A stretch of DNA of 64,000 nt from positions 4,002 through 68,001 of the forward strand of contig JACPHN010000225.1 in the NCBI GenBank assembly GCA_016188575.1. The letters run 5' to 3'. Of this stretch, positions 1-64,000 are shown piece by piece. Below the pieces are notes generated by a model, which was not told the origin of the DNA, ran no database searches, and was given only the letters and a program-made list of their open reading frames with translations. Numbering within the stretch: the stretch's first letter is position 1; each line of letters begins with the position of its first letter. Origin of the DNA: Candidatus Schekmanbacteria bacterium (GTDB lineage Bacteria > CSSED10-310 > JACPHN01). A program made the position numbers and the translations under genes.

Positions 1-95
1 AACCCCGGTCGGCCCACGGCCCGTGCGCATCGAGGCTGCGGCCGCCTCGGGCCGAAGCAGTGGACAAGATGCGACCGGCGCCGGCGACTTGCGGG
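1..95. other. Left edge, nothing identified
   Basis: This stretch lies downstream of the stop codon of the minus-strand cyclase gene. I see no ORF, tRNA or convincing terminator in it. The sequence is GC-rich with short self-complementary runs only. Confidence 0.4.
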
Positions 96-3000
96 TCATC
101 GCCGCTCGAGCACCACTCTCAGTGCGACAGGGATATCGTCGGGAAGCTCACCGCCGGTAAGCTGGCGGCCCTGCTCGGCGGCCTCGACGGCGCGCTGCAG
201 CCGTGCCAGAGCGCGACCCACATCGTTGTCGGTATGCGGGCCGACGCCGGATTGCTTGCCGATCTCCAGAGCGGCGGCGAGAGCCGCCTGCGCGCTCTCG
301 CCGCGGACGATCTGCAGATGACCCTCTTCGCACAGCACGTACGCCAGATGAAGGCGGTCGCCGAGCTCCTCGAGGAGCTTGTGGGCCGTCGCCAGGTCGC
401 TCGCGATGGCCGCGGGATCGCCGCCGCACCGCCGTTCGAGCCGCGCGCGCTCGCATCGGTGAATGCCCTCGCAGCGCACATCACCCACCTCGGCGTAAAT
501 CTCCAGCGCTCCGGCGAAGTTCCGCCGCGCCGCGCCGACGTCTCCCAGCCCAGCGCTGATGGATGCGAGGTTGCCGAGGCCGATTGCCAGCGCGCGCCGA
601 TTCCCGGTCTCACGATTGATCGCATTCGCACGCTGGCAATGCGCCGATGCCTCGGCGTAACTCCCAAGCTCGTAGTCGATCGCCGCGAGATTGCTCATGA
701 CCAGTCCCGCCCGTGAGCGGTCGCCCGCCGCCGAGAGCGCTTCGATCGCTTGCGCATAGCGCGATCGCGCCTCGGTGAGCCGCCCGAGCGCCCACAGACA
801 CGATCCAAGGTTGCTCAGCGCGCCGCCGCGCTCTGCCGCTGGGCCATCCTGCCGCGTTAACAGCCCGAGCAGCTCGTGATACGCATCGTGTGCGGACTCC
901 AGGTCCCCCTGCGCGAAGAAGACAGACGCGAGCGAAGACAGGGCCTGTCGCTCGCCGGCTTCGTCGCGCAGCCGCCGGCAGGTGGCCAGGGCGTGCTCAC
1001 CGCCCGAGCGCGCGCTGGCCGAATCGCCGAGTCGCACGCGGAAATCCGCCTCCAGCGCCTCAGCCATGGCCGCGCAGGACTCATCGCCCACGGCCAGGGC
1101 TTCCTGCTGCGCCAGGCGAAGCTCCTGCAAAGCCTCCTGCATCTTCCCGACGTGGTCAAGCACCTGCTTGGCGAGCTCGACGCGAATCGCCGGGCGCCGC
1201 CTCCCCGGCGCCGTGGCCAGCCGCAAGTAGCTACGATACAGGCTCTCGGCCTCCTCGTTTGCATACCGCTTGCGAGCCAGCCGCGCGCCTTCCAGGTAGC
1301 ACGCCCGCGCCTGGCGGAGCTCCCCGGCTTCCTCCCAGTGGAAGGCGAGTGTCGCCGCGAGGTCAGGAGCCGTCGCGCCCGCGTGGCGTTCGAGCCACTG
1401 CGCGGCACGCCGGTGAAACAACCGCCTCTTTCTTTTCAGCAGCCGCCGATAGGCGATCTCGCGCATGAGGTCGTCGACGAATTCGAGCTCCTCGCAACCC
1501 GGGAATGTGGAGGCAGGGGCGCGTCGCACCACGTCGCGCTCTTCGAGACGGCGCAGCGCGTCGCCGATCGCACCCTGGGGAAGGTCGTCCGTGACGAGAT
1601 CCACCACGGATTCCCGCCAAAAGGATCGGCCAACGACAGCGGCAGCGCGGGCGACCTCCCGTTCGTCGCGAGACAGGCGGTCCAGGCGCGCCTGCAGGAG
1701 TGCTTCGACCGTGGTGGGCACTTCGATGGCGGCAACGTGGTCGGCGCGAAAATGCCATCCGTCGGGCTCCTCTGCCATGGCGCCGGTATCCGCAAGACTG
1801 CGCACGATTTCTTCGGCGAAATAGGGAATGCCGCCGCACCGACTCTTGATCGTCTCGGCCACCGACTGCGGGACCCCGCGAACCGGCTGGAGCAGGAGAT
1901 GGACGAGCTGCTCGGTGTGCTCGACGGAGAGGGGAGCGAGCGTCACCGATTCCGTGGGCCGAATCTCGCTCACCCAGTCGCGCGCCGCGGATTCCGTCCT
2001 GCCCGCAACCAACAGGAGCACGGCCGCCTTGCCCACGGTCTGGGCCACGTCGCGGAAGAACGTGAGCGACGCGGCATCCGCCCAGTGCGCCGCGTCGAGC
2101 GCGATCACCACGGGACCGCTCCGTGTCCAGATGCGAAGAATCCACTGCAGAGCGGCGATGGCCCGATTCCGCAGGTCGCGCGGCGCCCAGTCCTCTGCCG
2201 TGCCCTGCGGCTCGTCCGGGAGGCGCGCACCGACCAGCGACCACAGGGCAGCCGCGGCTTCGTCTGCGCGAATGGCGACATCGGCCTGCGCGTCATCGCC
2301 GCCGGGCGCGAGCTCCGGGTCGTAGGACCGACGGCCTCCCGTCCGCGCTTGCGGCAAGAGCGCGGCGACCCAGCTCGTGAGGCGCTCGCGCCCCGATTGC
2401 GGTGTCATGCCGTGTAGTCTGGCGGCGTTGTTGAGCGCCTCCCGCAGCATGAAGTAGGCTTGCCCGGTGGTCGTCGGGGTGGCGACGGCGCGCAGCGGAT
2501 GCAGATTGCGGTGCGTGCCCTGCAGTCGCGTCTCGACCTCCCGCGTCAGGCGCGTTTTCCCCACCCCGGCCGGGCCGGTAAGCGCCACCACGGCACTGGA
2601 CTGCTGCGCGACGCACCTGTCCATCGCGGTGGTCAGGCGGTTCAGCTCATTCTCCCGGCCCACCAGCGTGGTCTCCGTCCCGAGCAGCTCGTAGGCCCCG
2701 AGCGGATGGGCCTCCCGAAGCTCCTCGAGCACGACGTACGACTGCAGCGGCTCGGCCCGGTCCGGCAGGAGGATCGGCGGCTGCGCAGTGACCGCGAAGA
2801 GCCCGCGAAAGTGACGGTACGTCTCGTAGGAAACCAGGACCTTCCCGGGCGGGCAGAGGTGCTCGAGCCGCTCGACGAGACTGACCGTGCTCCCGACGAT
2901 GGTTTCCTCGCTGCCGTCGCCGCGGGCGATCGAGCTTACCAGCGCGCGCCCCGTCGTGATGCCGACCCGCAGGGCGAGATGGGGAAACCCGTCCGCCGCA

Positions 3001-3416
3001 AGCGTCTGGTTGAGCTGCTCGATTTGCGCTTGAAAGGCCAGGGCCGCGCGCGTCGCCTGCGAAGGGTCGCTGTCCGAGGCCTGTGCCAGCCCGAAGACCG
3101 CCATGACGGCGTCGCCGATGTGGCGATCGATATGACCTCCGTGCTCGGTGATGACGCGATCGGTAATCGCAAAGACGCGGCGCATCACCTCGTGCACCTC
3201 CTGCGGGCTGCGTTCCTCGGCGATGCGCGTGTAGCCGACGAGATCGGCGAGGAGGACGGTGATGGCACGTAGCTCGCCACTGCCGCGCAGGCGGTCGCCG
3301 CCCGCGGAACGGCCGGGCGCGACGGCGGCGGCTGCCGTTGGCTGCGCGGCGCCGCACTGGTCACAGAAGCGCGCGGCGCCCCTCAGCTCCCAACCGCAGG
3401 CAACACAATAGGGCAT
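96..3416 (-). CDS. Class III adenylate/guanylate cyclase with AAA ATPase and TPR repeats
   Basis: A 1106-residue multidomain signalling protein. A zinc ribbon comes first (CVACGWEL then CDQCGAAQ, residues 4-25). The cyclase domain at about 50-235 keeps both metal-binding aspartates (VLLADLVGYTRI and HIGDAVMAVFG). The usual TVN asparagine of the later active-site strand is serine (GSTVSLVERL), so activity is likely but not certain. A STAND-type AAA region follows, with P-loop GPAGVGKT near 280 and Walker B-like VVIALDAAHWAD near 440. TPR-like helical repeats fill about 690-1080. No signal peptide or membrane segment, so it should be cytosolic. By family, such proteins convert ATP to cAMP under control of the ATPase/TPR sensor. 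It starts 18 bp after the CYTH gene and is probably cotranscribed with the polyphosphate genes. The ligand is unknown. Confidence 0.88.
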   Translation of the reverse strand: MPYCVACGWELRGAARFCDQCGAAQPTAAAAVAPGRSAGGDRLRGSGELRAITVLLADLVGYTRIAEERSPQEVHEVMRRVFAITDRVITEHGGHIDRHIGDAVMAVFGLAQASDSDPSQATRAALAFQAQIEQLNQTLAADGFPHLALRVGITTGRALVSSIARGDGSEETIVGSTVSLVERLEHLCPPGKVLVSYETYRHFRGLFAVTAQPPILLPDRAEPLQSYVVLEELREAHPLGAYELLGTETTLVGRENELNRLTTAMDRCVAQQSSAVVALTGPAGVGKTRLTREVETRLQGTHRNLHPLRAVATPTTTGQAYFMLREALNNAARLHGMTPQSGRERLTSWVAALLPQARTGGRRSYDPELAPGGDDAQADVAIRADEAAAALWSLVGARLPDEPQGTAEDWAPRDLRNRAIAALQWILRIWTRSGPVVIALDAAHWADAASLTFFRDVAQTVGKAAVLLLVAGRTESAARDWVSEIRPTESVTLAPLSVEHTEQLVHLLLQPVRGVPQSVAETIKSRCGGIPYFAEEIVRSLADTGAMAEEPDGWHFRADHVAAIEVPTTVEALLQARLDRLSRDEREVARAAAVVGRSFWRESVVDLVTDDLPQGAIGDALRRLEERDVVRRAPASTFPGCEELEFVDDLMREIAYRRLLKRKRRLFHRRAAQWLERHAGATAPDLAATLAFHWEEAGELRQARACYLEGARLARKRYANEEAESLYRSYLRLATAPGRRRPAIRVELAKQVLDHVGKMQEALQELRLAQQEALAVGDESCAAMAEALEADFRVRLGDSASARSGGEHALATCRRLRDEAGERQALSSLASVFFAQGDLESAHDAYHELLGLLTRQDGPAAERGGALSNLGSCLWALGRLTEARSRYAQAIEALSAAGDRSRAGLVMSNLAAIDYELGSYAEASAHCQRANAINRETGNRRALAIGLGNLASISAGLGDVGAARRNFAGALEIYAEVGDVRCEGIHRCERARLERRCGGDPAAIASDLATAHKLLEELGDRLHLAYVLCEEGHLQIVRGESAQAALAAALEIGKQSGVGPHTDNDVGRALARLQRAVEAAEQGRQLTGGELPDDIPVALRVVLERR

Positions 3417-3434
3417 GGTTTGGTGTGCCGGCCG

Positions 3435-4094
3435 CTATCGCGCCAGAATGCCGGCGCGCCTGGCGAAGCGGATGAACTTCGATTCGCTGAGCTTTCCGGA
3501 AATCCCGAGACTGGCGAGCAGCTCCAACACCGCCGCGGACACGCCCCGTTCATGCTCCGGGTCGAGCTCGACTTCGAGCTCGTATTCAACGTCGCCCGGA
3601 CCGAGCTCGGTGCGGTCGAGCTCCAGATGGGAGGTGCAGCCGCCGGCGGTGAAGGCGTACGTCCGCCGCTCGTTGTCGAAGCCGCCGAGGACCTCGAGAC
3701 CATTGTCTTCCACCAGCCGCACCAGCGCGGCGAAGCGCTCGCGGCGCTCAGCCGGTGCGGGGAACACATCCTCCAAGCGGAGGCGCTCGCCGCGCTGCAA
3801 CGGTCTGGCGTCCAGGCCGGCGGCGAGCGCGCCGTCAAGGATCGCGGCGATTTCCGTCCGCGTCGCCACCGCTCCCTCCGTGCGCCCGCGATCCTTTCCC
3901 GTAAGCTCCCAGACGCCGCCGCCGCGCCGCAACCGACAAACCCATCCAGCCGCCATCAACCTCCGATCCGGCGTGTCGACAAAAACATTCCGTTGATGCT
4001 CGACGCGCAGCGGCATCCTGCCGAGGGCGGACTCGATCGCCCGCACCTCGGTCTCACTATCGAGGCGAAGCTTGAGCTCCCGTTCTATCGCCAT
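3435..4094 (-). CDS. CYTH-domain triphosphatase-like protein
   Basis: A 219-residue CYTH (triphosphate tunnel) protein. The signature ExExK is at the N terminus (MAIERELKLRL, residues 4-8). Alternating acidic strands (EYELEVEL near 172) and basic residues (SKFIRF near 207) that line the tunnel are present. Family members hydrolyse inorganic triphosphate, short polyphosphate or thiamine triphosphate; a few make cAMP. It has only the CYTH domain, without the CHAD domain often fused to it. It sits downstream of two polyphosphate enzymes and 18 bp before the class III cyclase gene. That context favours tri- or polyphosphate hydrolysis over cyclase activity (inference). Confidence 0.85.
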   Translation of the reverse strand: MAIERELKLRLDSETEVRAIESALGRMPLRVEHQRNVFVDTPDRRLMAAGWVCRLRRGGGVWELTGKDRGRTEGAVATRTEIAAILDGALAAGLDARPLQRGERLRLEDVFPAPAERRERFAALVRLVEDNGLEVLGGFDNERRTYAFTAGGCTSHLELDRTELGPGDVEYELEVELDPEHERGVSAAVLELLASLGISGKLSESKFIRFARRAGILAR

Positions 4095-4615
4095 GTCTTG
4101 ACTCCGAGCCAGCGAGGTGTCGCGTTGGCCGTTTCCTGGGGATCATTGCGTAGTCGTCCAATTTTCTGCTGCGCAAGAAGGTGGCAGGTGGGGAGGTCGC
4201 ACAGGCCCCGGCCGCGTTCGTCGATATTGGCTCCCCGGGGCAGGCTCGCAATCCGCGTTGCTCCGGCGTATGTCCTCACCTATGCTTCTTCCGGGAGAGT
4301 CCGCAGGCGCGCGATCTGCTCCAAGGTATCGGCGCGCAACGCTTTCAGCTTTTCTCGGGGGTCGTCGCTGGTGAAGTCTGCGGGCCGATAGCCGGGGTCT
4401 CCACTCCCCACCCTCTCGAGCGCGGCGTGGCATCCGCACCGGCGATCGGCGATGGGGTCGAGAAGACCGCGTCTCGCCGCCTCGCTCTGCTGCAGCGCCG
4501 AGCTCGCTGATCTCAGTCTACGCGCGCTATGGGCTGAGGTCAATGGCGTCTCGATCTTCCAGATCGCCGTCCCGCTCTCGAAATGAGGTCGCCCGTACGT
4601 TGCAGCACGGGTCGC
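4095..4615. other. Intergenic gap between ppk1 and the CYTH gene
   Basis: About 520 bp without a convincing gene. A minus-strand reading frame at 4280-4543 ends in a plausible helical, charged tail (DDPREKLKALRADTLEQ), but its only start is TTG without a clear ribosome binding site and its first half is low-complexity. It may be the 3' remnant of a gene. I see no strong hairpin or promoter. Confidence 0.35.
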
Positions 4616-6835
4616 CTACAGTGCGCCCTGCCGCAGGAACCATGCCTGGCTGCTAAACGGTTCCTGACCTTCCGCGGGGCGCACGCGTTCGTAGCTCCCC
4701 GCCCCCGAGAGGCGCCGGGCCTTGGCGGTATCCGCAAGCTGTATCGCGAGAATGCCGTCGCGTACCTGCCGCGTCAGGGCGGCGTTTTCGACGGGAAACA
4801 GCACTTCCACGCGGTGGTCGATGTTCCGGGTCATGAGGTCGGCGCTGCCGATGAACACTTCTTCCTTGCCGGCGTTGCGAAACCAGTAGATGCGGCTGTG
4901 CTCGAGGAAGCGCCCGACGATGCTCGTAACTGTGATGTTCTCGCTGAGACCCGGGATGCCGGGGCGCAGTGAGCACATCCCGCGCACGATGAGATCCACG
5001 CGCACGCCTGCCGCCGACGCTTCATACAGCACATTGATCATCTGCTCGTCGACGAGCGCGTTCATCTTGAAAACCAGATGGCCGCGCTCGCCGTGCTGTT
5101 GATGCGCGATCTCCCGCCGGATGAGCTCCGCCATGCGCGCGCGTAAATTGATTGGTGCGACCAGCAGCTTGCGATAGTCGGCCTTCGCGGAATAGCCGGT
5201 GAGGTAGTTGAACAGGTCGGTGACGTCGGCGCCGATATCGGTGTCGCAGGTGAAAAACCCGATGTCGGTATAGAGATTCGCGGTGACGGCGTTGTAGTTT
5301 CCCGACGCCAGGTGGACGTAGCGCCGAATGCGGCTTTCTTCTTCGCGCACGATCAGCGTCGTCTTGGAGTGGGTCTTCAGGCCGAGCAGCCCATAGATGA
5401 CGTGCACCCCCGTAGCTTCCAGCATTTTCGCCCATTCAACGTTGCTCTCTTCGTCGAATCGCGCTTTTAGCTCAACCAAAACCGCCACCTGCTTGCCGTG
5501 CTCGCGCGCGTCGAGCAGGGCGCGCACGACCGGAGAGTTTCGCCCGACGCGGTACAACGTCATCTTGATCGCCAGTACTTGCGGGTCGCGGGCTGCCGAT
5601 TCCAGCAGGTGAAGCACGGGTCCAAAGGAATCGTAGGGGTGATGGAGCAGGATGTCGTTGCTGCGGATCGCCTTCCAGATATCGGGCGCACGTTCCGCCT
5701 GGCGCAGCGCGAGCGGTGTCGAGGGGCGAAACGGCTTGTCCTTGAGGTCGAAGCGGTCGATCTTGCCAATGACCCCCATCAAGTTGCCGAGTCCGAGCGG
5801 GCCTTGCAGGACGTAGATGTCGCGATTGGATACTTCGAGATTCTCGGTGAGAATCTGCCGAATGTGCGCCGGCATGCCTTTGTTGAGGGACAGGCCGACC
5901 ACCGTTCCAAAGCGCCGTTGCCGCAGGCTGGCCTCGACGGATTCGAGAAGATCCCCGGCTTCCAACTCCTGGATCAGCGTGTCGGCGTCGCGCGTAACGC
6001 GAAAGGGGTGCGACTCCAGCACCCGCATCCCCGGAAAGAGCGAGTCGAGGTGAGCAGCGACGACCTGCTCGATCCAGACAAATCCGTGTGTTTTCCCACT
6101 CTTGCCGTCGCGATCGGCGGTCACGTCGACGGGCAAGAGCCGCGGGAGACTTCCGGGGACCTTGATGCGCGCAAAACGCCGCTCCGCGCCGCGGTCTTCG
6201 ATCAGCACCGCGAGATTCAGGCTCAGGTTGGAAATGTGTGGAAATGGGCGACCGGGATCGAAGGCGAGCGGTGTCAGGACGGGAAAGATCGCCTCCTCGA
6301 AGTAGACGCGCGCGGCTTCGCGCTGTGCGCCCGAGAGGTCCACGTAATCGTAGATGACCACGCCGTTCTCCCGGAGGCGCGGCAAGAGCTCGTCGCGTAG
6401 TAGCGCACCGCACTCGGTCAGCAGAGTCAGAGCGAGATCGCGGATTTGATTGAGCTGCTCGTCGGGGAGCATGGCGTCGACGGATTGCTCGCGGACGCCG
6501 GCGCTGAGCTGTTTTTTCAGCCCCGCCACGCGCACCATGAAGAACTCGTCGAGGTTCGAGTGCAGGATGGCGACGAACTTCAGGCGCTCGAGGAGCGGCA
6601 TGGCGGGATCCTTCGCTTCTTCGAGCACGCGGCGCTGAAATTCTAGCAGACTGATTTCGCGATTGATGTACAGGTCTCGCCTGGACGGGCTGGTAGCAGC
6701 GGGCGGCAGCGGATCTCTGGCGACGAGGACCGGACGCCCCTCCTCCGGCTCGCTGTGCGCAGCGTATTTCTCGCTACTGGTCTCCGCCTCGCGAAACCTT
6801 CGCTCGCCGGCCCGAATCCTTCTGGTCGTGGCCAC
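4616..6835 (-). CDS. ppk1: Polyphosphate kinase 1
   Basis: PPK1 reversibly transfers the terminal phosphate of ATP to polyphosphate. At 739 residues it is slightly longer than the usual ~690 because of a basic N-terminal extension. The conserved opening (REISLLEFQRRVLEEA) begins near residue 60. The N domain continues with NLDEFFMVRVAGLK. The phosphohistidine region HLASGNYN is near 510, and the C-terminal signature GMCSLRPGIPGLSENI is near 640. The annotated ATG lies 62 bp inside the upstream phosphotransferase gene. A later non-ATG start would remove the overlap, so the first ~50 residues are uncertain. Second gene of a polyphosphate operon. Confidence 0.95.
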   Translation of the reverse strand: MATTRRIRAGERRFREAETSSEKYAAHSEPEEGRPVLVARDPLPPAATSPSRRDLYINREISLLEFQRRVLEEAKDPAMPLLERLKFVAILHSNLDEFFMVRVAGLKKQLSAGVREQSVDAMLPDEQLNQIRDLALTLLTECGALLRDELLPRLRENGVVIYDYVDLSGAQREAARVYFEEAIFPVLTPLAFDPGRPFPHISNLSLNLAVLIEDRGAERRFARIKVPGSLPRLLPVDVTADRDGKSGKTHGFVWIEQVVAAHLDSLFPGMRVLESHPFRVTRDADTLIQELEAGDLLESVEASLRQRRFGTVVGLSLNKGMPAHIRQILTENLEVSNRDIYVLQGPLGLGNLMGVIGKIDRFDLKDKPFRPSTPLALRQAERAPDIWKAIRSNDILLHHPYDSFGPVLHLLESAARDPQVLAIKMTLYRVGRNSPVVRALLDAREHGKQVAVLVELKARFDEESNVEWAKMLEATGVHVIYGLLGLKTHSKTTLIVREEESRIRRYVHLASGNYNAVTANLYTDIGFFTCDTDIGADVTDLFNYLTGYSAKADYRKLLVAPINLRARMAELIRREIAHQQHGERGHLVFKMNALVDEQMINVLYEASAAGVRVDLIVRGMCSLRPGIPGLSENITVTSIVGRFLEHSRIYWFRNAGKEEVFIGSADLMTRNIDHRVEVLFPVENAALTRQVRDGILAIQLADTAKARRLSGAGSYERVRPAEGQEPFSSQAWFLRQGAL

Positions 6836-8399
6836 TCTTGCTCCCCGCCGCCGGCCGTTTGAAGGACGGCTCGAAATCCAGTGCCTCGCTGAGCCGCTCC
6901 CTCACGGTCCGCAGGACCTTGACTCGCGCGTACCACTTGAAGTTACCGTCGACGACCGTCCATGGCGCCGCTGCGGTGCTCGTCTCGCGGATCATGTCGC
7001 GGACGGCGTGCTCGTAGTCGTCCCACTTGCCGCGGTTGCGCCAGTCCTCGTCGGTCAGTTTCCAATGCTTCATGCCGTCGGTGGAGCGGTCCTCGAAGCG
7101 GCGGAGCTGCTCGTCCTGGCTGATGTTCATCCAAAACTTCAAGAGGATCGCGCCAAAGTCCTGTAGTTGTTGCTCGAACTGGACGATTTCGTGGTAGGCC
7201 CGCCGCCAGTCTGACTCCGAGCAGAATCCCTCGACGCGTTCAACGAGCACACGGCCGTACCAGCTTCGGTCGAAGATGGCGATTTGCCCGAGCTCCGGCA
7301 GCCGCGCCCAGAAGCGCCACAGATAGTGGCGGGTCGCGTCTTCGCCGAGCGGCTTGCCGATCGCGTGAACGACGTAGCCGCGCGGGTCGAGCCGCTCCGT
7401 CAAGCGCTTGATGGTGCCGCCCTTTCCGGCGGCATCCCAGCCCTCGAACACGATGACGACGGGGCGGCGCTGGAGATACGCCTGATGGGCCAGTAGCCGC
7501 AGCGCCACCTGGTGCTCCAACAGCTCCTGATCGTATTGCTCGCGGGTGAGAGAGTGCGTGGGATCGCCAAGCAGGGAAATGTCGGCGGCCGAGGCTGGCA
7601 GTCGGCGGTGGCCGGGCGCGGGCGCGGCCGCCGGCGTCGCAACCGTGAGCGCCGAGGTTCCGGAGGCGGTGGGCCCATTTGCCTGTGGATTCAGCCGCGC
7701 CTCGAGACCGGAGATGACGGTGCGAAAGACCTCCAGCGATCGGTAGCGCGCGTCGGTGGCATCGACGAGGTGCCACGGCGACCGTGCGGTATGCGTTCGC
7801 ATCAGCATCTCTTCCGTCGCCGCGTAATACTCGTCGTATTTGCGATGGTGATCCCAGTCGTCCCGGGTTACCTGCCAGCTCGTCAGCGGATCGGTCATGA
7901 GCTTGCGAAACCGGCGCCGCTGCTCCTTCTTGTGAATGTGAAGGAAGAATTTGAAGATCGCGTACCCATCGTTGAGCAGCGCTTCCTCGAAGCTCAGAAT
8001 GTCCTCGTAGGCGCGGCGCCACTGGCGCTCGACCGCCAGTCCCTCGACGCGTTCAACCAGGACACGGCCGTACCAGGAGTGGTCGAAAATCGCGAGCTCC
8101 CCGCGCGAGGGAATTCGGCGCCAAAACCGCCACAGCCACGGCATGTTCTTCTCATAAGTCCGGGCCGCGCGAATGGGGTGCAGCTTGAAACCGCGCGGGT
8201 CGAGCTGTCGCGTCAGCGCTCGCACCGTGGTTCCCTTGCCGGCGGCGTCCCAGCCTTCCAAAAGAACGATGAACGGCAGCCCCGCGTCGCGCGCCTGCAC
8301 CTGCAGGTCGTACAACTGGTTGCGGCATGCCACGATCTGCGCCGCATACGTGGACTTGGGGACCGAGTTGCTTCCGAGAACGTCTTTGAGCATTTGCAA
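6774..8399 (-). CDS. pap: Polyphosphate:AMP phosphotransferase, tandem PPK2 domains
   Basis: A 541-residue class II PPK2 enzyme made of two tandem kinase domains. Each has a Walker A (EGWDAAGKGTT near residue 50 and EGWDAAGKGGT near 320) and a Walker B/lid segment (FDHSWYGRVLVERVEG and FDRSWYGRVLVERVEG). Two-domain members phosphorylate AMP to ADP with polyphosphate as donor. A Pro/Ala-rich linker at about 240-285 joins the halves and makes the protein longer than the ~475 residues of the Acinetobacter enzyme. Both Walker A motifs look intact. It is the first gene of the minus-strand polyphosphate operon and its end overlaps the start of ppk1. Together PAP and PPK1 can regenerate ATP from AMP and polyphosphate. 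Confidence 0.92.
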   Translation of the reverse strand: MQMLKDVLGSNSVPKSTYAAQIVACRNQLYDLQVQARDAGLPFIVLLEGWDAAGKGTTVRALTRQLDPRGFKLHPIRAARTYEKNMPWLWRFWRRIPSRGELAIFDHSWYGRVLVERVEGLAVERQWRRAYEDILSFEEALLNDGYAIFKFFLHIHKKEQRRRFRKLMTDPLTSWQVTRDDWDHHRKYDEYYAATEEMLMRTHTARSPWHLVDATDARYRSLEVFRTVISGLEARLNPQANGPTASGTSALTVATPAAAPAPGHRRLPASAADISLLGDPTHSLTREQYDQELLEHQVALRLLAHQAYLQRRPVVIVFEGWDAAGKGGTIKRLTERLDPRGYVVHAIGKPLGEDATRHYLWRFWARLPELGQIAIFDRSWYGRVLVERVEGFCSESDWRRAYHEIVQFEQQLQDFGAILLKFWMNISQDEQLRRFEDRSTDGMKHWKLTDEDWRNRGKWDDYEHAVRDMIRETSTAAAPWTVVDGNFKWYARVKVLRTVRERLSEALDFEPSFKRPAAGSKSGHDQKDSGRRAKVSRGGDQ

Positions 8400-8524
8400 G
8401 CATCCGGGCGATCGGCAGGCTAGCGGTGCGCCGCAGGTCTCGAGCGTTTCTCGGAATGCTCTACCGCTACGCAGCAGTTTCCGTCAAGGGGGTTGATCTC
8501 GCTGAACCTACCGCCGCGATCGCC

Positions 8525-8554
8525 TTGACAATTGCGCTCGTCTTGTGCTTTACG
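8525..8554 (+). promoter_or_regulatory. Possible sigma-70 promoter for the Spo0M-like gene
   Basis: A perfect -35 box TTGACA (8525-8530) is followed after 18 bp by a weak -10 TTTACG (8549-8554), about 100 bp before the gene at 8654. The -10 match is poor, so this is tentative. Confidence 0.3.
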
Positions 8555-8653
8555 GGGCTGCGATAGTGCCGGCGCCGCGGCACGGACCGGGCGAGCTTGC
8601 CCGGCGCTCGGCGGCGCTGCACGTGAGCTCTGTCATCATCAAAGGAGTTAAAG

Positions 8654-9697
8654 ATGGGATGGTTCGACGCTCTGGGGTTCGGCGGCGGCAAGCTCGATAT
8701 CCAGCTCGAAGAAAAAAGAGTCTCGCCGGGAGGCTCGCTGCGCGGCAGGGTGATCTTCCGCGCCGGCAAGCGCGAGCAGGAAGTGAAGTCAATTCAAGCC
8801 AACGTGAGCGTGACGACCTACCGAATGGAGCCGGGACCAAGCGGACCGCAACGCGCCTCGCACGCCGAGACCATCGTCAAGGATCGGCCGATCGCGAGCG
8901 CGTTCACCAGTGAACCTGGCAACACGTATGACTTTGACTTCGCGATTTCGCTTCCCCAGGAGCTGTACAACTCGGATCCGCAAGACGTCGAGTACCGCCT
9001 CCGCATGACGGCGGACATCGACGGTGAAGTAGATCCGGGTGATGGAGAGACCTTCAGCGTGTTGGGTGGCAGACCGTACCCGAAACAGGTTTTCGGCGCG
9101 GCAGTACCGGGGATGGGTCTGGTTCCAGGAGCCGCCGTGCTGGCGCAGTGGACGGACGGAAGCTGGCAGCAGGCGCGCATCGTCTCCGCGACTGGCAACA
9201 TGATCGCGGTCGACTGGATGGACCCTCGCCTCGGAGCTACCGCCTGGCTGCAGCCCCAGCAAGTGGTGGCGGCCGCCGGTCCCGGCGGACAACCCATGAT
9301 GGGGGCACCGCTCGCGCCGGGCCAACCGTTCCCCGGACAGCCGTTCCCGGGCCAGCAGATGCCGGGCGCGCCGATGATGGGCCAGCCCATGCTGGGTTCA
9401 CCGCTGCCCGGCGCGCCTTTCGGAGGGCAACCTGCCGGCTTCGCGCCCATGGCGGCGCCTACCGTCCCGGGTCAGCCGTTCGGAGCGCCTCCGTTCCCCG
9501 GCCACCCGCAGATGGGCGCGCCCGCCATGCAGCAGCCTATCGGGGTGGGCAGCTCGGTGCTGGCGCAGTGGACCGACGGCAACTGGTACCCGGGGGCGAT
9601 CGTCCAGGTCCACGGCAACCTGTTTGGTATCGACTGGCAGGATCCGCGGCTCGGCGCCTCGTCATGGGTGCAGGCGCACCAGATACAGCCGCGCTGA
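8654..9697 (+). CDS. Spo0M-like protein with two Tudor/agenet-like repeats
   Basis: A 347-residue cytosolic protein with a strong Shine-Dalgarno (AAAGGAG, about 8 bp upstream). Residues 1-135 match the Spo0M/arrestin-like beta-sandwich (MGWFDALGFGGGKLDIQLEE, VSPGGSLRGRVIF, TYDFDFAISLPQEL). Then follows a 45-residue module (VLAQWTDGSWQQARIVSATG ... DWMDPRLGATAW), a Pro/Gly/Met/Gln-rich linker of about 90 residues with GQPFPGQ-type repeats, and a second copy of the module (VLAQWTDGNWYPGAIVQVHG ... DWQDPRLGASSW) at the C terminus. The modules have the short barrel pattern of Tudor or agenet domains, which is unusual in bacteria; that fold assignment is inference. Spo0M controls sporulation in Bacillus, but the role outside it is unknown. 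Convergent with the kinase gene, 14 bp apart. Confidence 0.8.
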   Translation: MGWFDALGFGGGKLDIQLEEKRVSPGGSLRGRVIFRAGKREQEVKSIQANVSVTTYRMEPGPSGPQRASHAETIVKDRPIASAFTSEPGNTYDFDFAISLPQELYNSDPQDVEYRLRMTADIDGEVDPGDGETFSVLGGRPYPKQVFGAAVPGMGLVPGAAVLAQWTDGSWQQARIVSATGNMIAVDWMDPRLGATAWLQPQQVVAAAGPGGQPMMGAPLAPGQPFPGQPFPGQQMPGAPMMGQPMLGSPLPGAPFGGQPAGFAPMAAPTVPGQPFGAPPFPGHPQMGAPAMQQPIGVGSSVLAQWTDGNWYPGAIVQVHGNLFGIDWQDPRLGASSWVQAHQIQPR

Positions 9698-9711
9698 GGG
9701 CCAGGTCGCGT

Positions 9712-12700
9712 TCAGGCGCCGAGCAGCGCGGGAGGGACTCCGGCGCGGCTTTCTCCGGCAAACAACGCCTGTCCCCTGGCCGTGTCCGCCAACGCCTGTG
9801 CCAATCGGTCGAGCGCGCGGCTGACGTCGTTGTCGGCCGCGACTTTCCCGCGGGCAACCGCGGCGTGCGCTCGCTCCTTGTCGGGCGAGGCGTCGCGCCC
9901 GCGGGCCAGCGCCAGGTGCCCACGTTCGCAGTGTAGACGGACTTCCCCCCGCGGGTTCGGCTGGCCCGTCAGGAGCGCTTGCGCTTCCTCGAGAAAATGC
10001 TCGGCCAACGCCAGCCCGCTGTCCTGGCAGGCCGCCGAGGCCGCCGCCCGCCAGCGCTCCACTCTGGCCAGGCGACACAACGTTCTCACCTCATTCAGGC
10101 GGTCACCGACCGCGCGGTGCAGCTCGAGGGCAGCTCCGAGCAGGGCCCGCGCCGCCGTCAGGTTTCCGTCCTGGCGGTCCATGTCGCCCATATTGGACAG
10201 CGTGATCGCCTCGAACTGCCTGTTTCTCGCCTCTCTGTGCAGGCGCAAGGCGGCGCCGAAGGTCTCGCGAGCCACCGCCACGCGGCCCTGGTCCTTGAGC
10301 ACGCTGGCGAGATTCCCGAGCGTGATTCCTTCGGATCGGCGGTCACCGATCGCGCGCTGGATGCCCAGGGCCTCGCCGTACAAGGTGGCGGCGTCGGCCA
10401 TCTGCCCGCGAAAATGGCGGATTGCACCGAGGTTGGCCAGTGCAATCGCCTCCTCGCGCCGCCCGTCCACACTTCGCAGCACGGGAAGCGCCGCCTCGAA
10501 CAACGCTGTCCCCTCCACGAAATCCCCCGCGTCCGCCGCGATGACTGCCAGGTTGCCCAACGTGATGCCCTCGTAACGCCTGGCGCCCACCGCGCGATGG
10601 ATCGCGAGCGCATCAACGTAGAGCTCGCGCGCTTCGGCGAGTCTCCCTTGCGCCCACATCAGGCCCGCAAGATTGCCAAGCGCCACCCCCTTTCCCGCGA
10701 CGTCGCCGGACGCCTCGAAAAGTGCCAACCCCTCACGCCCGACACTTTCGGCCTCGCCCACGTCTCCCGTGTCCCGGAGCATCACCGTCATCGCATCCAG
10801 CGCCCGCCCCAGCAGCTCCGGATCACCCCGGGCACGGGCCTCGGCGAGCGCGGCGCGGCACACCCGCACCGCCTCGGCTCCGCTGCCGCGCACCATGAGC
10901 ACATCCCGAGCCAGCTCGATGCGCGCCGCCACCGCATCGCTTTCGTGCATGCCCGCCAGCTCCAGGAATGCCCGGTAACACCGCTCGGCGTCAGCCAGCG
11001 CGTGGCGGCGGCAAGCCTGTCGTGCCCCCAGCAAGTAGTAGCACGCCGCCCGCGCGGCGTGCCCCCCCCGCGCCCAGTGGTGCGCGAGCTCGCCATAGTG
11101 CTCGGCGAGATCCCCACCGAGCAAGTGCTCCGCCGCCTCAGCGCAGGCGCAGTGAAGATCGACGCGGTCCGCGAGGGGAACCCCCTGGTAGGTCACCTCC
11201 CGCACGGTGTCATGCACGAAGCGCAAATCCCCGCGCTCCGTAAGCTCCAACACCTGCCGGCGCAGAAGCTCTGTAAGGGCATCGAGAAAGCCGGTCTCGC
11301 CGAGGTCGGCACACTGCAGCAGTAGTACCGTAGGGGACTCGCGGCCAAGCGCCGCGGCCAGGCGTGCGACGCGCAGCGCCGCGGCCGCCAGACCGCTCAG
11401 GCGGCGATGGACGAGGTCGCGGAGCGTCGACGGCAGGGGCAAGGATTCGTACAGAGCGAGGCTGCTTTCCGAGTCTTCGCGCTCGCTCACGCACCACGTT
11501 CCCTCGGTGTCGCGCCGCAGGATACCGGCGGTCACGGCATTGCGCAGGTACTCGGCGACAAAGAACGGATTGCCTTCGGAGTGCCTGGCGAGGAAGTCCA
11601 CAAACGCCTCCGGCGGTGCGTCAACGGCCAGCATTGTGGCGGCCATCGCCGCGATCTCGCGCGGTGCCAGCCGGCCGAGGTCACGGTAGCAGACGCCGGG
11701 CATGGAGATCATCGAGCGCAGCTCGCCAGTAACCTCTTCGGTCCGGAACGTGCCAACCACGAGCAGGCGGGGTGGAATGGCGGCGGCGTCGCGGGCGAGG
11801 TAGTCGAGCCAGCCTGCCGTAAGATCATCAGCCCATTGAAGATCGTCGATCACCAGGAGCAGCGGGGTTTCCTCGGCAAGCCGGGCGAGCGTGGCGGTCA
11901 GATACGAGAACACGCGGAGACGCGCCGCGGCGCTCGGCAGCGGCACCGGTTCGGCCGCGCTCTCGTGGTGGGGCAAGCCGTGCAGGACCGGCTCATAGTC
12001 CGCGAGAATCGGGGCGCGCTCGCCGAGAAGGCGTTCGGTCTCCCTGGCGCCGCGCTCGCGACAGCGATCGGCGACCGCCTGAAGCGTGCGGCGCAGCGGG
12101 TGCAACGCCCCACCGGCAGCGCGGTCCGCAGCGTTGTCGGCAGACAGCCACGGCGGTTCGCACTCGCCGGTGCTCACCAGGAATCGTAGGCGCTCCGCGT
12201 CGCGCCCTAGCTCGGCGCATAGCCTCGTCTTCCCCACCCCGGTTTCGCCGCCGATGAGCAACAAGCCGCCGGCGCCGCTGCCGACCGGTTCGATGAAGTC
12301 CTTGCGAAGCGCCGCCAACATGCCATCGCGACCGACCAGTACCGGCCGGTACAGGTAGTCGCAGGGTCTTGGCAGCGCTCCCGGCCATCCCGCATCCACG
12401 CCCAGCGCCCCGAGAATTCGGCCCACATCCTCGGCGTACCCGAGGCGCCGCGCCGGTTCCTTTTGCAGCAGCCGCCTCACGAGATCACCGAGTCCTTCCG
12501 GGATCCCGGGTCGCCGCGGCACCATCACTGGAATCGGCTCGTGTAGGTGCGCGCGGAGCGTGTCGAAGGAGCTGGGCCGCGCAAACGGATGCTCACCGGT
12601 CGCAGCCTCGTGCAGCATGCAGCCGAGCGCGTATAGATCGGCACGCGCGTCGACGGCGTCGCCGCGAATCTGCTCCGGAGCCATGTATTCGACCGTCCCG

Positions 12701-13371
12701 ATCATCGCGCCCTCGACCCCGAGCGCTTCCCGCCCAGGGGCTCCCGCGAGCCGCCACATCAACCCGAAGTCGACGAGCACGGGCGTGCCGTCCTCGCGCA
12801 ACACCACGTTCTCCGGTTTGAGGTCGCGGTGCACGATCCCCTCGCCGTGGAGATAGGCCAGGGTAGCACACAACCGGCGAAGCGCGCGCAAACTGCGCGG
12901 GCCGCGCTCCGCGTCGGCATGTTCGGCGCGTGGCACGGCAACGGCGGCGGCGGATGCGAGCAACGCACCCGCATGCTCGCCGGACAGCAGGCGAGTCCAC
13001 CACGAGGCGGTGGCGCTCGCGCCGCCCGAAAGCGGCGCGGCCGCGAAGAGCTGGCGCAGCGTGCGCCCAACGAGCAGCTCCATGGCATACCACGGGCACC
13101 CGTTCTGCACACCTTCGGCGACGATCCTGACGACACCCGGATGGCTAATCTGGGCGAGCGCGCGAATCTCCCGCCGAATACCAGACAGGAATGCGGCGTC
13201 CGGGAGCCGCACCGTTTTGAGCGCGACCCGCTGGCCAGTGTCGACGTCGCGGGCCAAATAAACGATGCCCATCGCTCCTGCACCGAGCACGGCCGCGGTG
13301 CAGTAGCTCCCAAACCGCTGCGTCACTCCATTCGGCTGCGAACGATCCAACACGGCCAGGCGCTTCCTCAC
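9712..13371 (-). CDS. Ser/Thr protein kinase with AAA ATPase and TPR repeats
   Basis: A 1219-residue kinase-ATPase-TPR protein. The kinase domain (about 20-330) has a glycine loop (LGAGAMGIVYLARD), the VALK lysine, HRDLKPENVV, VDFGLM in place of DFG context, and GTVEYMAPEQ. A STAND/AAA module at about 350-720 has P-loop GGETGVGKT and Walker B PLLLVIDDLQWADD. TPR repeats occupy about 760-1190 with repeated alanine-rich A..L.NLA.I...G patterns. The start is a GTG codon. No membrane segment. It resembles the proteins at 96-3416 and 23612-27505 from the ATPase onward, so the input domain varies while the sensor scaffold is kept. Its first 43 codons lie in the duplicated junction repeat, which shows it once followed the sulfatase gene by 31 bp as an operon. 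Confidence 0.9.
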   Translation of the reverse strand: MRKRLAVLDRSQPNGVTQRFGSYCTAAVLGAGAMGIVYLARDVDTGQRVALKTVRLPDAAFLSGIRREIRALAQISHPGVVRIVAEGVQNGCPWYAMELLVGRTLRQLFAAAPLSGGASATASWWTRLLSGEHAGALLASAAAVAVPRAEHADAERGPRSLRALRRLCATLAYLHGEGIVHRDLKPENVVLREDGTPVLVDFGLMWRLAGAPGREALGVEGAMIGTVEYMAPEQIRGDAVDARADLYALGCMLHEAATGEHPFARPSSFDTLRAHLHEPIPVMVPRRPGIPEGLGDLVRRLLQKEPARRLGYAEDVGRILGALGVDAGWPGALPRPCDYLYRPVLVGRDGMLAALRKDFIEPVGSGAGGLLLIGGETGVGKTRLCAELGRDAERLRFLVSTGECEPPWLSADNAADRAAGGALHPLRRTLQAVADRCRERGARETERLLGERAPILADYEPVLHGLPHHESAAEPVPLPSAAARLRVFSYLTATLARLAEETPLLLVIDDLQWADDLTAGWLDYLARDAAAIPPRLLVVGTFRTEEVTGELRSMISMPGVCYRDLGRLAPREIAAMAATMLAVDAPPEAFVDFLARHSEGNPFFVAEYLRNAVTAGILRRDTEGTWCVSEREDSESSLALYESLPLPSTLRDLVHRRLSGLAAAALRVARLAAALGRESPTVLLLQCADLGETGFLDALTELLRRQVLELTERGDLRFVHDTVREVTYQGVPLADRVDLHCACAEAAEHLLGGDLAEHYGELAHHWARGGHAARAACYYLLGARQACRRHALADAERCYRAFLELAGMHESDAVAARIELARDVLMVRGSGAEAVRVCRAALAEARARGDPELLGRALDAMTVMLRDTGDVGEAESVGREGLALFEASGDVAGKGVALGNLAGLMWAQGRLAEARELYVDALAIHRAVGARRYEGITLGNLAVIAADAGDFVEGTALFEAALPVLRSVDGRREEAIALANLGAIRHFRGQMADAATLYGEALGIQRAIGDRRSEGITLGNLASVLKDQGRVAVARETFGAALRLHREARNRQFEAITLSNMGDMDRQDGNLTAARALLGAALELHRAVGDRLNEVRTLCRLARVERWRAAASAACQDSGLALAEHFLEEAQALLTGQPNPRGEVRLHCERGHLALARGRDASPDKERAHAAVARGKVAADNDVSRALDRLAQALADTARGQALFAGESRAGVPPALLGA

Positions 13372-13660
13372 CGCCGTCCGTCACGCCGAATGGCCCGCGG
13401 CATCAGCGATACGTGCCGTCACCAAACTCCGAGTACGCGAGCTGATAATATGCCGCCGCGAGATCTCGTAGGGCAAAGTCGGGAGGCGTTGCCGTCAGCT
13501 CGTGCCGCGCGTCATCATAAGCAAGATAGTCTACCCGTTTCCCCAGGCCCAGGACAACCAGCCTACCGTCCTGCATGAGGGCGACGTCGTGATTGTGGTT
13601 GAGTAGCAGCGGTCGGTGCGCGGACGCGCCACCATTCATCAGGTCATGGCCGAAAAAAGG
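13245..13660. repeat. Direct repeat copy A of the kinase-sulfatase junction
   Basis: About 415 bp that recur at 14911-15326, in the same orientation with a constant offset of 1666 bp and about 14 mismatches (roughly 96-97 percent identity by eye). Copy A contains the intact 5' end of the kinase gene, the 31-bp spacer and the 3' end of the sulfatase gene. Beyond 13660 the two copies diverge completely. Confidence 0.92.
13403..13639 (-). pseudogene. 3' fragment of the LTA-synthase-like sulfatase gene
   Basis: The 78 codons from MNGGASAHRPLLLNHNHD to the stop are nearly identical to the last 78 residues of the sulfatase encoded at 15069-16976 (three substitutions visible: K/N, D/N, G/N). The rest of the gene is missing. 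It is the sulfatase half of repeat copy A, left behind by the insertion or duplication event and not a functional gene. Confidence 0.9.
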
Positions 13661-13699
13661 GCGTCGGTCGAGCGCAAGAAGCGCCCGGCTCCAAGGCTA

Positions 13700-13723
13700 C
13701 CAGCGAGGGTTTCCCCTCGCTGG
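13700..13723 (-). terminator. Hairpin with GAAA tetraloop after the nucleotidyltransferase gene
   Basis: A perfect 10-bp stem (CCAGCGAGGG / CCCTCGCTGG) closes a four-base loop that reads GAAA on the minus strand, 5 bp past the nucleotidyltransferase stop codon. No T tract follows, so it may act as an mRNA-stabilising or rho-assisted terminator. Confidence 0.5.
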
Positions 13724-13728
13724 CGCCA

Positions 13729-14313
13729 TCAAAAACGCGATAGAGCTTTCGCCAAGCGCCTTTCGATATCATGATCGGGGATCTCTTGGGCGAGCAGATG
13801 TGTCTCGCGCTCGATTAGCGCCAGGTCAAGGGATGCTCCCAACCCTTCCACGACCGTCGCAGCGTCCTCGAGATCGCGTTCGCGAGTTGCGAGCACTTTG
13901 AAGATCACGAAATCTTCTGGGCTCAAGACAACTATTTCTTCACCGCGCAGTATCCCCCTGATTGCGCGCGCGAGCGCTTCTCGCGAGTAACGCGCCGAGC
14001 GCGGCTCAACGAGGTCAATCATGTTGATACCTCTTGCCATCGCACCGCCGAGTAAGGTGACGCGAGAGACGAAAAGGCCGCCGAATCGCACCCTATCGAA
14101 TGCGACAATTACGTCGAGGTGGCTGATCAGAAGGGCGTCGCGCGCGGTGCTGGCGCTGACCCCACAGACCGCGAAATCCGCGTCCTTGGTTTCGCGCGGC
14201 TCGCCGTATGCGGCCAGAGCAAGCCCGCCGCAAACCGCAACCTCAATCCCTCTGCTCTGAAGCGCTCTCGATGCGAGCAGAGCAACGGCCGTCGGATCGT
14301 TGAGGTCGACCAT
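13729..14313 (-). CDS. Nucleotidyltransferase, AbiEii/MNT toxin-like
   Basis: About 194 residues from the start chosen here (ATG at 14313, with GGAG 7 bp upstream). The reading frame extends open to 14355. The N-terminal half has the minimal nucleotidyltransferase pattern: a Gly-Gly helix followed by DxD (VCGGLALAAYGEPRE then TKDADFAV). Acidic, helical C-terminal segments follow (SPEDFVIFKVLATRERDLED), as in AbiEii-like or DUF6036-like proteins. Such enzymes act as toxins that add nucleotides to tRNA or proteins, or as defence components. It lies on the 1.25-kb insert between the two junction repeats. The short ORF just upstream overlaps it and could be the partner antitoxin. Family placement is good; toxicity is inference. 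Confidence 0.7.
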   Translation of the reverse strand: MVDLNDPTAVALLASRALQSRGIEVAVCGGLALAAYGEPRETKDADFAVCGVSASTARDALLISHLDVIVAFDRVRFGGLFVSRVTLLGGAMARGINMIDLVEPRSARYSREALARAIRGILRGEEIVVLSPEDFVIFKVLATRERDLEDAATVVEGLGASLDLALIERETHLLAQEIPDHDIERRLAKALSRF

Positions 14314-14449
14314 CGCCTGTCTCCAGCATTCGACCTGCGAGAATGATTCGCCCAAGGTCCTGCCATTCTATGGTAGCGCGGCGAAGTGCGAGTCGTGCGT
14401 AATCCGCCTCGGCCAGACGGCGGGTGAGTTCTTCCGAGCTCATAGACAT
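14243..14449 (-). CDS. Short ORF upstream of the nucleotidyltransferase, possible antitoxin
   Basis: A 68-codon frame whose first ~40 residues look like real protein (SMSSEELTRRLAEADYARLA, then LRRATIEWQDLGRIILAGRM), helical and charged. Its last third runs out of frame over the start of the nucleotidyltransferase gene and reads as low-complexity, so the true product may end differently or a frameshift may fuse the two. There is no strong ribosome binding site. Position suggests a partner for the nucleotidyltransferase. Confidence 0.35.
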   Translation of the reverse strand: MSMSSEELTRRLAEADYARLALRRATIEWQDLGRIILAGRMLETGDGRPQRSDGRCSARIESASEQRD

Positions 14450-14734
14450 GGTCTACAGTATAGTCCCGCATCTGCCATTTCTCCAGCAAAATCACCAATC
14501 TGATCGCGCCGGGGCTGGCGCTTTCGTGACTGCCCTACGCGGCCGACCTCAGTCAGCCGGCAGGGGCAGTCGCCGGGAAGGCAGAGATAAATCGTCATCC
14601 ATTCGTCAACCGGTCCGAAACCCCGCCCTTCAACGTGTGAGTGATATTAGGAGGCTATGCATAATGACATGAACATATTACGATTCGCCGCAGGCAACCG
14701 CAGAGAACGCCGAGAACGCTGAGGAGGCGCGCAA

Positions 14735-14910
14735 ATGGAGGTAAATGAGCTTACCGAGCTCATCATTGGAGCTGCCATTCAGGTTCACCGCGAGCTCATC
14801 CCGGGCCTCTTGGAGTCGGCGTACCAAGCCTGTCTTGCCTTCGAGATCGCTGACTCAGGCCTCGGGTTGAGCGGCAGGTACCGCTGTCGCGAGGATGGGC
14901 CTGAGCTCAT
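14735..14910 (+). pseudogene. Broken GxxExxY protein gene
   Basis: A good ribosome binding site (GAGGAGG at 14721-14727) precedes an ATG and a clear GxxExxY N terminus (MEVNELTELIIGAAIQVHRE, then PGLLESAYQACLAFEIADSGL). The frame then shifts: the expected continuation (VERQVPLSRGWA) lies in another frame. The gene is cut off at about 14910 where junction-repeat copy B begins. A 22-codon leader-like frame with its own AGGAGG starts at about 14658. GxxExxY proteins are a PD-(D/E)XK-nuclease-like family common on mobile DNA. This copy cannot make a full product. Confidence 0.75.
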
Positions 14911-15037
14911 CGTCGCGGGCCAAATAGACGATGCCCATCGCTCCTGCACCGAGCACGACCGCGGTGCAGTAGCACCCAAACCGCTGCGTCACTCCATCCG
15001 GCCGCGAACGATCCAAAACGGCCAGGCGCTTCCTCAC
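14911..15037 (-). pseudogene. 5' fragment of the kinase gene
   Basis: Starting at the GTG at 15037, the first 42 residues (MRKRLAVLDRSRPDGVTQRF ... GAGAMGIVYLARD) match the start of the kinase at 13371 with a few substitutions. Homology stops at about 14911, after which the frame reads into unrelated sequence. It lacks everything past the glycine loop and is a non-functional remnant. Confidence 0.88.
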
Positions 15038-15326
15038 CGCCGTCCGTCACGCCGAATGGCCCGCGGCATCAGCGATACGTGCCGTCATTAAACTCCGAGT
15101 ACGCGAGCTGATAATATGCCGCCGCGAGATTTCGTAGGGCAAAGTCGGGAGGCGTTGCCGTCAGCTCGTGCCGCGCGTCATCATAAGCAAGATAGTCTAC
15201 CCGGTTCCCCAGGCCCAGGACAACCAGCCTACCATCCTGCATGAGGGCAACGTCGTGATTGTGGTTGAGTAGCAGCGGTCGGTGCGCGGACGCGCCACCA
15301 TTCATCAGGTCACGGCCGAAAAACGG
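14911..15326. repeat. Direct repeat copy B of the kinase-sulfatase junction
   Basis: The second copy of the 415-bp repeat (see 13245-13660). It carries the intact 3' end of the sulfatase gene and a truncated 5' end of the kinase gene. The left boundary abuts the broken GxxExxY gene. Confidence 0.92.
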
Positions 15327-16976
15327 TGCGTGGTACTTCAGCCCCAAGAGCCCGAGCACGGTCGGCGCCACGTCGATCTGGCTCGCGGGGGCCTCGAGTC
15401 GCGCCGGGGTCAGATGTGACGGAGCCAGAATGAGCAGCGGAATCTCATAGCTCCGGAGCGGGATCTGGTCACGTCCGTACACTCGGGCACCGTGATCCGC
15501 GACGACCACGAAAAGGGTGCTCGTAAACCAATCCTCGGTGCCGATCGCGGCGAAAAATTGGCCGAGAGCGTGATCCGCGTAGCGAATTCCGGCCTCCCGC
15601 CCGCCACCGGACTCGGGGACCCCCGGGATTCCCGGGGGAAAGGTGAACGGCTTGTGGTTCGACGTCGTCATGATAATGGAGAAGAATGGCTGCGCCGTGC
15701 TCGCCACCTTGTTGAAATACTGATGAGCGTGGCGAAAGAGATCGCCGTCGCAAACCCCCCAGATGTTGGCGAAGGACTGCTCATCAATTTCCGAACGGTC
15801 GCTGACGTGGAAGCCATTCCCGGCATAGAACGTGCGCATGTTATCAAAGTAGCTGTAGCCGCCATACAGGAAGCTCGTGTGGTAGCCGTGCTCGCGCATT
15901 ACGGCACCCCAGCTCGCCATGTGCTCACCGCCAGGGCGCTTGACCACGGCCTCGCTCGGAATCGGTGGAAATGACAGCGTGACGGCCTCAAGACCGCGCA
16001 CCGTTCGCGTTCCCGTCGCGTAGGTGTGCCTGAACAGCAGCCCCTGGGAGGCGAGCTGATCGAAGGTAGGCGTCAGCTCGCGCGTATCCCCGTAGGCGCC
16101 GACGTACTCGGCTCCAAACGATTCCTCCACGATCACCACGACGTTCAACCGGCCCAGTCCGTGCTTCCGCTCGGGGAAGGTGCGCATCACGGAGCCGCGA
16201 TCGCCGGGCACAAGCTCGCCGCCGGCGGTAGCGAGGTCCCGCCGGAGGATTTTCTTCAGCTCCGCCGGGTTCGCCGTATAGTAGTGTGCCGTGTAGTCGA
16301 GCTCATTGGTGCTCAATGCTTCAAGGAAGCTGGTAACGCCATTGATCGCGATCTCGTTGGCGACGCGGTTGGCGGCGTGCAGCAAGCTATCCCGCGGTAC
16401 CAGCACCGCGATCACGGTGAGCAGTCCGGCGTGGATAATGGCGAGCGCCACGCGCGTCCGGCGACCCGGGCGCGCGGCGGCGCGGCGCCGCAATCGCGCC
16501 CACATCCCGGCGCACAGCGCGGCGCTGGCAGCCGCCACGGTCGCCACGACAGTGCCGACGGGGTACGAATCCCAGATGTTGACAAATACCTCGTGCGGGT
16601 AGCGCAGATAGTCGACGGCCACAAGATTGAAACGAGATTCGAACTCCTCGAAGAAGAAGTACTCCACGAAGAAAAGATACGATGTGGCGAAAAGCCAACC
16701 GTAGATCGCTGCGACGTTGAACCAGCGCGTCAGCCACCGGCTCTCCGCGGCGAGCGGCGCGGCAACATACGCAAACGTAAGCGGTACCGTCACGTAGACG
16801 ACCCCGGCGACGTCATTGGCCAGCCCGGCGGTCATGAGCAGCGGAAGCTGGCTGACGGCCACGCCCTCGGGTTCGCCGATCTGCCACCAAAGTATGAATC
16901 TGAGCGCCGCCGAAAGGACAAAATACAATGCGGCCAGGGATTTCACCAGAGAGGTATAGTACGCTATTTGCTTCAT
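15069..16976 (-). CDS. LTA-synthase-like membrane sulfatase / phosphoglycerol transferase
   Basis: A 635-residue inner-membrane protein from ATG 16976 (MKQIAYYTSLVKSLAALYF), preferred over the upstream in-frame start because the first membrane helix begins there. About five membrane segments fill residues 10-200. The C-terminal alkaline-phosphatase/sulfatase fold has the metal-binding start (VVIVEESFGAEYVGAYG near 310), a threonine-containing nucleophile segment (YATGTRTVRGLEAV near 350), and the closing VVADHGARVYGRDQ near 550. Such enzymes transfer phosphoglycerol or phosphoethanolamine groups to envelope glycans or lipids on the periplasmic side. In the ancestral order the kinase gene followed directly, so the pair may be linked in envelope stress control (inference). 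Confidence 0.85.
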   Translation of the reverse strand: MKQIAYYTSLVKSLAALYFVLSAALRFILWWQIGEPEGVAVSQLPLLMTAGLANDVAGVVYVTVPLTFAYVAAPLAAESRWLTRWFNVAAIYGWLFATSYLFFVEYFFFEEFESRFNLVAVDYLRYPHEVFVNIWDSYPVGTVVATVAAASAALCAGMWARLRRRAAARPGRRTRVALAIIHAGLLTVIAVLVPRDSLLHAANRVANEIAINGVTSFLEALSTNELDYTAHYYTANPAELKKILRRDLATAGGELVPGDRGSVMRTFPERKHGLGRLNVVVIVEESFGAEYVGAYGDTRELTPTFDQLASQGLLFRHTYATGTRTVRGLEAVTLSFPPIPSEAVVKRPGGEHMASWGAVMREHGYHTSFLYGGYSYFDNMRTFYAGNGFHVSDRSEIDEQSFANIWGVCDGDLFRHAHQYFNKVASTAQPFFSIIMTTSNHKPFTFPPGIPGVPESGGGREAGIRYADHALGQFFAAIGTEDWFTSTLFVVVADHGARVYGRDQIPLRSYEIPLLILAPSHLTPARLEAPASQIDVAPTVLGLLGLKYHAPFFGRDLMNGGASAHRPLLLNHNHDVALMQDGRLVVLGLGNRVDYLAYDDARHELTATPPDFALRNLAAAYYQLAYSEFNDGTYR

Positions 16977-17492
16977 GGGGGCACCTGAAAGCTCAAGAAT
17001 GGGCTCGCCTGCGGCGAGAGTAGCGGGGCGCAGGCCGACGGTTGATCCGTCAGAACGTTGGCAGGCATCCAGACGCATCTATCCGCGCAGTCCGTTGAGC
17101 TCTTGCGTCGACGCCTCTGCGCAGTCCACGTCGCGATCATCGCGACTCGCCGATGCCCGTACATTCTAGCGGGAACCAGCTCCCGCCACCAGAGTGGCGA
17201 TCCCGGATCCACCGCCTGCTTGACGTCGACGCGACCGCGCCCTCCTCCGCGCTTCCCCCCGCTTGCCGGGGAGGTGAGATGGGGGTCTTCGCGATGGGCT
17301 TGCCGCGCTGCTTGTAGGACAAGAGGCGGTGGCCCCATGGCGATCAGCAGCATCTGCTGCCAAGAGTAATTGGATGCGCGCAAGTCGACCGGGCTGCCGC
17401 CGCTTCGCCTGTGCTCGCCGCCGTTCCGCCTCACCTTGCCCTCTTGCCCGGGTTTCAGCGAAAACCTGAACGCCAATCGGGGGAGGTCACCC
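16977..17492. other. Intergenic gap holding a dispersed palindromic repeat
   Basis: About 515 bp between the divergent sulfatase and the surface-protein gene. No convincing ORF. It holds one copy of a dispersed repeat at 17205-17315 (listed separately). A strong Shine-Dalgarno (GGGGAGGT, 17480-17487) at its right end serves the GTG start at 17493. Confidence 0.6.
17205..17315 (+). repeat. Dispersed palindrome-containing repeat, copy 1
   Basis: About 110 bp that recur, with changes, at 31666-31780 in the same orientation. Shared landmarks in order: GGATCCACCG, GACGTCG, a C-rich/G-rich palindrome (CCCCCCGCTTGCCGGGGAGG here) then GTGAG, TGGGGGT, CGATGG/TGATGG, and a GC..CTTG end. Both copies are intergenic. 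This resembles a REP or mini-transposon-type element. Confidence 0.55.
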
Positions 17493-20400
17493 GTGAGACG
17501 AGATTTGCATACGGCTTCAACAGGTATCTCGGTCGCTCTCGCCATCTGCTGTATGGGGGTGTTCTTGCCGCATGACGCCCGTGGTGAGCCGCGTTTTCTC
17601 CAGCAGGAATCGAAGGACGCCATTCCTCTTCGGGTTTTTCCCGCGCCTGGAGCTCACCTTCATCGACGGCGAGACGTTGGTCGTCCCGGTCCGCGATCAG
17701 GCCGAGCAGCGGCGCCTGCTGGACTTCTCCATCCTCGAAAATGACAAGTCCCGAGCGAACGACAACTTCCCCCACATGGAGCTGCGCGCCGAGACGGGGC
17801 GGCGCGAGGTCGTCCTTCTCGCCATTGACGTCGCCGGCTACTTGCTGGCGCCCGAGGCCGGCGGTCACGACATCGCCGATTTGCGCGGCGCCCGTCTGGT
17901 GCTCTCGTCGCCGTTTGCGCCGACCGCAGCCGTGCGCCTGGAGCTCCCCGGCAATCGCCTCGACCTCTTCGGGGCTCCTCCGGGCGTCACCTGGTCCGCG
18001 ACGGCAGCACCATGCTCGCCAGCTACGGAACCGACTTGCTCAACCCTTTCGAAGTGGAGCTCAGCGCCATCTGCGAACCCTGCGCTCCCGGTGCACCCGC
18101 GAACATCTTTGCCGTGCAGGCGTTCCATGTGCTCGCGGGCGGCAACGTCGCCGTCAGCTACCAGATCCGTCCGGGCGGCGCCGAGGAACCAATCCAGTAC
18201 CGCCTGCTTCTGCTTACGCCTCGCCTGCAAAGAATCAGTGACACGCTCGTGGCTACGTACCAGACTTCGGCGACCTTTGCTCAACCGTTTCACAGCAGCA
18301 TCGCCCCGGCGGGAAACGTCTTTTTCTTGGTGCGGACGTGCTCTGCGGGCCTCACCTGCCACGAGGTGCTGGAGGTCAACCCGGCTACTGGTGGTGTCGA
18401 CGCGAGACCGTTGCCAGACGACTACCAGCCTCCGGACCTCTACGACCGCGGCGGACCGATTCTCTTCGATTCTGCCGGCAATCGTTATCTATTTTGGGTC
18501 GACGTCGGGGACAAGGGCGTCCGCCTGGCGTCCTTCGACAAGGACAGCGCGCTGCGCTACGACCATCTGTTCGCCGCGGGGTCCTCGAACCTGCAGCTCA
18601 CCGGGGCGGTCAGCCTCGACGGTCGCCTCATCGTGGTAGCCAACGGCACCGGTGCCGTCGCGTCGGGCACCGCACTGGTCATGGTGGGAGCCGATGGCGA
18701 GCTCGCTGAGGCGCTGGACACCGGCGTTTTCAGCGGCCGACTGGAGTGCGTCAACGCGCTCGGTCAATCCTGGGTTCGCGAGGTGCTGGTGTCCGCGACC
18801 GGCGATCGCGTCGAGGACTCGCTCGAGTTCCCGTTCAGCCCGGTGATCGCGCTGACGGATGGGCGCTACCTGCGCGGCGGGAGCTTCTACGAACCGGGAG
18901 GTCGATTTCCATTCGTCAAGAGCTCGACCGTGTTGAGACGAACAATCCCATCCGCCACGGGTCTGTTTGCCATCGGCAAGACCTTCGATCCGGGCCGGGA
19001 GTCGATCAGGCTGCAGCATTGGAAGCCCGCGTCGCGCTACATGATCGAAGACGCCCAGCCTCTCGAGCTCACCCTGGCGGCCTGTGCCGGGGCATGCCCG
19101 GCGATACCGCTGGCCGCGCGCTTTGACCTGCGCGACGCACTGTCGCCGAGCACCGCCACACCGCGCTGGTTTGTGAGCAGAGGCGGCGGCAGCGTGGCCT
19201 GCATCGAAACATCGCCAGACGATCCGCTTACCTGCCGGCGATATGGATACCGGCCGGGGGATACACCTGGGCTGGCGATCGTCGAGTCCGCCGTCACGGG
19301 TGGCGTGACCGCGGAGGCCGCCAATCTGTGGCGGACAGGCCGTCTCTTTCGCGTCGTGGAAGAGGATGGCAGCGCGCTGACCGTGGATCCGTCGTCGGCC
19401 ACGATTTCGCCGGGCGAGGAAATCTCCGTCACGGCGTCCAGCGTCGCGCGTTGGACCGTCCTCTCGGGCTTCGATCTGCTCGCGGCGCCGATTGACGAGG
19501 TGGCCGGGAAAATTTTCGTGCATGCCGCCCAGGACGCCGCCAACGGCGTCGTCCGCCTGCTCGCGGATGACCTGGCCGGAAATGTCAGGTTCGCGAACAT
19601 CTTTGTGCGCAACGCACCGCGGCTGCTCGACCTTGCACCATCCCCAAACCTCGAAATCTCGGTGTTGCGCCTTGGCGGTGCCGCGTATCGATACTACCGC
19701 CTCATCGAAGGCCAGGCCGAGCGGCCCGACGAGCTGGCGTTCCCGGATATCGCGGCCGAGCTTGCGGTCACGGGCACCAGTATCAAGCTGCTCGCGCGCG
19801 GCACCGACGCGGTTCCGGAATCGCACCGGACCGTGATGCACCAGCTTGCGGACGCGCAGCCCGGCCTTTTCGTGCTAAAGATCCCGTATTCGCTGATCGC
19901 CGCGGCGGTGGATACGGTTCCAAAGGAGCTGACGATGCGCCTCGTCGCTTTTCACGACGGCGATCTGACGTTGCCGGTGCCGGAAACGGAGCAGGTAACG
20001 TTCACCCTCAGGGTTGTCGGGCGCGATTTTGACCGCGGGATGGCCTTCGGCTCGGGCGTGGTCGCCGGCGGGATCCCGCTGGTGAAGCTCGTGGGGGCAG
20101 GCCACGGCTCGCTCGGCGAGACCGGATCACTCGCCACGCCCGGAGACGCCGGCAGCTTTGTCCCGACAGAGCGAACCATTGGCGACTACGGTGACATCGG
20201 TCTCGGCCTGGGGCTGGACCTGTTCGAGGGCGAGCTCGCCGTCGGTCCGGTGGGATTTTCGGCCGGGCTGGAGACCAAGTTGTTCATCCGCCACGGTCGC
20301 GGTGAGGAATTCCGTTTCGATCTCTCGCCGGGTTCACGCAAGAGCGTAGACGCACAAAACATCGCGGCCGCGAGAGCGGTGAAGGCGGCCACGGGGCTCA

Positions 20401-21947
20401 CGGTGGGCGGCGCGGCCACGAATTTTGTGCGCGAATTCGTCGAGATTGCCGAGGCCGCGCTGTTCGGCACGATCGTAGACCACGAAGCGGAGCTCAGCCC
20501 TTTCCGGTCGCACCTGATCGAGTCTGTGGCCTTGCAAACCGTGCCCATAGATTTCTCACTGAACCTGAAGCTCGGCAGCAAGGACGATGAAGGGGAAATC
20601 GCGGACCACGGTTTCATCGAGCTTTCGCTCATCAATGTCGCCTATTCGGCGGCACTGGAAGTGCTGTATCATGGTCTCGCCAGCGATCTGCCAGTGGGCC
20701 GCACCGCTACCTGGTCAGTCGGCGCGGAGCTGGAGCTCGCGGCGATCGACGCGCTCGGCTTCTCACTGTGCCTGGACGAGGAAACCTGCCAGGTCGGCCA
20801 GTTCTCTGTCCGGGTGCGCACCGACATTGAGCGGTCGCTGGACTCGTTCTCCCTGAGCGTCGTCGACGATACGGCCGGCCTTCAGAAGACCTGGACCGCG
20901 CGCGGCGAGGACGCGATGGAGATCGTCCAGCGCGGGTGCAACAGCCTGCCCGCGGTGCTCGGGTTTTACACCGAATGCACCGACTGCCCGGTCTGCCCGG
21001 GCGAGAACGGCGTCGAGCTGAACACGACGGCCTTCCCACAGGACGTCTTTGCGGCCACCTTTGGTGAGCTGCAAGCCGGGCGTGAGGTAACGTGGGAGCA
21101 GCGTGTCAAGGACGGCGGCGACACCGGCCTCACCTTTGGCGTGCAATTCGGCATCGGCTTGAAGACCAACGTTTCCAAGGAGGTCGACCACACCTCGACG
21201 GTAGTGTCGGGCGTTGCCTTGGGCGGGGCGCTTGACGACTTCTTTCTCACCGAGCTCCCGCTGGAGGAGTACACGGTGCCGGACGATTTCGTTTCTGCCG
21301 CCGAAGACGATGACGTTTTGAGCGAGTTTCTCGGGTCAACCCTCGGAAGACTGCGCTCCCTCACGGACGGAGATGGGCTCTCGGACGGCGCCGAGCGCGG
21401 CACGCACGATACGGACCCCCGACTGGCCGACACCGATGGAGACGGCCTCGACGATGGTGCGGAGCTATCGCGAGGCACCGATCCACGGCAGCTCGACAGC
21501 GATGGCGATGGGCTCAGCGACGGCGCCGAAGTGACGACGTATGGAAGTGACCCACTGGTCATCGACAGCGACGGTGATGGAGTCGACGATGGACGGGAAA
21601 CGAGCCTCGGCACCAATCCGGCAGCAGTGGACAGTGACGGCGATGCGGTGGGCGATCTCGACGAGCTGTTGATGGGCACCAGCGCGGTGAGCCCCGACAC
21701 AGACGGCGATGGCGCGAGTGACGGAATCGAGCTGGCATTGGGCACGAACCCGCTCGATGCCGCGAGCAAGCCATCGCCGGCGGACCTGGTTCCAAGCGGC
21801 GGGGCCATGGTCCTGGTACTGGCGCTCGTGTTCGGCGCGTCTTGGGCGCGCGGGAGGGGCCGGCCTGGCCGGCGGCGTGGGAGACCGGCGGCCCGCCACA
21901 CAGGAGGTGCCGCGACCCTGGGTGGCGCGCGGCCTGGCAGCTCCTGA
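17493..21947 (+). CDS. Exported thrombospondin-3-repeat protein, two compensating frameshifts
   Basis: The gene appears to start at GTG 17493 behind GGGGAGGT and encodes a Sec signal (HTASTGISVALAICCMGVFL). The frame then shifts near 17632-17650 (around a TTTTT run) into the frame carrying RLELTFIDGETLVV, and shifts back near 17985-18000 (GAPPGVT to LVRDGSTMLASYG). The first and last frames are the same, so the corrected product would be about 1484 residues; the uninterrupted part is 18012-21947 (1311 residues). The middle is unrecognised beta-rich sequence. Near the C terminus six or so calcium-binding thrombospondin type 3 repeats (DTDGDGLDDGAELSRGTDP-like) precede a hydrophobic helix (GGAMVLVLALVFGASW) and an Arg/Gly-rich tail, which looks like a surface-sorting anchor. 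Function unknown. Confidence 0.75.
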
Positions 21948-21950
21948 GAC

Positions 21951-22003
21951 GAGATAGGCGGCTCGACGAGGAGGTCACCTCACTCGGCCGAGCCGCCCGA
22001 TCT
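21951..22003. terminator. Large inverted repeat between convergent genes
   Basis: GAGAT-A-GGCGGCTCG on the left pairs with CGAGCCGCC-CG-ATCTC on the right, with an inner GAGGTCACCTC palindrome in the loop. It lies between the ends of the surface-protein gene and the subtilisin gene, so a bidirectional terminator is likely. Confidence 0.6.
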
Positions 22004-22009
22004 CTTCGT

Positions 22010-22033
22010 GGTTCGGCAGGGGAAGGCCGAACC
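22010..22033. terminator. Second hairpin, 3' of the subtilisin gene
   Basis: A perfect 8-bp stem GGTTCGGC / GCCGAACC with an 8-base loop, just past the subtilisin stop codon. Together with the neighbouring repeat it forms a double terminator for the convergent pair. Confidence 0.55.
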
Positions 22034-22046
22034 TTGGGGGGGTTCG

Positions 22047-23273
22047 CTATTGGAGAGCGTCGTATGCCTGGACGAGACCGTTACCGAACTTGTTGTCCCA
22101 TCCGGCCGACCCAAGGTCTTTGGCGGTCGCCGAAAGCTGATCGCGAACCGCATCTACGGACACCGTCGAAGAGGCGCTGCCAGCGAAGATCAGGCCGGCA
22201 ACGGCCGCCGCGTGAGGCGAGGCCATCGAGGTGCCGCTGAGCATCCAACCGCCGCACTGCGCGCCACTGCCCTGATCGATACAGGTGGCCTGGAGGATGG
22301 CCACACCGGGCGCCGTCACTTCGATCTCGTTGCCGTAGTTGGAGAAGCTCGCAAGCTGCTCGGATTCGATGCCACCGGCCTGGGTATCCAGGGCGCTGAC
22401 CGCAACACAACCGGGGCTGGCGGCTGGATAGCTCACCGTGCCCTTGCCATCGTTTCCGGCGGCGCAGACGCTGAGCATGCCCTTCGCCGCGGCGGCATCC
22501 AGCGCCTCAGCCATGCCCGGGCAGGGGGAGCTGCCGCCGAGGCTCATGTTGGCAACGTTCGCGCCTTGATCAGCAGCCCAGCTCACACCGTCGACGATGT
22601 CGGCGCAGGAGGCACCGCCGCCCGCATCGGGGAAGACCTTGACGGGGAGGACGTTGGCGCCGTAGGCGAGGCCGGCGGCAGCGACAGCGTTATTGGTGCC
22701 CTCGGCGATGGTGTGCGAGACGTGCGTGCCGTGGCCGTTGTGGTCGGTGGTATCGGCGTCGTTGTTCGCAAAGTCGTAACCCTGCAGCAGGTTTTCCGGC
22801 GAGTCACCCGCGGCGGTGGTGTAACCCGTGTCGATCACGGCGATCGTCGCGCCGGAACCGTCGGTGACGTCCCAGGCAGCAGTCGCCTGCACTGCGGCGA
22901 AGTTACCGACCTTCTGGTTGCCGTCCCAGGTAAGCTGGTAGCTGCTCCACGGATCGTTGACGGTCGCCAGGGTGCCGACGAACTCGCCGTTGATGCCGGT
23001 CGGGTAGTACAAGGTGTTCAGGTCGCAACCGAGCTGCTTGGCCAGAGCGCGTTCACTGCCGGGGGCCACGGCGACAACGGCCCAGCCACGCTGCAGCGAG
23101 TTTCTCTTGACATAGGCGCCCGCCGAGGCGAGCTTGGCCGAGAAGTCCGTGGACTTCGCACCGACCTTGCAGAACAGCTCACCGGCTTTGTACTCGGGGC
23201 GTCCTGCCGAGGCGGAAGTGACAACCAACGCAACCAGCGCGACGGCGGCGGCGAGACTCAGCATCTTCTTCAT
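22047..23273 (-). CDS. Secreted subtilisin-like serine protease (S8)
   Basis: A 408-residue preproprotease from ATG 23273, chosen because GGAGGT lies 7 bp upstream and a signal peptide starts here (MKKMLSLAAAVALVALVVTS, cleaved near ASAG). A short inhibitor-like propeptide follows (about 25-100). The catalytic triad is complete: Asp148 in AVIDTGY, His181 in NGHGTHV, Ser349 in SGTSMASPHAAAVAG, with oxyanion Asn274 in AAGND. Several cysteines suggest disulfides and an extracellular location. Monocistronic and convergent with the thrombospondin-repeat gene, which could be a substrate or simply a neighbour. Confidence 0.93.
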   Translation of the reverse strand: MKKMLSLAAAVALVALVVTSASAGRPEYKAGELFCKVGAKSTDFSAKLASAGAYVKRNSLQRGWAVVAVAPGSERALAKQLGCDLNTLYYPTGINGEFVGTLATVNDPWSSYQLTWDGNQKVGNFAAVQATAAWDVTDGSGATIAVIDTGYTTAAGDSPENLLQGYDFANNDADTTDHNGHGTHVSHTIAEGTNNAVAAAGLAYGANVLPVKVFPDAGGGASCADIVDGVSWAADQGANVANMSLGGSSPCPGMAEALDAAAAKGMLSVCAAGNDGKGTVSYPAASPGCVAVSALDTQAGGIESEQLASFSNYGNEIEVTAPGVAILQATCIDQGSGAQCGGWMLSGTSMASPHAAAVAGLIFAGSASSTVSVDAVRDQLSATAKDLGSAGWDNKFGNGLVQAYDALQ

Positions 23274-23611
23274 TTCCGTGACCTCCACGAAGCTACACAT
23301 GTTCTGGCCAATACCATGCAATGCTCGCGCCATGTTCCGGAGACAGCGCGCGATGCGATTGCAAAGCGCTTCGTGCCGAATTTGCCGGAATCCCACGCCC
23401 CGCACGACCGGCCGCGAGCGTGAACGGCGGTTTACATTGTGCAACCAGCGTCACAGCGCGACCCGGTGACAGTGCCAGCATGCCGTCCCGAAAAGGGACG
23501 CGCCGCTCCTCCGTGGCGGCGACCACCAACGGGCTTCCGACTACCTGTGGCAGCGCGCGCACACCTGTTCGCGATCCGCGGCCGCGAGGCGATTCAGGGT
23601 AGGGCACGTGG
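23274..23611. other. Divergent intergenic region, subtilisin and kinase genes
   Basis: About 340 bp between the start of the subtilisin gene (minus) and the second kinase gene (plus). It should hold both promoters but I cannot assign clear boxes. A 6-bp hairpin CGTCCC-GAAAA-GGGACG sits at 23484-23500 without a T tract. The frames seen here are not convincing. Confidence 0.4.
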
Positions 23612-26600
23612 TTGCGAACGATCCAGCGCAGCGATAGGCTTGCTCGGCAAGGACAGACAAGCTGCCGCTGCCTGATCTCCCGAACGAGCAGACCAAAGTT
23701 GGTTGAGCTGATTGGTGAGGAGCTACCAGGGTCATTCGGCCCTTATCGCGTGGAGCATTTGCTCGGCCGCGGTGGCCAGGGTGCCGTGTTTCGCTGTATC
23801 GACACGCGCACGGGTGAGGCTGTAGCTGTAAAGGCGCTCCTGCGCGCCGAGGGCGGCGCGATTCCCAATCTGCGGCGGGAAGTACGCGCGCTGCAGGAGC
23901 TCCACCATCCCGGCGTCGTGCGCGTCCTCGGATCGGGCGAACAGGCTGGCCTTCCCTGGTACGCCATGGAGATCGTCGACGGCGAGCCTCTCATGCAGCA
24001 TTGCCGGCGGCGCGGGCATGGTGGCGAGGGCGCGCACGAACAGCGTGCGGCGCTGACCGCGCTGCGCCGGGTGTGCGAGGTGCTCGCCTACCTTCACGGC
24101 GAAGGCGTGATTCACCGCGACTTGAAGCCGCAGAATATCCTGGTGACCGCAGCCGGTCGTCCGGTGCTCGTCGACTTCGGTCTGGCCGGCAGATTCAGTC
24201 ACATCAAGGGGCGCGAGGAGCTGACCGCACGCGCCGCAGTCGGCGGCACGATAAGCTACATGTCGCCCGAGCAGATCGCGGGGCTGCCCACAGATGCGCG
24301 CACTGACCTGTACGCAGTTGGCTGCCTGCTCTTCGAGATTCTCGCCGGCAGGCCGCCGTTTGTCGCCGACACACCGTACGCTCTCTTGATGGCGCATTAC
24401 AAAGAACCTGCGCCGGCGCCGTCGTGTTTTGCCCCCGGGCTCGACGGTCGCCTCGACGCGCTCGCCCTCGGGTTGCTCAAGAAGCTACCACGGGAACGCA
24501 TCGGCTATGCGGGCACCGTGGCCTCGATATTGGCGGAAGTCGGGGCTCGCGATGGAATGTTCGTAGATGCGCCGGCGCCTCGCCCCTACCTCTACCGGCC
24601 AGACCTTTCCGGTCGCGGTCAGGCGCTGGAAATAATCCGCTCCGCCGTCGGCCGGCTAGCGGGCGGCGCGGGCGGCGTCATTTTCCTGATCGGGGAAAGC
24701 GGCATTGGCAAGACGCGCTGCGCGATCGAGGCAGTGCGGATTGCCGATGAGCTCGAGCTGGCGGTGCTCACCGGCGAGTGCGAGGAAGGCGGGAGAACAG
24801 CGTTGGCCGCGTTTCGCCGGCCGTTGCTGCAGCTTGGCGATCACTGCCTGGCACAGGGCAAAGAGGCGACGCACGCGGTGTTCGCCGCGCGCGGCCGGGT
24901 GCTCGGCGCCTTTCAACCCGCCATCGCAGCTCTCCCCGGTATCGCCGAGCTGCCGCCTCCTCCCGAGCTTCCCGGGCTGGCGGCGGTGCTGCGCGTCCAG
25001 CAGTTCGTCGTCGAGACCCTGCGCGCGCACGCCGCGACCACACCGCTGCTGCTCGTGGTGGACGACCTGCATTGGGCCGAGGAGCTGAGCGTGGCTGTCC
25101 TTGAGCATCTAATTGATGTGATCAGCTCCGAAAGCCTGCCCATTCTCTTGCTCGCGTCAGTCCGGCAGGAGGCCATGACGGGCGCGCTGCAGCGCCTGAT
25201 CGAACAGTCGGGAGGGACGACGGTGGCGCTCGGCCGATTGTCGCCGCCTTTCGTGGCCACGATGGTTGGGGACATGCTGGCTCTGGATCCGCCACCGGAG
25301 AATCTCAGCGCTCACATCGCTGAGCAGACCGAAGGAAATCCCTTTTTTGTGGCCGAGTATTTGCGCGGGGCAGTGGACCACGGCTTGCTGTGGCGCGACG
25401 AGTGGGGCCGCTGGCGGGTAGAAGACGCCGTCCTCGTTCCCGGGGACGCGTCGCCGTATTCCCCGTTGCCTCTCCCGAAGGCCATTCGCGAGCTTGTTCG
25501 AAAACGGCTCGCGGCGCTATCAGCGCCCGCCAGAAGCCTGCTCCAGGTGGCCGCGGCAGTCGGCCCTGTCGTCGATGAGGAGCTCCTGCAGGTAATCGTC
25601 GCGAAGGGCGCCGGACCGTGCCGTGAGACACTTGCGCGTGTCGACGTGGGCGGCCTGCTGCGCGAGCTCACGTGGAGGCAGATGCTCGAGGCCAGTGAAG
25701 AAGGCGAGCTGCGATTTTCTCACGCCCGGCTGGTCGAAGCGGCGTATGACGAAATCGAGGGTGCGGCTCGCACTGAGCTCCACGGCGTGATCGCCGACGC
25801 CCTCGGCGAGCTCCCTCGCGAAGGCTCCCCACCGCTGGCCGCCATGGCCCACCACTATGAGCTCGCAGGACGCGCCGCGGAAGCCCGACGCGACTACGAG
25901 CTCGCCGCGACCTCCCCCGGTGCCCGCCAGGCTCCGCACGAAGCGGTGGAGTTTCTGCGGCGGGCCGCGGATCTCTGGGGACAAGAAAGCTCGGAGGCCG
26001 CGCGCCGAAAACGCGCCGAGCTTCTGATCCTGGCGGCGCATGGCGCGGGCAAGCTCGGACGCATGGGCGAGGCGGCGCAAGTGCTCCTTGACGCCGAGCG
26101 TGACGCGCTTCTGGGCAAGGACGATGAGCGCGCGCTCCACGCCCTGGCGATGCGCGTCGGCATCCTCACGTATCTCGGCGACCCGCGCGCGGCCGCAGAA
26201 GCCGCCCGCGCCGTGGCCGTACCTACCGCGAGCGGCACGTCCAAAGCTGCCGGCTATCTGACGAATAACGTCGGATTATTGCACTTCACCCGCGGCGAAG
26301 TCGCCTCCGCGAAGGCCCATCTGCTCCGCGCCCTCGAGATCCGCCGAAAGGTTGCCGACAAGGCCGGAGCCGCGGGGTCGCTGGCAAACCTCGGCATGCT
26401 GGCCCAATGCCAGGGAAAATCTGAGGAAGCCGCGCACCGCTTCCGCGCCGCCATCGAGATCTACCGAGAGCTCGACCTCCGGCTCGACCTGGGCCACGTG
26501 ATCGCCAACCTGGCGCACATATACGCCAGCCGATCCGCCTCCCACCAGGCACTCCCTCTGGTCACCGAAGCGTTGCAGATTGCGCGCGATACTTTTGACG

Positions 26601-27505
26601 TGCCGGGGGAAATTGTGGCGCTGCTCAACCTTTGCAACATCCAGAGCGCCCTTGGAGACCTGAGCTCCGCGCTAGAAACGGCGCAGAAGTGCCTGGAGGT
26701 GTCGAAGCGGAGCGCAAGCTGGGCAATGATCACGGAGGCTGAGCTCGAGCTCGGCATCATCAATCACATCCGGTGGTTGCCGCGCGAGGCGCTCGGCCAC
26801 TTTTGCGCCGCGGAGGCGGCAGCGGCGAGCGCTCGGAATCCACCGCTGCAAGCCTCCGTGGCCGCGTATTTCGCCAGGTTTTTGTGGGACCTCGGCGACG
26901 CGCAGGCGGCAATCGCCATGTGGCGACAGGCTCAACAGACGTATGCGACGACCGGAACCAGCGACCGCGGCCGCACCATTACCGCATACGGTCTCTGGCG
27001 CGCGGCGCGAGACGCCGGGGCTCCGGGCGGCGACGTGGCGGCCGCGGCGAGTTTCCTGCAAGCGACCGCTGGCGAGAATACGGGTTGGGCCACAATCGCG
27101 CAGTTGGCGGCGGGGTCTGATGGCGGTCCGTCATCCGAGCTCGGGGTGCCGCTGGAGGCGATCGACGGCTGGGACCTTTCCGAGACCGTGCCGCTGGCGT
27201 GGTTCCTCCTGGCCGAGAACGGCGCCGCCGGCGCGCCGGACGAGGCGCTGTCCGCAGCTCGCAACGCCCTCAAGGTGTGCTCTACCGCGGGCGTGCGCGT
27301 CCTGCTGCCGGCGGTGTACCGCCTCATGGACCGCATCCTGGGCCGGCTCGGCGCCAGCAAGCGGCAGCAAACTCTGCGCGAGCGCGCCGCACGCGAGGCC
27401 GGCCACTGGCTGGCGTCATGTCCCGCGGAGCACCGCGACCATCTCGCCGCGCGGCCGGACCTGGCGTGGGCGATTGCGCTCGAGCTGCGGCAGCCGCACC
27501 CCTGA
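23612..27505 (+). CDS. Ser/Thr protein kinase with AAA ATPase and TPR repeats (second)
   Basis: About 1297 residues, the same architecture as the kinase at 9712-13371. The kinase domain starts near residue 45 (GPYRVEHLLGRGGQGAVFRC) with VAVKALL, HRDLKPQNIL, VDFGLAG and GTISYMSPEQ. The AAA/STAND module has P-loop IGESGIGKT near 370 and LLLVVDDLHWAEE near 490. TPRs run from about 800 to 1150 (EIRRKVADKAGAAGSLANLG and similar). The first ~30 codons are basic and poorly conserved in style, so the real start may be a TTG near 23698. Cytosolic. The substrate is unknown, but a membrane-anchored kinase gene follows within 95 bp. Confidence 0.9.
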   Translation: MRTIQRSDRLARQGQTSCRCLISRTSRPKLVELIGEELPGSFGPYRVEHLLGRGGQGAVFRCIDTRTGEAVAVKALLRAEGGAIPNLRREVRALQELHHPGVVRVLGSGEQAGLPWYAMEIVDGEPLMQHCRRRGHGGEGAHEQRAALTALRRVCEVLAYLHGEGVIHRDLKPQNILVTAAGRPVLVDFGLAGRFSHIKGREELTARAAVGGTISYMSPEQIAGLPTDARTDLYAVGCLLFEILAGRPPFVADTPYALLMAHYKEPAPAPSCFAPGLDGRLDALALGLLKKLPRERIGYAGTVASILAEVGARDGMFVDAPAPRPYLYRPDLSGRGQALEIIRSAVGRLAGGAGGVIFLIGESGIGKTRCAIEAVRIADELELAVLTGECEEGGRTALAAFRRPLLQLGDHCLAQGKEATHAVFAARGRVLGAFQPAIAALPGIAELPPPPELPGLAAVLRVQQFVVETLRAHAATTPLLLVVDDLHWAEELSVAVLEHLIDVISSESLPILLLASVRQEAMTGALQRLIEQSGGTTVALGRLSPPFVATMVGDMLALDPPPENLSAHIAEQTEGNPFFVAEYLRGAVDHGLLWRDEWGRWRVEDAVLVPGDASPYSPLPLPKAIRELVRKRLAALSAPARSLLQVAAAVGPVVDEELLQVIVAKGAGPCRETLARVDVGGLLRELTWRQMLEASEEGELRFSHARLVEAAYDEIEGAARTELHGVIADALGELPREGSPPLAAMAHHYELAGRAAEARRDYELAATSPGARQAPHEAVEFLRRAADLWGQESSEAARRKRAELLILAAHGAGKLGRMGEAAQVLLDAERDALLGKDDERALHALAMRVGILTYLGDPRAAAEAARAVAVPTASGTSKAAGYLTNNVGLLHFTRGEVASAKAHLLRALEIRRKVADKAGAAGSLANLGMLAQCQGKSEEAAHRFRAAIEIYRELDLRLDLGHVIANLAHIYASRSASHQALPLVTEALQIARDTFDVPGEIVALLNLCNIQSALGDLSSALETAQKCLEVSKRSASWAMITEAELELGIINHIRWLPREALGHFCAAEAAAASARNPPLQASVAAYFARFLWDLGDAQAAIAMWRQAQQTYATTGTSDRGRTITAYGLWRAARDAGAPGGDVAAAASFLQATAGENTGWATIAQLAAGSDGGPSSELGVPLEAIDGWDLSETVPLAWFLLAENGAAGAPDEALSAARNALKVCSTAGVRVLLPAVYRLMDRILGRLGASKRQQTLRERAAREAGHWLASCPAEHRDHLAARPDLAWAIALELRQPHP

Positions 27506-27538
27506 CCAGTAACGCACGATACGCATCGACTCGTGAAA

Positions 27539-27567
27539 TTGCAGAGTGCTTGTCGGCCAAGTATACT
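27539..27567 (+). promoter_or_regulatory. Sigma-70-type promoter for the PEGA kinase operon
   Basis: TTGCAG (27539-27544), a 17-bp spacer, then TATACT (27562-27567), followed by a G-rich ribosome binding site (GGGGAG, 27580-27585) before the ATG at 27601. Good match to consensus. Confidence 0.6.
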
Positions 27568-27600
27568 TTGCCAGGAACAGGGGAGAATCTCGTGTAGATC

Positions 27601-30027
27601 ATGGCCGAGCATCTGACGATCATGAGTTGCCCGCGCTGCGGTGCGGCGACGCGGCGGGATACGAACTTCTGCCAGACATGCGGCAACGACCTTCGCGGGA
27701 CCGGCGCCGGGACGATCGAGGGACAGACTGGGCCGGCAAGCTCTCCTGCAAGCCCATCCTTGTTCTTTCCCGGCGACCGCGACGTTCTGGTTACGGCACT
27801 CAGGCAAACTCTCGGCGAGCGATATCGCTACGAGGGCGAGGTCGGGAAGGGCGGCTTTGCCTATGTGTATCGCTTCTTTGACACGGCGCTCGACCGCGAC
27901 ACGGCCGTCAAGCTCTTGCGGCCTGACCTCGGGGACGGAACGGAAGTCGTTGACCGCTTCATCCGCGAAGCCAAGACGGCAGCCCGCCTGAATCACCCCA
28001 ACATCGTCAGCATTCACGATATCGGCGAATCGTCCCGGCTCAACTACTTTGTCATGGAGTTCGTGGACGGCCAGACCCTGACGCGATACCTCAGGCAGAA
28101 CGGCAAGATGTCGCTGAAGAGCTCCGTGCGCATCGGGCGAGATGTGCTCTCCGCCATCGCCTACGCGCATCGGATGGGGGTCGTGCATCGCGATCTGAAG
28201 CCCGACAACATCATGCTGCGCGAGACGGGAAAACCGGTCGTCATGGACTTCGGCATCGCCATGGCGCAGGGACTTTCGCGAATCACGACGGAAGGATCCT
28301 ACGTGGGCACGGCGCCATATATGAGCCCGGAACAGGGCAAAGGCGATCAGGTGGATGCCAGGTCAGACATCTACTCGATGGGCGTGGTGCTTTACGAAAT
28401 GCTCTGTGGGACCCTGCCGTTTCATGGCGAGAACCCCACGGCGATCATCTTTCAGCATGTTTTCAAGGCACCTCCGCGGCTGCGCGAGCACGATTCGGCC
28501 ATTCCGGAGGGAATCGAAGAAGTCGTCCTCAGAGCGCTTGCCAAGAAGCCGGAGGAGCGGTACCAAACGGGCGACGACATGGCGCGAGACCTCGTCGTCG
28601 CGCTCCGCGACGTGCGGACGGGAACGGGGCCGGCTTTCCGGGACCGAGAGACATCGGCGCCGGCGCGCCCTTCGGAGGAGGGGAGAACGCTCTCGCGGGA
28701 AGAGCTCGAAGCGTACCGCCCCGACTCGACCGGGGGTGGACCTGCTGTGGCGCAGCGGCCGCAAGTCGCCATGGCCGGGGTCCCCGAGGCAGCCCCGGCG
28801 GAGACGAGCCAGGCGGCCGCACCGCACTTCCCGCCGCGTGGCACGGCGCAGACGGAGCCGCTGCTGCAGAGAGCGCCCGCGCCGAGCGCTACGGCAGTGA
28901 TCGTGGCGGCCGCGGCGGCCGGCGCGGTCCTCGTCGCGCTCGTTCTGCTACTTGTCCTGTGGCCGCGGCTGCCGTGGAGCTCGGAAGGAAGCCCGACGCC
29001 GGCGTCCGGAACAGAAGTGACGGCCGGCGCCAGCCCCGCCCCCCCCCCCGTGCCCGACGCCCTCGCGCTCGGCGCGCTTGTGGTGACCGCGTCGCCGTGG
29101 GCAGACGTCGAAGTCGACGGCAGAATCATCGGTCGCGCCGAGCCCACGTTGCGGCACAGCCTGTCGCCTGGAACCTATCGCGTGACGCTCCGTCATACCG
29201 AGCTCGGCAGCGAAACGCGAGAAATCGCGGTTCAGTCCGGCATCGATCTCAGATTCGAGCACGTCTTCGACAAGACGGCGCCGTTGCGCATAACGGTGCA
29301 GCCTGCTGCGGATCTCGTGCTCGACGATCAAGTCCTGGCCGCGAACGTGACGGAGTACATCGCCACTCGCGTCGCGCCGGGGCGGCACACCGTTACCGCG
29401 GACGCTTCCGGGTTTGTCAAGGAGACCAAAGTCGTGGAGATCGTCCCTGGCGTGGCCGCAGACCTCCGGTTCAGCCTGCAGCTCGAGAAGAAAGGCGTCC
29501 CGGCTCCGACCCGCTCGGCACCCAGCCCGACCGCCATGCGCGCGCCGCCCTCAGTCCCGACGCCAGCCCCGGCCGCCGCCGCCACCACCGGTACGCTCAA
29601 GGTCAACGTGCAGCCCTGGGCTGAAGTCTGGATAGATGGCGCCAACGCCGGGGTTACTCCGAAGCCGAGCGGCTTCAGCGTCGCGGCCGGCAATCATCGG
29701 GTGCGTTTGCGGAACCCGCCCCTGAACGCCCAGTGGGACACGAGAGTCGACATCAAGCCAGGGAAGACCGTCGAGTTATCCTTCAATTTCCTGCTCGGCC
29801 GTCTCGCCATCAGGGCCACTCCGGCGGCGACGCTCGTCGTTACCGACCTCAGACCCGGGACAAACCGCGGCAAAGCCACCGATCACGGCCTCGTCGAACA
29901 AAAAACGCTGGAGCTTCCCATCGGCCGGTACGAGATCGCGCTCACCACACCCCACGGGAAATCGTGGAAAGGTGAGGTCGAAGTCCTGTCCGCGCGCACC
30001 GTCGAGCTGCCTCGAATTCTGGAATGA
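27601..30027 (+). CDS. Membrane Ser/Thr protein kinase with zinc ribbon and PEGA repeats
   Basis: 808 residues. An N-terminal zinc ribbon (CPRCGAA then CQTCGNDL) precedes a complete kinase domain at about 70-335: GKGGFAYVYRF, AVKLLRP, HRDLKPDNIML, MDFGIAMA, GTAPYMSPEQGKGD. A single membrane helix (VIVAAAAAGAVLVALVLLLVL) sits near 435-455. The extracytoplasmic part carries about four PEGA-like domains (for example LVVTASPWADVEVDGRIIG and LKVNVQPWAEVWIDGANAG), which are beta-sandwich modules linked to S-layer or cell-wall binding. This is the layout of a kinase that senses the envelope. It heads an operon with a lipoprotein and a TPR membrane protein. The ribosome binding site is 15 bp from the ATG, longer than usual. 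Confidence 0.92.
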   Translation: MAEHLTIMSCPRCGAATRRDTNFCQTCGNDLRGTGAGTIEGQTGPASSPASPSLFFPGDRDVLVTALRQTLGERYRYEGEVGKGGFAYVYRFFDTALDRDTAVKLLRPDLGDGTEVVDRFIREAKTAARLNHPNIVSIHDIGESSRLNYFVMEFVDGQTLTRYLRQNGKMSLKSSVRIGRDVLSAIAYAHRMGVVHRDLKPDNIMLRETGKPVVMDFGIAMAQGLSRITTEGSYVGTAPYMSPEQGKGDQVDARSDIYSMGVVLYEMLCGTLPFHGENPTAIIFQHVFKAPPRLREHDSAIPEGIEEVVLRALAKKPEERYQTGDDMARDLVVALRDVRTGTGPAFRDRETSAPARPSEEGRTLSREELEAYRPDSTGGGPAVAQRPQVAMAGVPEAAPAETSQAAAPHFPPRGTAQTEPLLQRAPAPSATAVIVAAAAAGAVLVALVLLLVLWPRLPWSSEGSPTPASGTEVTAGASPAPPPVPDALALGALVVTASPWADVEVDGRIIGRAEPTLRHSLSPGTYRVTLRHTELGSETREIAVQSGIDLRFEHVFDKTAPLRITVQPAADLVLDDQVLAANVTEYIATRVAPGRHTVTADASGFVKETKVVEIVPGVAADLRFSLQLEKKGVPAPTRSAPSPTAMRAPPSVPTPAPAAAATTGTLKVNVQPWAEVWIDGANAGVTPKPSGFSVAAGNHRVRLRNPPLNAQWDTRVDIKPGKTVELSFNFLLGRLAIRATPAATLVVTDLRPGTNRGKATDHGLVEQKTLELPIGRYEIALTTPHGKSWKGEVEVLSARTVELPRILE

Positions 30028-30073
30028 ATCGTCGTACCGTGAATGAACCCATCCCATCCTGAGGAGAAGCACA

Positions 30074-30649
30074 ATGGCGTCCCCGTTGGGGAAAAGGCAT
30101 CCTGTTCTTCGACTGTTTCGCACTACTCCAGCAGTTGTTCTCTTGCTAGTCGCCGTCTCCGCGTGTGCGGGTACTTCAAAGGCTCGCTACGAGGATCCCA
30201 CAAAGGCAGCGGCATCGAGCGCCAAACCAGGGAAGAAGCAGCCCATTTTCCCCATGACCCTTTCAGCCAAGCTCACATGTAAGGATGTCGTGGAGCGCGA
30301 CACAGTCGTCGAACCGCTTGAGGAAACAAATACCTTCAAATCCTCGGATCGGCAGGTAGTCGCCTTCGTTGCATTCGACCACATTGTCAAGACCGACAAG
30401 GTAAAGGTAAAGCAAGCAAAGTCCTTGCGCTGGAAATGGTATGCCCCCAGCGGGGAGCTGTACGCGGAAAGCAAGAGTATGGATATCGCCGCGAAGGGCC
30501 CATACCACCTGCGGCTCACGGCCTACCATGCCATCAATGTCGCGGGCGAAAAGGCCTCGACATTGCCTGGAGAATGGCATGTCATCGTCGAAGTGGACGA
30601 CACACCTGCGGTCAACGTTCCATTCAAGATTGAGCGGACTTTCTCGTGA
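30074..30649 (+). CDS. Putative lipoprotein of unknown function
   Basis: 191 residues with a signal peptide and lipobox (LLLVAVSAC, cysteine near residue 32), so it is probably anchored in a membrane facing the periplasm. GGAG lies upstream of the ATG. The body is a single beta-rich domain (SLRWKWYAPSGELYAES, PLHLRL-like strands, GEWHVIVEVDDTPA) that reads like an immunoglobulin-like fold. I do not recognise the family. It follows the PEGA kinase by 46 bp and its stop overlaps the next start (GTGA), so the three genes form an operon. A role as sensor or target of the kinase is conjecture. Confidence 0.75.
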   Translation: MASPLGKRHPVLRLFRTTPAVVLLLVAVSACAGTSKARYEDPTKAAASSAKPGKKQPIFPMTLSAKLTCKDVVERDTVVEPLEETNTFKSSDRQVVAFVAFDHIVKTDKVKVKQAKSLRWKWYAPSGELYAESKSMDIAAKGPYHLRLTAYHAINVAGEKASTLPGEWHVIVEVDDTPAVNVPFKIERTFS

Positions 30650-31659
30650 CAGTGTCCCGTCGGCAGCGCAGGAGCAACGTAATGAGCCTGGTAACCTTGG
30701 ACAAGCCAACATTCAAGCGCGTGACGCTGGTCACATTACTGGCGACGACGCTCTCCACTTCCGGCCTTGACCTGCCGCTCGTCTGTCTGGCCGCGAGGGC
30801 CGCAGCGCAGGAGGCGGCAACGCAGGAGGCGGCCGCACCGGAAGTGGCCGCACCGGAAGCGGCCCTGCTCGAGGAAGCGAAAACCGCCTTTAGCGGCGGC
30901 GCGTATGCAGCGTCTCTGGAGCTCTTGCGGCAGGTCTTGGAGCATGCCGAGGACGCGGCAACCCGTACGGACGCTCACTTTTACGCAGGATGCAACTTCC
31001 TGCTTCTGGGGGACGGCGCCCGGGCGCAAAAGGAGTTTCAGGAAGTACTGGACCTGGCGCCAGAATACGTCGTCGATCCCGTACTGTTCCCCCCGAGCAT
31101 AGTCGAAGCGTTTCAGCAGGCCCAGCAGGCGGGACCGACCGAGGAAACGATCACGGTGATTACGTACCGGGACCCCGTGAGCCGGCTGACGCCGTCCGAC
31201 AAGCTGCCGGAGTTGCTGGCGGGCTTGCCCTGGTACAAACGTTGGTGGGTGTGGGCAGTCGCTGGTGTGGTGGTAGCGGGTGGCGTTTACGCTGCGTCGA
31301 GCGGTGGTGACGGCGGCACCAAGGCAGCGCCGCTGACCGCGAAAACTGACTTGCTGACGGAACAGCCCCCGGGTTTCTTCTGCTTCGGGGAGCAGATCGA
31401 GGTCGGCCTCACCGTTTCCGGCGGAAAGCCCCCGTATACGATCGATTGGGTCGAGATTTTCGACCCCGGCCCGTCGCAACGCGAGACGGTCGTCTCCACC
31501 CTCACCAACCAGGTGGAGGGGCAACATACGTACATGTTTCAACCGACGAATCAGGGCGGCTCCGGACTACGACTCTTCGACCTTCAGGGGCGAGTTGCCG
31601 ACCAGGACGGAACGTCTGCCTCGGACCAGGAGCGCGTCACGGTCGCAACTTGCCAGTAG
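30646..31659 (+). CDS. TPR-containing membrane protein of unknown function
   Basis: 337 residues from a GTG that overlaps the previous stop; an ATG at 30682 is an alternative. An N-terminal hydrophobic stretch (VTLVTLLATTLSTSGLDLPL) looks like a signal. An Ala/Glu-rich repeat (QEAATQEAAAPEVAAPEAA) leads into a TPR-like pair (AKTAFSGGAYAASLELLRQV and DGARAQKEFQEVLDLAPEYV). A second membrane helix (RWWVWAVAGVVVAGGVYAAS) near 195-215 is followed by a beta-rich domain. The form is common for outer-layer assembly or secretion accessory proteins in deltaproteobacteria. Last gene of the kinase operon. Confidence 0.75.
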   Translation: MTVSRRQRRSNVMSLVTLDKPTFKRVTLVTLLATTLSTSGLDLPLVCLAARAAAQEAATQEAAAPEVAAPEAALLEEAKTAFSGGAYAASLELLRQVLEHAEDAATRTDAHFYAGCNFLLLGDGARAQKEFQEVLDLAPEYVVDPVLFPPSIVEAFQQAQQAGPTEETITVITYRDPVSRLTPSDKLPELLAGLPWYKRWWVWAVAGVVVAGGVYAASSGGDGGTKAAPLTAKTDLLTEQPPGFFCFGEQIEVGLTVSGGKPPYTIDWVEIFDPGPSQRETVVSTLTNQVEGQHTYMFQPTNQGGSGLRLFDLQGRVADQDGTSASDQERVTVATCQ

Positions 31660-31665
31660 GTACGT

Positions 31666-31780
31666 GGATCCACCGTCACCGTCGGTTCGACGTCGGCGGC
31701 ACAGCACCCCTTCCGCCCCTCCCCCGCTTGCGGGGGAGGTGAGGCTGGGGGTTTCCGTGATGGCTGCCCACGCAGCTTGG
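31666..31780 (+). repeat. Dispersed palindrome-containing repeat, copy 2
   Basis: Second copy of the element at 17205-17315. Its core is a perfect inverted repeat, CCTCCCCCGC-TT-GCGGGGGAGG (31718-31739). It starts 7 bp after the TPR-protein stop codon and may also terminate that operon. The rest of the gap up to 32029 holds nothing I can identify. Confidence 0.6.
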
Positions 31781-32029
31781 AGTCGAACCGGCGGCAGATT
31801 GAGGTCCATCTGGACTGGGGCGGCTTCGTCGAGAGGACATGCCGCCACCGCTGTCGGGAAGGCTAGGACCCGTAACGAGATAACTGTGTCAAGCGCCGAG
31901 GCCGAGCGAGAAGGCCGCTGGCGAGGAACGACGACGAAGCGTATCAAAGGAGCGATACGGTGAGGAGGAAAGACGAAGCCGGCGGCCTTCGCAGCCGGCC
32001 GAATGCAACAGTTATTTCGTTACGGGTTC

Positions 32030-32626
32030 CTAGTTGTGCGCTCCCGGAGTGTCGTGCAGGAAACACTCGCCCTTGCACAGATCACATGGGACCGTGCACT
32101 CGCACGGAAACTCTTCCCGGGTCTTCAATGCCAGCCGAAAGCAGACGGCCGCGATGTGGTCGGACCGCATGAAATGAATCAGCCGCACGAGCGCGCATCC
32201 GCTCCGTTCGCTCAGCAGATGCTCGACCTTGCAGGCATCGGTCTCGGCAGTGTCCTCGGGGACGCCCAGGATGTCGGACAGGAGCACCTTGATGACGTCG
32301 CGCTTGGTGGCCACGCGATTCGCGACGTCGACACCCATCGCCGTCAAGTGGATGCGGTTGACTCCGTCGATATCCAGAAATCCGCTGTCCTTGAGGACTT
32401 TGAGCTGCGAGGAGACGGCAGCGCGGCTGACGCCGAGCCGCCGCGACACGTCCACGGCGCGAGGTGCCTTTCCGCGCTCGGCGAGCGTGTGGATCGCGAG
32501 CAGGTAGTGGGCACCGGAATGGGTAATTTCGTTATCGTCGAAGGCACGCCAGACGTCGGCGTAGCCTTGGTCCTGGTGCATGGGCGAGCGCTCAGAAACG
32601 GTTTGGTGGGACACAGTCGCATTCAT
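32030..32626 (-). CDS. DtxR/MntR-family metal-dependent regulator with Cys-rich tail
   Basis: 198 residues. The winged helix is clear (ITHSGAHYLLAIHTLAERG, VSRRLGVSRAAVSSQLKVL, DSGFLDIDGVNRIHLT). It is followed by the dimerisation/metal domain typical of DtxR (KRDVIKVLLSDILGVPED, DACKVEHLLSERSG). Such proteins repress iron or manganese genes when loaded with metal. The last 30 residues are unusual: a CxCx4CxxCx3C cluster (CECTVPCDLCKGEC) follows the standard domains. The ATG at 32626 is the longest start; the overlapping promoter would favour a start near 32581 (MHQDQGYADVW). Divergent from the O-antigen ligase-like gene. Confidence 0.82.
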   Translation of the reverse strand: MNATVSHQTVSERSPMHQDQGYADVWRAFDDNEITHSGAHYLLAIHTLAERGKAPRAVDVSRRLGVSRAAVSSQLKVLKDSGFLDIDGVNRIHLTAMGVDVANRVATKRDVIKVLLSDILGVPEDTAETDACKVEHLLSERSGCALVRLIHFMRSDHIAAVCFRLALKTREEFPCECTVPCDLCKGECFLHDTPGAHN

Positions 32627-32654
32627 CTTAGCGGTATTTCGAAAGGAATGTCAA
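32625..32654 (-). promoter_or_regulatory. Possible promoter of the DtxR-like gene
   Basis: On the minus strand, TTGACA (32654-32649), 18 bp, then TAAGAT (32630-32625). The -10 box covers the first possible ATG, which would favour a downstream start codon. A TTTCGAAA-like palindrome in the spacer could be an operator. Confidence 0.35.
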
Positions 32655-32736
32655 GGATTACGGTCGCCGCCGCTCCCACGGACTTCAGGCCGGCAGTGGA
32701 CGAACGACGGCGCCGCCGTTATGCTGTGACTGTCGT

Positions 32737-35073
32737 ATGAACAAGTCTCAGCCTCCCCTCAGCAGACTCCTGGCCACTGCCGCCTATTGGTTGCACGTCG
32801 CGGCGTACGTCGCGATCCCGTTGGCACTCAGCTCGGCCACCAAAGAGACCTTTCTGGTGCCCAAGGATGCGGTCGCACGCCTGACCCTCGGCCCAGGTCT
32901 GGCCTTCTGGATCGCCTCGGCTGCGATGTGCCGGCGCTGCCCCCGCATTGCGATCCCCGCCGGGCTACCGCTTCTGGCATTCGCCGGCTGGGCGGGCCTG
33001 TCTTGTCTGTGGACACCGAGCCCGGCCCTGGCCCTGCGCGACTTCCTGAACCTGCTTCTCTTCGTGGGAAGCTACTTCTGCCTCTTCGACCTATTGCATG
33101 ATCCGGAAGCAGGATGGTGGCGGCGTCGCGTGCTGCTCACCGCCTGCGTGTGCCTGGGGGCAGCCACGGCCGCCATAGGCCTGTTGCAGTTTTTGGGGCT
33201 GCAGCCGTTCTTTTTCTTTGACTTCGTGGGCAATGTCGATCGAAAACAGATTTTCTCGACGTTCGGAAACCCAAACATGCTGGCGGAGTATTTGATCCAG
33301 CTTATTCCTCTGACGCTCGGGGTGCTGAGCATGACGGGCGCGGCGAGGCAGCGCTGGCTGGCGTCCCGAGCTGGGGCGCTCATGCTGATGATGGTCATCC
33401 TCACGGGCTCCCGCGCGGCCTGGCTCGGAGTATGTGCGTCCGGCGTCGTGTTCGCGATGGCCGGCTTGTGGCGCCGCCAGTCGGCGATGTCGCGGCGTCG
33501 CGGCCTCGCGTTTTCCGGCTTGTTGGCGGCATGCCTGGTGCTCGCGGCGGTGCGGTTTGGCAGTGGCCAGGCGGTGGAGCCGCTCTCCAACCGCCTTACC
33601 TCGATCATGAGTGGGGGGGGGCAGGGAGGCAGCTCGCGGCTCCTCGAGTGGCTTGTCTCGCTCGACATGCTCCGGGATCACCCGGGGATCGGATTGGGGC
33701 TGGGCAGCTTCCAGACCGAATTCCTCGACTACCGGGGGCAGTTCTTTGCCAACGGCGCCCATCCCGAGTTTCTGGAAACAATTGCCGCGGCGAACGCGAA
33801 GCACTCGCACAATGAGCTCATACAGGTGGGCGCGGAGCTCGGCCTGGTCGGTCTCGGCATCGCCGCGTGGCTACTGGTGGATCTCGCCCTCTCCCTGATT
33901 CGCCGGCTCCGACAGCTCGCCGGTGAAGCCGAGGGCGGCGCCGAATCGATCCGCGAATGGCTCCTGTTGCGCGCCAGCGCGGCAGGTCTGGCCGCGATTC
34001 TCGTTGCCGCGCAGTTTGCTTTCCCCTTTCACCTTGCGGCCCCGGCCGGTCTATCGCTCTTGCTGCTGGCGGTTGCGGGAACGGCCGGCGTCGCGCGCAG
34101 AAAAGACGGCGCCCCTGAAGCCACTGGCGATCCGGAGCCAGCAGTCGGTCATGGTGGTGGTGGTGCGCTCGCCTGGGTGGCAGTCGCGGGGGGCGCCGTG
34201 CTGGCGATCACATCCTGCGTGATTGGGGTCCAGACTTTCAGAGCGGAGGTCCTTCTGAAAAGAACGGAGAAGGCTCTCCTGACGAATACGGACATTGATC
34301 AGGCCGAGTACCTGGCAACCACGGGGTTGGCGGCCAACCCGACCGATGGCCGCCTCCACTTCATGCTCGCGCTGACCTTGCAAAACAAAGGCGAAGCTGC
34401 GGCGCGGGCGGGTAATCGGGAAAAGTCAGTTGCCGCGTATCGCCGCGCCGTGGCCGAATACGAGCTTGCTGGCCGGTACTTCGGCGACGTGGCGATCCCC
34501 GCAAATACGGGCCAATGCTACACCGGCCTCGGCAACTTCCCGGCGGCTCGCGAAGCCCTCATGGTAGCGATCGCCATGGATCCGACCAGCCTTCCCGTGC
34601 TCCGCGCCCTCGCGGTCAACGAAACCGTGACGGGCAACTACGACGGCGCACTGGACTGGATTCGCAAGGCACTGACCCAGGATGGCAGCGATGAGGCCAT
34701 GCGCTTGATGCTCCATCGCATTCAAGGCGAGCGCGCGCTCTCGCAAGGCCATCCCGAGGAGGCGGAGAAGTACTTTGCTCATGCGGTTGAGCTCGCGCCC
34801 GCGGACGGGGCCGGCCTGCTGGGGTTGGCCCGAGCCAAGGCGGCGCAGGGTGATCTGGAAGGCGCCAGGGCGATTCTCGAGCGAGTCGTGGCGGCGTCGC
34901 CTGGATGGCCAGTTGCTCACTCAGTGCTGGCGAGCGTGGAGGCGTCGCTCGGCAACCTGGACAGGGCGGAACAGCACGTTCGCATCGTTCTGCGAGCGGC
35001 GCCGCACGACAAGCGCGCACAGCAAATGCTCGAGGTCATTTCGCGGCGCCGCGCACTGGCCGAGAAACCTTGA
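32737..35073 (+). CDS. O-antigen ligase/Wzy-like membrane protein with TPR domain
   Basis: 778 residues. The first ~470 contain about 12 membrane helices and the Wzy_C/O-antigen ligase periplasmic loop, with SSRLLEWLVSLDMLRDHPGI, GLGLGSFQTEF and AKHSHNELIQVGAELGLVGL. After a last helix near 490 the C-terminal third is a run of TPR repeats (KSVAAYRRAVAEYELAGRYF, GNFPAAREALMVAIAMDPTS, GHPEEAEKYFAHAVELAPAD). By family it polymerises or ligates surface glycans on the periplasmic face; the TPR tail probably docks partner proteins. It stands alone, without a glycan gene cluster in view, so glycosylation of a protein is an alternative. Confidence 0.85.
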   Translation: MNKSQPPLSRLLATAAYWLHVAAYVAIPLALSSATKETFLVPKDAVARLTLGPGLAFWIASAAMCRRCPRIAIPAGLPLLAFAGWAGLSCLWTPSPALALRDFLNLLLFVGSYFCLFDLLHDPEAGWWRRRVLLTACVCLGAATAAIGLLQFLGLQPFFFFDFVGNVDRKQIFSTFGNPNMLAEYLIQLIPLTLGVLSMTGAARQRWLASRAGALMLMMVILTGSRAAWLGVCASGVVFAMAGLWRRQSAMSRRRGLAFSGLLAACLVLAAVRFGSGQAVEPLSNRLTSIMSGGGQGGSSRLLEWLVSLDMLRDHPGIGLGLGSFQTEFLDYRGQFFANGAHPEFLETIAAANAKHSHNELIQVGAELGLVGLGIAAWLLVDLALSLIRRLRQLAGEAEGGAESIREWLLLRASAAGLAAILVAAQFAFPFHLAAPAGLSLLLLAVAGTAGVARRKDGAPEATGDPEPAVGHGGGGALAWVAVAGGAVLAITSCVIGVQTFRAEVLLKRTEKALLTNTDIDQAEYLATTGLAANPTDGRLHFMLALTLQNKGEAAARAGNREKSVAAYRRAVAEYELAGRYFGDVAIPANTGQCYTGLGNFPAAREALMVAIAMDPTSLPVLRALAVNETVTGNYDGALDWIRKALTQDGSDEAMRLMLHRIQGERALSQGHPEEAEKYFAHAVELAPADGAGLLGLARAKAAQGDLEGARAILERVVAASPGWPVAHSVLASVEASLGNLDRAEQHVRIVLRAAPHDKRAQQMLEVISRRRALAEKP

Positions 35074-35138
35074 GATGCGCCGGTCCTCCGTAGTAAGCTG
35101 CCGAGTTGGCCTGGATGGAGTTTGACCGAGGAAGCCCT

Positions 35139-35771
35139 ATGGAAGCCCGTTGCCCGAAATGTGCGGCCGTCTTTTTCCTGACGGAAGATGAGCTTCAGGG
35201 CAGCTCCGTCGCGTTTGTGAAGTGCGCGGACTGTGGCGACACGTTTTTTTTCGACCGCGCCTTTGCCGAGCTCCCCGACGACTCCTCGTCCGATGACCCC
35301 TCCGAGTCCTCAAGCGACGTGAGAGAGACGATCCAGCGCGAGCTCATGCTCCGGCTGGATCAGACGCAGGTCACCGAGCTCAAGGGGCGCGCCGTCGAAC
35401 GGCCCATCGGCCCAGCCGATTCTCTGCTCCCCGACAGTTTCTCGATCGACGCCTATCCGCCCAGAGGCGAGCTTACTGTCTACGTGGTCTCCGGTCCTGA
35501 TCGGGGTCTTTACTACCAGATCACGGGCGACACCGTGCTCTTGGGTCGGTCGAAAGGAGGCATCGTGATCCACGATCCCGAGGCCTCCCGGCAGCACGCC
35601 CAACTCGAACGCCACGGACGGGGTCGCTTCTTTCTTCGCGACCTCCGCAGCACGAATGGCACCTACCTCAATGAAGCGCAAGTGCAGTATTCCGAGCTGC
35701 GCGACCGTGACTTGCTGAGGATCGGCAAGACCTTGCTGTTGACGCGATTCGCCGGCAGCGGCCGAGGGTAA
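35139..35771 (+). CDS. Zinc-ribbon and FHA-domain protein
   Basis: 210 residues from ATG 35139, preferred because GAGGAAG lies 4 bp upstream and the zinc ribbon starts at once (MEARCPKCAAVFFL then VKCADCGDTFFFD, MJ0042 type). An acidic linker follows. The FHA domain occupies about 105-200 with the key residues: GRS (LLGRSKGGIVI), SRQH (EASRQHAQLERHG) and the STNGTYLN loop. FHA domains bind phosphothreonine, so this is a likely reader of the Ser/Thr kinases encoded nearby. No membrane segment. Confidence 0.88.
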   Translation: MEARCPKCAAVFFLTEDELQGSSVAFVKCADCGDTFFFDRAFAELPDDSSSDDPSESSSDVRETIQRELMLRLDQTQVTELKGRAVERPIGPADSLLPDSFSIDAYPPRGELTVYVVSGPDRGLYYQITGDTVLLGRSKGGIVIHDPEASRQHAQLERHGRGRFFLRDLRSTNGTYLNEAQVQYSELRDRDLLRIGKTLLLTRFAGSGRG

Positions 35772-35793
35772 GAGTCCGCCTCACGCAGCTCGG

Positions 35794-35815
35794 GCGGGCG
35801 CGCGTCAGCGCCCGC
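35794..35815. terminator. Bidirectional terminator hairpin
   Basis: A perfect 8-bp GC stem GCGGGCGC / GCGCCCGC with a 6-base loop, at the meeting point of the FHA gene and the sirtuin gene (overlapping the last sirtuin codons). Confidence 0.5.
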
Positions 35816-36620
35816 GCTGCCGGCGCCATGCCGCGAGCAGGTGCGGCATCGTGCGGGTAAAAGGACCCGGGAGAAAAAGGTCGGACGAGAGATCCGCCGC
35901 CGGCTCCAGATTCATCTCGACGATCCGGCCGCCGCAGGCTCGCACTGTCTGCGGAATGGCCGCCGCAGGGTAGACCTCGCAGCTCGTCCCGATCACGAGC
36001 ACGAGGTCTGCCCCCGCCAGGAGCCGATCCGTGTCTCTGAGCGCGGGCGCTGGGATCAGCTCGTCGAAAAACACTACGTCCGGCTTCAAGACCGCAGCAC
36101 AGCGTGCACGCGGCGAACCGGCCGTACACCGCGGCGGCACGGTCATCGACGCGACTTGCTCGCGGGCATAGCAGGCGCCGCAACTCAGACATGTGAATGT
36201 CCGGTGGGAGCCATGAAACTCTACGACCACGCTACTGCCAGCCTGCTGGTGCAGTCCGTCAACGTTCTGTGTGACGATGCCGGCTATTCCCCCCTCCGCT
36301 TCGAGCGCCGCCAGAGCGCGATGGCCGGCGTTTGGCTCTGCCCGCAGCACTTCCTCGAGGGCAACCAGCATCGTCCACACCTTTTCCGGGTTCTTCCGGA
36401 ACGCCCCGATCGTGGCGTACTCTTGGGGATCGAAGCGCGCCCACAAACCCGTCGCGCTGCGAAAGTCCGGGATACCACTCTCCGTGCTTACCCCGGCCCC
36501 GGTCACCGCAATCGCCTTGCCCGCCTCCACGAGCCAGGCCGCGGCAAGCTTCGTGGCGGAATCGAAAATACTCCAAATCCTCTCTGTGCTCCCGCTGCCG
36601 GTGCGGGAATCGCAATGCAC
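35805..36620 (-). CDS. Sirtuin NAD-dependent protein deacylase
   Basis: About 271 residues from the GTG at 36620; the reading frame is open further upstream but would run into the divergent dimethylargininase gene. No good ribosome binding site was found, so the start is uncertain. NAD-binding motifs GAGVSTESGIPDFRS and TQNVDGLHQQAGS, the catalytic histidine in EFHGSHRTF, and VIGTSCEVYPAAAI are present. The zinc finger is odd: the first pair is CLSC, but the second pair is C-x8-C (RCTAGSPRARCAAVLKPD) instead of the usual CxxC. It removes acyl groups from lysines in the cytosol; targets are unknown. Confidence 0.88.
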   Translation of the reverse strand: MHCDSRTGSGSTERIWSIFDSATKLAAAWLVEAGKAIAVTGAGVSTESGIPDFRSATGLWARFDPQEYATIGAFRKNPEKVWTMLVALEEVLRAEPNAGHRALAALEAEGGIAGIVTQNVDGLHQQAGSSVVVEFHGSHRTFTCLSCGACYAREQVASMTVPPRCTAGSPRARCAAVLKPDVVFFDELIPAPALRDTDRLLAGADLVLVIGTSCEVYPAAAIPQTVRACGGRIVEMNLEPAADLSSDLFLPGPFTRTMPHLLAAWRRQRGR

Positions 36621-36677
36621 GCAGTTCTGCGTTAGTATACGCGGAAGCTGCAAACTCAGGCAACGGGAATCTCCGCC

Positions 36678-37463
36678 ATGATCTCTTCGCCGGTTCCTGG
36701 TCGGCGAGCGCTGGTGCGCGCCGTGCCAGGCTCGTTTACGTGCGCCTTGCAGTCGCGGCCGACCGCGTTGAACCCCGAGCTGGCTCGATCCCAGCACGCG
36801 ACCTACGTGGCCGCGCTGGAGGGCGCCGGCTATCGCGTCACGCTCCTCGCAGCGGACGAGTCCTGTCCAGACTGCTGCTTTATCGAAGACACCGCGGTAA
36901 TTCTCGACGGCGTGACGCTGATCACACGCCCCGGCGCGCCATCGCGGTTACCCGAAACACCGGCCGTCGCTGCCGCGCTTTCGCAGGAACAGCCCGTGGT
37001 CTACATGCAAGCCCCCGCGACCATGGATGGCGGGGACGTCCTGCGGGTCGGGCGGTGGCTGTTTGCCGGGCGCACCGCGCGCACGAATGCAGCCGGCATC
37101 GACAGACTTTCGGCCGTCGCCGCCGAGGTTGGGCTCGAGGTCGTGCCCGTTGCGGTGGCAGGCGCCTTACACCTCAAGTCACTATGCACGCTGGCGGCCC
37201 CCGAGCTCATCGTCGCTGTCGCGCATCGCATTGACCTCGCCACCTTTCGGGCGCGAGGGTTGCGCGTGCTCGAAACGGATGAGCTGGCGGGGGGCAATGT
37301 GCTGGCGCTCGGCGAGGTGACCCTGGTTTCCGCGGACAGCCCGCTCACGGCGAGCGCGCTGGCGGCCGACGGAGTGAGCGTCCGCAGCATCGCCATCAGC
37401 GAGTTTCACCGGGCTGATGGGGCGCTCACGTGCCTGAGCCTGCGATTCGGTGCACCCGGGTAG
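36678..37463 (+). CDS. Dimethylargininase (DDAH)
   Basis: A 261-residue guanidino-modifying enzyme of the DDAH family, about the usual length. It hydrolyses dimethylarginine to citrulline and dimethylamine. The catalytic cysteine is Cys252 (DGALTCLSLRF), the histidine is His165 (GALHLKSLC), and the substrate-binding segments RPTALNPELARSQH, CCFIEDTAVI and MDGGDVLRVG are present. It is divergent from the sirtuin gene across about 57 bp. Arginine deiminase is the nearest alternative, but the length and the FIEDTAV and TCLS signatures favour DDAH. Confidence 0.9.
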   Translation: MISSPVPGRRALVRAVPGSFTCALQSRPTALNPELARSQHATYVAALEGAGYRVTLLAADESCPDCCFIEDTAVILDGVTLITRPGAPSRLPETPAVAAALSQEQPVVYMQAPATMDGGDVLRVGRWLFAGRTARTNAAGIDRLSAVAAEVGLEVVPVAVAGALHLKSLCTLAAPELIVAVAHRIDLATFRARGLRVLETDELAGGNVLALGEVTLVSADSPLTASALAADGVSVRSIAISEFHRADGALTCLSLRFGAPG

Positions 37464-37493
37464 GCGACGGTGGGAAGTTGCGTCAGATCGAAA

Positions 37494-37522
37494 TTGACGC
37501 GCCGCCATTCGGGGAGTAAACT
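37494..37522 (+). promoter_or_regulatory. Strong sigma-70-type promoter for a short transcript
   Basis: TTGACG (37494-37499), exactly 17 bp, then TAAACT (37517-37522). Transcription should begin near 37529-37533, just before the G-rich start of a structured region. It is nearly 300 bp upstream of the FmdB start codon. Confidence 0.55.
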
Positions 37523-37529
37523 GAAGCAG

Positions 37530-37760
37530 TGTGGGGCTGGTCACACACCTGTTTTCGGCCCGGATTCGACGGTAGCAGACTTCGGGCCACCGTAGGTGCC
37601 GGGGACGGAGAGCGGCCGAAAGGGCAGAAACAGGCGATCAATGTGATGCTTCGCGGCGCGTCGACCCGGCTCCCGCGGGCTCGCGAGGCAGCGTTCAGTG
37701 AGCCACCCGCACTTCCATGTACGGCCGCTTCCCCACTAGCGCGCGTCAAGGAATGAGCGA
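37530..37760 (+). ncRNA. Possible structured RNA or long leader upstream of the FmdB gene
   Basis: The expected transcript opens with GTGGGGCTGG and then contains GGATTCGACGG, both reminiscent of the 5' end of tmRNA. That element sits in a perfect hairpin (GGCCCG at 37558-37563 pairing with CGGGCC at 37583-37588). No matching tmRNA 3' half, CCA end or tag frame is present, so tmRNA itself is not supported. The only frame across it (75 codons from GTG) is low-complexity and Arg-rich. A small RNA or a structured 5' leader is my best reading; the 3' end is arbitrary. Confidence 0.3.
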
Positions 37761-37813
37761 GGGTCGAAAAAAATGGATAAGTGGATCACTGTGCTCCATC
37801 AGGAGACTTGACG

Positions 37814-38137
37814 ATGCCCAATTACGAGTACAAGTGCGCTGCCTGCGAACAGGTTTTTTTGCGCATTCAGGCCTTTTCAGACCCCCCTATCGAGGTGTGC
37901 CCCCAGTGTGGCGGTGCCGTGCGCAAGGTGCTGTCGCCGCCGGCGCTGGTTTTCAAGGGAACGGGGTGGTACGTAACTGACTATGGCCGTGGCGGCAAGT
38001 CTGACAGGAGCGGAGCGCCGCGCAAGGACAACGGCCACGATACCAAAAGCGACGCCAAGGGAGAATCGTCGGGAGGTGATGCCGGTTCGGCCAAGACCGC
38101 TCCCGCCAGCACTGCGAGCTCGGGAAGCGGAGATTGA
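37814..38137 (+). CDS. FmdB-family zinc-ribbon protein
   Basis: A 107-residue protein from ATG 37814 (AGGAG at 37801-37805). The first 60 residues are the FmdB/CxxC_CxxC zinc ribbon (MPNYEYKCAACEQVF, then EVCPQCGGAVRKVLSPPALV, FKGTGWYVTDYG). The tail is a disordered Gly/Ser/Lys run, as is common in the family. FmdB was named for a regulator of formamidase genes, but most members are unassigned. It may be cotranscribed with the acylase gene 59 bp downstream. Confidence 0.88.
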   Translation: MPNYEYKCAACEQVFLRIQAFSDPPIEVCPQCGGAVRKVLSPPALVFKGTGWYVTDYGRGGKSDRSGAPRKDNGHDTKSDAKGESSGGDAGSAKTAPASTASSGSGD

Positions 38138-38196
38138 GCGGGCCGTGACGTGCGGGTCGGGAGCAAGGGCGGGCCACCGTAGGGAGTGAGGGGCTC

Positions 38197-40641
38197 ATGG
38201 ACATCCGGCGCCTGCTGTGGAGAGGTCTTGGTGGTCTGATGCCCGCGATCCGGCACCGGCCATTGCGCGGCGAGATCACGGTGCGAGGCCTGCGGCGCGC
38301 GGCTACGGCGCAGATCGACGAGCACGGCGTGGCCCACATTTCGGCCGACAACGACCGGGATCTACACTTTGCCGCGGGCTTTGTGTGTGCCCACGATCGG
38401 CTGTTCCAGCTCGAGCTCTGGCGGCGCTACTTCGCCGGACGACTCGCGGAGACTTTTGGTGAGCTGCAGGTCCCGACCACGCTCGGAACGTTCGGCGGGG
38501 GCTTTCGGCTGTCCTCGGTCGACCACCTTCACCGCCTGCTGGGTTTTCGCGAGTGGGCGCGGGCCTCGCTCAGCGCGTGCGCCGAGGAGGTTCAGGTCGC
38601 GCTCGAAGCCAGCGCCGCAGGAATCAACGCCTACCTGGATACGGCTCGGTCGCGGCTGCCGATCGAGCTTCGCGTGCTCGGACTGTCGCCGGAGCAGTTT
38701 TCCGCCGTCGACCTCATGATGTACTTGAAAGGCATGGCCTTCGCGCTGAACGTTTCGTGGCGCGCGACCATCGCCAACGGACGGCTCCAGGCGGCGCTCG
38801 GCGCCGGGGGCGACCACCTCGACCAGCGGCGCATGAATGAGCTGTTGCTTTCGAGCTCGGGAGCGGACGCGATGGGCGTCACCGGCGGGGCCGGCACTGA
38901 GGTGCTCGGCAGCCTCGGAGCGCTACTGGACGCCGCCGCCAAGCTCCGTGGCGGCGCGGGAGGAGCGGGCGGCAGCAACGCCTGGGTCATTTCCGGCGCA
39001 CACACCGCCAGCGGCGCTCCCTTGCTCGCCAATGACACTCATCTGAATCTGCTGACGCCTGCCGCAGTCTGGGAAGTCGCGCTGTCCACGCCTGGGCACC
39101 ATGTGGCCGGCGGTGCGCTGCCGGGCACGGGGCTGGTGCTGATCGGGCGCAATCAGCAAGTTGCGTGGGGAATGACACTGGGCATGGCTCACGACACCGA
39201 TCTGTATTGGGAGCAGCTCCGCGGGCCTGACCGCGTGGAGGACGCTTGCGGCGAGACCGCGATCTCATGCCGAGGACGAGCCGACTGGGAGCGCGTCACG
39301 GTTACGCCCTGCGAGATCGCTGTCCGCGGCAGCAAGACAAAGCGAATCACCTTGCGATCGACTCCCCGCGGTCCCCTGATCTCCGATGCCGTGACCTCCC
39401 GCGCGACCTCGCTAGCGCTCTCGATGCGCTGGACTGGGATGGCCGCGACCCCCGACGCCGACGCCATTTATCGCCTCAACCGCGCAGCAACGGTGCAGCA
39501 AGCGTGCCAGGCCGCCAGTTTGGTTGCGTGTCCGGCGTTGAGCTTCGTTTTCGCTACGAAGGCGGGCGAGATTGGTTACCAGCTTGCCGGGCTGTTTCCC
39601 GTCCGCCGCGGCGGCGCCGCGATCCTGCCCCGCGCCGCCTGGGATCCCGATGGTGAGTGGACGGGCTTCGTTCCCTTCGGCAGCCTGCCCGCGGCCACCA
39701 ATCCGGCCGAGGGTTTCATCGTGAGCGCCAACGACGCCCTCGCCAGGAACGACTCGCCGCACACGCTCGCCGCATTCTACGACCCTCCACACCGAGCGCG
39801 CCGCATTCGGGACGTCATCGTTGGGCGCATCCGGAGGGCAACAAAGCTCCGCGCTTCGGACTGCGCCGCGTTGCAGGTCGATGATCTGTCGCTTCAGGCA
39901 CAGGTGCTCGTGGAGAAAGTCCTCAAGCCGGTGTGCCACCGCTTGACGCTGCCCGCGTCCGGTGCAGCGCGCTGGATGCTCGCCGAGATGCTCGCCTGGG
40001 ACTTTCGCGCCAGCTCTTCCTCGCGCCCCGCCGCGATTTTTCACGTCTTCTATCAGTGCCTGCTGTGGCGTGGGCTGCGAGCTCGGCTAGGCGACGAGCT
40101 GTTCCGACAGCTCTTCGAGGTCGCCAACAGCCGTTCGTTCGTGGTCGAGAATCTGCTGATCTCCTCCGACTCGGCCTGGTTCGGAGGCAGCGCCGAGAAG
40201 GCCAGGCTCATCAGTGTGGCCCTGGCCGATGCCGAGTCCGAGCTGGACGTGCTGCTCGGGCCGGACCCCTCGCGCTGGACGTGGGGGCGGCTGCACCGCT
40301 CTTCATTCCCGCACGCTCTCGGCAAGCTCCCGATAGTTGGACGACTGTTCGGGATTTCGCCATTCCCCGCAGGCGGCTCGCCGATGACCGTAAACCAGCA
40401 CGCCTACAGTTTCGGCTCGCCTTTTGCCACAGGCGTCGGCCCGGCATTCCGGCATATTGCCGATCTGGCGTCGCCCGAGGTAGGTGGAACGGCCGTGCCT
40501 CCTGGAAACTGTGGAAATCCGGCGTCTGCGCACGCGACAGACCAGGTGGCGTTGTGGCGGGAAGGCCGCCTGAAGCGACATCCGTTCGCTTCTCCGTCCC
40601 GTCTTGCGGCCACCGTGCGACTTCTCCCGCCGCCGCGCTGA
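38197..40641 (+). CDS. Penicillin-acylase-family N-terminal-nucleophile hydrolase
   Basis: An 814-residue precursor of the penicillin G acylase type. The alpha part carries the family start (AQIDEHGVAHISADNDRDLH, FAAGFVCAHDRLFQLELWRR). Autocleavage is expected between Gly259 and Ser260 (GGSNAWVISGAHTASG), freeing the serine that serves as nucleophile of the beta chain. The oxyanion and beta-chain motifs LLANDTHLNLLTPAAVWEVA and GRNQQVAWGMT follow, and a late conserved stretch (MTVNQHAYSFG) is present. Family members cleave amide bonds in beta-lactams, N-acyl homoserine lactones or acyl amino acids. No clear signal peptide is seen, so location is uncertain. Quorum-signal degradation is possible but unproven. 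Confidence 0.9.
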   Translation: MDIRRLLWRGLGGLMPAIRHRPLRGEITVRGLRRAATAQIDEHGVAHISADNDRDLHFAAGFVCAHDRLFQLELWRRYFAGRLAETFGELQVPTTLGTFGGGFRLSSVDHLHRLLGFREWARASLSACAEEVQVALEASAAGINAYLDTARSRLPIELRVLGLSPEQFSAVDLMMYLKGMAFALNVSWRATIANGRLQAALGAGGDHLDQRRMNELLLSSSGADAMGVTGGAGTEVLGSLGALLDAAAKLRGGAGGAGGSNAWVISGAHTASGAPLLANDTHLNLLTPAAVWEVALSTPGHHVAGGALPGTGLVLIGRNQQVAWGMTLGMAHDTDLYWEQLRGPDRVEDACGETAISCRGRADWERVTVTPCEIAVRGSKTKRITLRSTPRGPLISDAVTSRATSLALSMRWTGMAATPDADAIYRLNRAATVQQACQAASLVACPALSFVFATKAGEIGYQLAGLFPVRRGGAAILPRAAWDPDGEWTGFVPFGSLPAATNPAEGFIVSANDALARNDSPHTLAAFYDPPHRARRIRDVIVGRIRRATKLRASDCAALQVDDLSLQAQVLVEKVLKPVCHRLTLPASGAARWMLAEMLAWDFRASSSSRPAAIFHVFYQCLLWRGLRARLGDELFRQLFEVANSRSFVVENLLISSDSAWFGGSAEKARLISVALADAESELDVLLGPDPSRWTWGRLHRSSFPHALGKLPIVGRLFGISPFPAGGSPMTVNQHAYSFGSPFATGVGPAFRHIADLASPEVGGTAVPPGNCGNPASAHATDQVALWREGRLKRHPFASPSRLAATVRLLPPPR

Positions 40642-40889
40642 CGGCGCCCACCGCCGGCCGACTCAAATCGCCCACACCTGTGTTCGCCTCGCCACATCAT
40701 GGCGGCGCCGGCCGCAGCCGCTGGTGCCAGGCGCGGCGCACAAGATCGCGGCGTTGGCTCTTCCTCCGCCTCTTTGCAAGCGGCACCGCGATTGCTAGAG
40801 TGCACCTAGTCGAACGTCCCGATCCCGGCCGCACGGTTGACGTCGGACCCTGCTTCTAGCGACCGCCCTGAACCAAGGATTGTGTCTTC

Positions 40890-43800
40890 ATGAAGATGCG
40901 CTCCCTCCTGATCTTATGGGAACCTCGCGCCATCTGCAGAATTGCGATGCTTGGCTTCGCCATCCTCGAGCTCGCGCCGGCACCGTTCGCGGCAGCATCG
41001 CGATTCATCTTCGCCCCGGCGCCTCCGGCCACTGTGGAGCCACAGGAGGTCCCCGCCACCGGACTTCACGAAGCGATCGTGACGGTCTCGACCTTTGGCC
41101 GCTACAGCATCGCAGCCGACAGCTCGCAGGGCGTGTCGCTGCGGCTCGTCGACAAGATGGCGGGTCCCGGCGCGACCGCGGGGATTCCCGGAGAGGAAAA
41201 CGGGAGGTTGGACGTGTTTCTCGACCGGGGCCAGCACAAACTGATCGTCCAGGGCCACGAAAAGGCAACGGGCACGGCGCGAATCGCGGTCCACACGTTC
41301 ACGGAATCCAATGGCCCGATGCCTCCTCGGATCGTCGATTTGCGCCTGGAGCAAACGGCACTGCGCGATTTCGAACAGCGATCGTACTGGCTCGATGTGG
41401 CGACCGAGGGCCGCGTCATTCTCGAGGCAGCGGGCCGAAGTCTCGCCGACCTTCGCATTCTCCAAGATGGCAGTTGGCTCGTCGACGCCGAGCCGGCAAT
41501 TGAGCTGATCGAACCGACCAGCGGCCAACCGCTCCGCCGTTGCCAGCTCACAACGGTCCTCGTGCCCGGAATCTACCTGATCTCGGCATTTGGCGGTCCG
41601 CCACTCCCGTGGGCCGCGGGCAGCAAGGAGCAGCCGTTCTATCTGCGATCGGGGATTCCCCACCTCCCGGAGGCCGGCCGGCAGTGGCGCGAGCTCAGCC
41701 CCTTTGGCACCGATCGCTTCGTGCTGCCGAAAAGTACGACCTTTTTCCGCCTCGAGCTGCCGGAAGCCATTCCGGCGCAAATGTATGTGACAGGATATAG
41801 CGAGGCCGCACCCTTCCGCGCCGGCGATGACTACGTCGAGATTACCAAGAAGTCCGTGCCACCGGTAGCGGAAAAGGACTGGAACGTCGCGAGCGAAGAC
41901 GGCGAAGGTGAAGGTGAAGGCGACGGTGAAGGCGAAGGTGAAGGTGAGGGTGAAGGCGAAGGCGAAGCGGGCGAGTCGGGAGAGTCTGCGAGCTCGGAGC
42001 TGACGGAGAAGCTTGTAACCGTCGCGGCACACGCGGGCGACAAGTACATCTTCCAGCACTTCCGCAGCGTCGATCATTACCCGCTCGAGAAGTCTGGAAC
42101 CTACTGGATCTCCTCGGCGCATAGCGGCGCGGCGGAGGACAGGGCGGACGTGACCGGGCTGACGGTTCGGTATCGCCTCAACCAGACTGAGCGGTTCGAG
42201 GTGCTCCCCGAGCTTTCGCAGGTCATCGAGCTGTCGGGTGCTCAACGGTACGCGCGCCGTTTCAACGCGCTCGGGGACGTGCAGCTCTTCCTGCACATCG
42301 CCGAGGCCGGCAAGTACGAGGTCCTGCTGCAAGGCACGCGGTGTCGGGCGAGGATCGAGCCGTTCATGGTCACGATGCCCAATGACTACCAGGCGCCCGA
42401 AGACGAGGACAGCGAGTTCGTTTGGGATCTGCCGGAGGGTTACTTTGTCCTGACAGTCGTGCCCGTTCAGCAGGGCGTGGTCGACGTCGCCATTGTTCCC
42501 CGACTCGCGGAGGGCCCCATAGCTCCCGACGTGTTCACGCCGGCACAACCGAGGCTGGCGTGCTTGCAGATCCCGGAAGCGCGGCTGGCCGCGGACCCGA
42601 ACGATGTGTACACGCTGTACCTCAACGAACAGCCGGACGTGAGGAGCGGCCTGGTGCTCCGCCCGGCTCCGCCCAGTGCCGGCGGCGGCCTGCCGGCGCA
42701 GGTTATCGCCGGCGAAACGGCACGGTTGAAGGTATCCGCGAGCGGCCCGAGCGTCGTCTCTGCGGTGGCGGAAGATGGATCCCGCGTTCCCGTTTCCGTG
42801 GACGGCGTCGAGTTCAAGGAGACTGCGCGGGTGACCGGTGGGACCTTTGAGCTGCAGATCCGCAACGACGGCGCGGCGACGATTGTCGTCAGCGTGCAGG
42901 CGCCGGCCGAAGAAACGCTCTCGGAAACCCCGTTTCCGGCGGTTAGTGAGGGGTTTCTGCAGCGTCTCCCCAAATTCGCGCAGCTTGGCGACGGCGCCCA
43001 GATCTTTTTCGATCTGGCCCGTGCGGAGCGGCGGACCTTCGAGCTGACCGTGAACGAGCCGGCGCTCTACACCGTAAGCTCGACCGGCCTACTCGCGACG
43101 GAAGGAAACCTGCGCACGCGCGCCGTGCCCTCCATCGTGCGCGACAAGGAGAACGGCGCCGGCCGCAACTTCATGATCGGCCAGTACTTGCGCGAAGGAG
43201 AGTATCAGCTCACCGTAAGCACCGTCGGCAGCAGCGCAGGTCATCTCGGTCTGGGGCTGCGAAAGGTGCCCATGCTCGAAGAAGGGCGGCTCTTGCCGGA
43301 CTCGCCCGCCCGAGTAACGGTGCCGGCGGGCGCTGCCGCACGTTATGACGTCGTGATCGCGGAGTCGGGAACCTACGCAATTGAATCTGTGGGACAGGAT
43401 ACGACCCTCAGATGTCGATTCGAGGATGATCAGGGCTGGCCGCTCGTGGCACCGGACGCGCTGGCGAATTTCCAGCTCGCATTGAAGGCGGGCACCTATC
43501 GGCTCGTGCTCGTCCCGTCGGCGGTGGAAACCCGGCGGCTCACCCGTGTCAGGCGCATCGCAGCTCCCGTAGAAACGGACGGACACGGGCCGTTCGAGCT
43601 GGCACTGGGAATGACATATCGAAACCTGTGGCGTGAACCGGAAGGGGATGGCGCGGACAGAGCACCGGACGTCTGGCGCTTCGATCTGCCCGCCGCTGCC
43701 AGTGTTCGCTTCGAGCTCACCGGAGAAATGACGGGCGCGATTTTCAGGGATGGAGTCAGGGTCGCGGACGTGCCGGGTGCCGGCCCCAAGTCCGAACCCG

Positions 43801-46325
43801 TGCTCCTGGAGGCCGGTGCGCATGAGATTCGGCTCACCAATGCGCGCCGCAACAACCGGGTTCGCTACGCGCTTTCGGTGCGCTCGGACGAGCTCCTGGC
43901 CGGGCAAAGCCGGGCCGTGACCGAGGCGACCGATATTCCGATCTCGGTCGGCCAGGCCGGTCTGGTCGAGCTTTCCTCCTTTGGTCAAAAGGACGTGGCA
44001 GCCACCCTGTTGTCCGAAGCCGGTAGCGAGCTCGCAAGATCCGACGACAGACCCAACGACTGGAACTTCTACCTCGCCAGAAATCTCGAGCCGGGGCGAT
44101 ACACGCTCCGCGCGTACGGCGTGGGCACCAATGAGGTGAGCACGCTCGTCACCATGGCAATGCCACCAGAGCGAGCAGCGGCGGCTGAGGAGCTGCCGAT
44201 CAGCAAGACGATTGCTCCACAGCGTGAGGTGCACCTGTTCGCAGTGCCGGCGCCTGGCGCCGAGAGTCTACTGATTGTGCGCGGGACCTCAGATGAATCG
44301 TTCGGGCTTGCCGTCGAGGGGCGAACGGCGGGTTCGTGGACCACCATTGCAAGCACGACCGGAAAAGCGCCGGAGCTCTTCGTGCCATTGGCGCCGTCCC
44401 GCCCCGAGCAGGCATGGGAGTATCGCGTCAGGGTGTGGTCAGTGGACCACCGCGGCGGCGCGATTCGACTCGACGTGGCCAGTCCGCAAGTACGGGCCGG
44501 GCGCGAGGCGGACCTTGCAGCCGGGGTCGAGCTAGAGCTCTTGCCCGCCCCGGTAGGCGACATCGGGGCGATCGCAGTCGACGTGGATCGGCCAGGTCTG
44601 TTCGTCAGTCCCGGGGGCACCGGCGACGCGATTCTCTGGGTTGCCTCGCTGGCGAATACCGCGGCGACACGCGCGGACCGTGGCGCGTTCGCGGCGAGAT
44701 CGGGGCGGTTATGGATCGTTTCGGGGCGCGAGAATCAACCCCGCACAGCCAGGGTGCGCGCCGCTCGAAAGCAACTGGTCTCGGGTGAAGACAGCGCGGT
44801 GAATGTCCCCCTCGCTGGCGTTACCCCCACGGCCGCAGATCTCGTCGCGACGCCAGGACGGCCCATTGTGGTCATCGCGGAGACGCAGGCAGGACAGCCC
44901 GCGATCGCGCTTGGCGCCGACGCCACCACGGGTAGCGCCGGCGCCGGCCGCCGCATGGCGGTCGCCGACCGCAAAGCGCTCGCTGTCGACCTCGATGCCG
45001 GCGCACCTTTCGCAGCGGTGTGGGAGGGAGACGTCGCCGCCCCCGCGAAACAGGCACGGCTCTGGCAACTCTCCCTGCCGGCGCCAACGCGCCAACAAGC
45101 CAACTGGGGTCCGCGCCAGGACATCGTGCCAGCCGAAACGGCAGTGGCGCTGGCGCTCCCTTCGGGGCACAAGACGGTCGAGCTCGCCCTCGCGCAGTCT
45201 CTGGCGGCGGTCGTAGCCGTGGGGCCGCGCGTCGAAGAAGTGCTCTGGGCCGGCGATGGCGCCTACCAGACGACCCTACAGACCTCGGCGGACGTGCTCA
45301 CCTTGCTCAACCCGACAAGGAGCCCGGCGCGCTACGCCATCAGCGTGCTCGCGACCGACGACAGCTCGCCGGCAAGAAGCGTCAGTCCCGACGCACCGTT
45401 CGAGGCCTTCCTGGCGCACGCTGGAAAACTGCGGCTGCGCGTCACCGGAATCGACCAGGACGCCGCTGCCAACGCGGTGCCGCACTGGCGACTGCGGTTC
45501 GCGGGTGAGGTCTCCGGCGGCTTCCTGATTGGCGACTCCGGGTCAACTCACAGCGGCGAGTCGGTGCTCCCCGCCTCGGAGGACGGCACCGCGGAGATCA
45601 CGCACGGGGCCGGCCTCGTGACGTGCTGGCTCGAACCCGTCAGCGGCGAGATGTCGACAGCCGGATGGCCGGCCAGCTTCACGGCCACGGCCGAAAACGT
45701 CGCGCTCCCGGCAGCGATCACGCTGAGCGGCGCGTCGCGGCTCTTCCGCATTGCTACAGCGCGTGCCACGACGCTCCACGTGCGCGCCGCCTCGCCAACG
45801 GTAACGCGGCTCACGGTGAACGGCCGCGAGCTCTCGCCGGAGCTGCATCGCGAACGCACGTCACTCGACCTGGTCGTGCCCGCCGGCACGGCCGAAATCG
45901 CCGTGCGCGGGGTGGCCAATCAGGCGCTGCAGGGCCAGATGACGTTGGTCGAGACGGAGATCCAGGACCTCAGCGAAGGGTTGGGTCCAGAAACGCTGAT
46001 TCCCTCAGGGGCTGGGGTTGCCTTTCGCTTCACGGTGGGCACGAATGGGCCCGTCGGCATCGGCGTGCGCGCCGACGCGGATGACGTCCGTTGCGAATTG
46101 TTCACTGCCGGCGCCGTCCGTGTCGGCGGCGGCATCGTCCAGCGGCATGACCTCGCCGCCGGAACCTACTACATGGTCGTCCGCGTAGCCGACGCAAGCC
46201 AACCCGTTCGCCTTCAGCCTGCGGTCGTGGGGCTGCAGCTCCCGGATACCGGGCCTCCTGCCGAGGTGGTACAGCAGTTTCTCGAGCTCGAACGGCAGGA
46301 GCGCGGAAAGATGGTGACCCAATGA
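40890..46325 (+). CDS. Very large exported beta-repeat protein, partner of alpha-2-macroglobulin
   Basis: 1811 residues of no family I can name. A hydrophobic N terminus (CRIAMLGFAILELAPAPFAA) suggests export. Most of the protein is a series of ~100-residue beta modules that resemble prepeptidase C-terminal (PPC) domains, each with strands like YDVVIAESGTYAIESVGQDT and ending in an L..GTYRLVLVP or L.PGRYTLRAYGVG strand. I count at least six. A (Gly-Glu)n linker at residues ~338-360 comes from a hexanucleotide repeat. No protease motif is seen. The stop overlaps the start of the alpha-2-macroglobulin gene (ATGA), which itself overlaps pbpC, so the three are translationally coupled. A scaffold or ligand for the macroglobulin in the periplasm is my inference. 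Confidence 0.85.
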   Translation: MKMRSLLILWEPRAICRIAMLGFAILELAPAPFAAASRFIFAPAPPATVEPQEVPATGLHEAIVTVSTFGRYSIAADSSQGVSLRLVDKMAGPGATAGIPGEENGRLDVFLDRGQHKLIVQGHEKATGTARIAVHTFTESNGPMPPRIVDLRLEQTALRDFEQRSYWLDVATEGRVILEAAGRSLADLRILQDGSWLVDAEPAIELIEPTSGQPLRRCQLTTVLVPGIYLISAFGGPPLPWAAGSKEQPFYLRSGIPHLPEAGRQWRELSPFGTDRFVLPKSTTFFRLELPEAIPAQMYVTGYSEAAPFRAGDDYVEITKKSVPPVAEKDWNVASEDGEGEGEGDGEGEGEGEGEGEGEAGESGESASSELTEKLVTVAAHAGDKYIFQHFRSVDHYPLEKSGTYWISSAHSGAAEDRADVTGLTVRYRLNQTERFEVLPELSQVIELSGAQRYARRFNALGDVQLFLHIAEAGKYEVLLQGTRCRARIEPFMVTMPNDYQAPEDEDSEFVWDLPEGYFVLTVVPVQQGVVDVAIVPRLAEGPIAPDVFTPAQPRLACLQIPEARLAADPNDVYTLYLNEQPDVRSGLVLRPAPPSAGGGLPAQVIAGETARLKVSASGPSVVSAVAEDGSRVPVSVDGVEFKETARVTGGTFELQIRNDGAATIVVSVQAPAEETLSETPFPAVSEGFLQRLPKFAQLGDGAQIFFDLARAERRTFELTVNEPALYTVSSTGLLATEGNLRTRAVPSIVRDKENGAGRNFMIGQYLREGEYQLTVSTVGSSAGHLGLGLRKVPMLEEGRLLPDSPARVTVPAGAAARYDVVIAESGTYAIESVGQDTTLRCRFEDDQGWPLVAPDALANFQLALKAGTYRLVLVPSAVETRRLTRVRRIAAPVETDGHGPFELALGMTYRNLWREPEGDGADRAPDVWRFDLPAAASVRFELTGEMTGAIFRDGVRVADVPGAGPKSEPVLLEAGAHEIRLTNARRNNRVRYALSVRSDELLAGQSRAVTEATDIPISVGQAGLVELSSFGQKDVAATLLSEAGSELARSDDRPNDWNFYLARNLEPGRYTLRAYGVGTNEVSTLVTMAMPPERAAAAEELPISKTIAPQREVHLFAVPAPGAESLLIVRGTSDESFGLAVEGRTAGSWTTIASTTGKAPELFVPLAPSRPEQAWEYRVRVWSVDHRGGAIRLDVASPQVRAGREADLAAGVELELLPAPVGDIGAIAVDVDRPGLFVSPGGTGDAILWVASLANTAATRADRGAFAARSGRLWIVSGRENQPRTARVRAARKQLVSGEDSAVNVPLAGVTPTAADLVATPGRPIVVIAETQAGQPAIALGADATTGSAGAGRRMAVADRKALAVDLDAGAPFAAVWEGDVAAPAKQARLWQLSLPAPTRQQANWGPRQDIVPAETAVALALPSGHKTVELALAQSLAAVVAVGPRVEEVLWAGDGAYQTTLQTSADVLTLLNPTRSPARYAISVLATDDSSPARSVSPDAPFEAFLAHAGKLRLRVTGIDQDAAANAVPHWRLRFAGEVSGGFLIGDSGSTHSGESVLPASEDGTAEITHGAGLVTCWLEPVSGEMSTAGWPASFTATAENVALPAAITLSGASRLFRIATARATTLHVRAASPTVTRLTVNGRELSPELHRERTSLDLVVPAGTAEIAVRGVANQALQGQMTLVETEIQDLSEGLGPETLIPSGAGVAFRFTVGTNGPVGIGVRADADDVRCELFTAGAVRVGGGIVQRHDLAAGTYYMVVRVADASQPVRLQPAVVGLQLPDTGPPAEVVQQFLELERQERGKMVTQ
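41901..41967 (+). repeat. Hexanucleotide repeat encoding (Gly-Glu)n
   Basis: About eleven units of GGYGAR (GGCGAA, GGTGAA, GGTGAG) with one GAC interruption, in frame within the large exported protein. Unit number can change by slippage in steps of two residues without breaking the frame. Confidence 0.8.
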
Positions 46326-49300
46326 AAGCAACTTTCGTGTGCTCGCTCTTCCAACTGATGCGCGGGTCCACGTGGCTCGGCGCGATGGCGCTCGCGGCCG
46401 CGCTCGCCACAACGCCGCCACGGGTTCCTGCGGCGCCGCCCGCCACGGACCTGCACGTGCAGTCGGCGCCCAGTCGCCCCGTCGCTGGAGGTGCCGGACC
46501 AACCGTTGTGCCCAATCACTTCCTGCGCCGGTGGGATCCGGTGACTATCTTTTTCGATACGCCGCGGGGTCCCGCGGCGGCCGCACCTGAGGACCATCCA
46601 GAACGAATCGTCCGCTTTCTTCCCGAGCACGCCGGCGCCTTTTCCTGGCTCGACAGCACCACGTTGCAGTTTCGCCCCGCGGAGCCGTGGCCGTCATTGA
46701 CCACTTTCAAGTGGCAGGTAGACGGCAAGACCACCGAGCTTGCGACCCTGGTCGCCGCGCCGACGCGCACGATTCCCGCGCGCGACGCTACGGACCTGGA
46801 CCCCGTAGAGGCCATCACCTTGCAGTTCCCTGAACCCGTCGAACCAGCGGTGCTCGCGGCAATGGTCACCATCCAGGTTCGGGCTCCCCGCGACGGCGCG
46901 GGCCAATCACAGCTCATTACCAAAGACGACTACGAGCTCAAGGTGCTCGAGCGACCATCTCGCGCCGCCGAGGCGGTATACGTGCTCCAGCTTCGGCAGC
47001 CGATACCGTTCGGCCGGGAGGCAACGATTTCCATACGCCTTGCCGCGGATGATTCGGCGCCCGGATCTTCTTTGACCTACTCCTTCTCCACCGCTGAGCC
47101 GTTCCGCGTTGCCAATGTCGGCTGCTTGCAGGCCCGTGTTCCGATCAGCCCTGCGGGAAGCCGATTCACCCCGGAACAAATGCTTCAGTGCACTGGCGAG
47201 CGCACCGTGTCCGTGGAGCTCACCGCGGCGCCGGGCGCTGTCGGTGCCGTCGAAGGGCGAAGCCTGATTGGGTTCTCCCCTGCCGTCGCCGGCCTCGCCT
47301 ATGCCGTTGAGGGAAAAACGCTGCGGATCTCCGGGCAGTTTGCGGCCGAGCAGCAATACCGGGTCACCGTCAATCCGACGCCAATGCAGGACGCCAAGGG
47401 TCGCCCCCTTGAGCTTCAGGCAAGCAGCGAGCTCTATCTCAATTTTCGCCGCATGCCCGACTTTCTCCGCTGGACGCGCGGTGAGGCCATTGTCGAACGC
47501 CTGGGCCCGCAAATGGTCCCGATTGAAGGCAGAGGAGCGGAGCGGGTCGATCTGCGGATTTACCCTATTGATCCTGTCGATCCCTCGTTCTGGCCATTCC
47601 CGCGCGACGCGGTGACCGTCGACGAAAGCGTTCGGCCTGCAGGGCCGGGAGAGGAGCAGGCCGCCCCCATAGCCCCGAAACACTACCTATACGAGGGTGA
47701 TCTGGCAAGACAGTTGCCGCGGCTTGGTTCGCCGCCCTACTCCAACATCGTGTCCCTGCCGCTGAAAAAAGACGGTACCGCGGCCTCCTTTGGCCTTGAT
47801 CTCGCCGCGCCGCTTGCCCAGGTGCACGGCAAGGGAGCGCCCGGCACCTACCTCGTCGGCATCAGACCGCTTGATGGCACGAGTTTGCGCTCCTGGGTCC
47901 GCGTCCAGGCCACGGACTTGAGCCTCTCCACCGCGGAAGAGTGGGGTGCCGTCAAGCTCGTCGTGACCTCGCTCGCTTCTGCGGCGCCGGTGCCCGGCGC
48001 GCGAATTCGCGTCGAAGGCATGGATCCGCGCGGCCACTGGCTGCTCACCTGGGAGGGAACGACCAACGAGAGCGGCATCGTCACGTGGTCGCCGCCGGGG
48101 AGCACGCGCAACACCGTGCGACGCATCTCCGTGCGCAAGGGCGCAGATGCGCTGGTGCTCAATCCCAATACCGCACCCGACGAGTATCGCGACAACCTGT
48201 GGAGTGACAGCTCCGGTATCTGGCTGCAGTGGACCCAGTACGAGCTGAGCTCCCGCGCTCCGCGGGCCGAACAGGTCTGCCACATCTTCACGGAACGGCC
48301 CGTATATCGGCCTGACGAGCCCGTACACGTCAAGGGTTACGTCCGCGATCGTTACCAGGGCGCGCTATCAATAGGCGCCACCGCCGGGAAGCTCGTGGTC
48401 GAGGGGCCCGGGGAGCTCACCTGGACGTACCCAATCGCGCACGCGACAACGGGAAACTTCTATCATCGATTCGAGGAACCGGATCTACCGAGTGGAAGTT
48501 ACCTGGCGGCATTCGAAAACCGGGGCGGAAACCGCATCTGCAGCGTCAGCTTCAAGAAGGAGGCGTATCGACTTCCGACCTTCGAGGTTCGCCTCCACAG
48601 TCCAGATACCGTTCCATTGGACAAGCCCTTCGACGTCGCGCTGACCGCTGGCTACTATTCGGGTGGCAGCGCGGCCGAGCTTCCCGTCCAGTGGCGGGTC
48701 ACGCAGTTTCCGTTCACCTGGCAACCGAAGGAGCGAAAAGGATTTCAGTTTTCCTCCGACGCCAGGTATGGCTCGGACGGTACCGAGCCGTCGTCTGCCC
48801 AGCTCGACAGCAGTGGGGTAACGGATGGCAAGGGCGGTGCCGCGATTACCATAGATCCGACCAGCGAGCCGACCGCGGAGCCGCGAAGCTATGTCATCGA
48901 GGCCACCGTCACAGGGGCAGACGAGCAGACCGTGACGAGCACCCGCCGCGTGGTGGCGCTCCCCGCACTGACGCTCGGCGTGAAGGTTCCTCGCTACCTG
49001 GAGAAGGCCGCGGAAATCTCGCCGGAAGTCATCGCGGTGGGCGCTGACGATCAGTTGCTCACCGGCGAGCCGATCACGGTCAGGCTCTACCAGCGCCAGT
49101 GGCATTCACACTTGCAGGCGAGCGATTTCTCTGACGGCGTCGCCCGCTACGTGACCGATGTCGTCGAGGAGAAGATGATCGAGACCACCGTCGCTTCGGG
49201 AGCGGCCCCCGTCAGCGTGCCGCTCGCAATTTCGGAGGCCGGCGTCTACGTCGTAGAGCTTGAGGCACGCGACCGCCTCGGTCGGGCTCAGGCAGTCAAG

Positions 49301-52147
49301 GTGGATCTGTTCGCGGGAGGCGAGCAGGCGGTGGCGTGGTCGAAGCCGACGAGCAAGGTGTTCGCCGTCGCCCAGGACAAGCCGAGTTACAACCCCGGCG
49401 ACGAGGCCGTCCTGGTTCTGCAGAGCCCGTACCAGCAGGCGGAAGCCTTGGCGATCCTGGAGGCTCCGGACGGTAATCGCTACGAGTGGCTTGCGGTCAG
49501 AGGCGGCACGGCCAGCTATCGGCTCAAGGTCTTGCCCGCATACGTGCCCAGAGTGCCGGTGCACTTCGTGCTGATGAGGCCGCGAATCGCAGGCACGCAG
49601 CCGCAGGCGGGAAACGGAGTCGATCTGGGCAAACCGGCAACCATGGCGGCGACATCGTGGGTGAGGACCAATCCGGTCGAGTACACGGTGAAAGTGGAGC
49701 TGGCGCACCCCCAGCGCGCTCGACCCGGCGACGAGATCGAAGTCGGGATTTCCCTCAGCGATCCGCGGGGCCAGCCACGGCCCGGCGAAGTCACGCTGTG
49801 GCTCGTCGATCAGGCCGTGTTGGCGCTCGGCAAGGAGCGAGAGCTCGATCCCGTCAGCGATTTCATCACGCCGGTAGAGACGCGCCTCGCAGTCCACGAT
49901 ACCCGGAACATGGCAGTCGGTCTGTTGCCATTCGCCGAGAAACCCGGCGGGGACGAGGGTGAGGACGAGGCCGGCCTGCTCGACGGCGCCTCGCTTCGGC
50001 GAAAGTTTGAGCCCGTGCCGTTTTACGATCCCGCGATCGCCGTCGGGCCGGATGGCAAGAAGACGGTCTGGGTACGCCTTCCGGACAACGTCACGGTGTT
50101 CAAGATCAGAGCCAAGGCAGCGACCGGCGCCGACCGGTTCGGTTTCGCCACGGGTCAGCTTGCCGTGCGTTTGCCAATTGTGGCTCAGCCGGCTCTCCCG
50201 CGTTTCGTGCGCCCTGGGGACAGCTTCATCGCGCGCGCTTTCGGGCGCATCGTTGAGGGGGATTCCGGCGCGACGACCAGTGCGATTCGGATTGAAGGCC
50301 CCGGAACCAAGGCTGAGGACACCCGAGAGGTTTCCTTGCAGCAGGGGATTGCCACGGCAGTGGACGTGCCGGTCAAAGTCGCGCCTCCCGGCGCCGGAGT
50401 GCCCGGGCTCCTGACCGTCAAGGCGGCGTTCGAGCGCAAGTCGGACCGCGCCCGCGATGGCTTCGAGGTGACCCTGCCCATCGTGGATGATCGCCGTCCG
50501 GTGCGCATCCGCGAGATGATCGATCTGGCCCCCGGCGAACCTCACGAAATCCCGCGGATTGCCGAAGCGGTCCGCCCCGGAACCGTCGCGCGCCGGCTCC
50601 TGGTCTCGGACCAGCCCGCGGTCCTGCGTATGGCGGCGGCGCTCGATTTCCTGCACGAGTACCCATACGGCTGCACCGAGCAGCGGATCAGCAAGGCGAG
50701 AGCGCGTCTCGCGCTGAGAAAGCTCCGAGACCTCATCGCTGAGGAAGATGCAAATGAGGTGCTGGAAAAAACGGTCGCCGATACCCAGGAATGGATCGCC
50801 GGCACCGTGGACGACGCGGGTCTCTGCGCTTACTGGCCGGGAGGACGCGGCTATGTGTCGCTCAGCGCCTGGGCGCTGCAGTTCCTGGTGGAGGCGCGGG
50901 CAGCGGGCCTTCCCGTCGACACCGGCCTGTTCGACACGCTGACGCGGTCGCTGACGGCTGCGCTCCGTTCAGACTACACGCGCTTTGTCGGCGGGGAATC
51001 GTATGCCGAGCGAGTCTGGGCGCTTGCCGCCTTGAACGCCGCGGGAAGGGCGCAACCAGCCTATGCCGCCGAGCTCGCGCGAAGAACCCAGTATCTCAAC
51101 TTGGAGAGCCTGGCGCAGGTCGTCGTTGCGCTGCAGGGCGGAGCGGAACCCGCCGCGGCAGATGTGGTTGCGGCGCTGGTCGATGAGATGTGGAAGGACG
51201 TCGTGTTGCGGCTGCATCAAGGGAAACAGATTTTTGGCGGCCTGCAGGGTCGGCGCGGCGCGGCAAGCGACTTCCTTCTTGCGAGCGAAACCCGCTCGCT
51301 TGCGGAGATGATCCGCGCCTTGCACCGCATCGGCCGCACTGACGAGCGCTTTGACGCGTTGCTGCAGGGGCTGGTGACGCTCGGCCAGGAAACGGGGTGG
51401 GGCACCACCAACGCCAACGCGGCCGCGCTCCTCGCGCTTTCTGAGGTCTTCACCCCAAGACCGTTCGCAGGACCCGCGGCCAGGATTTTGGCTGCTTTCG
51501 GCGCCGATCAAAAGGAGGCCGTGATCTCCCCTGAGAGCCCGGTTGCCAGGCTGCACAGCGACAACGGCGATGCAGGAAAGGTCACCGCTGTTGCCGGAAC
51601 CGGACCCAGTATGCTGGTGGCGCGTCTGGACACGTCCTACGTGCCGGCGCAGCCGGCAGCCGAAATGGATCCCAAGGAGCAGGGGTTCGTGGTGTCCCGG
51701 GAGAGCAACCGGGTTGTCGACGCAAGGGCGCCCCTGGAGAAAACTCCGATCGCCAAGGGTGGCACCCGGCTGGCCCTGGCCATGGGGACGATGGTCGAGG
51801 AGCACGTGCAGGTGGTCAATCCGCAGGAACGGCATTTTGTCGCGATCGTCGTGCCTCTGGCCGCGGGGCTCGAAGCGCTGAATCCGGGCCTGGAGACGGC
51901 GCCCCCGGAGGCGAAACCGAGCGGCCGGAACACGGTGGAGCCGACGTACGTCTCGATAATGGACGACCACGTCGGGTTTTATTTCGATACGCTGGCCGCG
52001 GGAACGTACGACTTTTACTTCCGAGCGAGGGCGACGGCCGAAGGGACGTTTTCGCAACCTCCGGCGCGCGCCGAAATGATGTATGACGAGGCGGTGTGGG
52101 GGCAATCGGCGGGGGCTCTTGTCGCCGTTCAACCCGTCAAGCAGTAG
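46322..52147 (+). CDS. Bacterial alpha-2-macroglobulin with thioester
   Basis: A 1941-residue protease trap. A Sec signal (STWLGAMALAAALATT) is followed by many macroglobulin (MG) domains; no lipobox is seen, unlike the E. coli homologue, so it may be soluble in the periplasm or anchored through its partner. MG/bait landmarks include ERPVYRPDEPVHVKGYVRDR near 660 and KPSYNPGDEAVLVLQSPY near 1020. The thioester motif is intact: Cys1451-Thr-Glu-Gln1454 in EYPYGCTEQRIS, within the alpha/alpha-toroid domain that continues to about 1750. Cleavage of the bait exposes the thioester and traps the attacking protease. It overlaps the upstream giant gene by 4 bp and pbpC by about 65 bp. Confidence 0.95.
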   Translation: MKATFVCSLFQLMRGSTWLGAMALAAALATTPPRVPAAPPATDLHVQSAPSRPVAGGAGPTVVPNHFLRRWDPVTIFFDTPRGPAAAAPEDHPERIVRFLPEHAGAFSWLDSTTLQFRPAEPWPSLTTFKWQVDGKTTELATLVAAPTRTIPARDATDLDPVEAITLQFPEPVEPAVLAAMVTIQVRAPRDGAGQSQLITKDDYELKVLERPSRAAEAVYVLQLRQPIPFGREATISIRLAADDSAPGSSLTYSFSTAEPFRVANVGCLQARVPISPAGSRFTPEQMLQCTGERTVSVELTAAPGAVGAVEGRSLIGFSPAVAGLAYAVEGKTLRISGQFAAEQQYRVTVNPTPMQDAKGRPLELQASSELYLNFRRMPDFLRWTRGEAIVERLGPQMVPIEGRGAERVDLRIYPIDPVDPSFWPFPRDAVTVDESVRPAGPGEEQAAPIAPKHYLYEGDLARQLPRLGSPPYSNIVSLPLKKDGTAASFGLDLAAPLAQVHGKGAPGTYLVGIRPLDGTSLRSWVRVQATDLSLSTAEEWGAVKLVVTSLASAAPVPGARIRVEGMDPRGHWLLTWEGTTNESGIVTWSPPGSTRNTVRRISVRKGADALVLNPNTAPDEYRDNLWSDSSGIWLQWTQYELSSRAPRAEQVCHIFTERPVYRPDEPVHVKGYVRDRYQGALSIGATAGKLVVEGPGELTWTYPIAHATTGNFYHRFEEPDLPSGSYLAAFENRGGNRICSVSFKKEAYRLPTFEVRLHSPDTVPLDKPFDVALTAGYYSGGSAAELPVQWRVTQFPFTWQPKERKGFQFSSDARYGSDGTEPSSAQLDSSGVTDGKGGAAITIDPTSEPTAEPRSYVIEATVTGADEQTVTSTRRVVALPALTLGVKVPRYLEKAAEISPEVIAVGADDQLLTGEPITVRLYQRQWHSHLQASDFSDGVARYVTDVVEEKMIETTVASGAAPVSVPLAISEAGVYVVELEARDRLGRAQAVKVDLFAGGEQAVAWSKPTSKVFAVAQDKPSYNPGDEAVLVLQSPYQQAEALAILEAPDGNRYEWLAVRGGTASYRLKVLPAYVPRVPVHFVLMRPRIAGTQPQAGNGVDLGKPATMAATSWVRTNPVEYTVKVELAHPQRARPGDEIEVGISLSDPRGQPRPGEVTLWLVDQAVLALGKERELDPVSDFITPVETRLAVHDTRNMAVGLLPFAEKPGGDEGEDEAGLLDGASLRRKFEPVPFYDPAIAVGPDGKKTVWVRLPDNVTVFKIRAKAATGADRFGFATGQLAVRLPIVAQPALPRFVRPGDSFIARAFGRIVEGDSGATTSAIRIEGPGTKAEDTREVSLQQGIATAVDVPVKVAPPGAGVPGLLTVKAAFERKSDRARDGFEVTLPIVDDRRPVRIREMIDLAPGEPHEIPRIAEAVRPGTVARRLLVSDQPAVLRMAAALDFLHEYPYGCTEQRISKARARLALRKLRDLIAEEDANEVLEKTVADTQEWIAGTVDDAGLCAYWPGGRGYVSLSAWALQFLVEARAAGLPVDTGLFDTLTRSLTAALRSDYTRFVGGESYAERVWALAALNAAGRAQPAYAAELARRTQYLNLESLAQVVVALQGGAEPAAADVVAALVDEMWKDVVLRLHQGKQIFGGLQGRRGAASDFLLASETRSLAEMIRALHRIGRTDERFDALLQGLVTLGQETGWGTTNANAAALLALSEVFTPRPFAGPAARILAAFGADQKEAVISPESPVARLHSDNGDAGKVTAVAGTGPSMLVARLDTSYVPAQPAAEMDPKEQGFVVSRESNRVVDARAPLEKTPIAKGGTRLALAMGTMVEEHVQVVNPQERHFVAIVVPLAAGLEALNPGLETAPPEAKPSGRNTVEPTYVSIMDDHVGFYFDTLAAGTYDFYFRARATAEGTFSQPPARAEMMYDEAVWGQSAGALVAVQPVKQ

Positions 52148-54551
52148 CGAATCGGAAGCTGCGCGGCCGGCGCCCCGAAGCGCCCGCCGCGCCGGCCTCC
52201 TGCGGGCGACAGGTGTCGTCGCCGGGACGCTGCTGGCACTGGTCGCTGCGGCGCTGCTGTGGTGTGCGCGGCTGGTGGCGCCGGCGCCGACACCGCTGCT
52301 CATGGCATTCGGCGGGGAGGCTCTGGCGCTCGCCGCCGGCGATGCTGATGCCGATGCCGATGCCGAGCTCGGCTACTGGCCCACCGCACCGTTGCCCGGC
52401 CGGGTTGCGGCCGCTACGGTGGCCGTTGAGGACCGCCGATTCTACCAACACCCCGGCGTGGATCCGATCGCTGTCGTGCGCGCCTTCTTTCAGAATCTTG
52501 AGGGGCGGCGGAGGATTTCCGGCGCCTCTACAATTGCCATGCAGGTCGCCCGCATGCAGCGAGGCGGACGGCGCACGTACGGGGCCAAGATCGCGGAAGC
52601 ATTGCAGGCGCTGGCACTGACGGCCAGGTTCGGCCGCGATCGCGTGCTCGAGCACTACCTGCGAATCGCGCCGTATGGGAACCGGATTCGCGGTGTCGGC
52701 CTGGCCGCGCGCATCTATTTTCAAAAGCCCGTCGCCGACCTGAGCTGGGCAGAGACGGCGTTTCTTGCCGCTCTCCCACAGGCCCCGACGACCATGAATC
52801 CCTATGATGCCGTAGGGCAGACGCGGGCAAAAACCCGGGCACGGCGTATCCTTCACCTCCTCGGTGAGCGCGGCGCGGTAGGCGGGAGCGAGCTCCGACT
52901 CGCTCTCGATCAGCTCGACTTCCTGCGCGTCCATTCCTTTCCTCGGCGGCCAGAGATCACCCTGCATGCCGTGCTGCGGATGCAACAGGAGCTCTCGGCC
53001 CCGGAGCTCGCCGCATCGGTCTGGCATGATCCGGTGGTTCGCACCAGCATTGATCTCGATCTTCAGGAGTACGTGCAACAGGTGGCCGCCCAGGCGCTCG
53101 ACGGGTGGACTCGGCTCGGCGCGGGCAATGTGGCCGTCCTGGTAGTCGAGGCACCGAGCGGCGAGATTCGCGCCTGGCTCGGTTCGGCGGCATACGGCCG
53201 GGCGAGCAAAGGTGGCGCCATCGACTTTACCGGCGTGCCCAGAGGTTCCGGGAGTACGCTGAAGCCGTTTCTTTATGGGTACGCGTTGGACTCGGGAGCG
53301 ATCGCTCCAAACACGGTGCTCGACGATTTGCAGCGCGGCGCCGGCGGCATCGGCAACGCGGACGAACGATTTCTGGGTCCGCTGATGCCCCGCGTGGCCC
53401 TGGCGAGCTCCCGTAACGTGCCGGCGGCGCATCTCCTCGCGAAAATTGGAGTGGACACGGGAGCCGACTACCTCCACCGGCTCGGCCTCGGTTCCGCAGG
53501 GGACACCGGCGAGCGCTACGGACTGGGCCTTGCTGTCGGGGGGTTTCCCGTCACGCTTTACCAGCTCGCCCGGGCCTATCAGGCGCTGGCGCGTGACGGC
53601 ATGCTGGGCGATCTGGTGCTTTTCCCTGGCCGCCAGAAGCCGGTGGCCAGGCGGGTGCTCTCAGCCGGCACCGCGCGCCTGATCACGCTGTTTCTGTCGA
53701 GCGACCAGGCGCGCCTGCCCACCTTTCCGCGCAAGGGGGCGACAGAATTCCCGTTCGCGGTGGCGGTGAAGACCGGGACCACATCCAACTACCATGATGC
53801 GTGGACGGTCGCGTATTCGAAGCGCTACCTGGTTGCCGCATGGGCGGGGCATCCGGATCACCGTCCCATGAACCGTCTGAGCGGCTCCCGCTCAGCCGCC
53901 CGGCTCGTGTCCCAGATCCTCCGCCATCTCCACAAGGGTGAGCTCGACGGCCTTTCCGAGTCGTCTTTCCCATCGCCCGAGGGGTACCGTGCGGCGGAAA
54001 TCTGTGCGCTGTCCGGCAAGCTCCGGACCAACGCGTGTGAGCGGACGTTCGTCGAGTGGTTTGCTCCCGGAAAGGAGCCTACCGAAGCGTGCCCCATTCA
54101 CGTCAGGCTCGCCGTTGACCCAGTCATGCGCGCCGGCGATGAGACGACGGTGGCACAACGCACGTTTTATGACCTCCCGGCGCGCTACGCGGCATGGGCG
54201 GCGGCTTCCCACCTTCCGGCGCCACCGGAGCCGCGTGATCTCGCCGCGCCTGGGGCCAGACAGAGCACGGCGAGCGGGCGTGCCGGCGCGATTTCCATTA
54301 CCAGCCCGGTGGCAGGTCAGCACGTCTTGCGCGACCCGGAAGCGCCTCCGGAGCTGTCTACCATCGAGCTCCGAGCGACCGTTCCCCGGTCCGTGCCCGC
54401 GGTCGTCTGGTACGTGGACGGTGAAGCGTATCGCACTTCCGCGGCGCCCTATGGCGTGCGGTGGAAGCTGCGGCCGGGAGCTCACACCGTGCAGGTGCGG
54501 GCTCCAAGCATCGCGCAGGAGTCGCGTCCGGTGCGGATTACCGTCGATTGA
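52083..54551 (+). CDS. pbpC: Penicillin-binding protein 1C
   Basis: 822 residues. One membrane helix (ATGVVAGTLLALVAAALLWC) precedes the glycosyltransferase 51 domain (catalytic Glu116 in AVEDRRFYQHPGVD; GASTIAMQVARMQ). The transpeptidase has Ser391-x-x-Lys394 (GSGSTLKPFLYGYAL), SSRN, and Lys563-Thr-Gly-Thr (VKTGTTSNYHD). A BiPBP_C beta domain closes the protein (SITSPVAGQHVLRDP, VWYVDGEAYR). It makes and cross-links peptidoglycan at the inner membrane. The pairing with alpha-2-macroglobulin is a known arrangement thought to guard and repair the envelope after attack. The ATG at 52083 overlaps the previous gene. A short Asp-Ala repeat (GDADADADAELG) follows the membrane helix. Confidence 0.95.
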   Translation: MTRRCGGNRRGLLSPFNPSSSSESEAARPAPRSARRAGLLRATGVVAGTLLALVAAALLWCARLVAPAPTPLLMAFGGEALALAAGDADADADAELGYWPTAPLPGRVAAATVAVEDRRFYQHPGVDPIAVVRAFFQNLEGRRRISGASTIAMQVARMQRGGRRTYGAKIAEALQALALTARFGRDRVLEHYLRIAPYGNRIRGVGLAARIYFQKPVADLSWAETAFLAALPQAPTTMNPYDAVGQTRAKTRARRILHLLGERGAVGGSELRLALDQLDFLRVHSFPRRPEITLHAVLRMQQELSAPELAASVWHDPVVRTSIDLDLQEYVQQVAAQALDGWTRLGAGNVAVLVVEAPSGEIRAWLGSAAYGRASKGGAIDFTGVPRGSGSTLKPFLYGYALDSGAIAPNTVLDDLQRGAGGIGNADERFLGPLMPRVALASSRNVPAAHLLAKIGVDTGADYLHRLGLGSAGDTGERYGLGLAVGGFPVTLYQLARAYQALARDGMLGDLVLFPGRQKPVARRVLSAGTARLITLFLSSDQARLPTFPRKGATEFPFAVAVKTGTTSNYHDAWTVAYSKRYLVAAWAGHPDHRPMNRLSGSRSAARLVSQILRHLHKGELDGLSESSFPSPEGYRAAEICALSGKLRTNACERTFVEWFAPGKEPTEACPIHVRLAVDPVMRAGDETTVAQRTFYDLPARYAAWAAASHLPAPPEPRDLAAPGARQSTASGRAGAISITSPVAGQHVLRDPEAPPELSTIELRATVPRSVPAVVWYVDGEAYRTSAAPYGVRWKLRPGAHTVQVRAPSIAQESRPVRITVD

Positions 54552-54578
54552 GCGCAGGGGTGGTTCGCGCGCGCGGAC

Positions 54579-54608
54579 TTGACAGCGGCAGCGGTGCAGT
54601 ACTATAGA
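54579..54608 (+). promoter_or_regulatory. Near-consensus sigma-70 promoter
   Basis: TTGACA (54579-54584), 18 bp, TATAGA (54603-54608), then a leader of about 45 nt and a GGAAAGGAA ribosome binding site before the ATG at 54661. The best promoter in the window; it should drive strong constitutive expression. Confidence 0.7.
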
Positions 54609-54660
54609 ATCGACGTATTGACTGGCGAAACGCTCTGCCCACGATGGAAAGGAACAGCTC

Positions 54661-54972
54661 ATGTATCGTCGCGCAACGGATGATAAAGAAGTGTACTCTC
54701 AGTCCCGCGTAACACTCCGCGTGCACCCGCCCGTCGCCGCGCCCGATCAGAATGACCAGAGCTTGTACACCATGCTGCGCGGCGCCCTTCGCGCAACGGA
54801 CATGGTGCATCTGGCGGCGTCCCCGGACGGCCACGTCTGCACCGTGGACCTCGCCGATACCGAGCTTCCGGGTGCGGGCATGGTCGAGCAAAGACTCGCC
54901 GACCTGCTCAGCAAGCGCGCCTGGGTCGTCGCCGGCCGGCGCTCTGCGCGCACCGGAATCCGCCTGCACTGA
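54661..54972 (+). CDS. Small orphan protein of unknown function
   Basis: 103 residues with a clear ribosome binding site and the strongest promoter in the window. The N-terminal third is charged and may be flexible. The rest alternates helix and strand (QSLYTMLRGALRATDMVHLA, GHVCTVDLADTELPGAGMVE, QRLADLLSKRAWVVAGRRSA). No signal peptide or membrane helix, so it should be cytosolic. I do not recognise the family. It stands alone between pbpC and a degraded region. Confidence 0.7.
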   Translation: MYRRATDDKEVYSQSRVTLRVHPPVAAPDQNDQSLYTMLRGALRATDMVHLAASPDGHVCTVDLADTELPGAGMVEQRLADLLSKRAWVVAGRRSARTGIRLH

Positions 54973-55614
54973 TTCTGGGGCTCACGACATCTCGGGGCCA
55001 TTAGACGGCAAGGGATAAAGTAGCTGTCTTCGCAGCCAGCGGGCGTGATGTGGTAGGGCGCGGGACGAATGGATCGGATGGACGGACGAGCAACGCCAGC
55101 GCCACGTGCCCCGGGTCGTGAACAACTGGCGATGCCTGAAGCCCCTCCCGCATCGGCGAGCGAGGAGCCGCCTGGCGAAGGAGCGAGCGTCCAGGCCAGG
55201 GCGGCTTGGCGATCGCTCGCCCAACGCCGGCCGTCACGCGTGATCGCGACGTAGCCGGCATCGGCGTGGACCAGGCGCTCAGCGGCCCAGGCCATGAAGG
55301 TTCCGGCCTGGGCGGCGGAGGCGTCCTTATTGGTGAGTCAGTCTCCGCTACGGCACCGCCGTCCGCCTTTTCCGAGCGCGCCAGCAGCGCTTCCGCCTGC
55401 TGACCCGGTCTCGCGCCGCAATGATGCGCCCAAGTCATCACCGACCGCGGGACCAGGCACTCCTCGCCAAGACTCATGTGGCGCATGATGAAGCGCTTTC
55501 GGGATTGGCGGCCGGCCAGTAATTGAGCTCCGATTCCTGAGCCGGAACCTGTTTCCAATCTTTCCAATGGAGGGCTTGCCCGTGCTCGGTGCCGCCGCGT
55601 CTCCAACCTTGCAC
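54973..55614. other. Gap with a possible degraded minus-strand gene
   Basis: About 640 bp without an intact gene. On the minus strand, two frames each hold a stretch that looks like protein: MSLGEECLVPRSVMTWAHHC ... LLARSEKADGGAVAETD (about 55490-55330), and then, after a shift, FMAWAAERLVHADAGYVAIT, RDGRRWASDRQAALAW (about 55300-55190), which resembles the end of a winged-helix domain. Read together they suggest the remnant of one frameshifted gene. Nothing else was identified. Confidence 0.3.
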
Positions 55615-55637
55615 ATAGTATCGCGTGGCGATACTAT
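55615..55637. promoter_or_regulatory. Perfect inverted-repeat operator of the HigA-like gene
   Basis: Ten-base arms ATAGTATCGC and GCGATACTAT with a GTG spacer, ending 20 bp before the chosen GTG start. A perfect palindrome at this place is what an autoregulating HigA/XRE antitoxin binds. Confidence 0.7.
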
Positions 55638-55657
55638 TCATGGGAGGAGAAAGGAAA

Positions 55658-56146
55658 GTGCAAACTGAGCGGCCGCCGCATCCAGGAAAAATACTCAAGG
55701 AACGGTTCCTCGATCCTCTTGGAATCACACCATATCGTCTCGCGAAGAGCATAGGTGTCCGCACGCGTCGGGTCTCCGAGCTTGTGTGTGGCCACCGGGG
55801 GGTCACGGCCGATACCGCCATCAGGCTGGGACTGTTCTTCGGAGTACCGCCAGCATGGTGGCTAGACATGCAGGCCCGCTACGACACCGAAGGCGTACCG
55901 CTTGTCGAGCAGCTTCGCGAGCGCGTCAGGCCGTATGATGGCCTGAACGAAGTGCTCGTCTCGCCAGGTGGGGTACGGCATCTCCGGAAGTCGAACGAGA
56001 CAAGTTCGGGGACCGTGCTGGTCAGTGTTCCGGATGAGCTACTGAATCGGCTGCGAGCGCAGGTGGCTCTCGATACGTGGCGCGCGCCACGAGAGGTGCA
56101 TGTAGTCACGTACGCCAACGGTGCCACTGCGCTGGTCGGCCGATGA
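55658..56146 (+). CDS. HigA-like XRE-family regulator/antitoxin with extra C-terminal domain
   Basis: 162 residues from GTG 55658, chosen because GGAGG (55643-55647) lies 10 bp upstream; an in-frame GTG at 55625 sits inside the operator palindrome. Residues 1-75 are a HigA-type helix-turn-helix (PPHPGKILKERFLDPLGITP, YRLAKSIGVRTRRVSELVCG, LGLFFGVPPAWWLDMQARYD). A further ~75 residues (from RVRPYDGLNEVLVSPGG to the end) form a separate domain I do not recognise, with a DELLNRLRAQVALDTWRAPR helix. HigA alone is about 100 residues, so this is a fused or extended form. The ATGA overlap with the next gene marks a two-gene toxin-antitoxin-like operon. Confidence 0.82.
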   Translation: MQTERPPHPGKILKERFLDPLGITPYRLAKSIGVRTRRVSELVCGHRGVTADTAIRLGLFFGVPPAWWLDMQARYDTEGVPLVEQLRERVRPYDGLNEVLVSPGGVRHLRKSNETSSGTVLVSVPDELLNRLRAQVALDTWRAPREVHVVTYANGATALVGR

Positions 56147-56643
56147 ACGGCAGGATCGAAGCCCTGGCCGAGGTTGTCTCTCCTTCGGTACTTGTTGACG
56201 CTATCGAGACGTCGCGGCGGCTGACCGCACTGGGGGTGCCACACGCATTGATTGGTGGCTTGGCGGTCGGTATCCATGGATACCCCAGGAGCACCAGAGG
56301 TGTCGATTTCCTCGTTGGAGATGAAGCCTTCGAGCGCAAAACGGCCATTCTCGTGTACCGGGCAGAGCTTGTTGAAATCGCCAAGGCGGGAGTTATCGAT
56401 TTGATGAGTATTCCTCCTCTTCATGAAGAGCTACGGGACCTGCTCGCCGTACCAAGAGGTGGTGAAATCCCGGTCATGCCAGCTCATGGTCTCGTCCTGC
56501 TGAAGCTATTGGTGGGCCGCCCACAAGACCTCGCGGATGTTCACGCACTGTTAAAAGTTGGTGTCGATGTCTCCGCGATTCGTAGTTACCTCGGTGAACA
56601 TGCACCGAACCTTGTGCCTGTGCTTGCAAGGCTATTGCCTTGA
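56143..56643 (+). CDS. Nucleotidyltransferase-like protein, toxin candidate
   Basis: 166 residues starting at the ATGA overlap with the HigA-like gene. The nucleotidyltransferase helix-strand pattern is present (GVPHALIGGLAVGIHGYPRS, RGVDFLVGD), but where active enzymes have DxD this one has a single aspartate (VDF), so catalysis is doubtful unless the later acidic residues compensate. The second half (PAHGLVLLKLLVGRPQDLAD) resembles the leucine-rich, DLxD-containing tail of AbiEii/MNT-type toxins. The operon position next to a DNA-binding antitoxin suggests the toxin role. The usual HigA partner is a RelE-like nuclease, so the combination is atypical. Confidence 0.7.
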   Translation: MNGRIEALAEVVSPSVLVDAIETSRRLTALGVPHALIGGLAVGIHGYPRSTRGVDFLVGDEAFERKTAILVYRAELVEIAKAGVIDLMSIPPLHEELRDLLAVPRGGEIPVMPAHGLVLLKLLVGRPQDLADVHALLKVGVDVSAIRSYLGEHAPNLVPVLARLLP

Positions 56644-56764
56644 GATGGCGTACGGAAAGTGTAACAGTTCACCCGTCGTACCACTTCAGCCTCGCCGTAG
56701 ACACGGGCGACGATTGCAGTGTCGTGCTATCTCGCACGTATGTAAGCCCAAGGGTCCAGGCAGA

Positions 56765-57577
56765 TCATTGATTTTCTGGAGCCAGCCGAAAAGTCAGCAC
56801 GCCGATGCCCGGAGTACTGCCTTCGGAAAGCAGCATCTCGGTCTCGAAGCTCGCGTAGTCGTGGTGGACGGCCTTGACACGATAGATTCCCGGGGCAAGT
56901 CGCGTCCCAATCTGATCTGAGTCGAAGAGGCCGCCGGAGTTTGTCCTCCGGAGAAGCAGGACATCTTGTCGCCGGATCTGTCCCGGCAATGGCGCAACAC
57001 CAGGCTTGAAGACGCAAAATGTTGCATCCGCAAGCGGTTGGCCGTCGAGGTCGATCATCCGTACGACGACTCGGAGCGCGTTTGCAGTTGACATCGCGGC
57101 TTCGGTCTGTTCCGGCGCAAGCAGAGGTGGCGGCGCAGCGCTGGCGGTTTCCGCGGTCGCCAAGCTCGTGTGAAAGGTCTCCGTTGGCACAACGACTGGC
57201 GCAGGCATCGGGGGCTCTGGCGCGGCGACCGTAAAGGCACTTCCTGCGTGTTGCTGAGCGGCAACTGTGGCGACGAAACGTTCGATTTCTTCAGCAAGTT
57301 GTCCAGGATCCGCGGTTGGATCGAGACCAGCCTTCAAGATTCGGATCGACGCCTCGACATCCGGTGCGTTTGGATCGAGCCCTACTTGACGAAGGCAGCG
57401 CTCGAGAATCGGGTGGAGGGCCGCCCAAACTGCCTGGGACAGTGCGGGCGCCACGGAGCTTCCGGCGTGCTGCTGAACGACGTTCTGCTCGACTGCGGTT
57501 GCGAGACTTTCAGCGGTTGCACGCGGAAAACCACCAAGAAGGCCGCGTGACTCCAAACCGCGCGCGATTCCATTCAC
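56765..57577 (-). CDS. Hypothetical protein with transthyretin-like C-terminal domain
   Basis: 270 residues. The first half is helical with two QQHAGS segments (VVQQHAGSSVAPALSQAVWA and VAAQQHAGSAFTVAAP) around a conserved-looking core (VWAALHPILERCLRQVGLDP). A Pro/Ala-rich linker leads to a beta-sandwich of the carboxypeptidase-regulatory/prealbumin type (VVVRMIDLDGQPLADATFCV, TRLAPGIYRVKAVHHDYASF). No signal peptide is seen. Its start overlaps the stop of the broken TPR gene, placing it last in the caspase/DUF4384 operon. The trypsin-like protein of that operon carries a similar C-terminal module. Function unknown. Confidence 0.75.
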   Translation of the reverse strand: MNGIARGLESRGLLGGFPRATAESLATAVEQNVVQQHAGSSVAPALSQAVWAALHPILERCLRQVGLDPNAPDVEASIRILKAGLDPTADPGQLAEEIERFVATVAAQQHAGSAFTVAAPEPPMPAPVVVPTETFHTSLATAETASAAPPPLLAPEQTEAAMSTANALRVVVRMIDLDGQPLADATFCVFKPGVAPLPGQIRRQDVLLLRRTNSGGLFDSDQIGTRLAPGIYRVKAVHHDYASFETEMLLSEGSTPGIGVLTFRLAPENQ

Positions 57578-58061
57578 TTGGGATTCCTTGCCACCTCGTT
57601 CGATGAGAAGCGCCGCGATCTGTCACAGCGTGACTTGCTGGCCGCGAATAACACATTGCTGCCTGTAGATAGTTTTTCCAGAAACGTAATGGTTTTCGCT
57701 GAGTCGCCAGAGAGCCGGTAGTCATTGAGAAACGCTCCGCCGGCTTGATCGCGTTCCCCAAGCTGTGCCAACACTTGACCGAGGCTCAACCAGGCTGACG
57801 ATCGCGTGGGCGATGTTGCGAGGACCTTGAAAAGAATCGTCTTTGCTTCGTCAAGGCGATTTGCTTCAAGATACGCGAAGGCGAGGTCGGTTTGAACCTC
57901 GATGTCCGCGGAGTCGGCGTCCAGGGCCTGATGGGAGCGTGGGTCATTTCGACGGAACGTTTGGCCGCGCATCTGGCCGCGACCGGATCGCGCTGGACCG
58001 TCCACGCGAGAACGCCGAGGTCGAAATGCGCCTCGGCGCGAGTTGGATCAAACGATCGCAC
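57574..58061 (-). pseudogene. Frameshifted TPR-repeat gene
   Basis: From GTG 58061 the frame encodes RSFDPTRAEAHFDLGVLAWT, a typical TPR start, then loses sense near 57955. The continuing TPRs lie in the next frame (ALDADSADIEVQTDLAFAYL, EANRLDEAKTILFKVLATSP, SSAWLSLGQVLAQLGERDQA) to the stop at 57574. One indel explains the break. It lies 36 bp after the caspase gene. A functional copy would encode about 160 residues, presumably a docking protein for the operon's products. Confidence 0.7.
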
Positions 58062-58097
58062 GCCACGGGCGAAGCGAACGCATGCGTGGATCTCGAA

Positions 58098-59675
58098 TCA
58101 TTCTCGCGTCTCCACCACGACCATCGCCGCCTGCCAGCTCGCGGTATCCCCCCACAGGTCGCGGCCGCCGCCGCTGCCGCTGCCGCCATCCCGCCGGGTT
58201 GCCTGACCCACCACCGCATCCTGCAGCTTCGCGAGGCCGAGCCGGTTGAACACCTCGGCCCACGTCATGCTCACCTCCTCCCCAAGCGATACGGGAGCCA
58301 TCGACAGCAGCGCCACGAGCACGTCGCGGCCGAATGGAGCCTGCACGGGAAAGGAGTAGGCGGCGTTACGCGGGATCGTGACACTGCCCGCCGCGACCTT
58401 GCCGTCGCGATCGTTGTCGTTCGGGAAGATGCGCGTGGCGACCTGCTGCTGGCTGAACGCCAGCACATAGAGATAACCGGGGGTGTCGGTTGTGACCTCG
58501 AAATCCAGCGATTCGCCGCTACGGTAGAACGGCTTGTCGCCCCGCGGGCGGATGCTCACGCGGATCGGCGACCGCGGGTTGCTCAACGCCACCGCGGGCG
58601 CCTGTTCCCACGTTGCAAAGATCGGAACGTCATCCAGGGGGACCGACGACAGCACCTCCACCTGTGGCTGCTGATCGCCGTCGAGCGACCCCGCCGCGTG
58701 CAGAGCGGCAATCCGTTCGGTAAGGCGCTGCCGAAGCTCGCGCAAGGTGGGGCGGGCACCTCCTTGGCTCGCCACGAAGAGGTAGGAAAGCGCTCCCCGT
58801 AGCTTGCCGTCTACCTCCAGCGGGTAGGCGCGCTGAGTGGGCGCCGCCGCCGAGATCACCACCGCACCCGATACCTTGCCCAGATGCGTGCCCTGCACGA
58901 AGGCGGCGGATGCCGGCTCGAGCCCGCGGGCGGTTGCCGAGGGCACGAGAACATATCCATCATCGCCGCCGATGCCGCGGGCTCGGTCGGGACCGAGGCC
59001 GAGCGACGGGGCCAACAGCGCGAGCTGATCCGGACGGGGCAAATACCGGGCGCCGCCGCCGCGCGGAAAGCGGCTCAGCTTGGGCATACCGCGCGCGATC
59101 GTCCCTGAATGGCATGAGTCGAACACCAACACGGCGCGACGGCCCGACAACCGCGCGATCAGCTCGTCGAAGGTGTCGTCTCGGATCTGCCCTTGGCCGG
59201 CCGCGACCGTCGGGTCCACGTCGTAGGCCGCCAGCGTCTCGTCGAAACCATCGTCGGTCTCGTCGCCGTTGTCGTCCGGCAGTTGCGATCCGTGGCCCGC
59301 GTAGAGAAAGAACACGCGATCGCCGGGTTGACTGCCGGCGATCAGCCATTCGCGAAAGGAGGAGACGATGCCGGCGGCGGTCGCTTCACCATCCAGGAGC
59401 ACCTTGACGGAATCGGGCGCGAAGCCGAACGACTCCTGCAGGAAGCGAGCGGTCGCCGTCGCGTCGAGCTGGCAGCCGGGGGTCGCGGGCACGCGCGGAT
59501 CACCATACCGCTCAATACCGACCAGAAGGGCGCGATCGCTTCCCCTGGCCATCGTGGACGCTGCACCAGAGACGATTACCATGGTCAGGACCGCTTTGCG
59601 CAGCAGACCCGCCAGTGGCCGGTGCTCGCGGCCACCGCCGCGAAGGGCGCGGCTCACCGATGCCTGCTGGGTCAT
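58098..59675 (-). CDS. Exported caspase-like peptidase (C14) with DUF4384 domain
   Basis: 525 residues. A hydrophobic N terminus (LLRKAVLTMVIVSGAASTMA) marks a signal peptide or anchor, so the peptidase should act outside the cytoplasm. The caspase fold is complete: RALLVGIERYGDP, catalytic His128 in LYAGHGSQLPDD, Cys188 in VFDSCHSGTIARG, and the acidic loop DDNGDETDDGFDETLAAYDV. A DUF4384 beta domain at about 370-450 follows (FYRSGESLDFEVTTDTPGYL, ATRIFPNDNDRDG), then a helical WAEVFNRLGLAKLQDAVVGQ tail. The start overlaps the stop of the OmpA gene (ATGA). It shares the operon with a trypsin-like protease and three DUF4384 proteins. Substrate unknown. Confidence 0.9.
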   Translation of the reverse strand: MTQQASVSRALRGGGREHRPLAGLLRKAVLTMVIVSGAASTMARGSDRALLVGIERYGDPRVPATPGCQLDATATARFLQESFGFAPDSVKVLLDGEATAAGIVSSFREWLIAGSQPGDRVFFLYAGHGSQLPDDNGDETDDGFDETLAAYDVDPTVAAGQGQIRDDTFDELIARLSGRRAVLVFDSCHSGTIARGMPKLSRFPRGGGARYLPRPDQLALLAPSLGLGPDRARGIGGDDGYVLVPSATARGLEPASAAFVQGTHLGKVSGAVVISAAAPTQRAYPLEVDGKLRGALSYLFVASQGGARPTLRELRQRLTERIAALHAAGSLDGDQQPQVEVLSSVPLDDVPIFATWEQAPAVALSNPRSPIRVSIRPRGDKPFYRSGESLDFEVTTDTPGYLYVLAFSQQQVATRIFPNDNDRDGKVAAGSVTIPRNAAYSFPVQAPFGRDVLVALLSMAPVSLGEEVSMTWAEVFNRLGLAKLQDAVVGQATRRDGGSGSGGGRDLWGDTASWQAAMVVVETRE

Positions 59676-60463
59676 CTAGCACCTCCGAGGTTGACCACGG
59701 TGACGCGGCGATTGAGAGCACGGCCGTGTTCCGTATCGTTGGATGCAACTGGTGCCGCGGCCCCTATTCCGGAATAGGCAAAACGGTCAGCCGGCAGGGC
59801 AAACTTCTCGATGAGTGTCCGACCGACCGCCATGGCGCGCCGTTTCGACAGTTCCAGGTTGTACGGTTCCGCGCCCACGGAATCCGTGTGCCCTTCGAGA
59901 AGAGCTCGCGACGAGCGAAGATTTTCGGATTGTAAGGCTTTCGCGATCTCAGCGATCTGCTTCAGCGAGTCTGGCGTGATGCGATCGGAGTTGAAATCGA
60001 ACTGAATGTGGAGGTCGACCTCCGGACGAACGCCGAAACCGCGCGCGCGTTCTCCGCTCGGCATCCGCAGCGATCTGCTGATCTGTTCGGCGTCCACGAG
60101 CGCTTCGGGATCGACGTGCGACAGGGCGCTCTGGAGCCGCTGGCGGTACTCCGACTCGTGAGCCAGCAGTCCGTCAGGATCCCCGCGGGTTCCCTCGGTT
60201 TGCAGGAGCAAGAGAAACCGGCGGTAGGCGAGGACCGCGGCCGAGAAGTCACCCTGTTTTGCGCGCACATCCCCCAGCCCCGCGTAAGCGGTGCCGGAAT
60301 CGGGATCAAGGCGGGTCGCGGCCTCGTAAAACCGGGCAGCGTCGGCGATTTGACCGCGTTCCTCAAACGGTGAGCATCCCTCCATTGCCAGGGCCAGGCA
60401 GGTAGCGTGTCGGAGGGGTCGGTTCCGCACCCCTCGACGCTGTGCGCGTTTGGTCATGAGCAT
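59672..60463 (-). CDS. OmpA-family protein with TPR domain
   Basis: 263 residues. A short signal-like N terminus includes a possible lipobox (LALAMEGC). A TPR pair occupies about 35-85 (DAARFYEAATRLDPDSGTAY, AGLGDVRAKQGDFSAAVLAY). The C-terminal OmpA peptidoglycan-binding domain runs from about 145 (IQFDFNSDRITPDSLKQIAE, LLEGHTDSVGAEPYNLELSK, RRAMAVGRTLIEKFALPADR, LNRRVTVV), with the aspartate and arginine that bind diaminopimelate. It should tether the operon's products to the cell wall from the outer membrane or periplasm. Overlaps the caspase start by 4 bp. Confidence 0.9.
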   Translation of the reverse strand: MLMTKRAQRRGVRNRPLRHATCLALAMEGCSPFEERGQIADAARFYEAATRLDPDSGTAYAGLGDVRAKQGDFSAAVLAYRRFLLLLQTEGTRGDPDGLLAHESEYRQRLQSALSHVDPEALVDAEQISRSLRMPSGERARGFGVRPEVDLHIQFDFNSDRITPDSLKQIAEIAKALQSENLRSSRALLEGHTDSVGAEPYNLELSKRRAMAVGRTLIEKFALPADRFAYSGIGAAAPVASNDTEHGRALNRRVTVVNLGGAR

Positions 60464-60473
60464 CGCGGTTCCG

Positions 60474-61244
60474 CTACTCGTGCTCGAGCGTCAGCACCGC
60501 GGCGAGGGAGCCGCTGCCGCCGACGACGACGGGTCCGGCGGCGCCCGCCGCCGCCGCGGCGGCGCCAGTTGTCACCGCGCCGCTACCGCCACCCGGCGGC
60601 GTGTAGGTCATGTCGCGCGCACGCGCCTGCAGCGCCGCCAGCACCTGGCCTTGCAATCCCGCGTTCGGCGCCCCCCCGCTGTACCCCGTGGCCTGCTCGA
60701 TGTTGCCAAACAACACCTGGTCGGGCTGCTCCGCCCACAGCGCGTAGACCGACTCCACCCCGGGCGTGGCGTCGAAGGTGAACCAACCCTCCGCCGGAAT
60801 CACGATTTCCTGACCACCATGGACGCGGTTGACGCCACCCGCGATCCGCTGGTCCGGGTAGAGCAGCGAGGTCTTGCCGGACGAACCGCGCACCAGCAGA
60901 TACAGGAAACCCGTCCGACTCGGTTGCACGCCGATGCGCACCCCGTCGCCGCTGCGGAACGGGTAGGTCGCCTCGGTGCGCACCTGTCCTCCCTGCGCGG
61001 TCTGGCGGTAGATCGACAGGGCCAGCTCGGCGGCGGCCGCCGGAGCCGCCGCCGGCGCTGCCGGAGCCACGGCCACGGCGGGCACGGACACCGTAGACGC
61101 CGGAGCCGCTGGCGCCACGCTTTGCGCTGCCACGTCCGCCGCGCGGCTCGCGGGAGCCTCGGCCGACTGTTGAGCGCAGGCCAGGGCCAGGGCAGCCCAT
61201 CCCACCACGGCGAACCCGAGCACGGTTCTCTTTTGTTTGTTCAC
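60474..61244 (-). CDS. DUF4384 lipoprotein (paralogue C)
   Basis: 256 residues with a lipoprotein signal (VVGWAALALAC, cysteine near residue 23). An Ala/Pro/Val-rich linker (about 25-75) leads into DUF4384: YPFRSGDGVRIGVQPSRTGF, LYLLVRGSSGKTSLLYPDQR, IVIPAEGWFTFDATPGVES. The C terminus has a QVLAALQARARDM helix and a hydrophobic, Gly/Ala-rich strand ending in LTLEHE. The closing L-x-L-x-H signature is shared with the two other DUF4384 paralogues upstream in the operon, so all three derive from one ancestor. Role unknown. Confidence 0.85.
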   Translation of the reverse strand: MNKQKRTVLGFAVVGWAALALACAQQSAEAPASRAADVAAQSVAPAAPASTVSVPAVAVAPAAPAAAPAAAAELALSIYRQTAQGGQVRTEATYPFRSGDGVRIGVQPSRTGFLYLLVRGSSGKTSLLYPDQRIAGGVNRVHGGQEIVIPAEGWFTFDATPGVESVYALWAEQPDQVLFGNIEQATGYSGGAPNAGLQGQVLAALQARARDMTYTPPGGGSGAVTTGAAAAAAGAAGPVVVGGSGSLAAVLTLEHE

Positions 61245-61249
61245 GATGC

Positions 61250-62365
61250 CTACTCCTCTCGTTTGAGCTCGATTTGGAAATCCTGGACGGCGCCGACCTC
61301 GATTTTCTCGAGGACCGTCCGGTACTGGGGATGAACCACCTTCACGAGGTAGCGCCCGGGAACGAGGCGGCGGTTGAGCGTGAGCTCTCCGTGAAAGCCG
61401 CTGCGCGCGTAGGCCATCAGATCGCGCTCGCGAACCGTTCCGGCCGCGCTCGCGGGACCCGGCCGCAGAAAACCGACCACCGCTCCGGGGATGGGGGCCT
61501 TGGAGACCTCGTCGACGACCGTACCCGTCACCCGCACGGCGCCCGACTCGCTCGCGGACGGCGGCGTGATCGCGGCCGTGCCGGCCTCCGGGTGCTCCGC
61601 GGCGAGCCGTCCCAGGAACTCCCGAATCGCCCCGATCGACCGCGCCTCGCCTACCCGGCCGAGCGTCAAGGTGCCGATCGGTAGGTCTCCATCCCCGAGA
61701 AACGGCACCTGGCTGTCGGCGCGCACCCGCGTGGGCGCGCCAACCAGATCGCCCTCTTCATCGATCACCGCCCCGCCCGACGCGCCTTCACCGAGCGCGT
61801 CGGCGACCGCGATCCAACCGTTCTCGTCGTCGATCGCCACGATGGCGGACTCCAGCACCGTGGCCGTGGGTGTACCGTCCGTCGGGTACGCTATCAACGT
61901 CACCCGCGAGCCGAAGGACAGGCCGCTCATGCGACCCAAGCGCAGGTACGCAAAGGGCCGCGCCGACCCCTCGGCAGGCGCAAGCGCGCGCAACAACGCC
62001 AGATCGAGGGCCGCGTCGAACCCCACCAGTCGCAGCTTGGTCGCTTGTGCGGGCGCCGCCCACGGCCGCGCAGGGTCGGATACACCCGCCCAGATCTCCG
62101 CGCCAGGCCGACCGCCGGCTCCAAACACCACGTGGTGGTTGGTCAGCACCAGACCAGACGGCGTGATTACCACCCCGGACCCCGACCCCTGCCCGCGAAA
62201 GGCGCCGTGCTCATCCACTTCTCCCGTGATGATGCGCACCGTCGCCGCGCGGGCGTTGGCGATCGCGGCGCTATCCGCTGCCGCCGCGGCGGTGGCAGCG
62301 GTCGCCGCCAGCACGACCAGAGCCGCCACGGCCTCCCCCCATGCTCTCGCTGCCTTCATGGCCAC
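61250..62365 (-). CDS. Exported trypsin-like serine protease with transthyretin-like tail
   Basis: 371 residues (GTG 62365; the ATG two codons later at 62359 has AGGTG closer to the right distance). The signal peptide is Ala/Val-rich (AVAALVVLAATAATAAAAA). The trypsin/HtrA-type triad is intact: His78 in VLTNHHVV, Asp121 in DAALDLALLRA, Ser196 in GEGASGGAVIDEEG. There is no PDZ domain. Instead a carboxypeptidase-regulatory-like beta domain fills about 275-365 (VTGTVVDEVSKAPIPGAVVG, LVPGRYLVKVVHPQYRTVLE). It is periplasmic by inference and lies between two DUF4384 genes (2- and 5-bp gaps). It could activate the caspase or DUF4384 partners by cleavage. Confidence 0.9.
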   Translation of the reverse strand: MAMKAARAWGEAVAALVVLAATAATAAAAADSAAIANARAATVRIITGEVDEHGAFRGQGSGSGVVITPSGLVLTNHHVVFGAGGRPGAEIWAGVSDPARPWAAPAQATKLRLVGFDAALDLALLRALAPAEGSARPFAYLRLGRMSGLSFGSRVTLIAYPTDGTPTATVLESAIVAIDDENGWIAVADALGEGASGGAVIDEEGDLVGAPTRVRADSQVPFLGDGDLPIGTLTLGRVGEARSIGAIREFLGRLAAEHPEAGTAAITPPSASESGAVRVTGTVVDEVSKAPIPGAVVGFLRPGPASAAGTVRERDLMAYARSGFHGELTLNRRLVPGRYLVKVVHPQYRTVLEKIEVGAVQDFQIELKREE

Positions 62366-62367
62366 AC

Positions 62368-63062
62368 CTATTGATGGTTCAGGGTGAGGGTGAAGCCTTG
62401 CGGAGACGCCAGCGCGCTCGCCGAGCTCAGCAAGAAACCGTCGTTGCCGTCGACGCTCAGCACCAGGTCCCGCCCCCGCGTCAACGCGCGACTATTGAGC
62501 GCGGCAAGGATCTCCTGTTCCTCGTCGGCGCTGGCGGCTCCTCCCGTCGAGGCCGCTGCCGCGGGCGGCGCGACCGCCGCGGCGGTACCGCCGCTCGACG
62601 GCGACGAAGTCAGTTGCGCGACCTCCGGAATCGGCTGCGTCGACATGATGAACGTCAGCGTTTCCTTTCCTGGATTGTCGTCGAAGACGAACCACCCGCT
62701 TCCCGGGGCACCTGGTAGTCGCTGGTGTGGGTAACCGCGTTGCTCACCCCGCGGCTCGGGAACAGCAGAGCTTTTTTGCCCGTGCTGCCGATGTTGACGA
62801 CCGCGACGTAACCCGCGAAGTTGACCGCGAAGTGAAACCGCACCTCGTCGCCGGAGCGAAAGCTGCTCGTCGGTGCCACCATGCCGATCTGTCCGCCGCG
62901 ATTGCGTTCGATCGTCACTTTCGCCCCCGGCTGGCCCGCGGCGGTGTTCGCCGAGCTGCTCGGCTGGTAGCTCAGAAACAGATCGCGCGAACCGTCTCCC
63001 CACGCCGTGGCCGAGGCCACCGCCAGAACCGCCGAGAGTACGCTGACCGCGATGCGTCGCAT
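62368..63062 (-). pseudogene. DUF4384 protein gene with one frameshift (paralogue B)
   Basis: From ATG 63062 (GGAG 7 bp upstream) the frame gives a signal peptide (RRIAVSVLSAVLAVASATAW) and the first half of DUF4384 (SSFRSGDEVRFHFAVNFAGY, VAVVNIGSTGKKALLFPSRG). Near 62702-62712 the frame breaks in a C/G run (minus-strand CCCCGGG). The rest continues in the next frame (GSGWFVFDDNPGKETLTFIM ... ALTRGRDLVLSVDGNDGFLL, ending LTLNHQ). One extra G would restore a ~230-residue protein like its two paralogues. A base-calling error is as likely as a true mutation. Confidence 0.8.
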
Positions 63063-63076
63063 GACATGGCTCCTTT

Positions 63077-63859
63077 CTAGTTGTGCCGCAGGCGCAACCG
63101 AAAAACGGTAAAGCCCTTCTTCTTGCCGACATTGACGGAATAGGTCGAATCGTAGATCGCACCGGTATCCGTGGCGGCGGCGGCAGCAGCGGGGGACAGC
63201 ACCAGGTCGCGATTGGCGGCGGGCGGTGCGCTGGTGCCGAGGATACTCAGCACCTCCTCCTCGACGCTGCCCGCGGGCGGCGCCGCGGGCGGCGCGTCAC
63301 CGCTGCTCGCGGCCGGGATGAGGTAGGGGATCACGTCCATTTCCTTTTCGCCGAGAATGAACAGAATCTCCTCGCTGCCCGCGTTTTCATCGAAGTTGAA
63401 CCACTGCTTGCCCGGTATGACCAGCTCGCGGCCGCGCTGGACGCGATTGCGCCCCCCGTCGATGCTCTTGTGGGGGTAGAGCAGCGTCGTCTGCCCGGAG
63501 CTGCCCCGTTGCACGATGTAGAGATACCCCTTGCCGTTGGGCTCGACGCCGAATCGCACCGCGTCACCGCTGTGAAAGGTCGTCTGGGTGGATACCTGGC
63601 GAAAATCGCAGGCGTCGTTTCGCTGGTAAAGACGCACCCGCAAGCCGGGGTGAGCGGCGACACCCGAGCTGTCGGTCGCGAAATACAGGTCGCGGGCCTT
63701 GTCAGTGACCTCTGCTGGTGACTCGGCGGCGGGCGCGCGCGGGGTTATTCCCTCGGCAGCCGCGGGCGCGAGGCGGCCGCCGCCCAGCACGAGCGGTAGA
63801 CCGAGGAGAAGTGCCGCCGGCAACCCGATCGCGAAGGGACGGAAGACTTTCTGTATCAT
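63077..63859 (-). CDS. DUF4384 protein (paralogue A), first gene of the operon
   Basis: 260 residues from ATG 63859, chosen because the signal peptide begins there (IQKVFRPFAIGLPAALLLGL). DUF4384 at about 75-185: TTFHSGDAVRFGVEPNGKGY, LYIVQRGSSGQTTLLYPHKS, GRELVIPGKQWFNFDENAGS. The tail has EEEVLSILGTSAPPAANRDL followed by VLS and a closing FTVFRLRLRHN, the shared C-terminal signature of the paralogues. Two cysteine-free strands around the RGSSG loop are the best conserved part. It heads the eight-gene caspase/trypsin operon, with the promoter expected in the 42-bp divergent spacer or inside the neighbouring gene. Confidence 0.87.
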   Translation of the reverse strand: MIQKVFRPFAIGLPAALLLGLPLVLGGGRLAPAAAEGITPRAPAAESPAEVTDKARDLYFATDSSGVAAHPGLRVRLYQRNDACDFRQVSTQTTFHSGDAVRFGVEPNGKGYLYIVQRGSSGQTTLLYPHKSIDGGRNRVQRGRELVIPGKQWFNFDENAGSEEILFILGEKEMDVIPYLIPAASSGDAPPAAPPAGSVEEEVLSILGTSAPPAANRDLVLSPAAAAAATDTGAIYDSTYSVNVGKKKGFTVFRLRLRHN

Positions 63860-63863
63860 GGGG

Positions 63864-63892
63864 TTGACAGCAGTGTATTTTCGTGATAGACA
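63864..63892 (+). promoter_or_regulatory. Possible promoter of the MerR-type gene
   Basis: TTGACA (63864-63869), 17 bp, TAGACA (63887-63892). Transcription would begin within a few bases of the ATG at 63902, giving a leaderless mRNA. The -10 match is moderate. Confidence 0.4.
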
Positions 63893-63901
63893 TTCGTCGC
63901 C

Positions 63902-64000
63902 ATGGATGTCTCGCTCACGCCCGGAGAAGCAGCGCGGATATTGGGAATCTCTGTTCGGACCTTGCACCGGTGGGACAAGGCCGGGAAGATCCGGTGCGAG
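63902..64000 (+). CDS. MerR-type HTH protein, likely IS607-family recombinase, partial
   Basis: The window ends after 33 codons. They encode a MerR/excisionase helix-turn-helix (SLTPGEAARILGISVRTLHR then WDKAGKI). This layout, with the ATG only a few codons before PGEAA, matches the N terminus of IS607-family serine recombinases (OrfA), where a resolvase domain follows. A stand-alone MerR-type regulator of the divergent DUF4384 operon is the alternative and cannot be excluded from this fragment. Confidence 0.6.
   Translation, partial: MDVSLTPGEAARILGISVRTLHRWDKAGKIRCE

Follow-up and report, generated by a model that had tools for sequence, protein, structure and literature searches.

A proposed DUF4384-based, wall-tethered periplasmic protease module encoded by an eight-gene cluster of a Candidatus Schekmanbacteria genome

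The window, by which we mean the complete stretch of 64 000 nucleotides analyzed here, ends in a cluster of eight closely packed minus-strand genes (56765–63859) that, in the explanation we consider best and to which we give a probability of about one half, would encode a protease module tethered to the wall in the periplasm, using DUF4384 domains for proteolysis triggered by events at the envelope or by contact. The gene cluster itself is real, as had been described from the DNA sequence alone; what triggers the module, in which order its parts act, what it cuts and with what outcome we only infer. The arrangement is far beyond chance because its order recurs in another phylum, and, since bacteria of distant lineages have these partners again as neighbours or as fusions, it looks like a widespread and uncharacterised protease system of the bacterial envelope.

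The genes are found in the order D1, D2, TRYP, D3, TPR-OmpA, CASP, TPR remnant and TTR (Table 1); they are separated by 14, 2, 5 and 10 bp at four junctions, abut at one and overlap by 4 bp at two. On its 5′ side, 5′ of D1, the cluster reaches the end of the contig, which is also the end of the window. The genome is of 9.2 Mb and comes from a rare phylum, of which seven further genomes were available for comparison. The sequence-only reading had listed three DUF4384 paralogues, a further DUF4384 domain in the caspase and an OmpA/TPR protein, and Pfam supported all of these assignments, with D1, D2, D3 and CASP each scoring above the DUF4384 (PF14326) gathering score of 27 bits. It had also regarded the TPR gene as broken, which was correct, but had missed that the same is true for D2, which is read from 63062 to 62655 and then in another frame to 62368, so that the DUF4384 domain and the C-terminal half are separated by a split near 62.7 kb. 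Third-codon GC was about 0.61 in the TPR and TTR genes compared with 0.77–0.85 in D1, D2, TRYP, D3 and CASP, TPR-OmpA having 0.69, and cluster membership is therefore least secure for these last two genes. No counterpart of the two was found at the equivalent position in other genomes, where only the transthyretin-like domain recurs, fused to a C14.

Table 1. Genes of the DUF4384 protease cluster, with positions in the window
Gene	Product	Coordinates	Strand	Support
D1	Secreted DUF4384 protein, 260 aa	63077..63859	-	Pfam PF14326 2.2e-13, 50.5 bits
D2	Secreted DUF4384 protein, reading frame broken in this assembly	62368..63062	-	PF14326 5.4e-9, 36.4 bits
TRYP	Secreted Trypsin_2 serine protease, HtrA-like, with C-terminal transthyretin-like domain	61250..62365	-	Pfam
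D3	DUF4384 lipoprotein, lipobox LALAC (heuristic)	60474..61244	-	PF14326 3.6e-10, 40.2 bits
TPR-OmpA	TPR repeats and OmpA peptidoglycan-binding domain	59672..60463	-	OmpA 5.7e-21, TPR_16 1e-7
CASP	Secreted metacaspase-like C14 peptidase with C-terminal DUF4384	58098..59675	-	Pfam
TPR	Remnant of a TPR protein with one or more frame breaks	57574..58097	-	TPR_19 1.2e-9
TTR	270 aa, transthyretin-like C-terminal domain	56765..57577	-	Related to TRYP C-terminus

An AlphaFold model of D1 (mean pLDDT 66.6, with a core of about 84–91) gave an Ig-like sandwich and, beyond a linker of low confidence, a confidently predicted strand at the extreme C-terminus (residues 250–259), which, to judge from the alignment ranges, would form part of the sandwich. 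The CASP model also closes with a strand following a disordered linker, and our guess would be that cutting the linker before the terminal strand may release that strand. Fold comparisons of DUF4384 yielded weak matches to Ig-like sandwiches (best Z 7.2; best Foldseek E 4e-3), from which no relative could be named, and neither a PDB sequence match nor a solved relative was found. The best NCBIfam matches of TPR-OmpA were YfiB and YiaD, both below cut-off, and TTR, having no Pfam match, aligned with the C-terminus of TRYP at 31% identity (1.4e-4).

The catalytic residues of both proteases were intact and at the positions that the sequence-only reading had given. TRYP matched Trypsin_2 at 4e-20 (73.6 bits versus a cut-off of 27.6), and its triad of H78, D121 and S196 was kept in all 15 aligned proteases, the window enzyme included. 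Its closest NCBIfam relatives were DegP and DegS, below cut-off (42.5 versus 416 bits), with no PDZ domain among its Pfam matches. The S1 residue expected to set P1, at a position assigned by sequence, is not Asp in either TRYP or the Blastocatellia enzymes, which look HtrA-like at this site; among the aligned proteases, a trypsin-type Asp was present only in a Rhizobium fusion. As the S1 residue of TRYP is not Asp, cleavage after Arg or Lys is not expected, and activation of the caspase by the trypsin in this manner was not supported.

For CASP, the match to Peptidase_C14 was at 5e-15 (56.2 bits versus a cut-off of 21.4) and that of its C-terminus to DUF4384 at 1e-15 (57.6 bits), and the dyad of H128 and C188 was invariant among 21 homologues. 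In a model built with 21 sequences (mean pLDDT 72.8), the caspase domain has a predicted metacaspase fold, with metacaspases as the best fold match (Arabidopsis MC4, Z 24.9, rmsd 2.7 over 232 aligned residues), in agreement with a profile search (Yca1, 5e-47). Acidic residues go together with basic P1 specificity in metacaspases, and from this knowledge the residues D71, D134, D142, D166, D167 and D186, all invariant in the homologue alignment, would be compatible with a basic P1 in CASP and with calcium dependence. Against the profile of the EACC1-associated caspase (NF047832), CASP scored 42.5 bits, under the curated cut-off of 140.

The sequence-only reading had made its case dependent upon conservation of the gene order in related genomes, and at one Blastocatellia locus (L168) the order D1-D2-TRYP-D3 was indeed kept gene for gene. 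Counterparts were found in the same places for D1 (33% identity, 5.6e-43), for the two halves of D2 (31 and 36%), for TRYP (39%, 1.4e-83) and for D3 (47%, 1.3e-40), the gene at the corresponding place being the best match for each of D1, TRYP and D3 and likewise for the D2 halves. The D2 homologue of this locus is one intact ORF covering both halves, and D2 homologues were also found at two further loci (L094 and L096). Directly before the D1 counterpart, at 7027–8547 of the locus, lies a gene for a C14 protein having a tail that matches TTR (32% identity, 8e-16), and a caspase-DUF4384 gene is found about 4 kb away on the opposite strand; an OmpA gene was not found at L168. Altogether, 12 TRYP homologues below 1e-12 were present in nine of 162 Blastocatellia genomes, with two tandem DUF4384 genes directly before 11 of the 12. 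These loci usually have a membrane Ser/Thr kinase upstream and often FHA proteins downstream. In the loci examined with Pfam, a kinase with an FGE domain, and with a membrane helix where tested, precedes the DUF4384 pair in L170, L171 and L182, while FHA proteins follow the trypsin in L169, L170 and L186, those of L169 and L170 carrying a transglycosylase SLT domain on the far side of a membrane helix. At L186 and L187 this kinase/DUF4384/trypsin/FHA module is located next to type VI secretion genes.

A scan of named genomes, using three sequences as queries, gave 67 caspase loci. An OmpA gene was found within 6 kb at 11 of 29 loci with a C14+DUF4384 fusion compared with none of 35 C14 loci without DUF4384 (Fisher p 5e-5), and a further DUF4384 gene at 17 of 29 compared with none of 35 (Fisher p 4e-8), both p values ignoring shared ancestry. 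The OmpA-linked loci were distributed over Acidobacteriota (L094), Alphaproteobacteria (L099, L102, L104, L112, L113 and L119), Gammaproteobacteria (L116), Campylobacteraceae (L121), Myxococcota (L122) and Bacteroidota (L118). Adjoining sets of caspase, DUF4384 and OmpA genes are present on an Azospirillum plasmid, and in another genome from the phylum of the window a subtilase-DUF4384 gene, a DUF4384 gene and two C14-DUF4384 genes are distributed over two contigs. Some of the parts are also fused: L094 has a C14+OmpA fusion, and a Rhizobium plasmid operon (L093, 3234–13014) encodes a DUF4384+TPR+OmpA fusion, a C14 protein and a trypsin+C14+DUF4384 fusion, after which come genes for a serpin and a kinase. 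Because such fusions join the parts, a functional link between them is likely, to judge from these gene architectures. The two halves, D1-D2-TRYP-D3 and OmpA-caspase, were fully joined only in the window cluster. In the fused C14 domain of L093 the His is replaced by Gln, giving a Gln-Cys dyad; operons of this type have probable homologues on dozens of Rhizobium plasmids, and homologues of the serpin were found in 88 Rhizobium plasmid records. At L099 (4447–12960) and similar Rhizobiales loci, a pair of caspases (C14 and C14+DUF4384) is tied to a redox module, together with a ferric-reductase-like membrane protein, a multihaem cytochrome c with DUF4384 and TPR-OmpA.

With regard to cellular location, export signals in nearly all of the proteins had been claimed, and a simple heuristic gave five of eight: signal peptide-like N-termini in D1, D2, TRYP and CASP and a lipobox in D3, with none seen in TPR-OmpA, TPR or TTR as assembled. 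By heuristic, signal-like N-termini were present in 37 of 43 C14+DUF4384 proteins versus 47 of 99 other C14 proteins. Cytochromes of the c-type mature outside the cytoplasm, and in Rhizobiales DUF4384 is found at the end of a protein that has c-type cytochrome domains and carries four CXXCH motifs; in two kinases, furthermore, one membrane helix separates DUF4384 from the kinase domain. Because of this multihaem cytochrome c fusion and the receptor-kinase topology, an extracytoplasmic position of DUF4384, and with it a periplasmic location, is well supported by inference, as is also the anchoring of the module to the wall. The earlier observation was partly confirmed and its interpretation partly supported: conserved order, partners and extracytoplasmic location speak for an envelope module with caspase and trypsin built around DUF4384, though not for a trypsin that activates the caspase.

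We propose that the exported metacaspase-like C14 enzyme and the HtrA-like S1 enzyme would act in the periplasm together with a DUF4384 set consisting of the soluble D1 and D2, the lipoprotein D3 and the tail of CASP, with TPR-OmpA and the lipid anchor of D3 keeping the proteases near the wall. The Ig-like DUF4384 sandwich would be a probable shared domain for ligand binding or docking. Upon envelope damage or foreign contact the DUF4384 parts may bind or release a ligand, by which change the proteases would become positioned or unleashed, and, once freed, they could cut envelope proteins or invading proteins. Where, in other lineages, these parts are paired with transmembrane Ser/Thr kinases and with FHA proteins, of which some have a transglycosylase domain, such partners may carry the signal into the cell or restructure the wall. 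A wider reading, which we put forward only tentatively, is that of a widespread and hitherto unrecognised extracytoplasmic protease signalling system in which Ig-like DUF4384 would couple wall-anchored caspase and HtrA-like proteases, in some lineages with a serpin, to Ser/Thr kinases that span the membrane and to FHA proteins that cut the wall, as a periplasmic counterpart of the extracellular protease cascades of animals.

Several other explanations should be weighed against a wall-tethered protease module of this kind. A periplasmic cell-death or defence function, where attack on the envelope by phage or competitors would free the caspase to kill the cell or cut the invader in the manner of the cytosolic caspase/trypsin systems, seems unlikely to us, although bacterial conflict systems typically employ caspase and trypsin as their proteases (PMC7159879) and some of their variants are OmpA-, PEGA- or wall-associated. 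The serpin-type brake in Rhizobium, the presence on plasmids and the patchy occurrence (7 of 162 Blastocatellia genomes at E below 1e-40) would also agree with defence. However, none of the conflict-system core components MoxR-vWA, STAND and gasdermin was seen beside the window cluster, gasdermin being absent from the Pfam matches of the genes scanned and the 5′ flank falling past the contig end, and the PADLOC matches were solely generic (caspase, ZorB through its OmpA/MotB domain, and a reverse-transcriptase-fused protease). Quality control of envelope proteins, with the HtrA-like protease and the caspase degrading damaged periplasmic proteins while DUF4384 and OmpA proteins serve as adaptors and anchors, could account for the non-Asp S1 site and for DegP and DegS being the best NCBIfam relatives of the trypsin, albeit below cut-off. 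We nevertheless consider it improbable, as a PDZ domain was not found, the distribution is patchy and the serpin and kinase partners suggest a regulated use; caspases are, moreover, specific processing enzymes and do not degrade proteins in bulk.

The frame breaks may be due to sequencing error or misassembly, or may be real decay. That they signify a decaying or inert copy, no longer working in this genome, would be in line with the broken D2 and TPR genes and with TPR-OmpA and TTR lacking an export signal, but such decay is rather doubtful considering that the catalytic sites of the two proteases are undamaged, as are D1, D3 and the OmpA domain, and that metagenome assemblies often carry indel errors. 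Least probable by far is an accessory module of type VI secretion that uses the kinase-FHA pathway. The L186 module adjoins TssK (confirmed) and the L187 module probably does so too, TssC is located on the same contigs as these two modules, and a C14-DUF4384 gene lies near a VgrG-type gene in L078; yet TssK was not found in the window genome (G000, 93.8% complete), in G002, G134 and G239 or in several other carriers, and TssC was present in six of nine trypsin carriers versus 74 of 162 genomes overall. Type VI secretion as a general partner was rejected on this lack of TssK matches in the window genome and in many carriers.

Work on bacterial caspases has mainly dealt with those that kill from within the cytosol during phage defence and with those of cyanobacteria. 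All protein families of the module are already known, and DUF4384 is listed in the literature as an accessory domain of cyanobacterial orthocaspases. Trypsin-p20(QC)-DUF4384 proteins have been noted in Alphaproteobacteria (Klemencic et al. 2019, PMC6426788), and the previous claim that the module is undescribed thus does not extend to the trypsin-p20-DUF4384 fusion; it stands for the exported module with its partners, as we found no account in the literature of an exported module that includes OmpA, kinases, a serpin or DUF4384 genes in tandem. Those pseudo-orthocaspases have the same three domains in one protein, and the L093 protein shares their layout and Gln-Cys dyad, but in that work they were mentioned as an architecture only, whereas in the window the genes are separate and the caspase has an active His-Cys dyad and is accompanied by three DUF4384 proteins and an OmpA anchor. 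The conflict systems of Kaur et al. 2020 (VMAP, iSTAND, EACC1; PMC7159879) share caspase and trypsin peptidase modules, patchy distribution and some wall-associated variants with the cluster, which differs in having no visible NTPase core and in that its proteases are exported. Compared with the metacaspases yeast Yca1 and Arabidopsis MC4, CASP has the same predicted fold and catalytic dyad but is exported and carries a C-terminal DUF4384. TRYP, similarly, shares an exported Trypsin_2 domain and an HtrA-like S1 site with the HtrA/DegS envelope proteases and differs in its transthyretin-like C-terminus, its operon with DUF4384 and in that no PDZ domain was found. If caspases do exist in a conserved exported form that is connected with wall anchors, HtrA-like proteases and receptor kinases, and in Rhizobium also with a serpin, bacteria would possess regulated circuits of proteases that operate beyond the cytoplasm and the unknown domain DUF4384 would gain a testable role, with the Rhizobium plasmids offering culturable test strains.

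Elsewhere in the window, three large Ser/Thr kinases are encoded at 9712–13371 (-), 23612–27505 (+) and 27601–30027 (+), two of them with AAA_16 and TPR and one with PEGA. An ORF of 1811 aa without Pfam match at 1e-5 (40890–46325, +) directly precedes the gene for a bacterial alpha-2-macroglobulin, which lies beside that for a penicillin-binding protein with a BiPBP_C domain (46322–54551, +), the usual A2M-PbpC pair. This pair is convergent with the protease cluster at a distance of about 2 kb, and the proximity of a periplasmic protease trap to proteases may be a coincidence.
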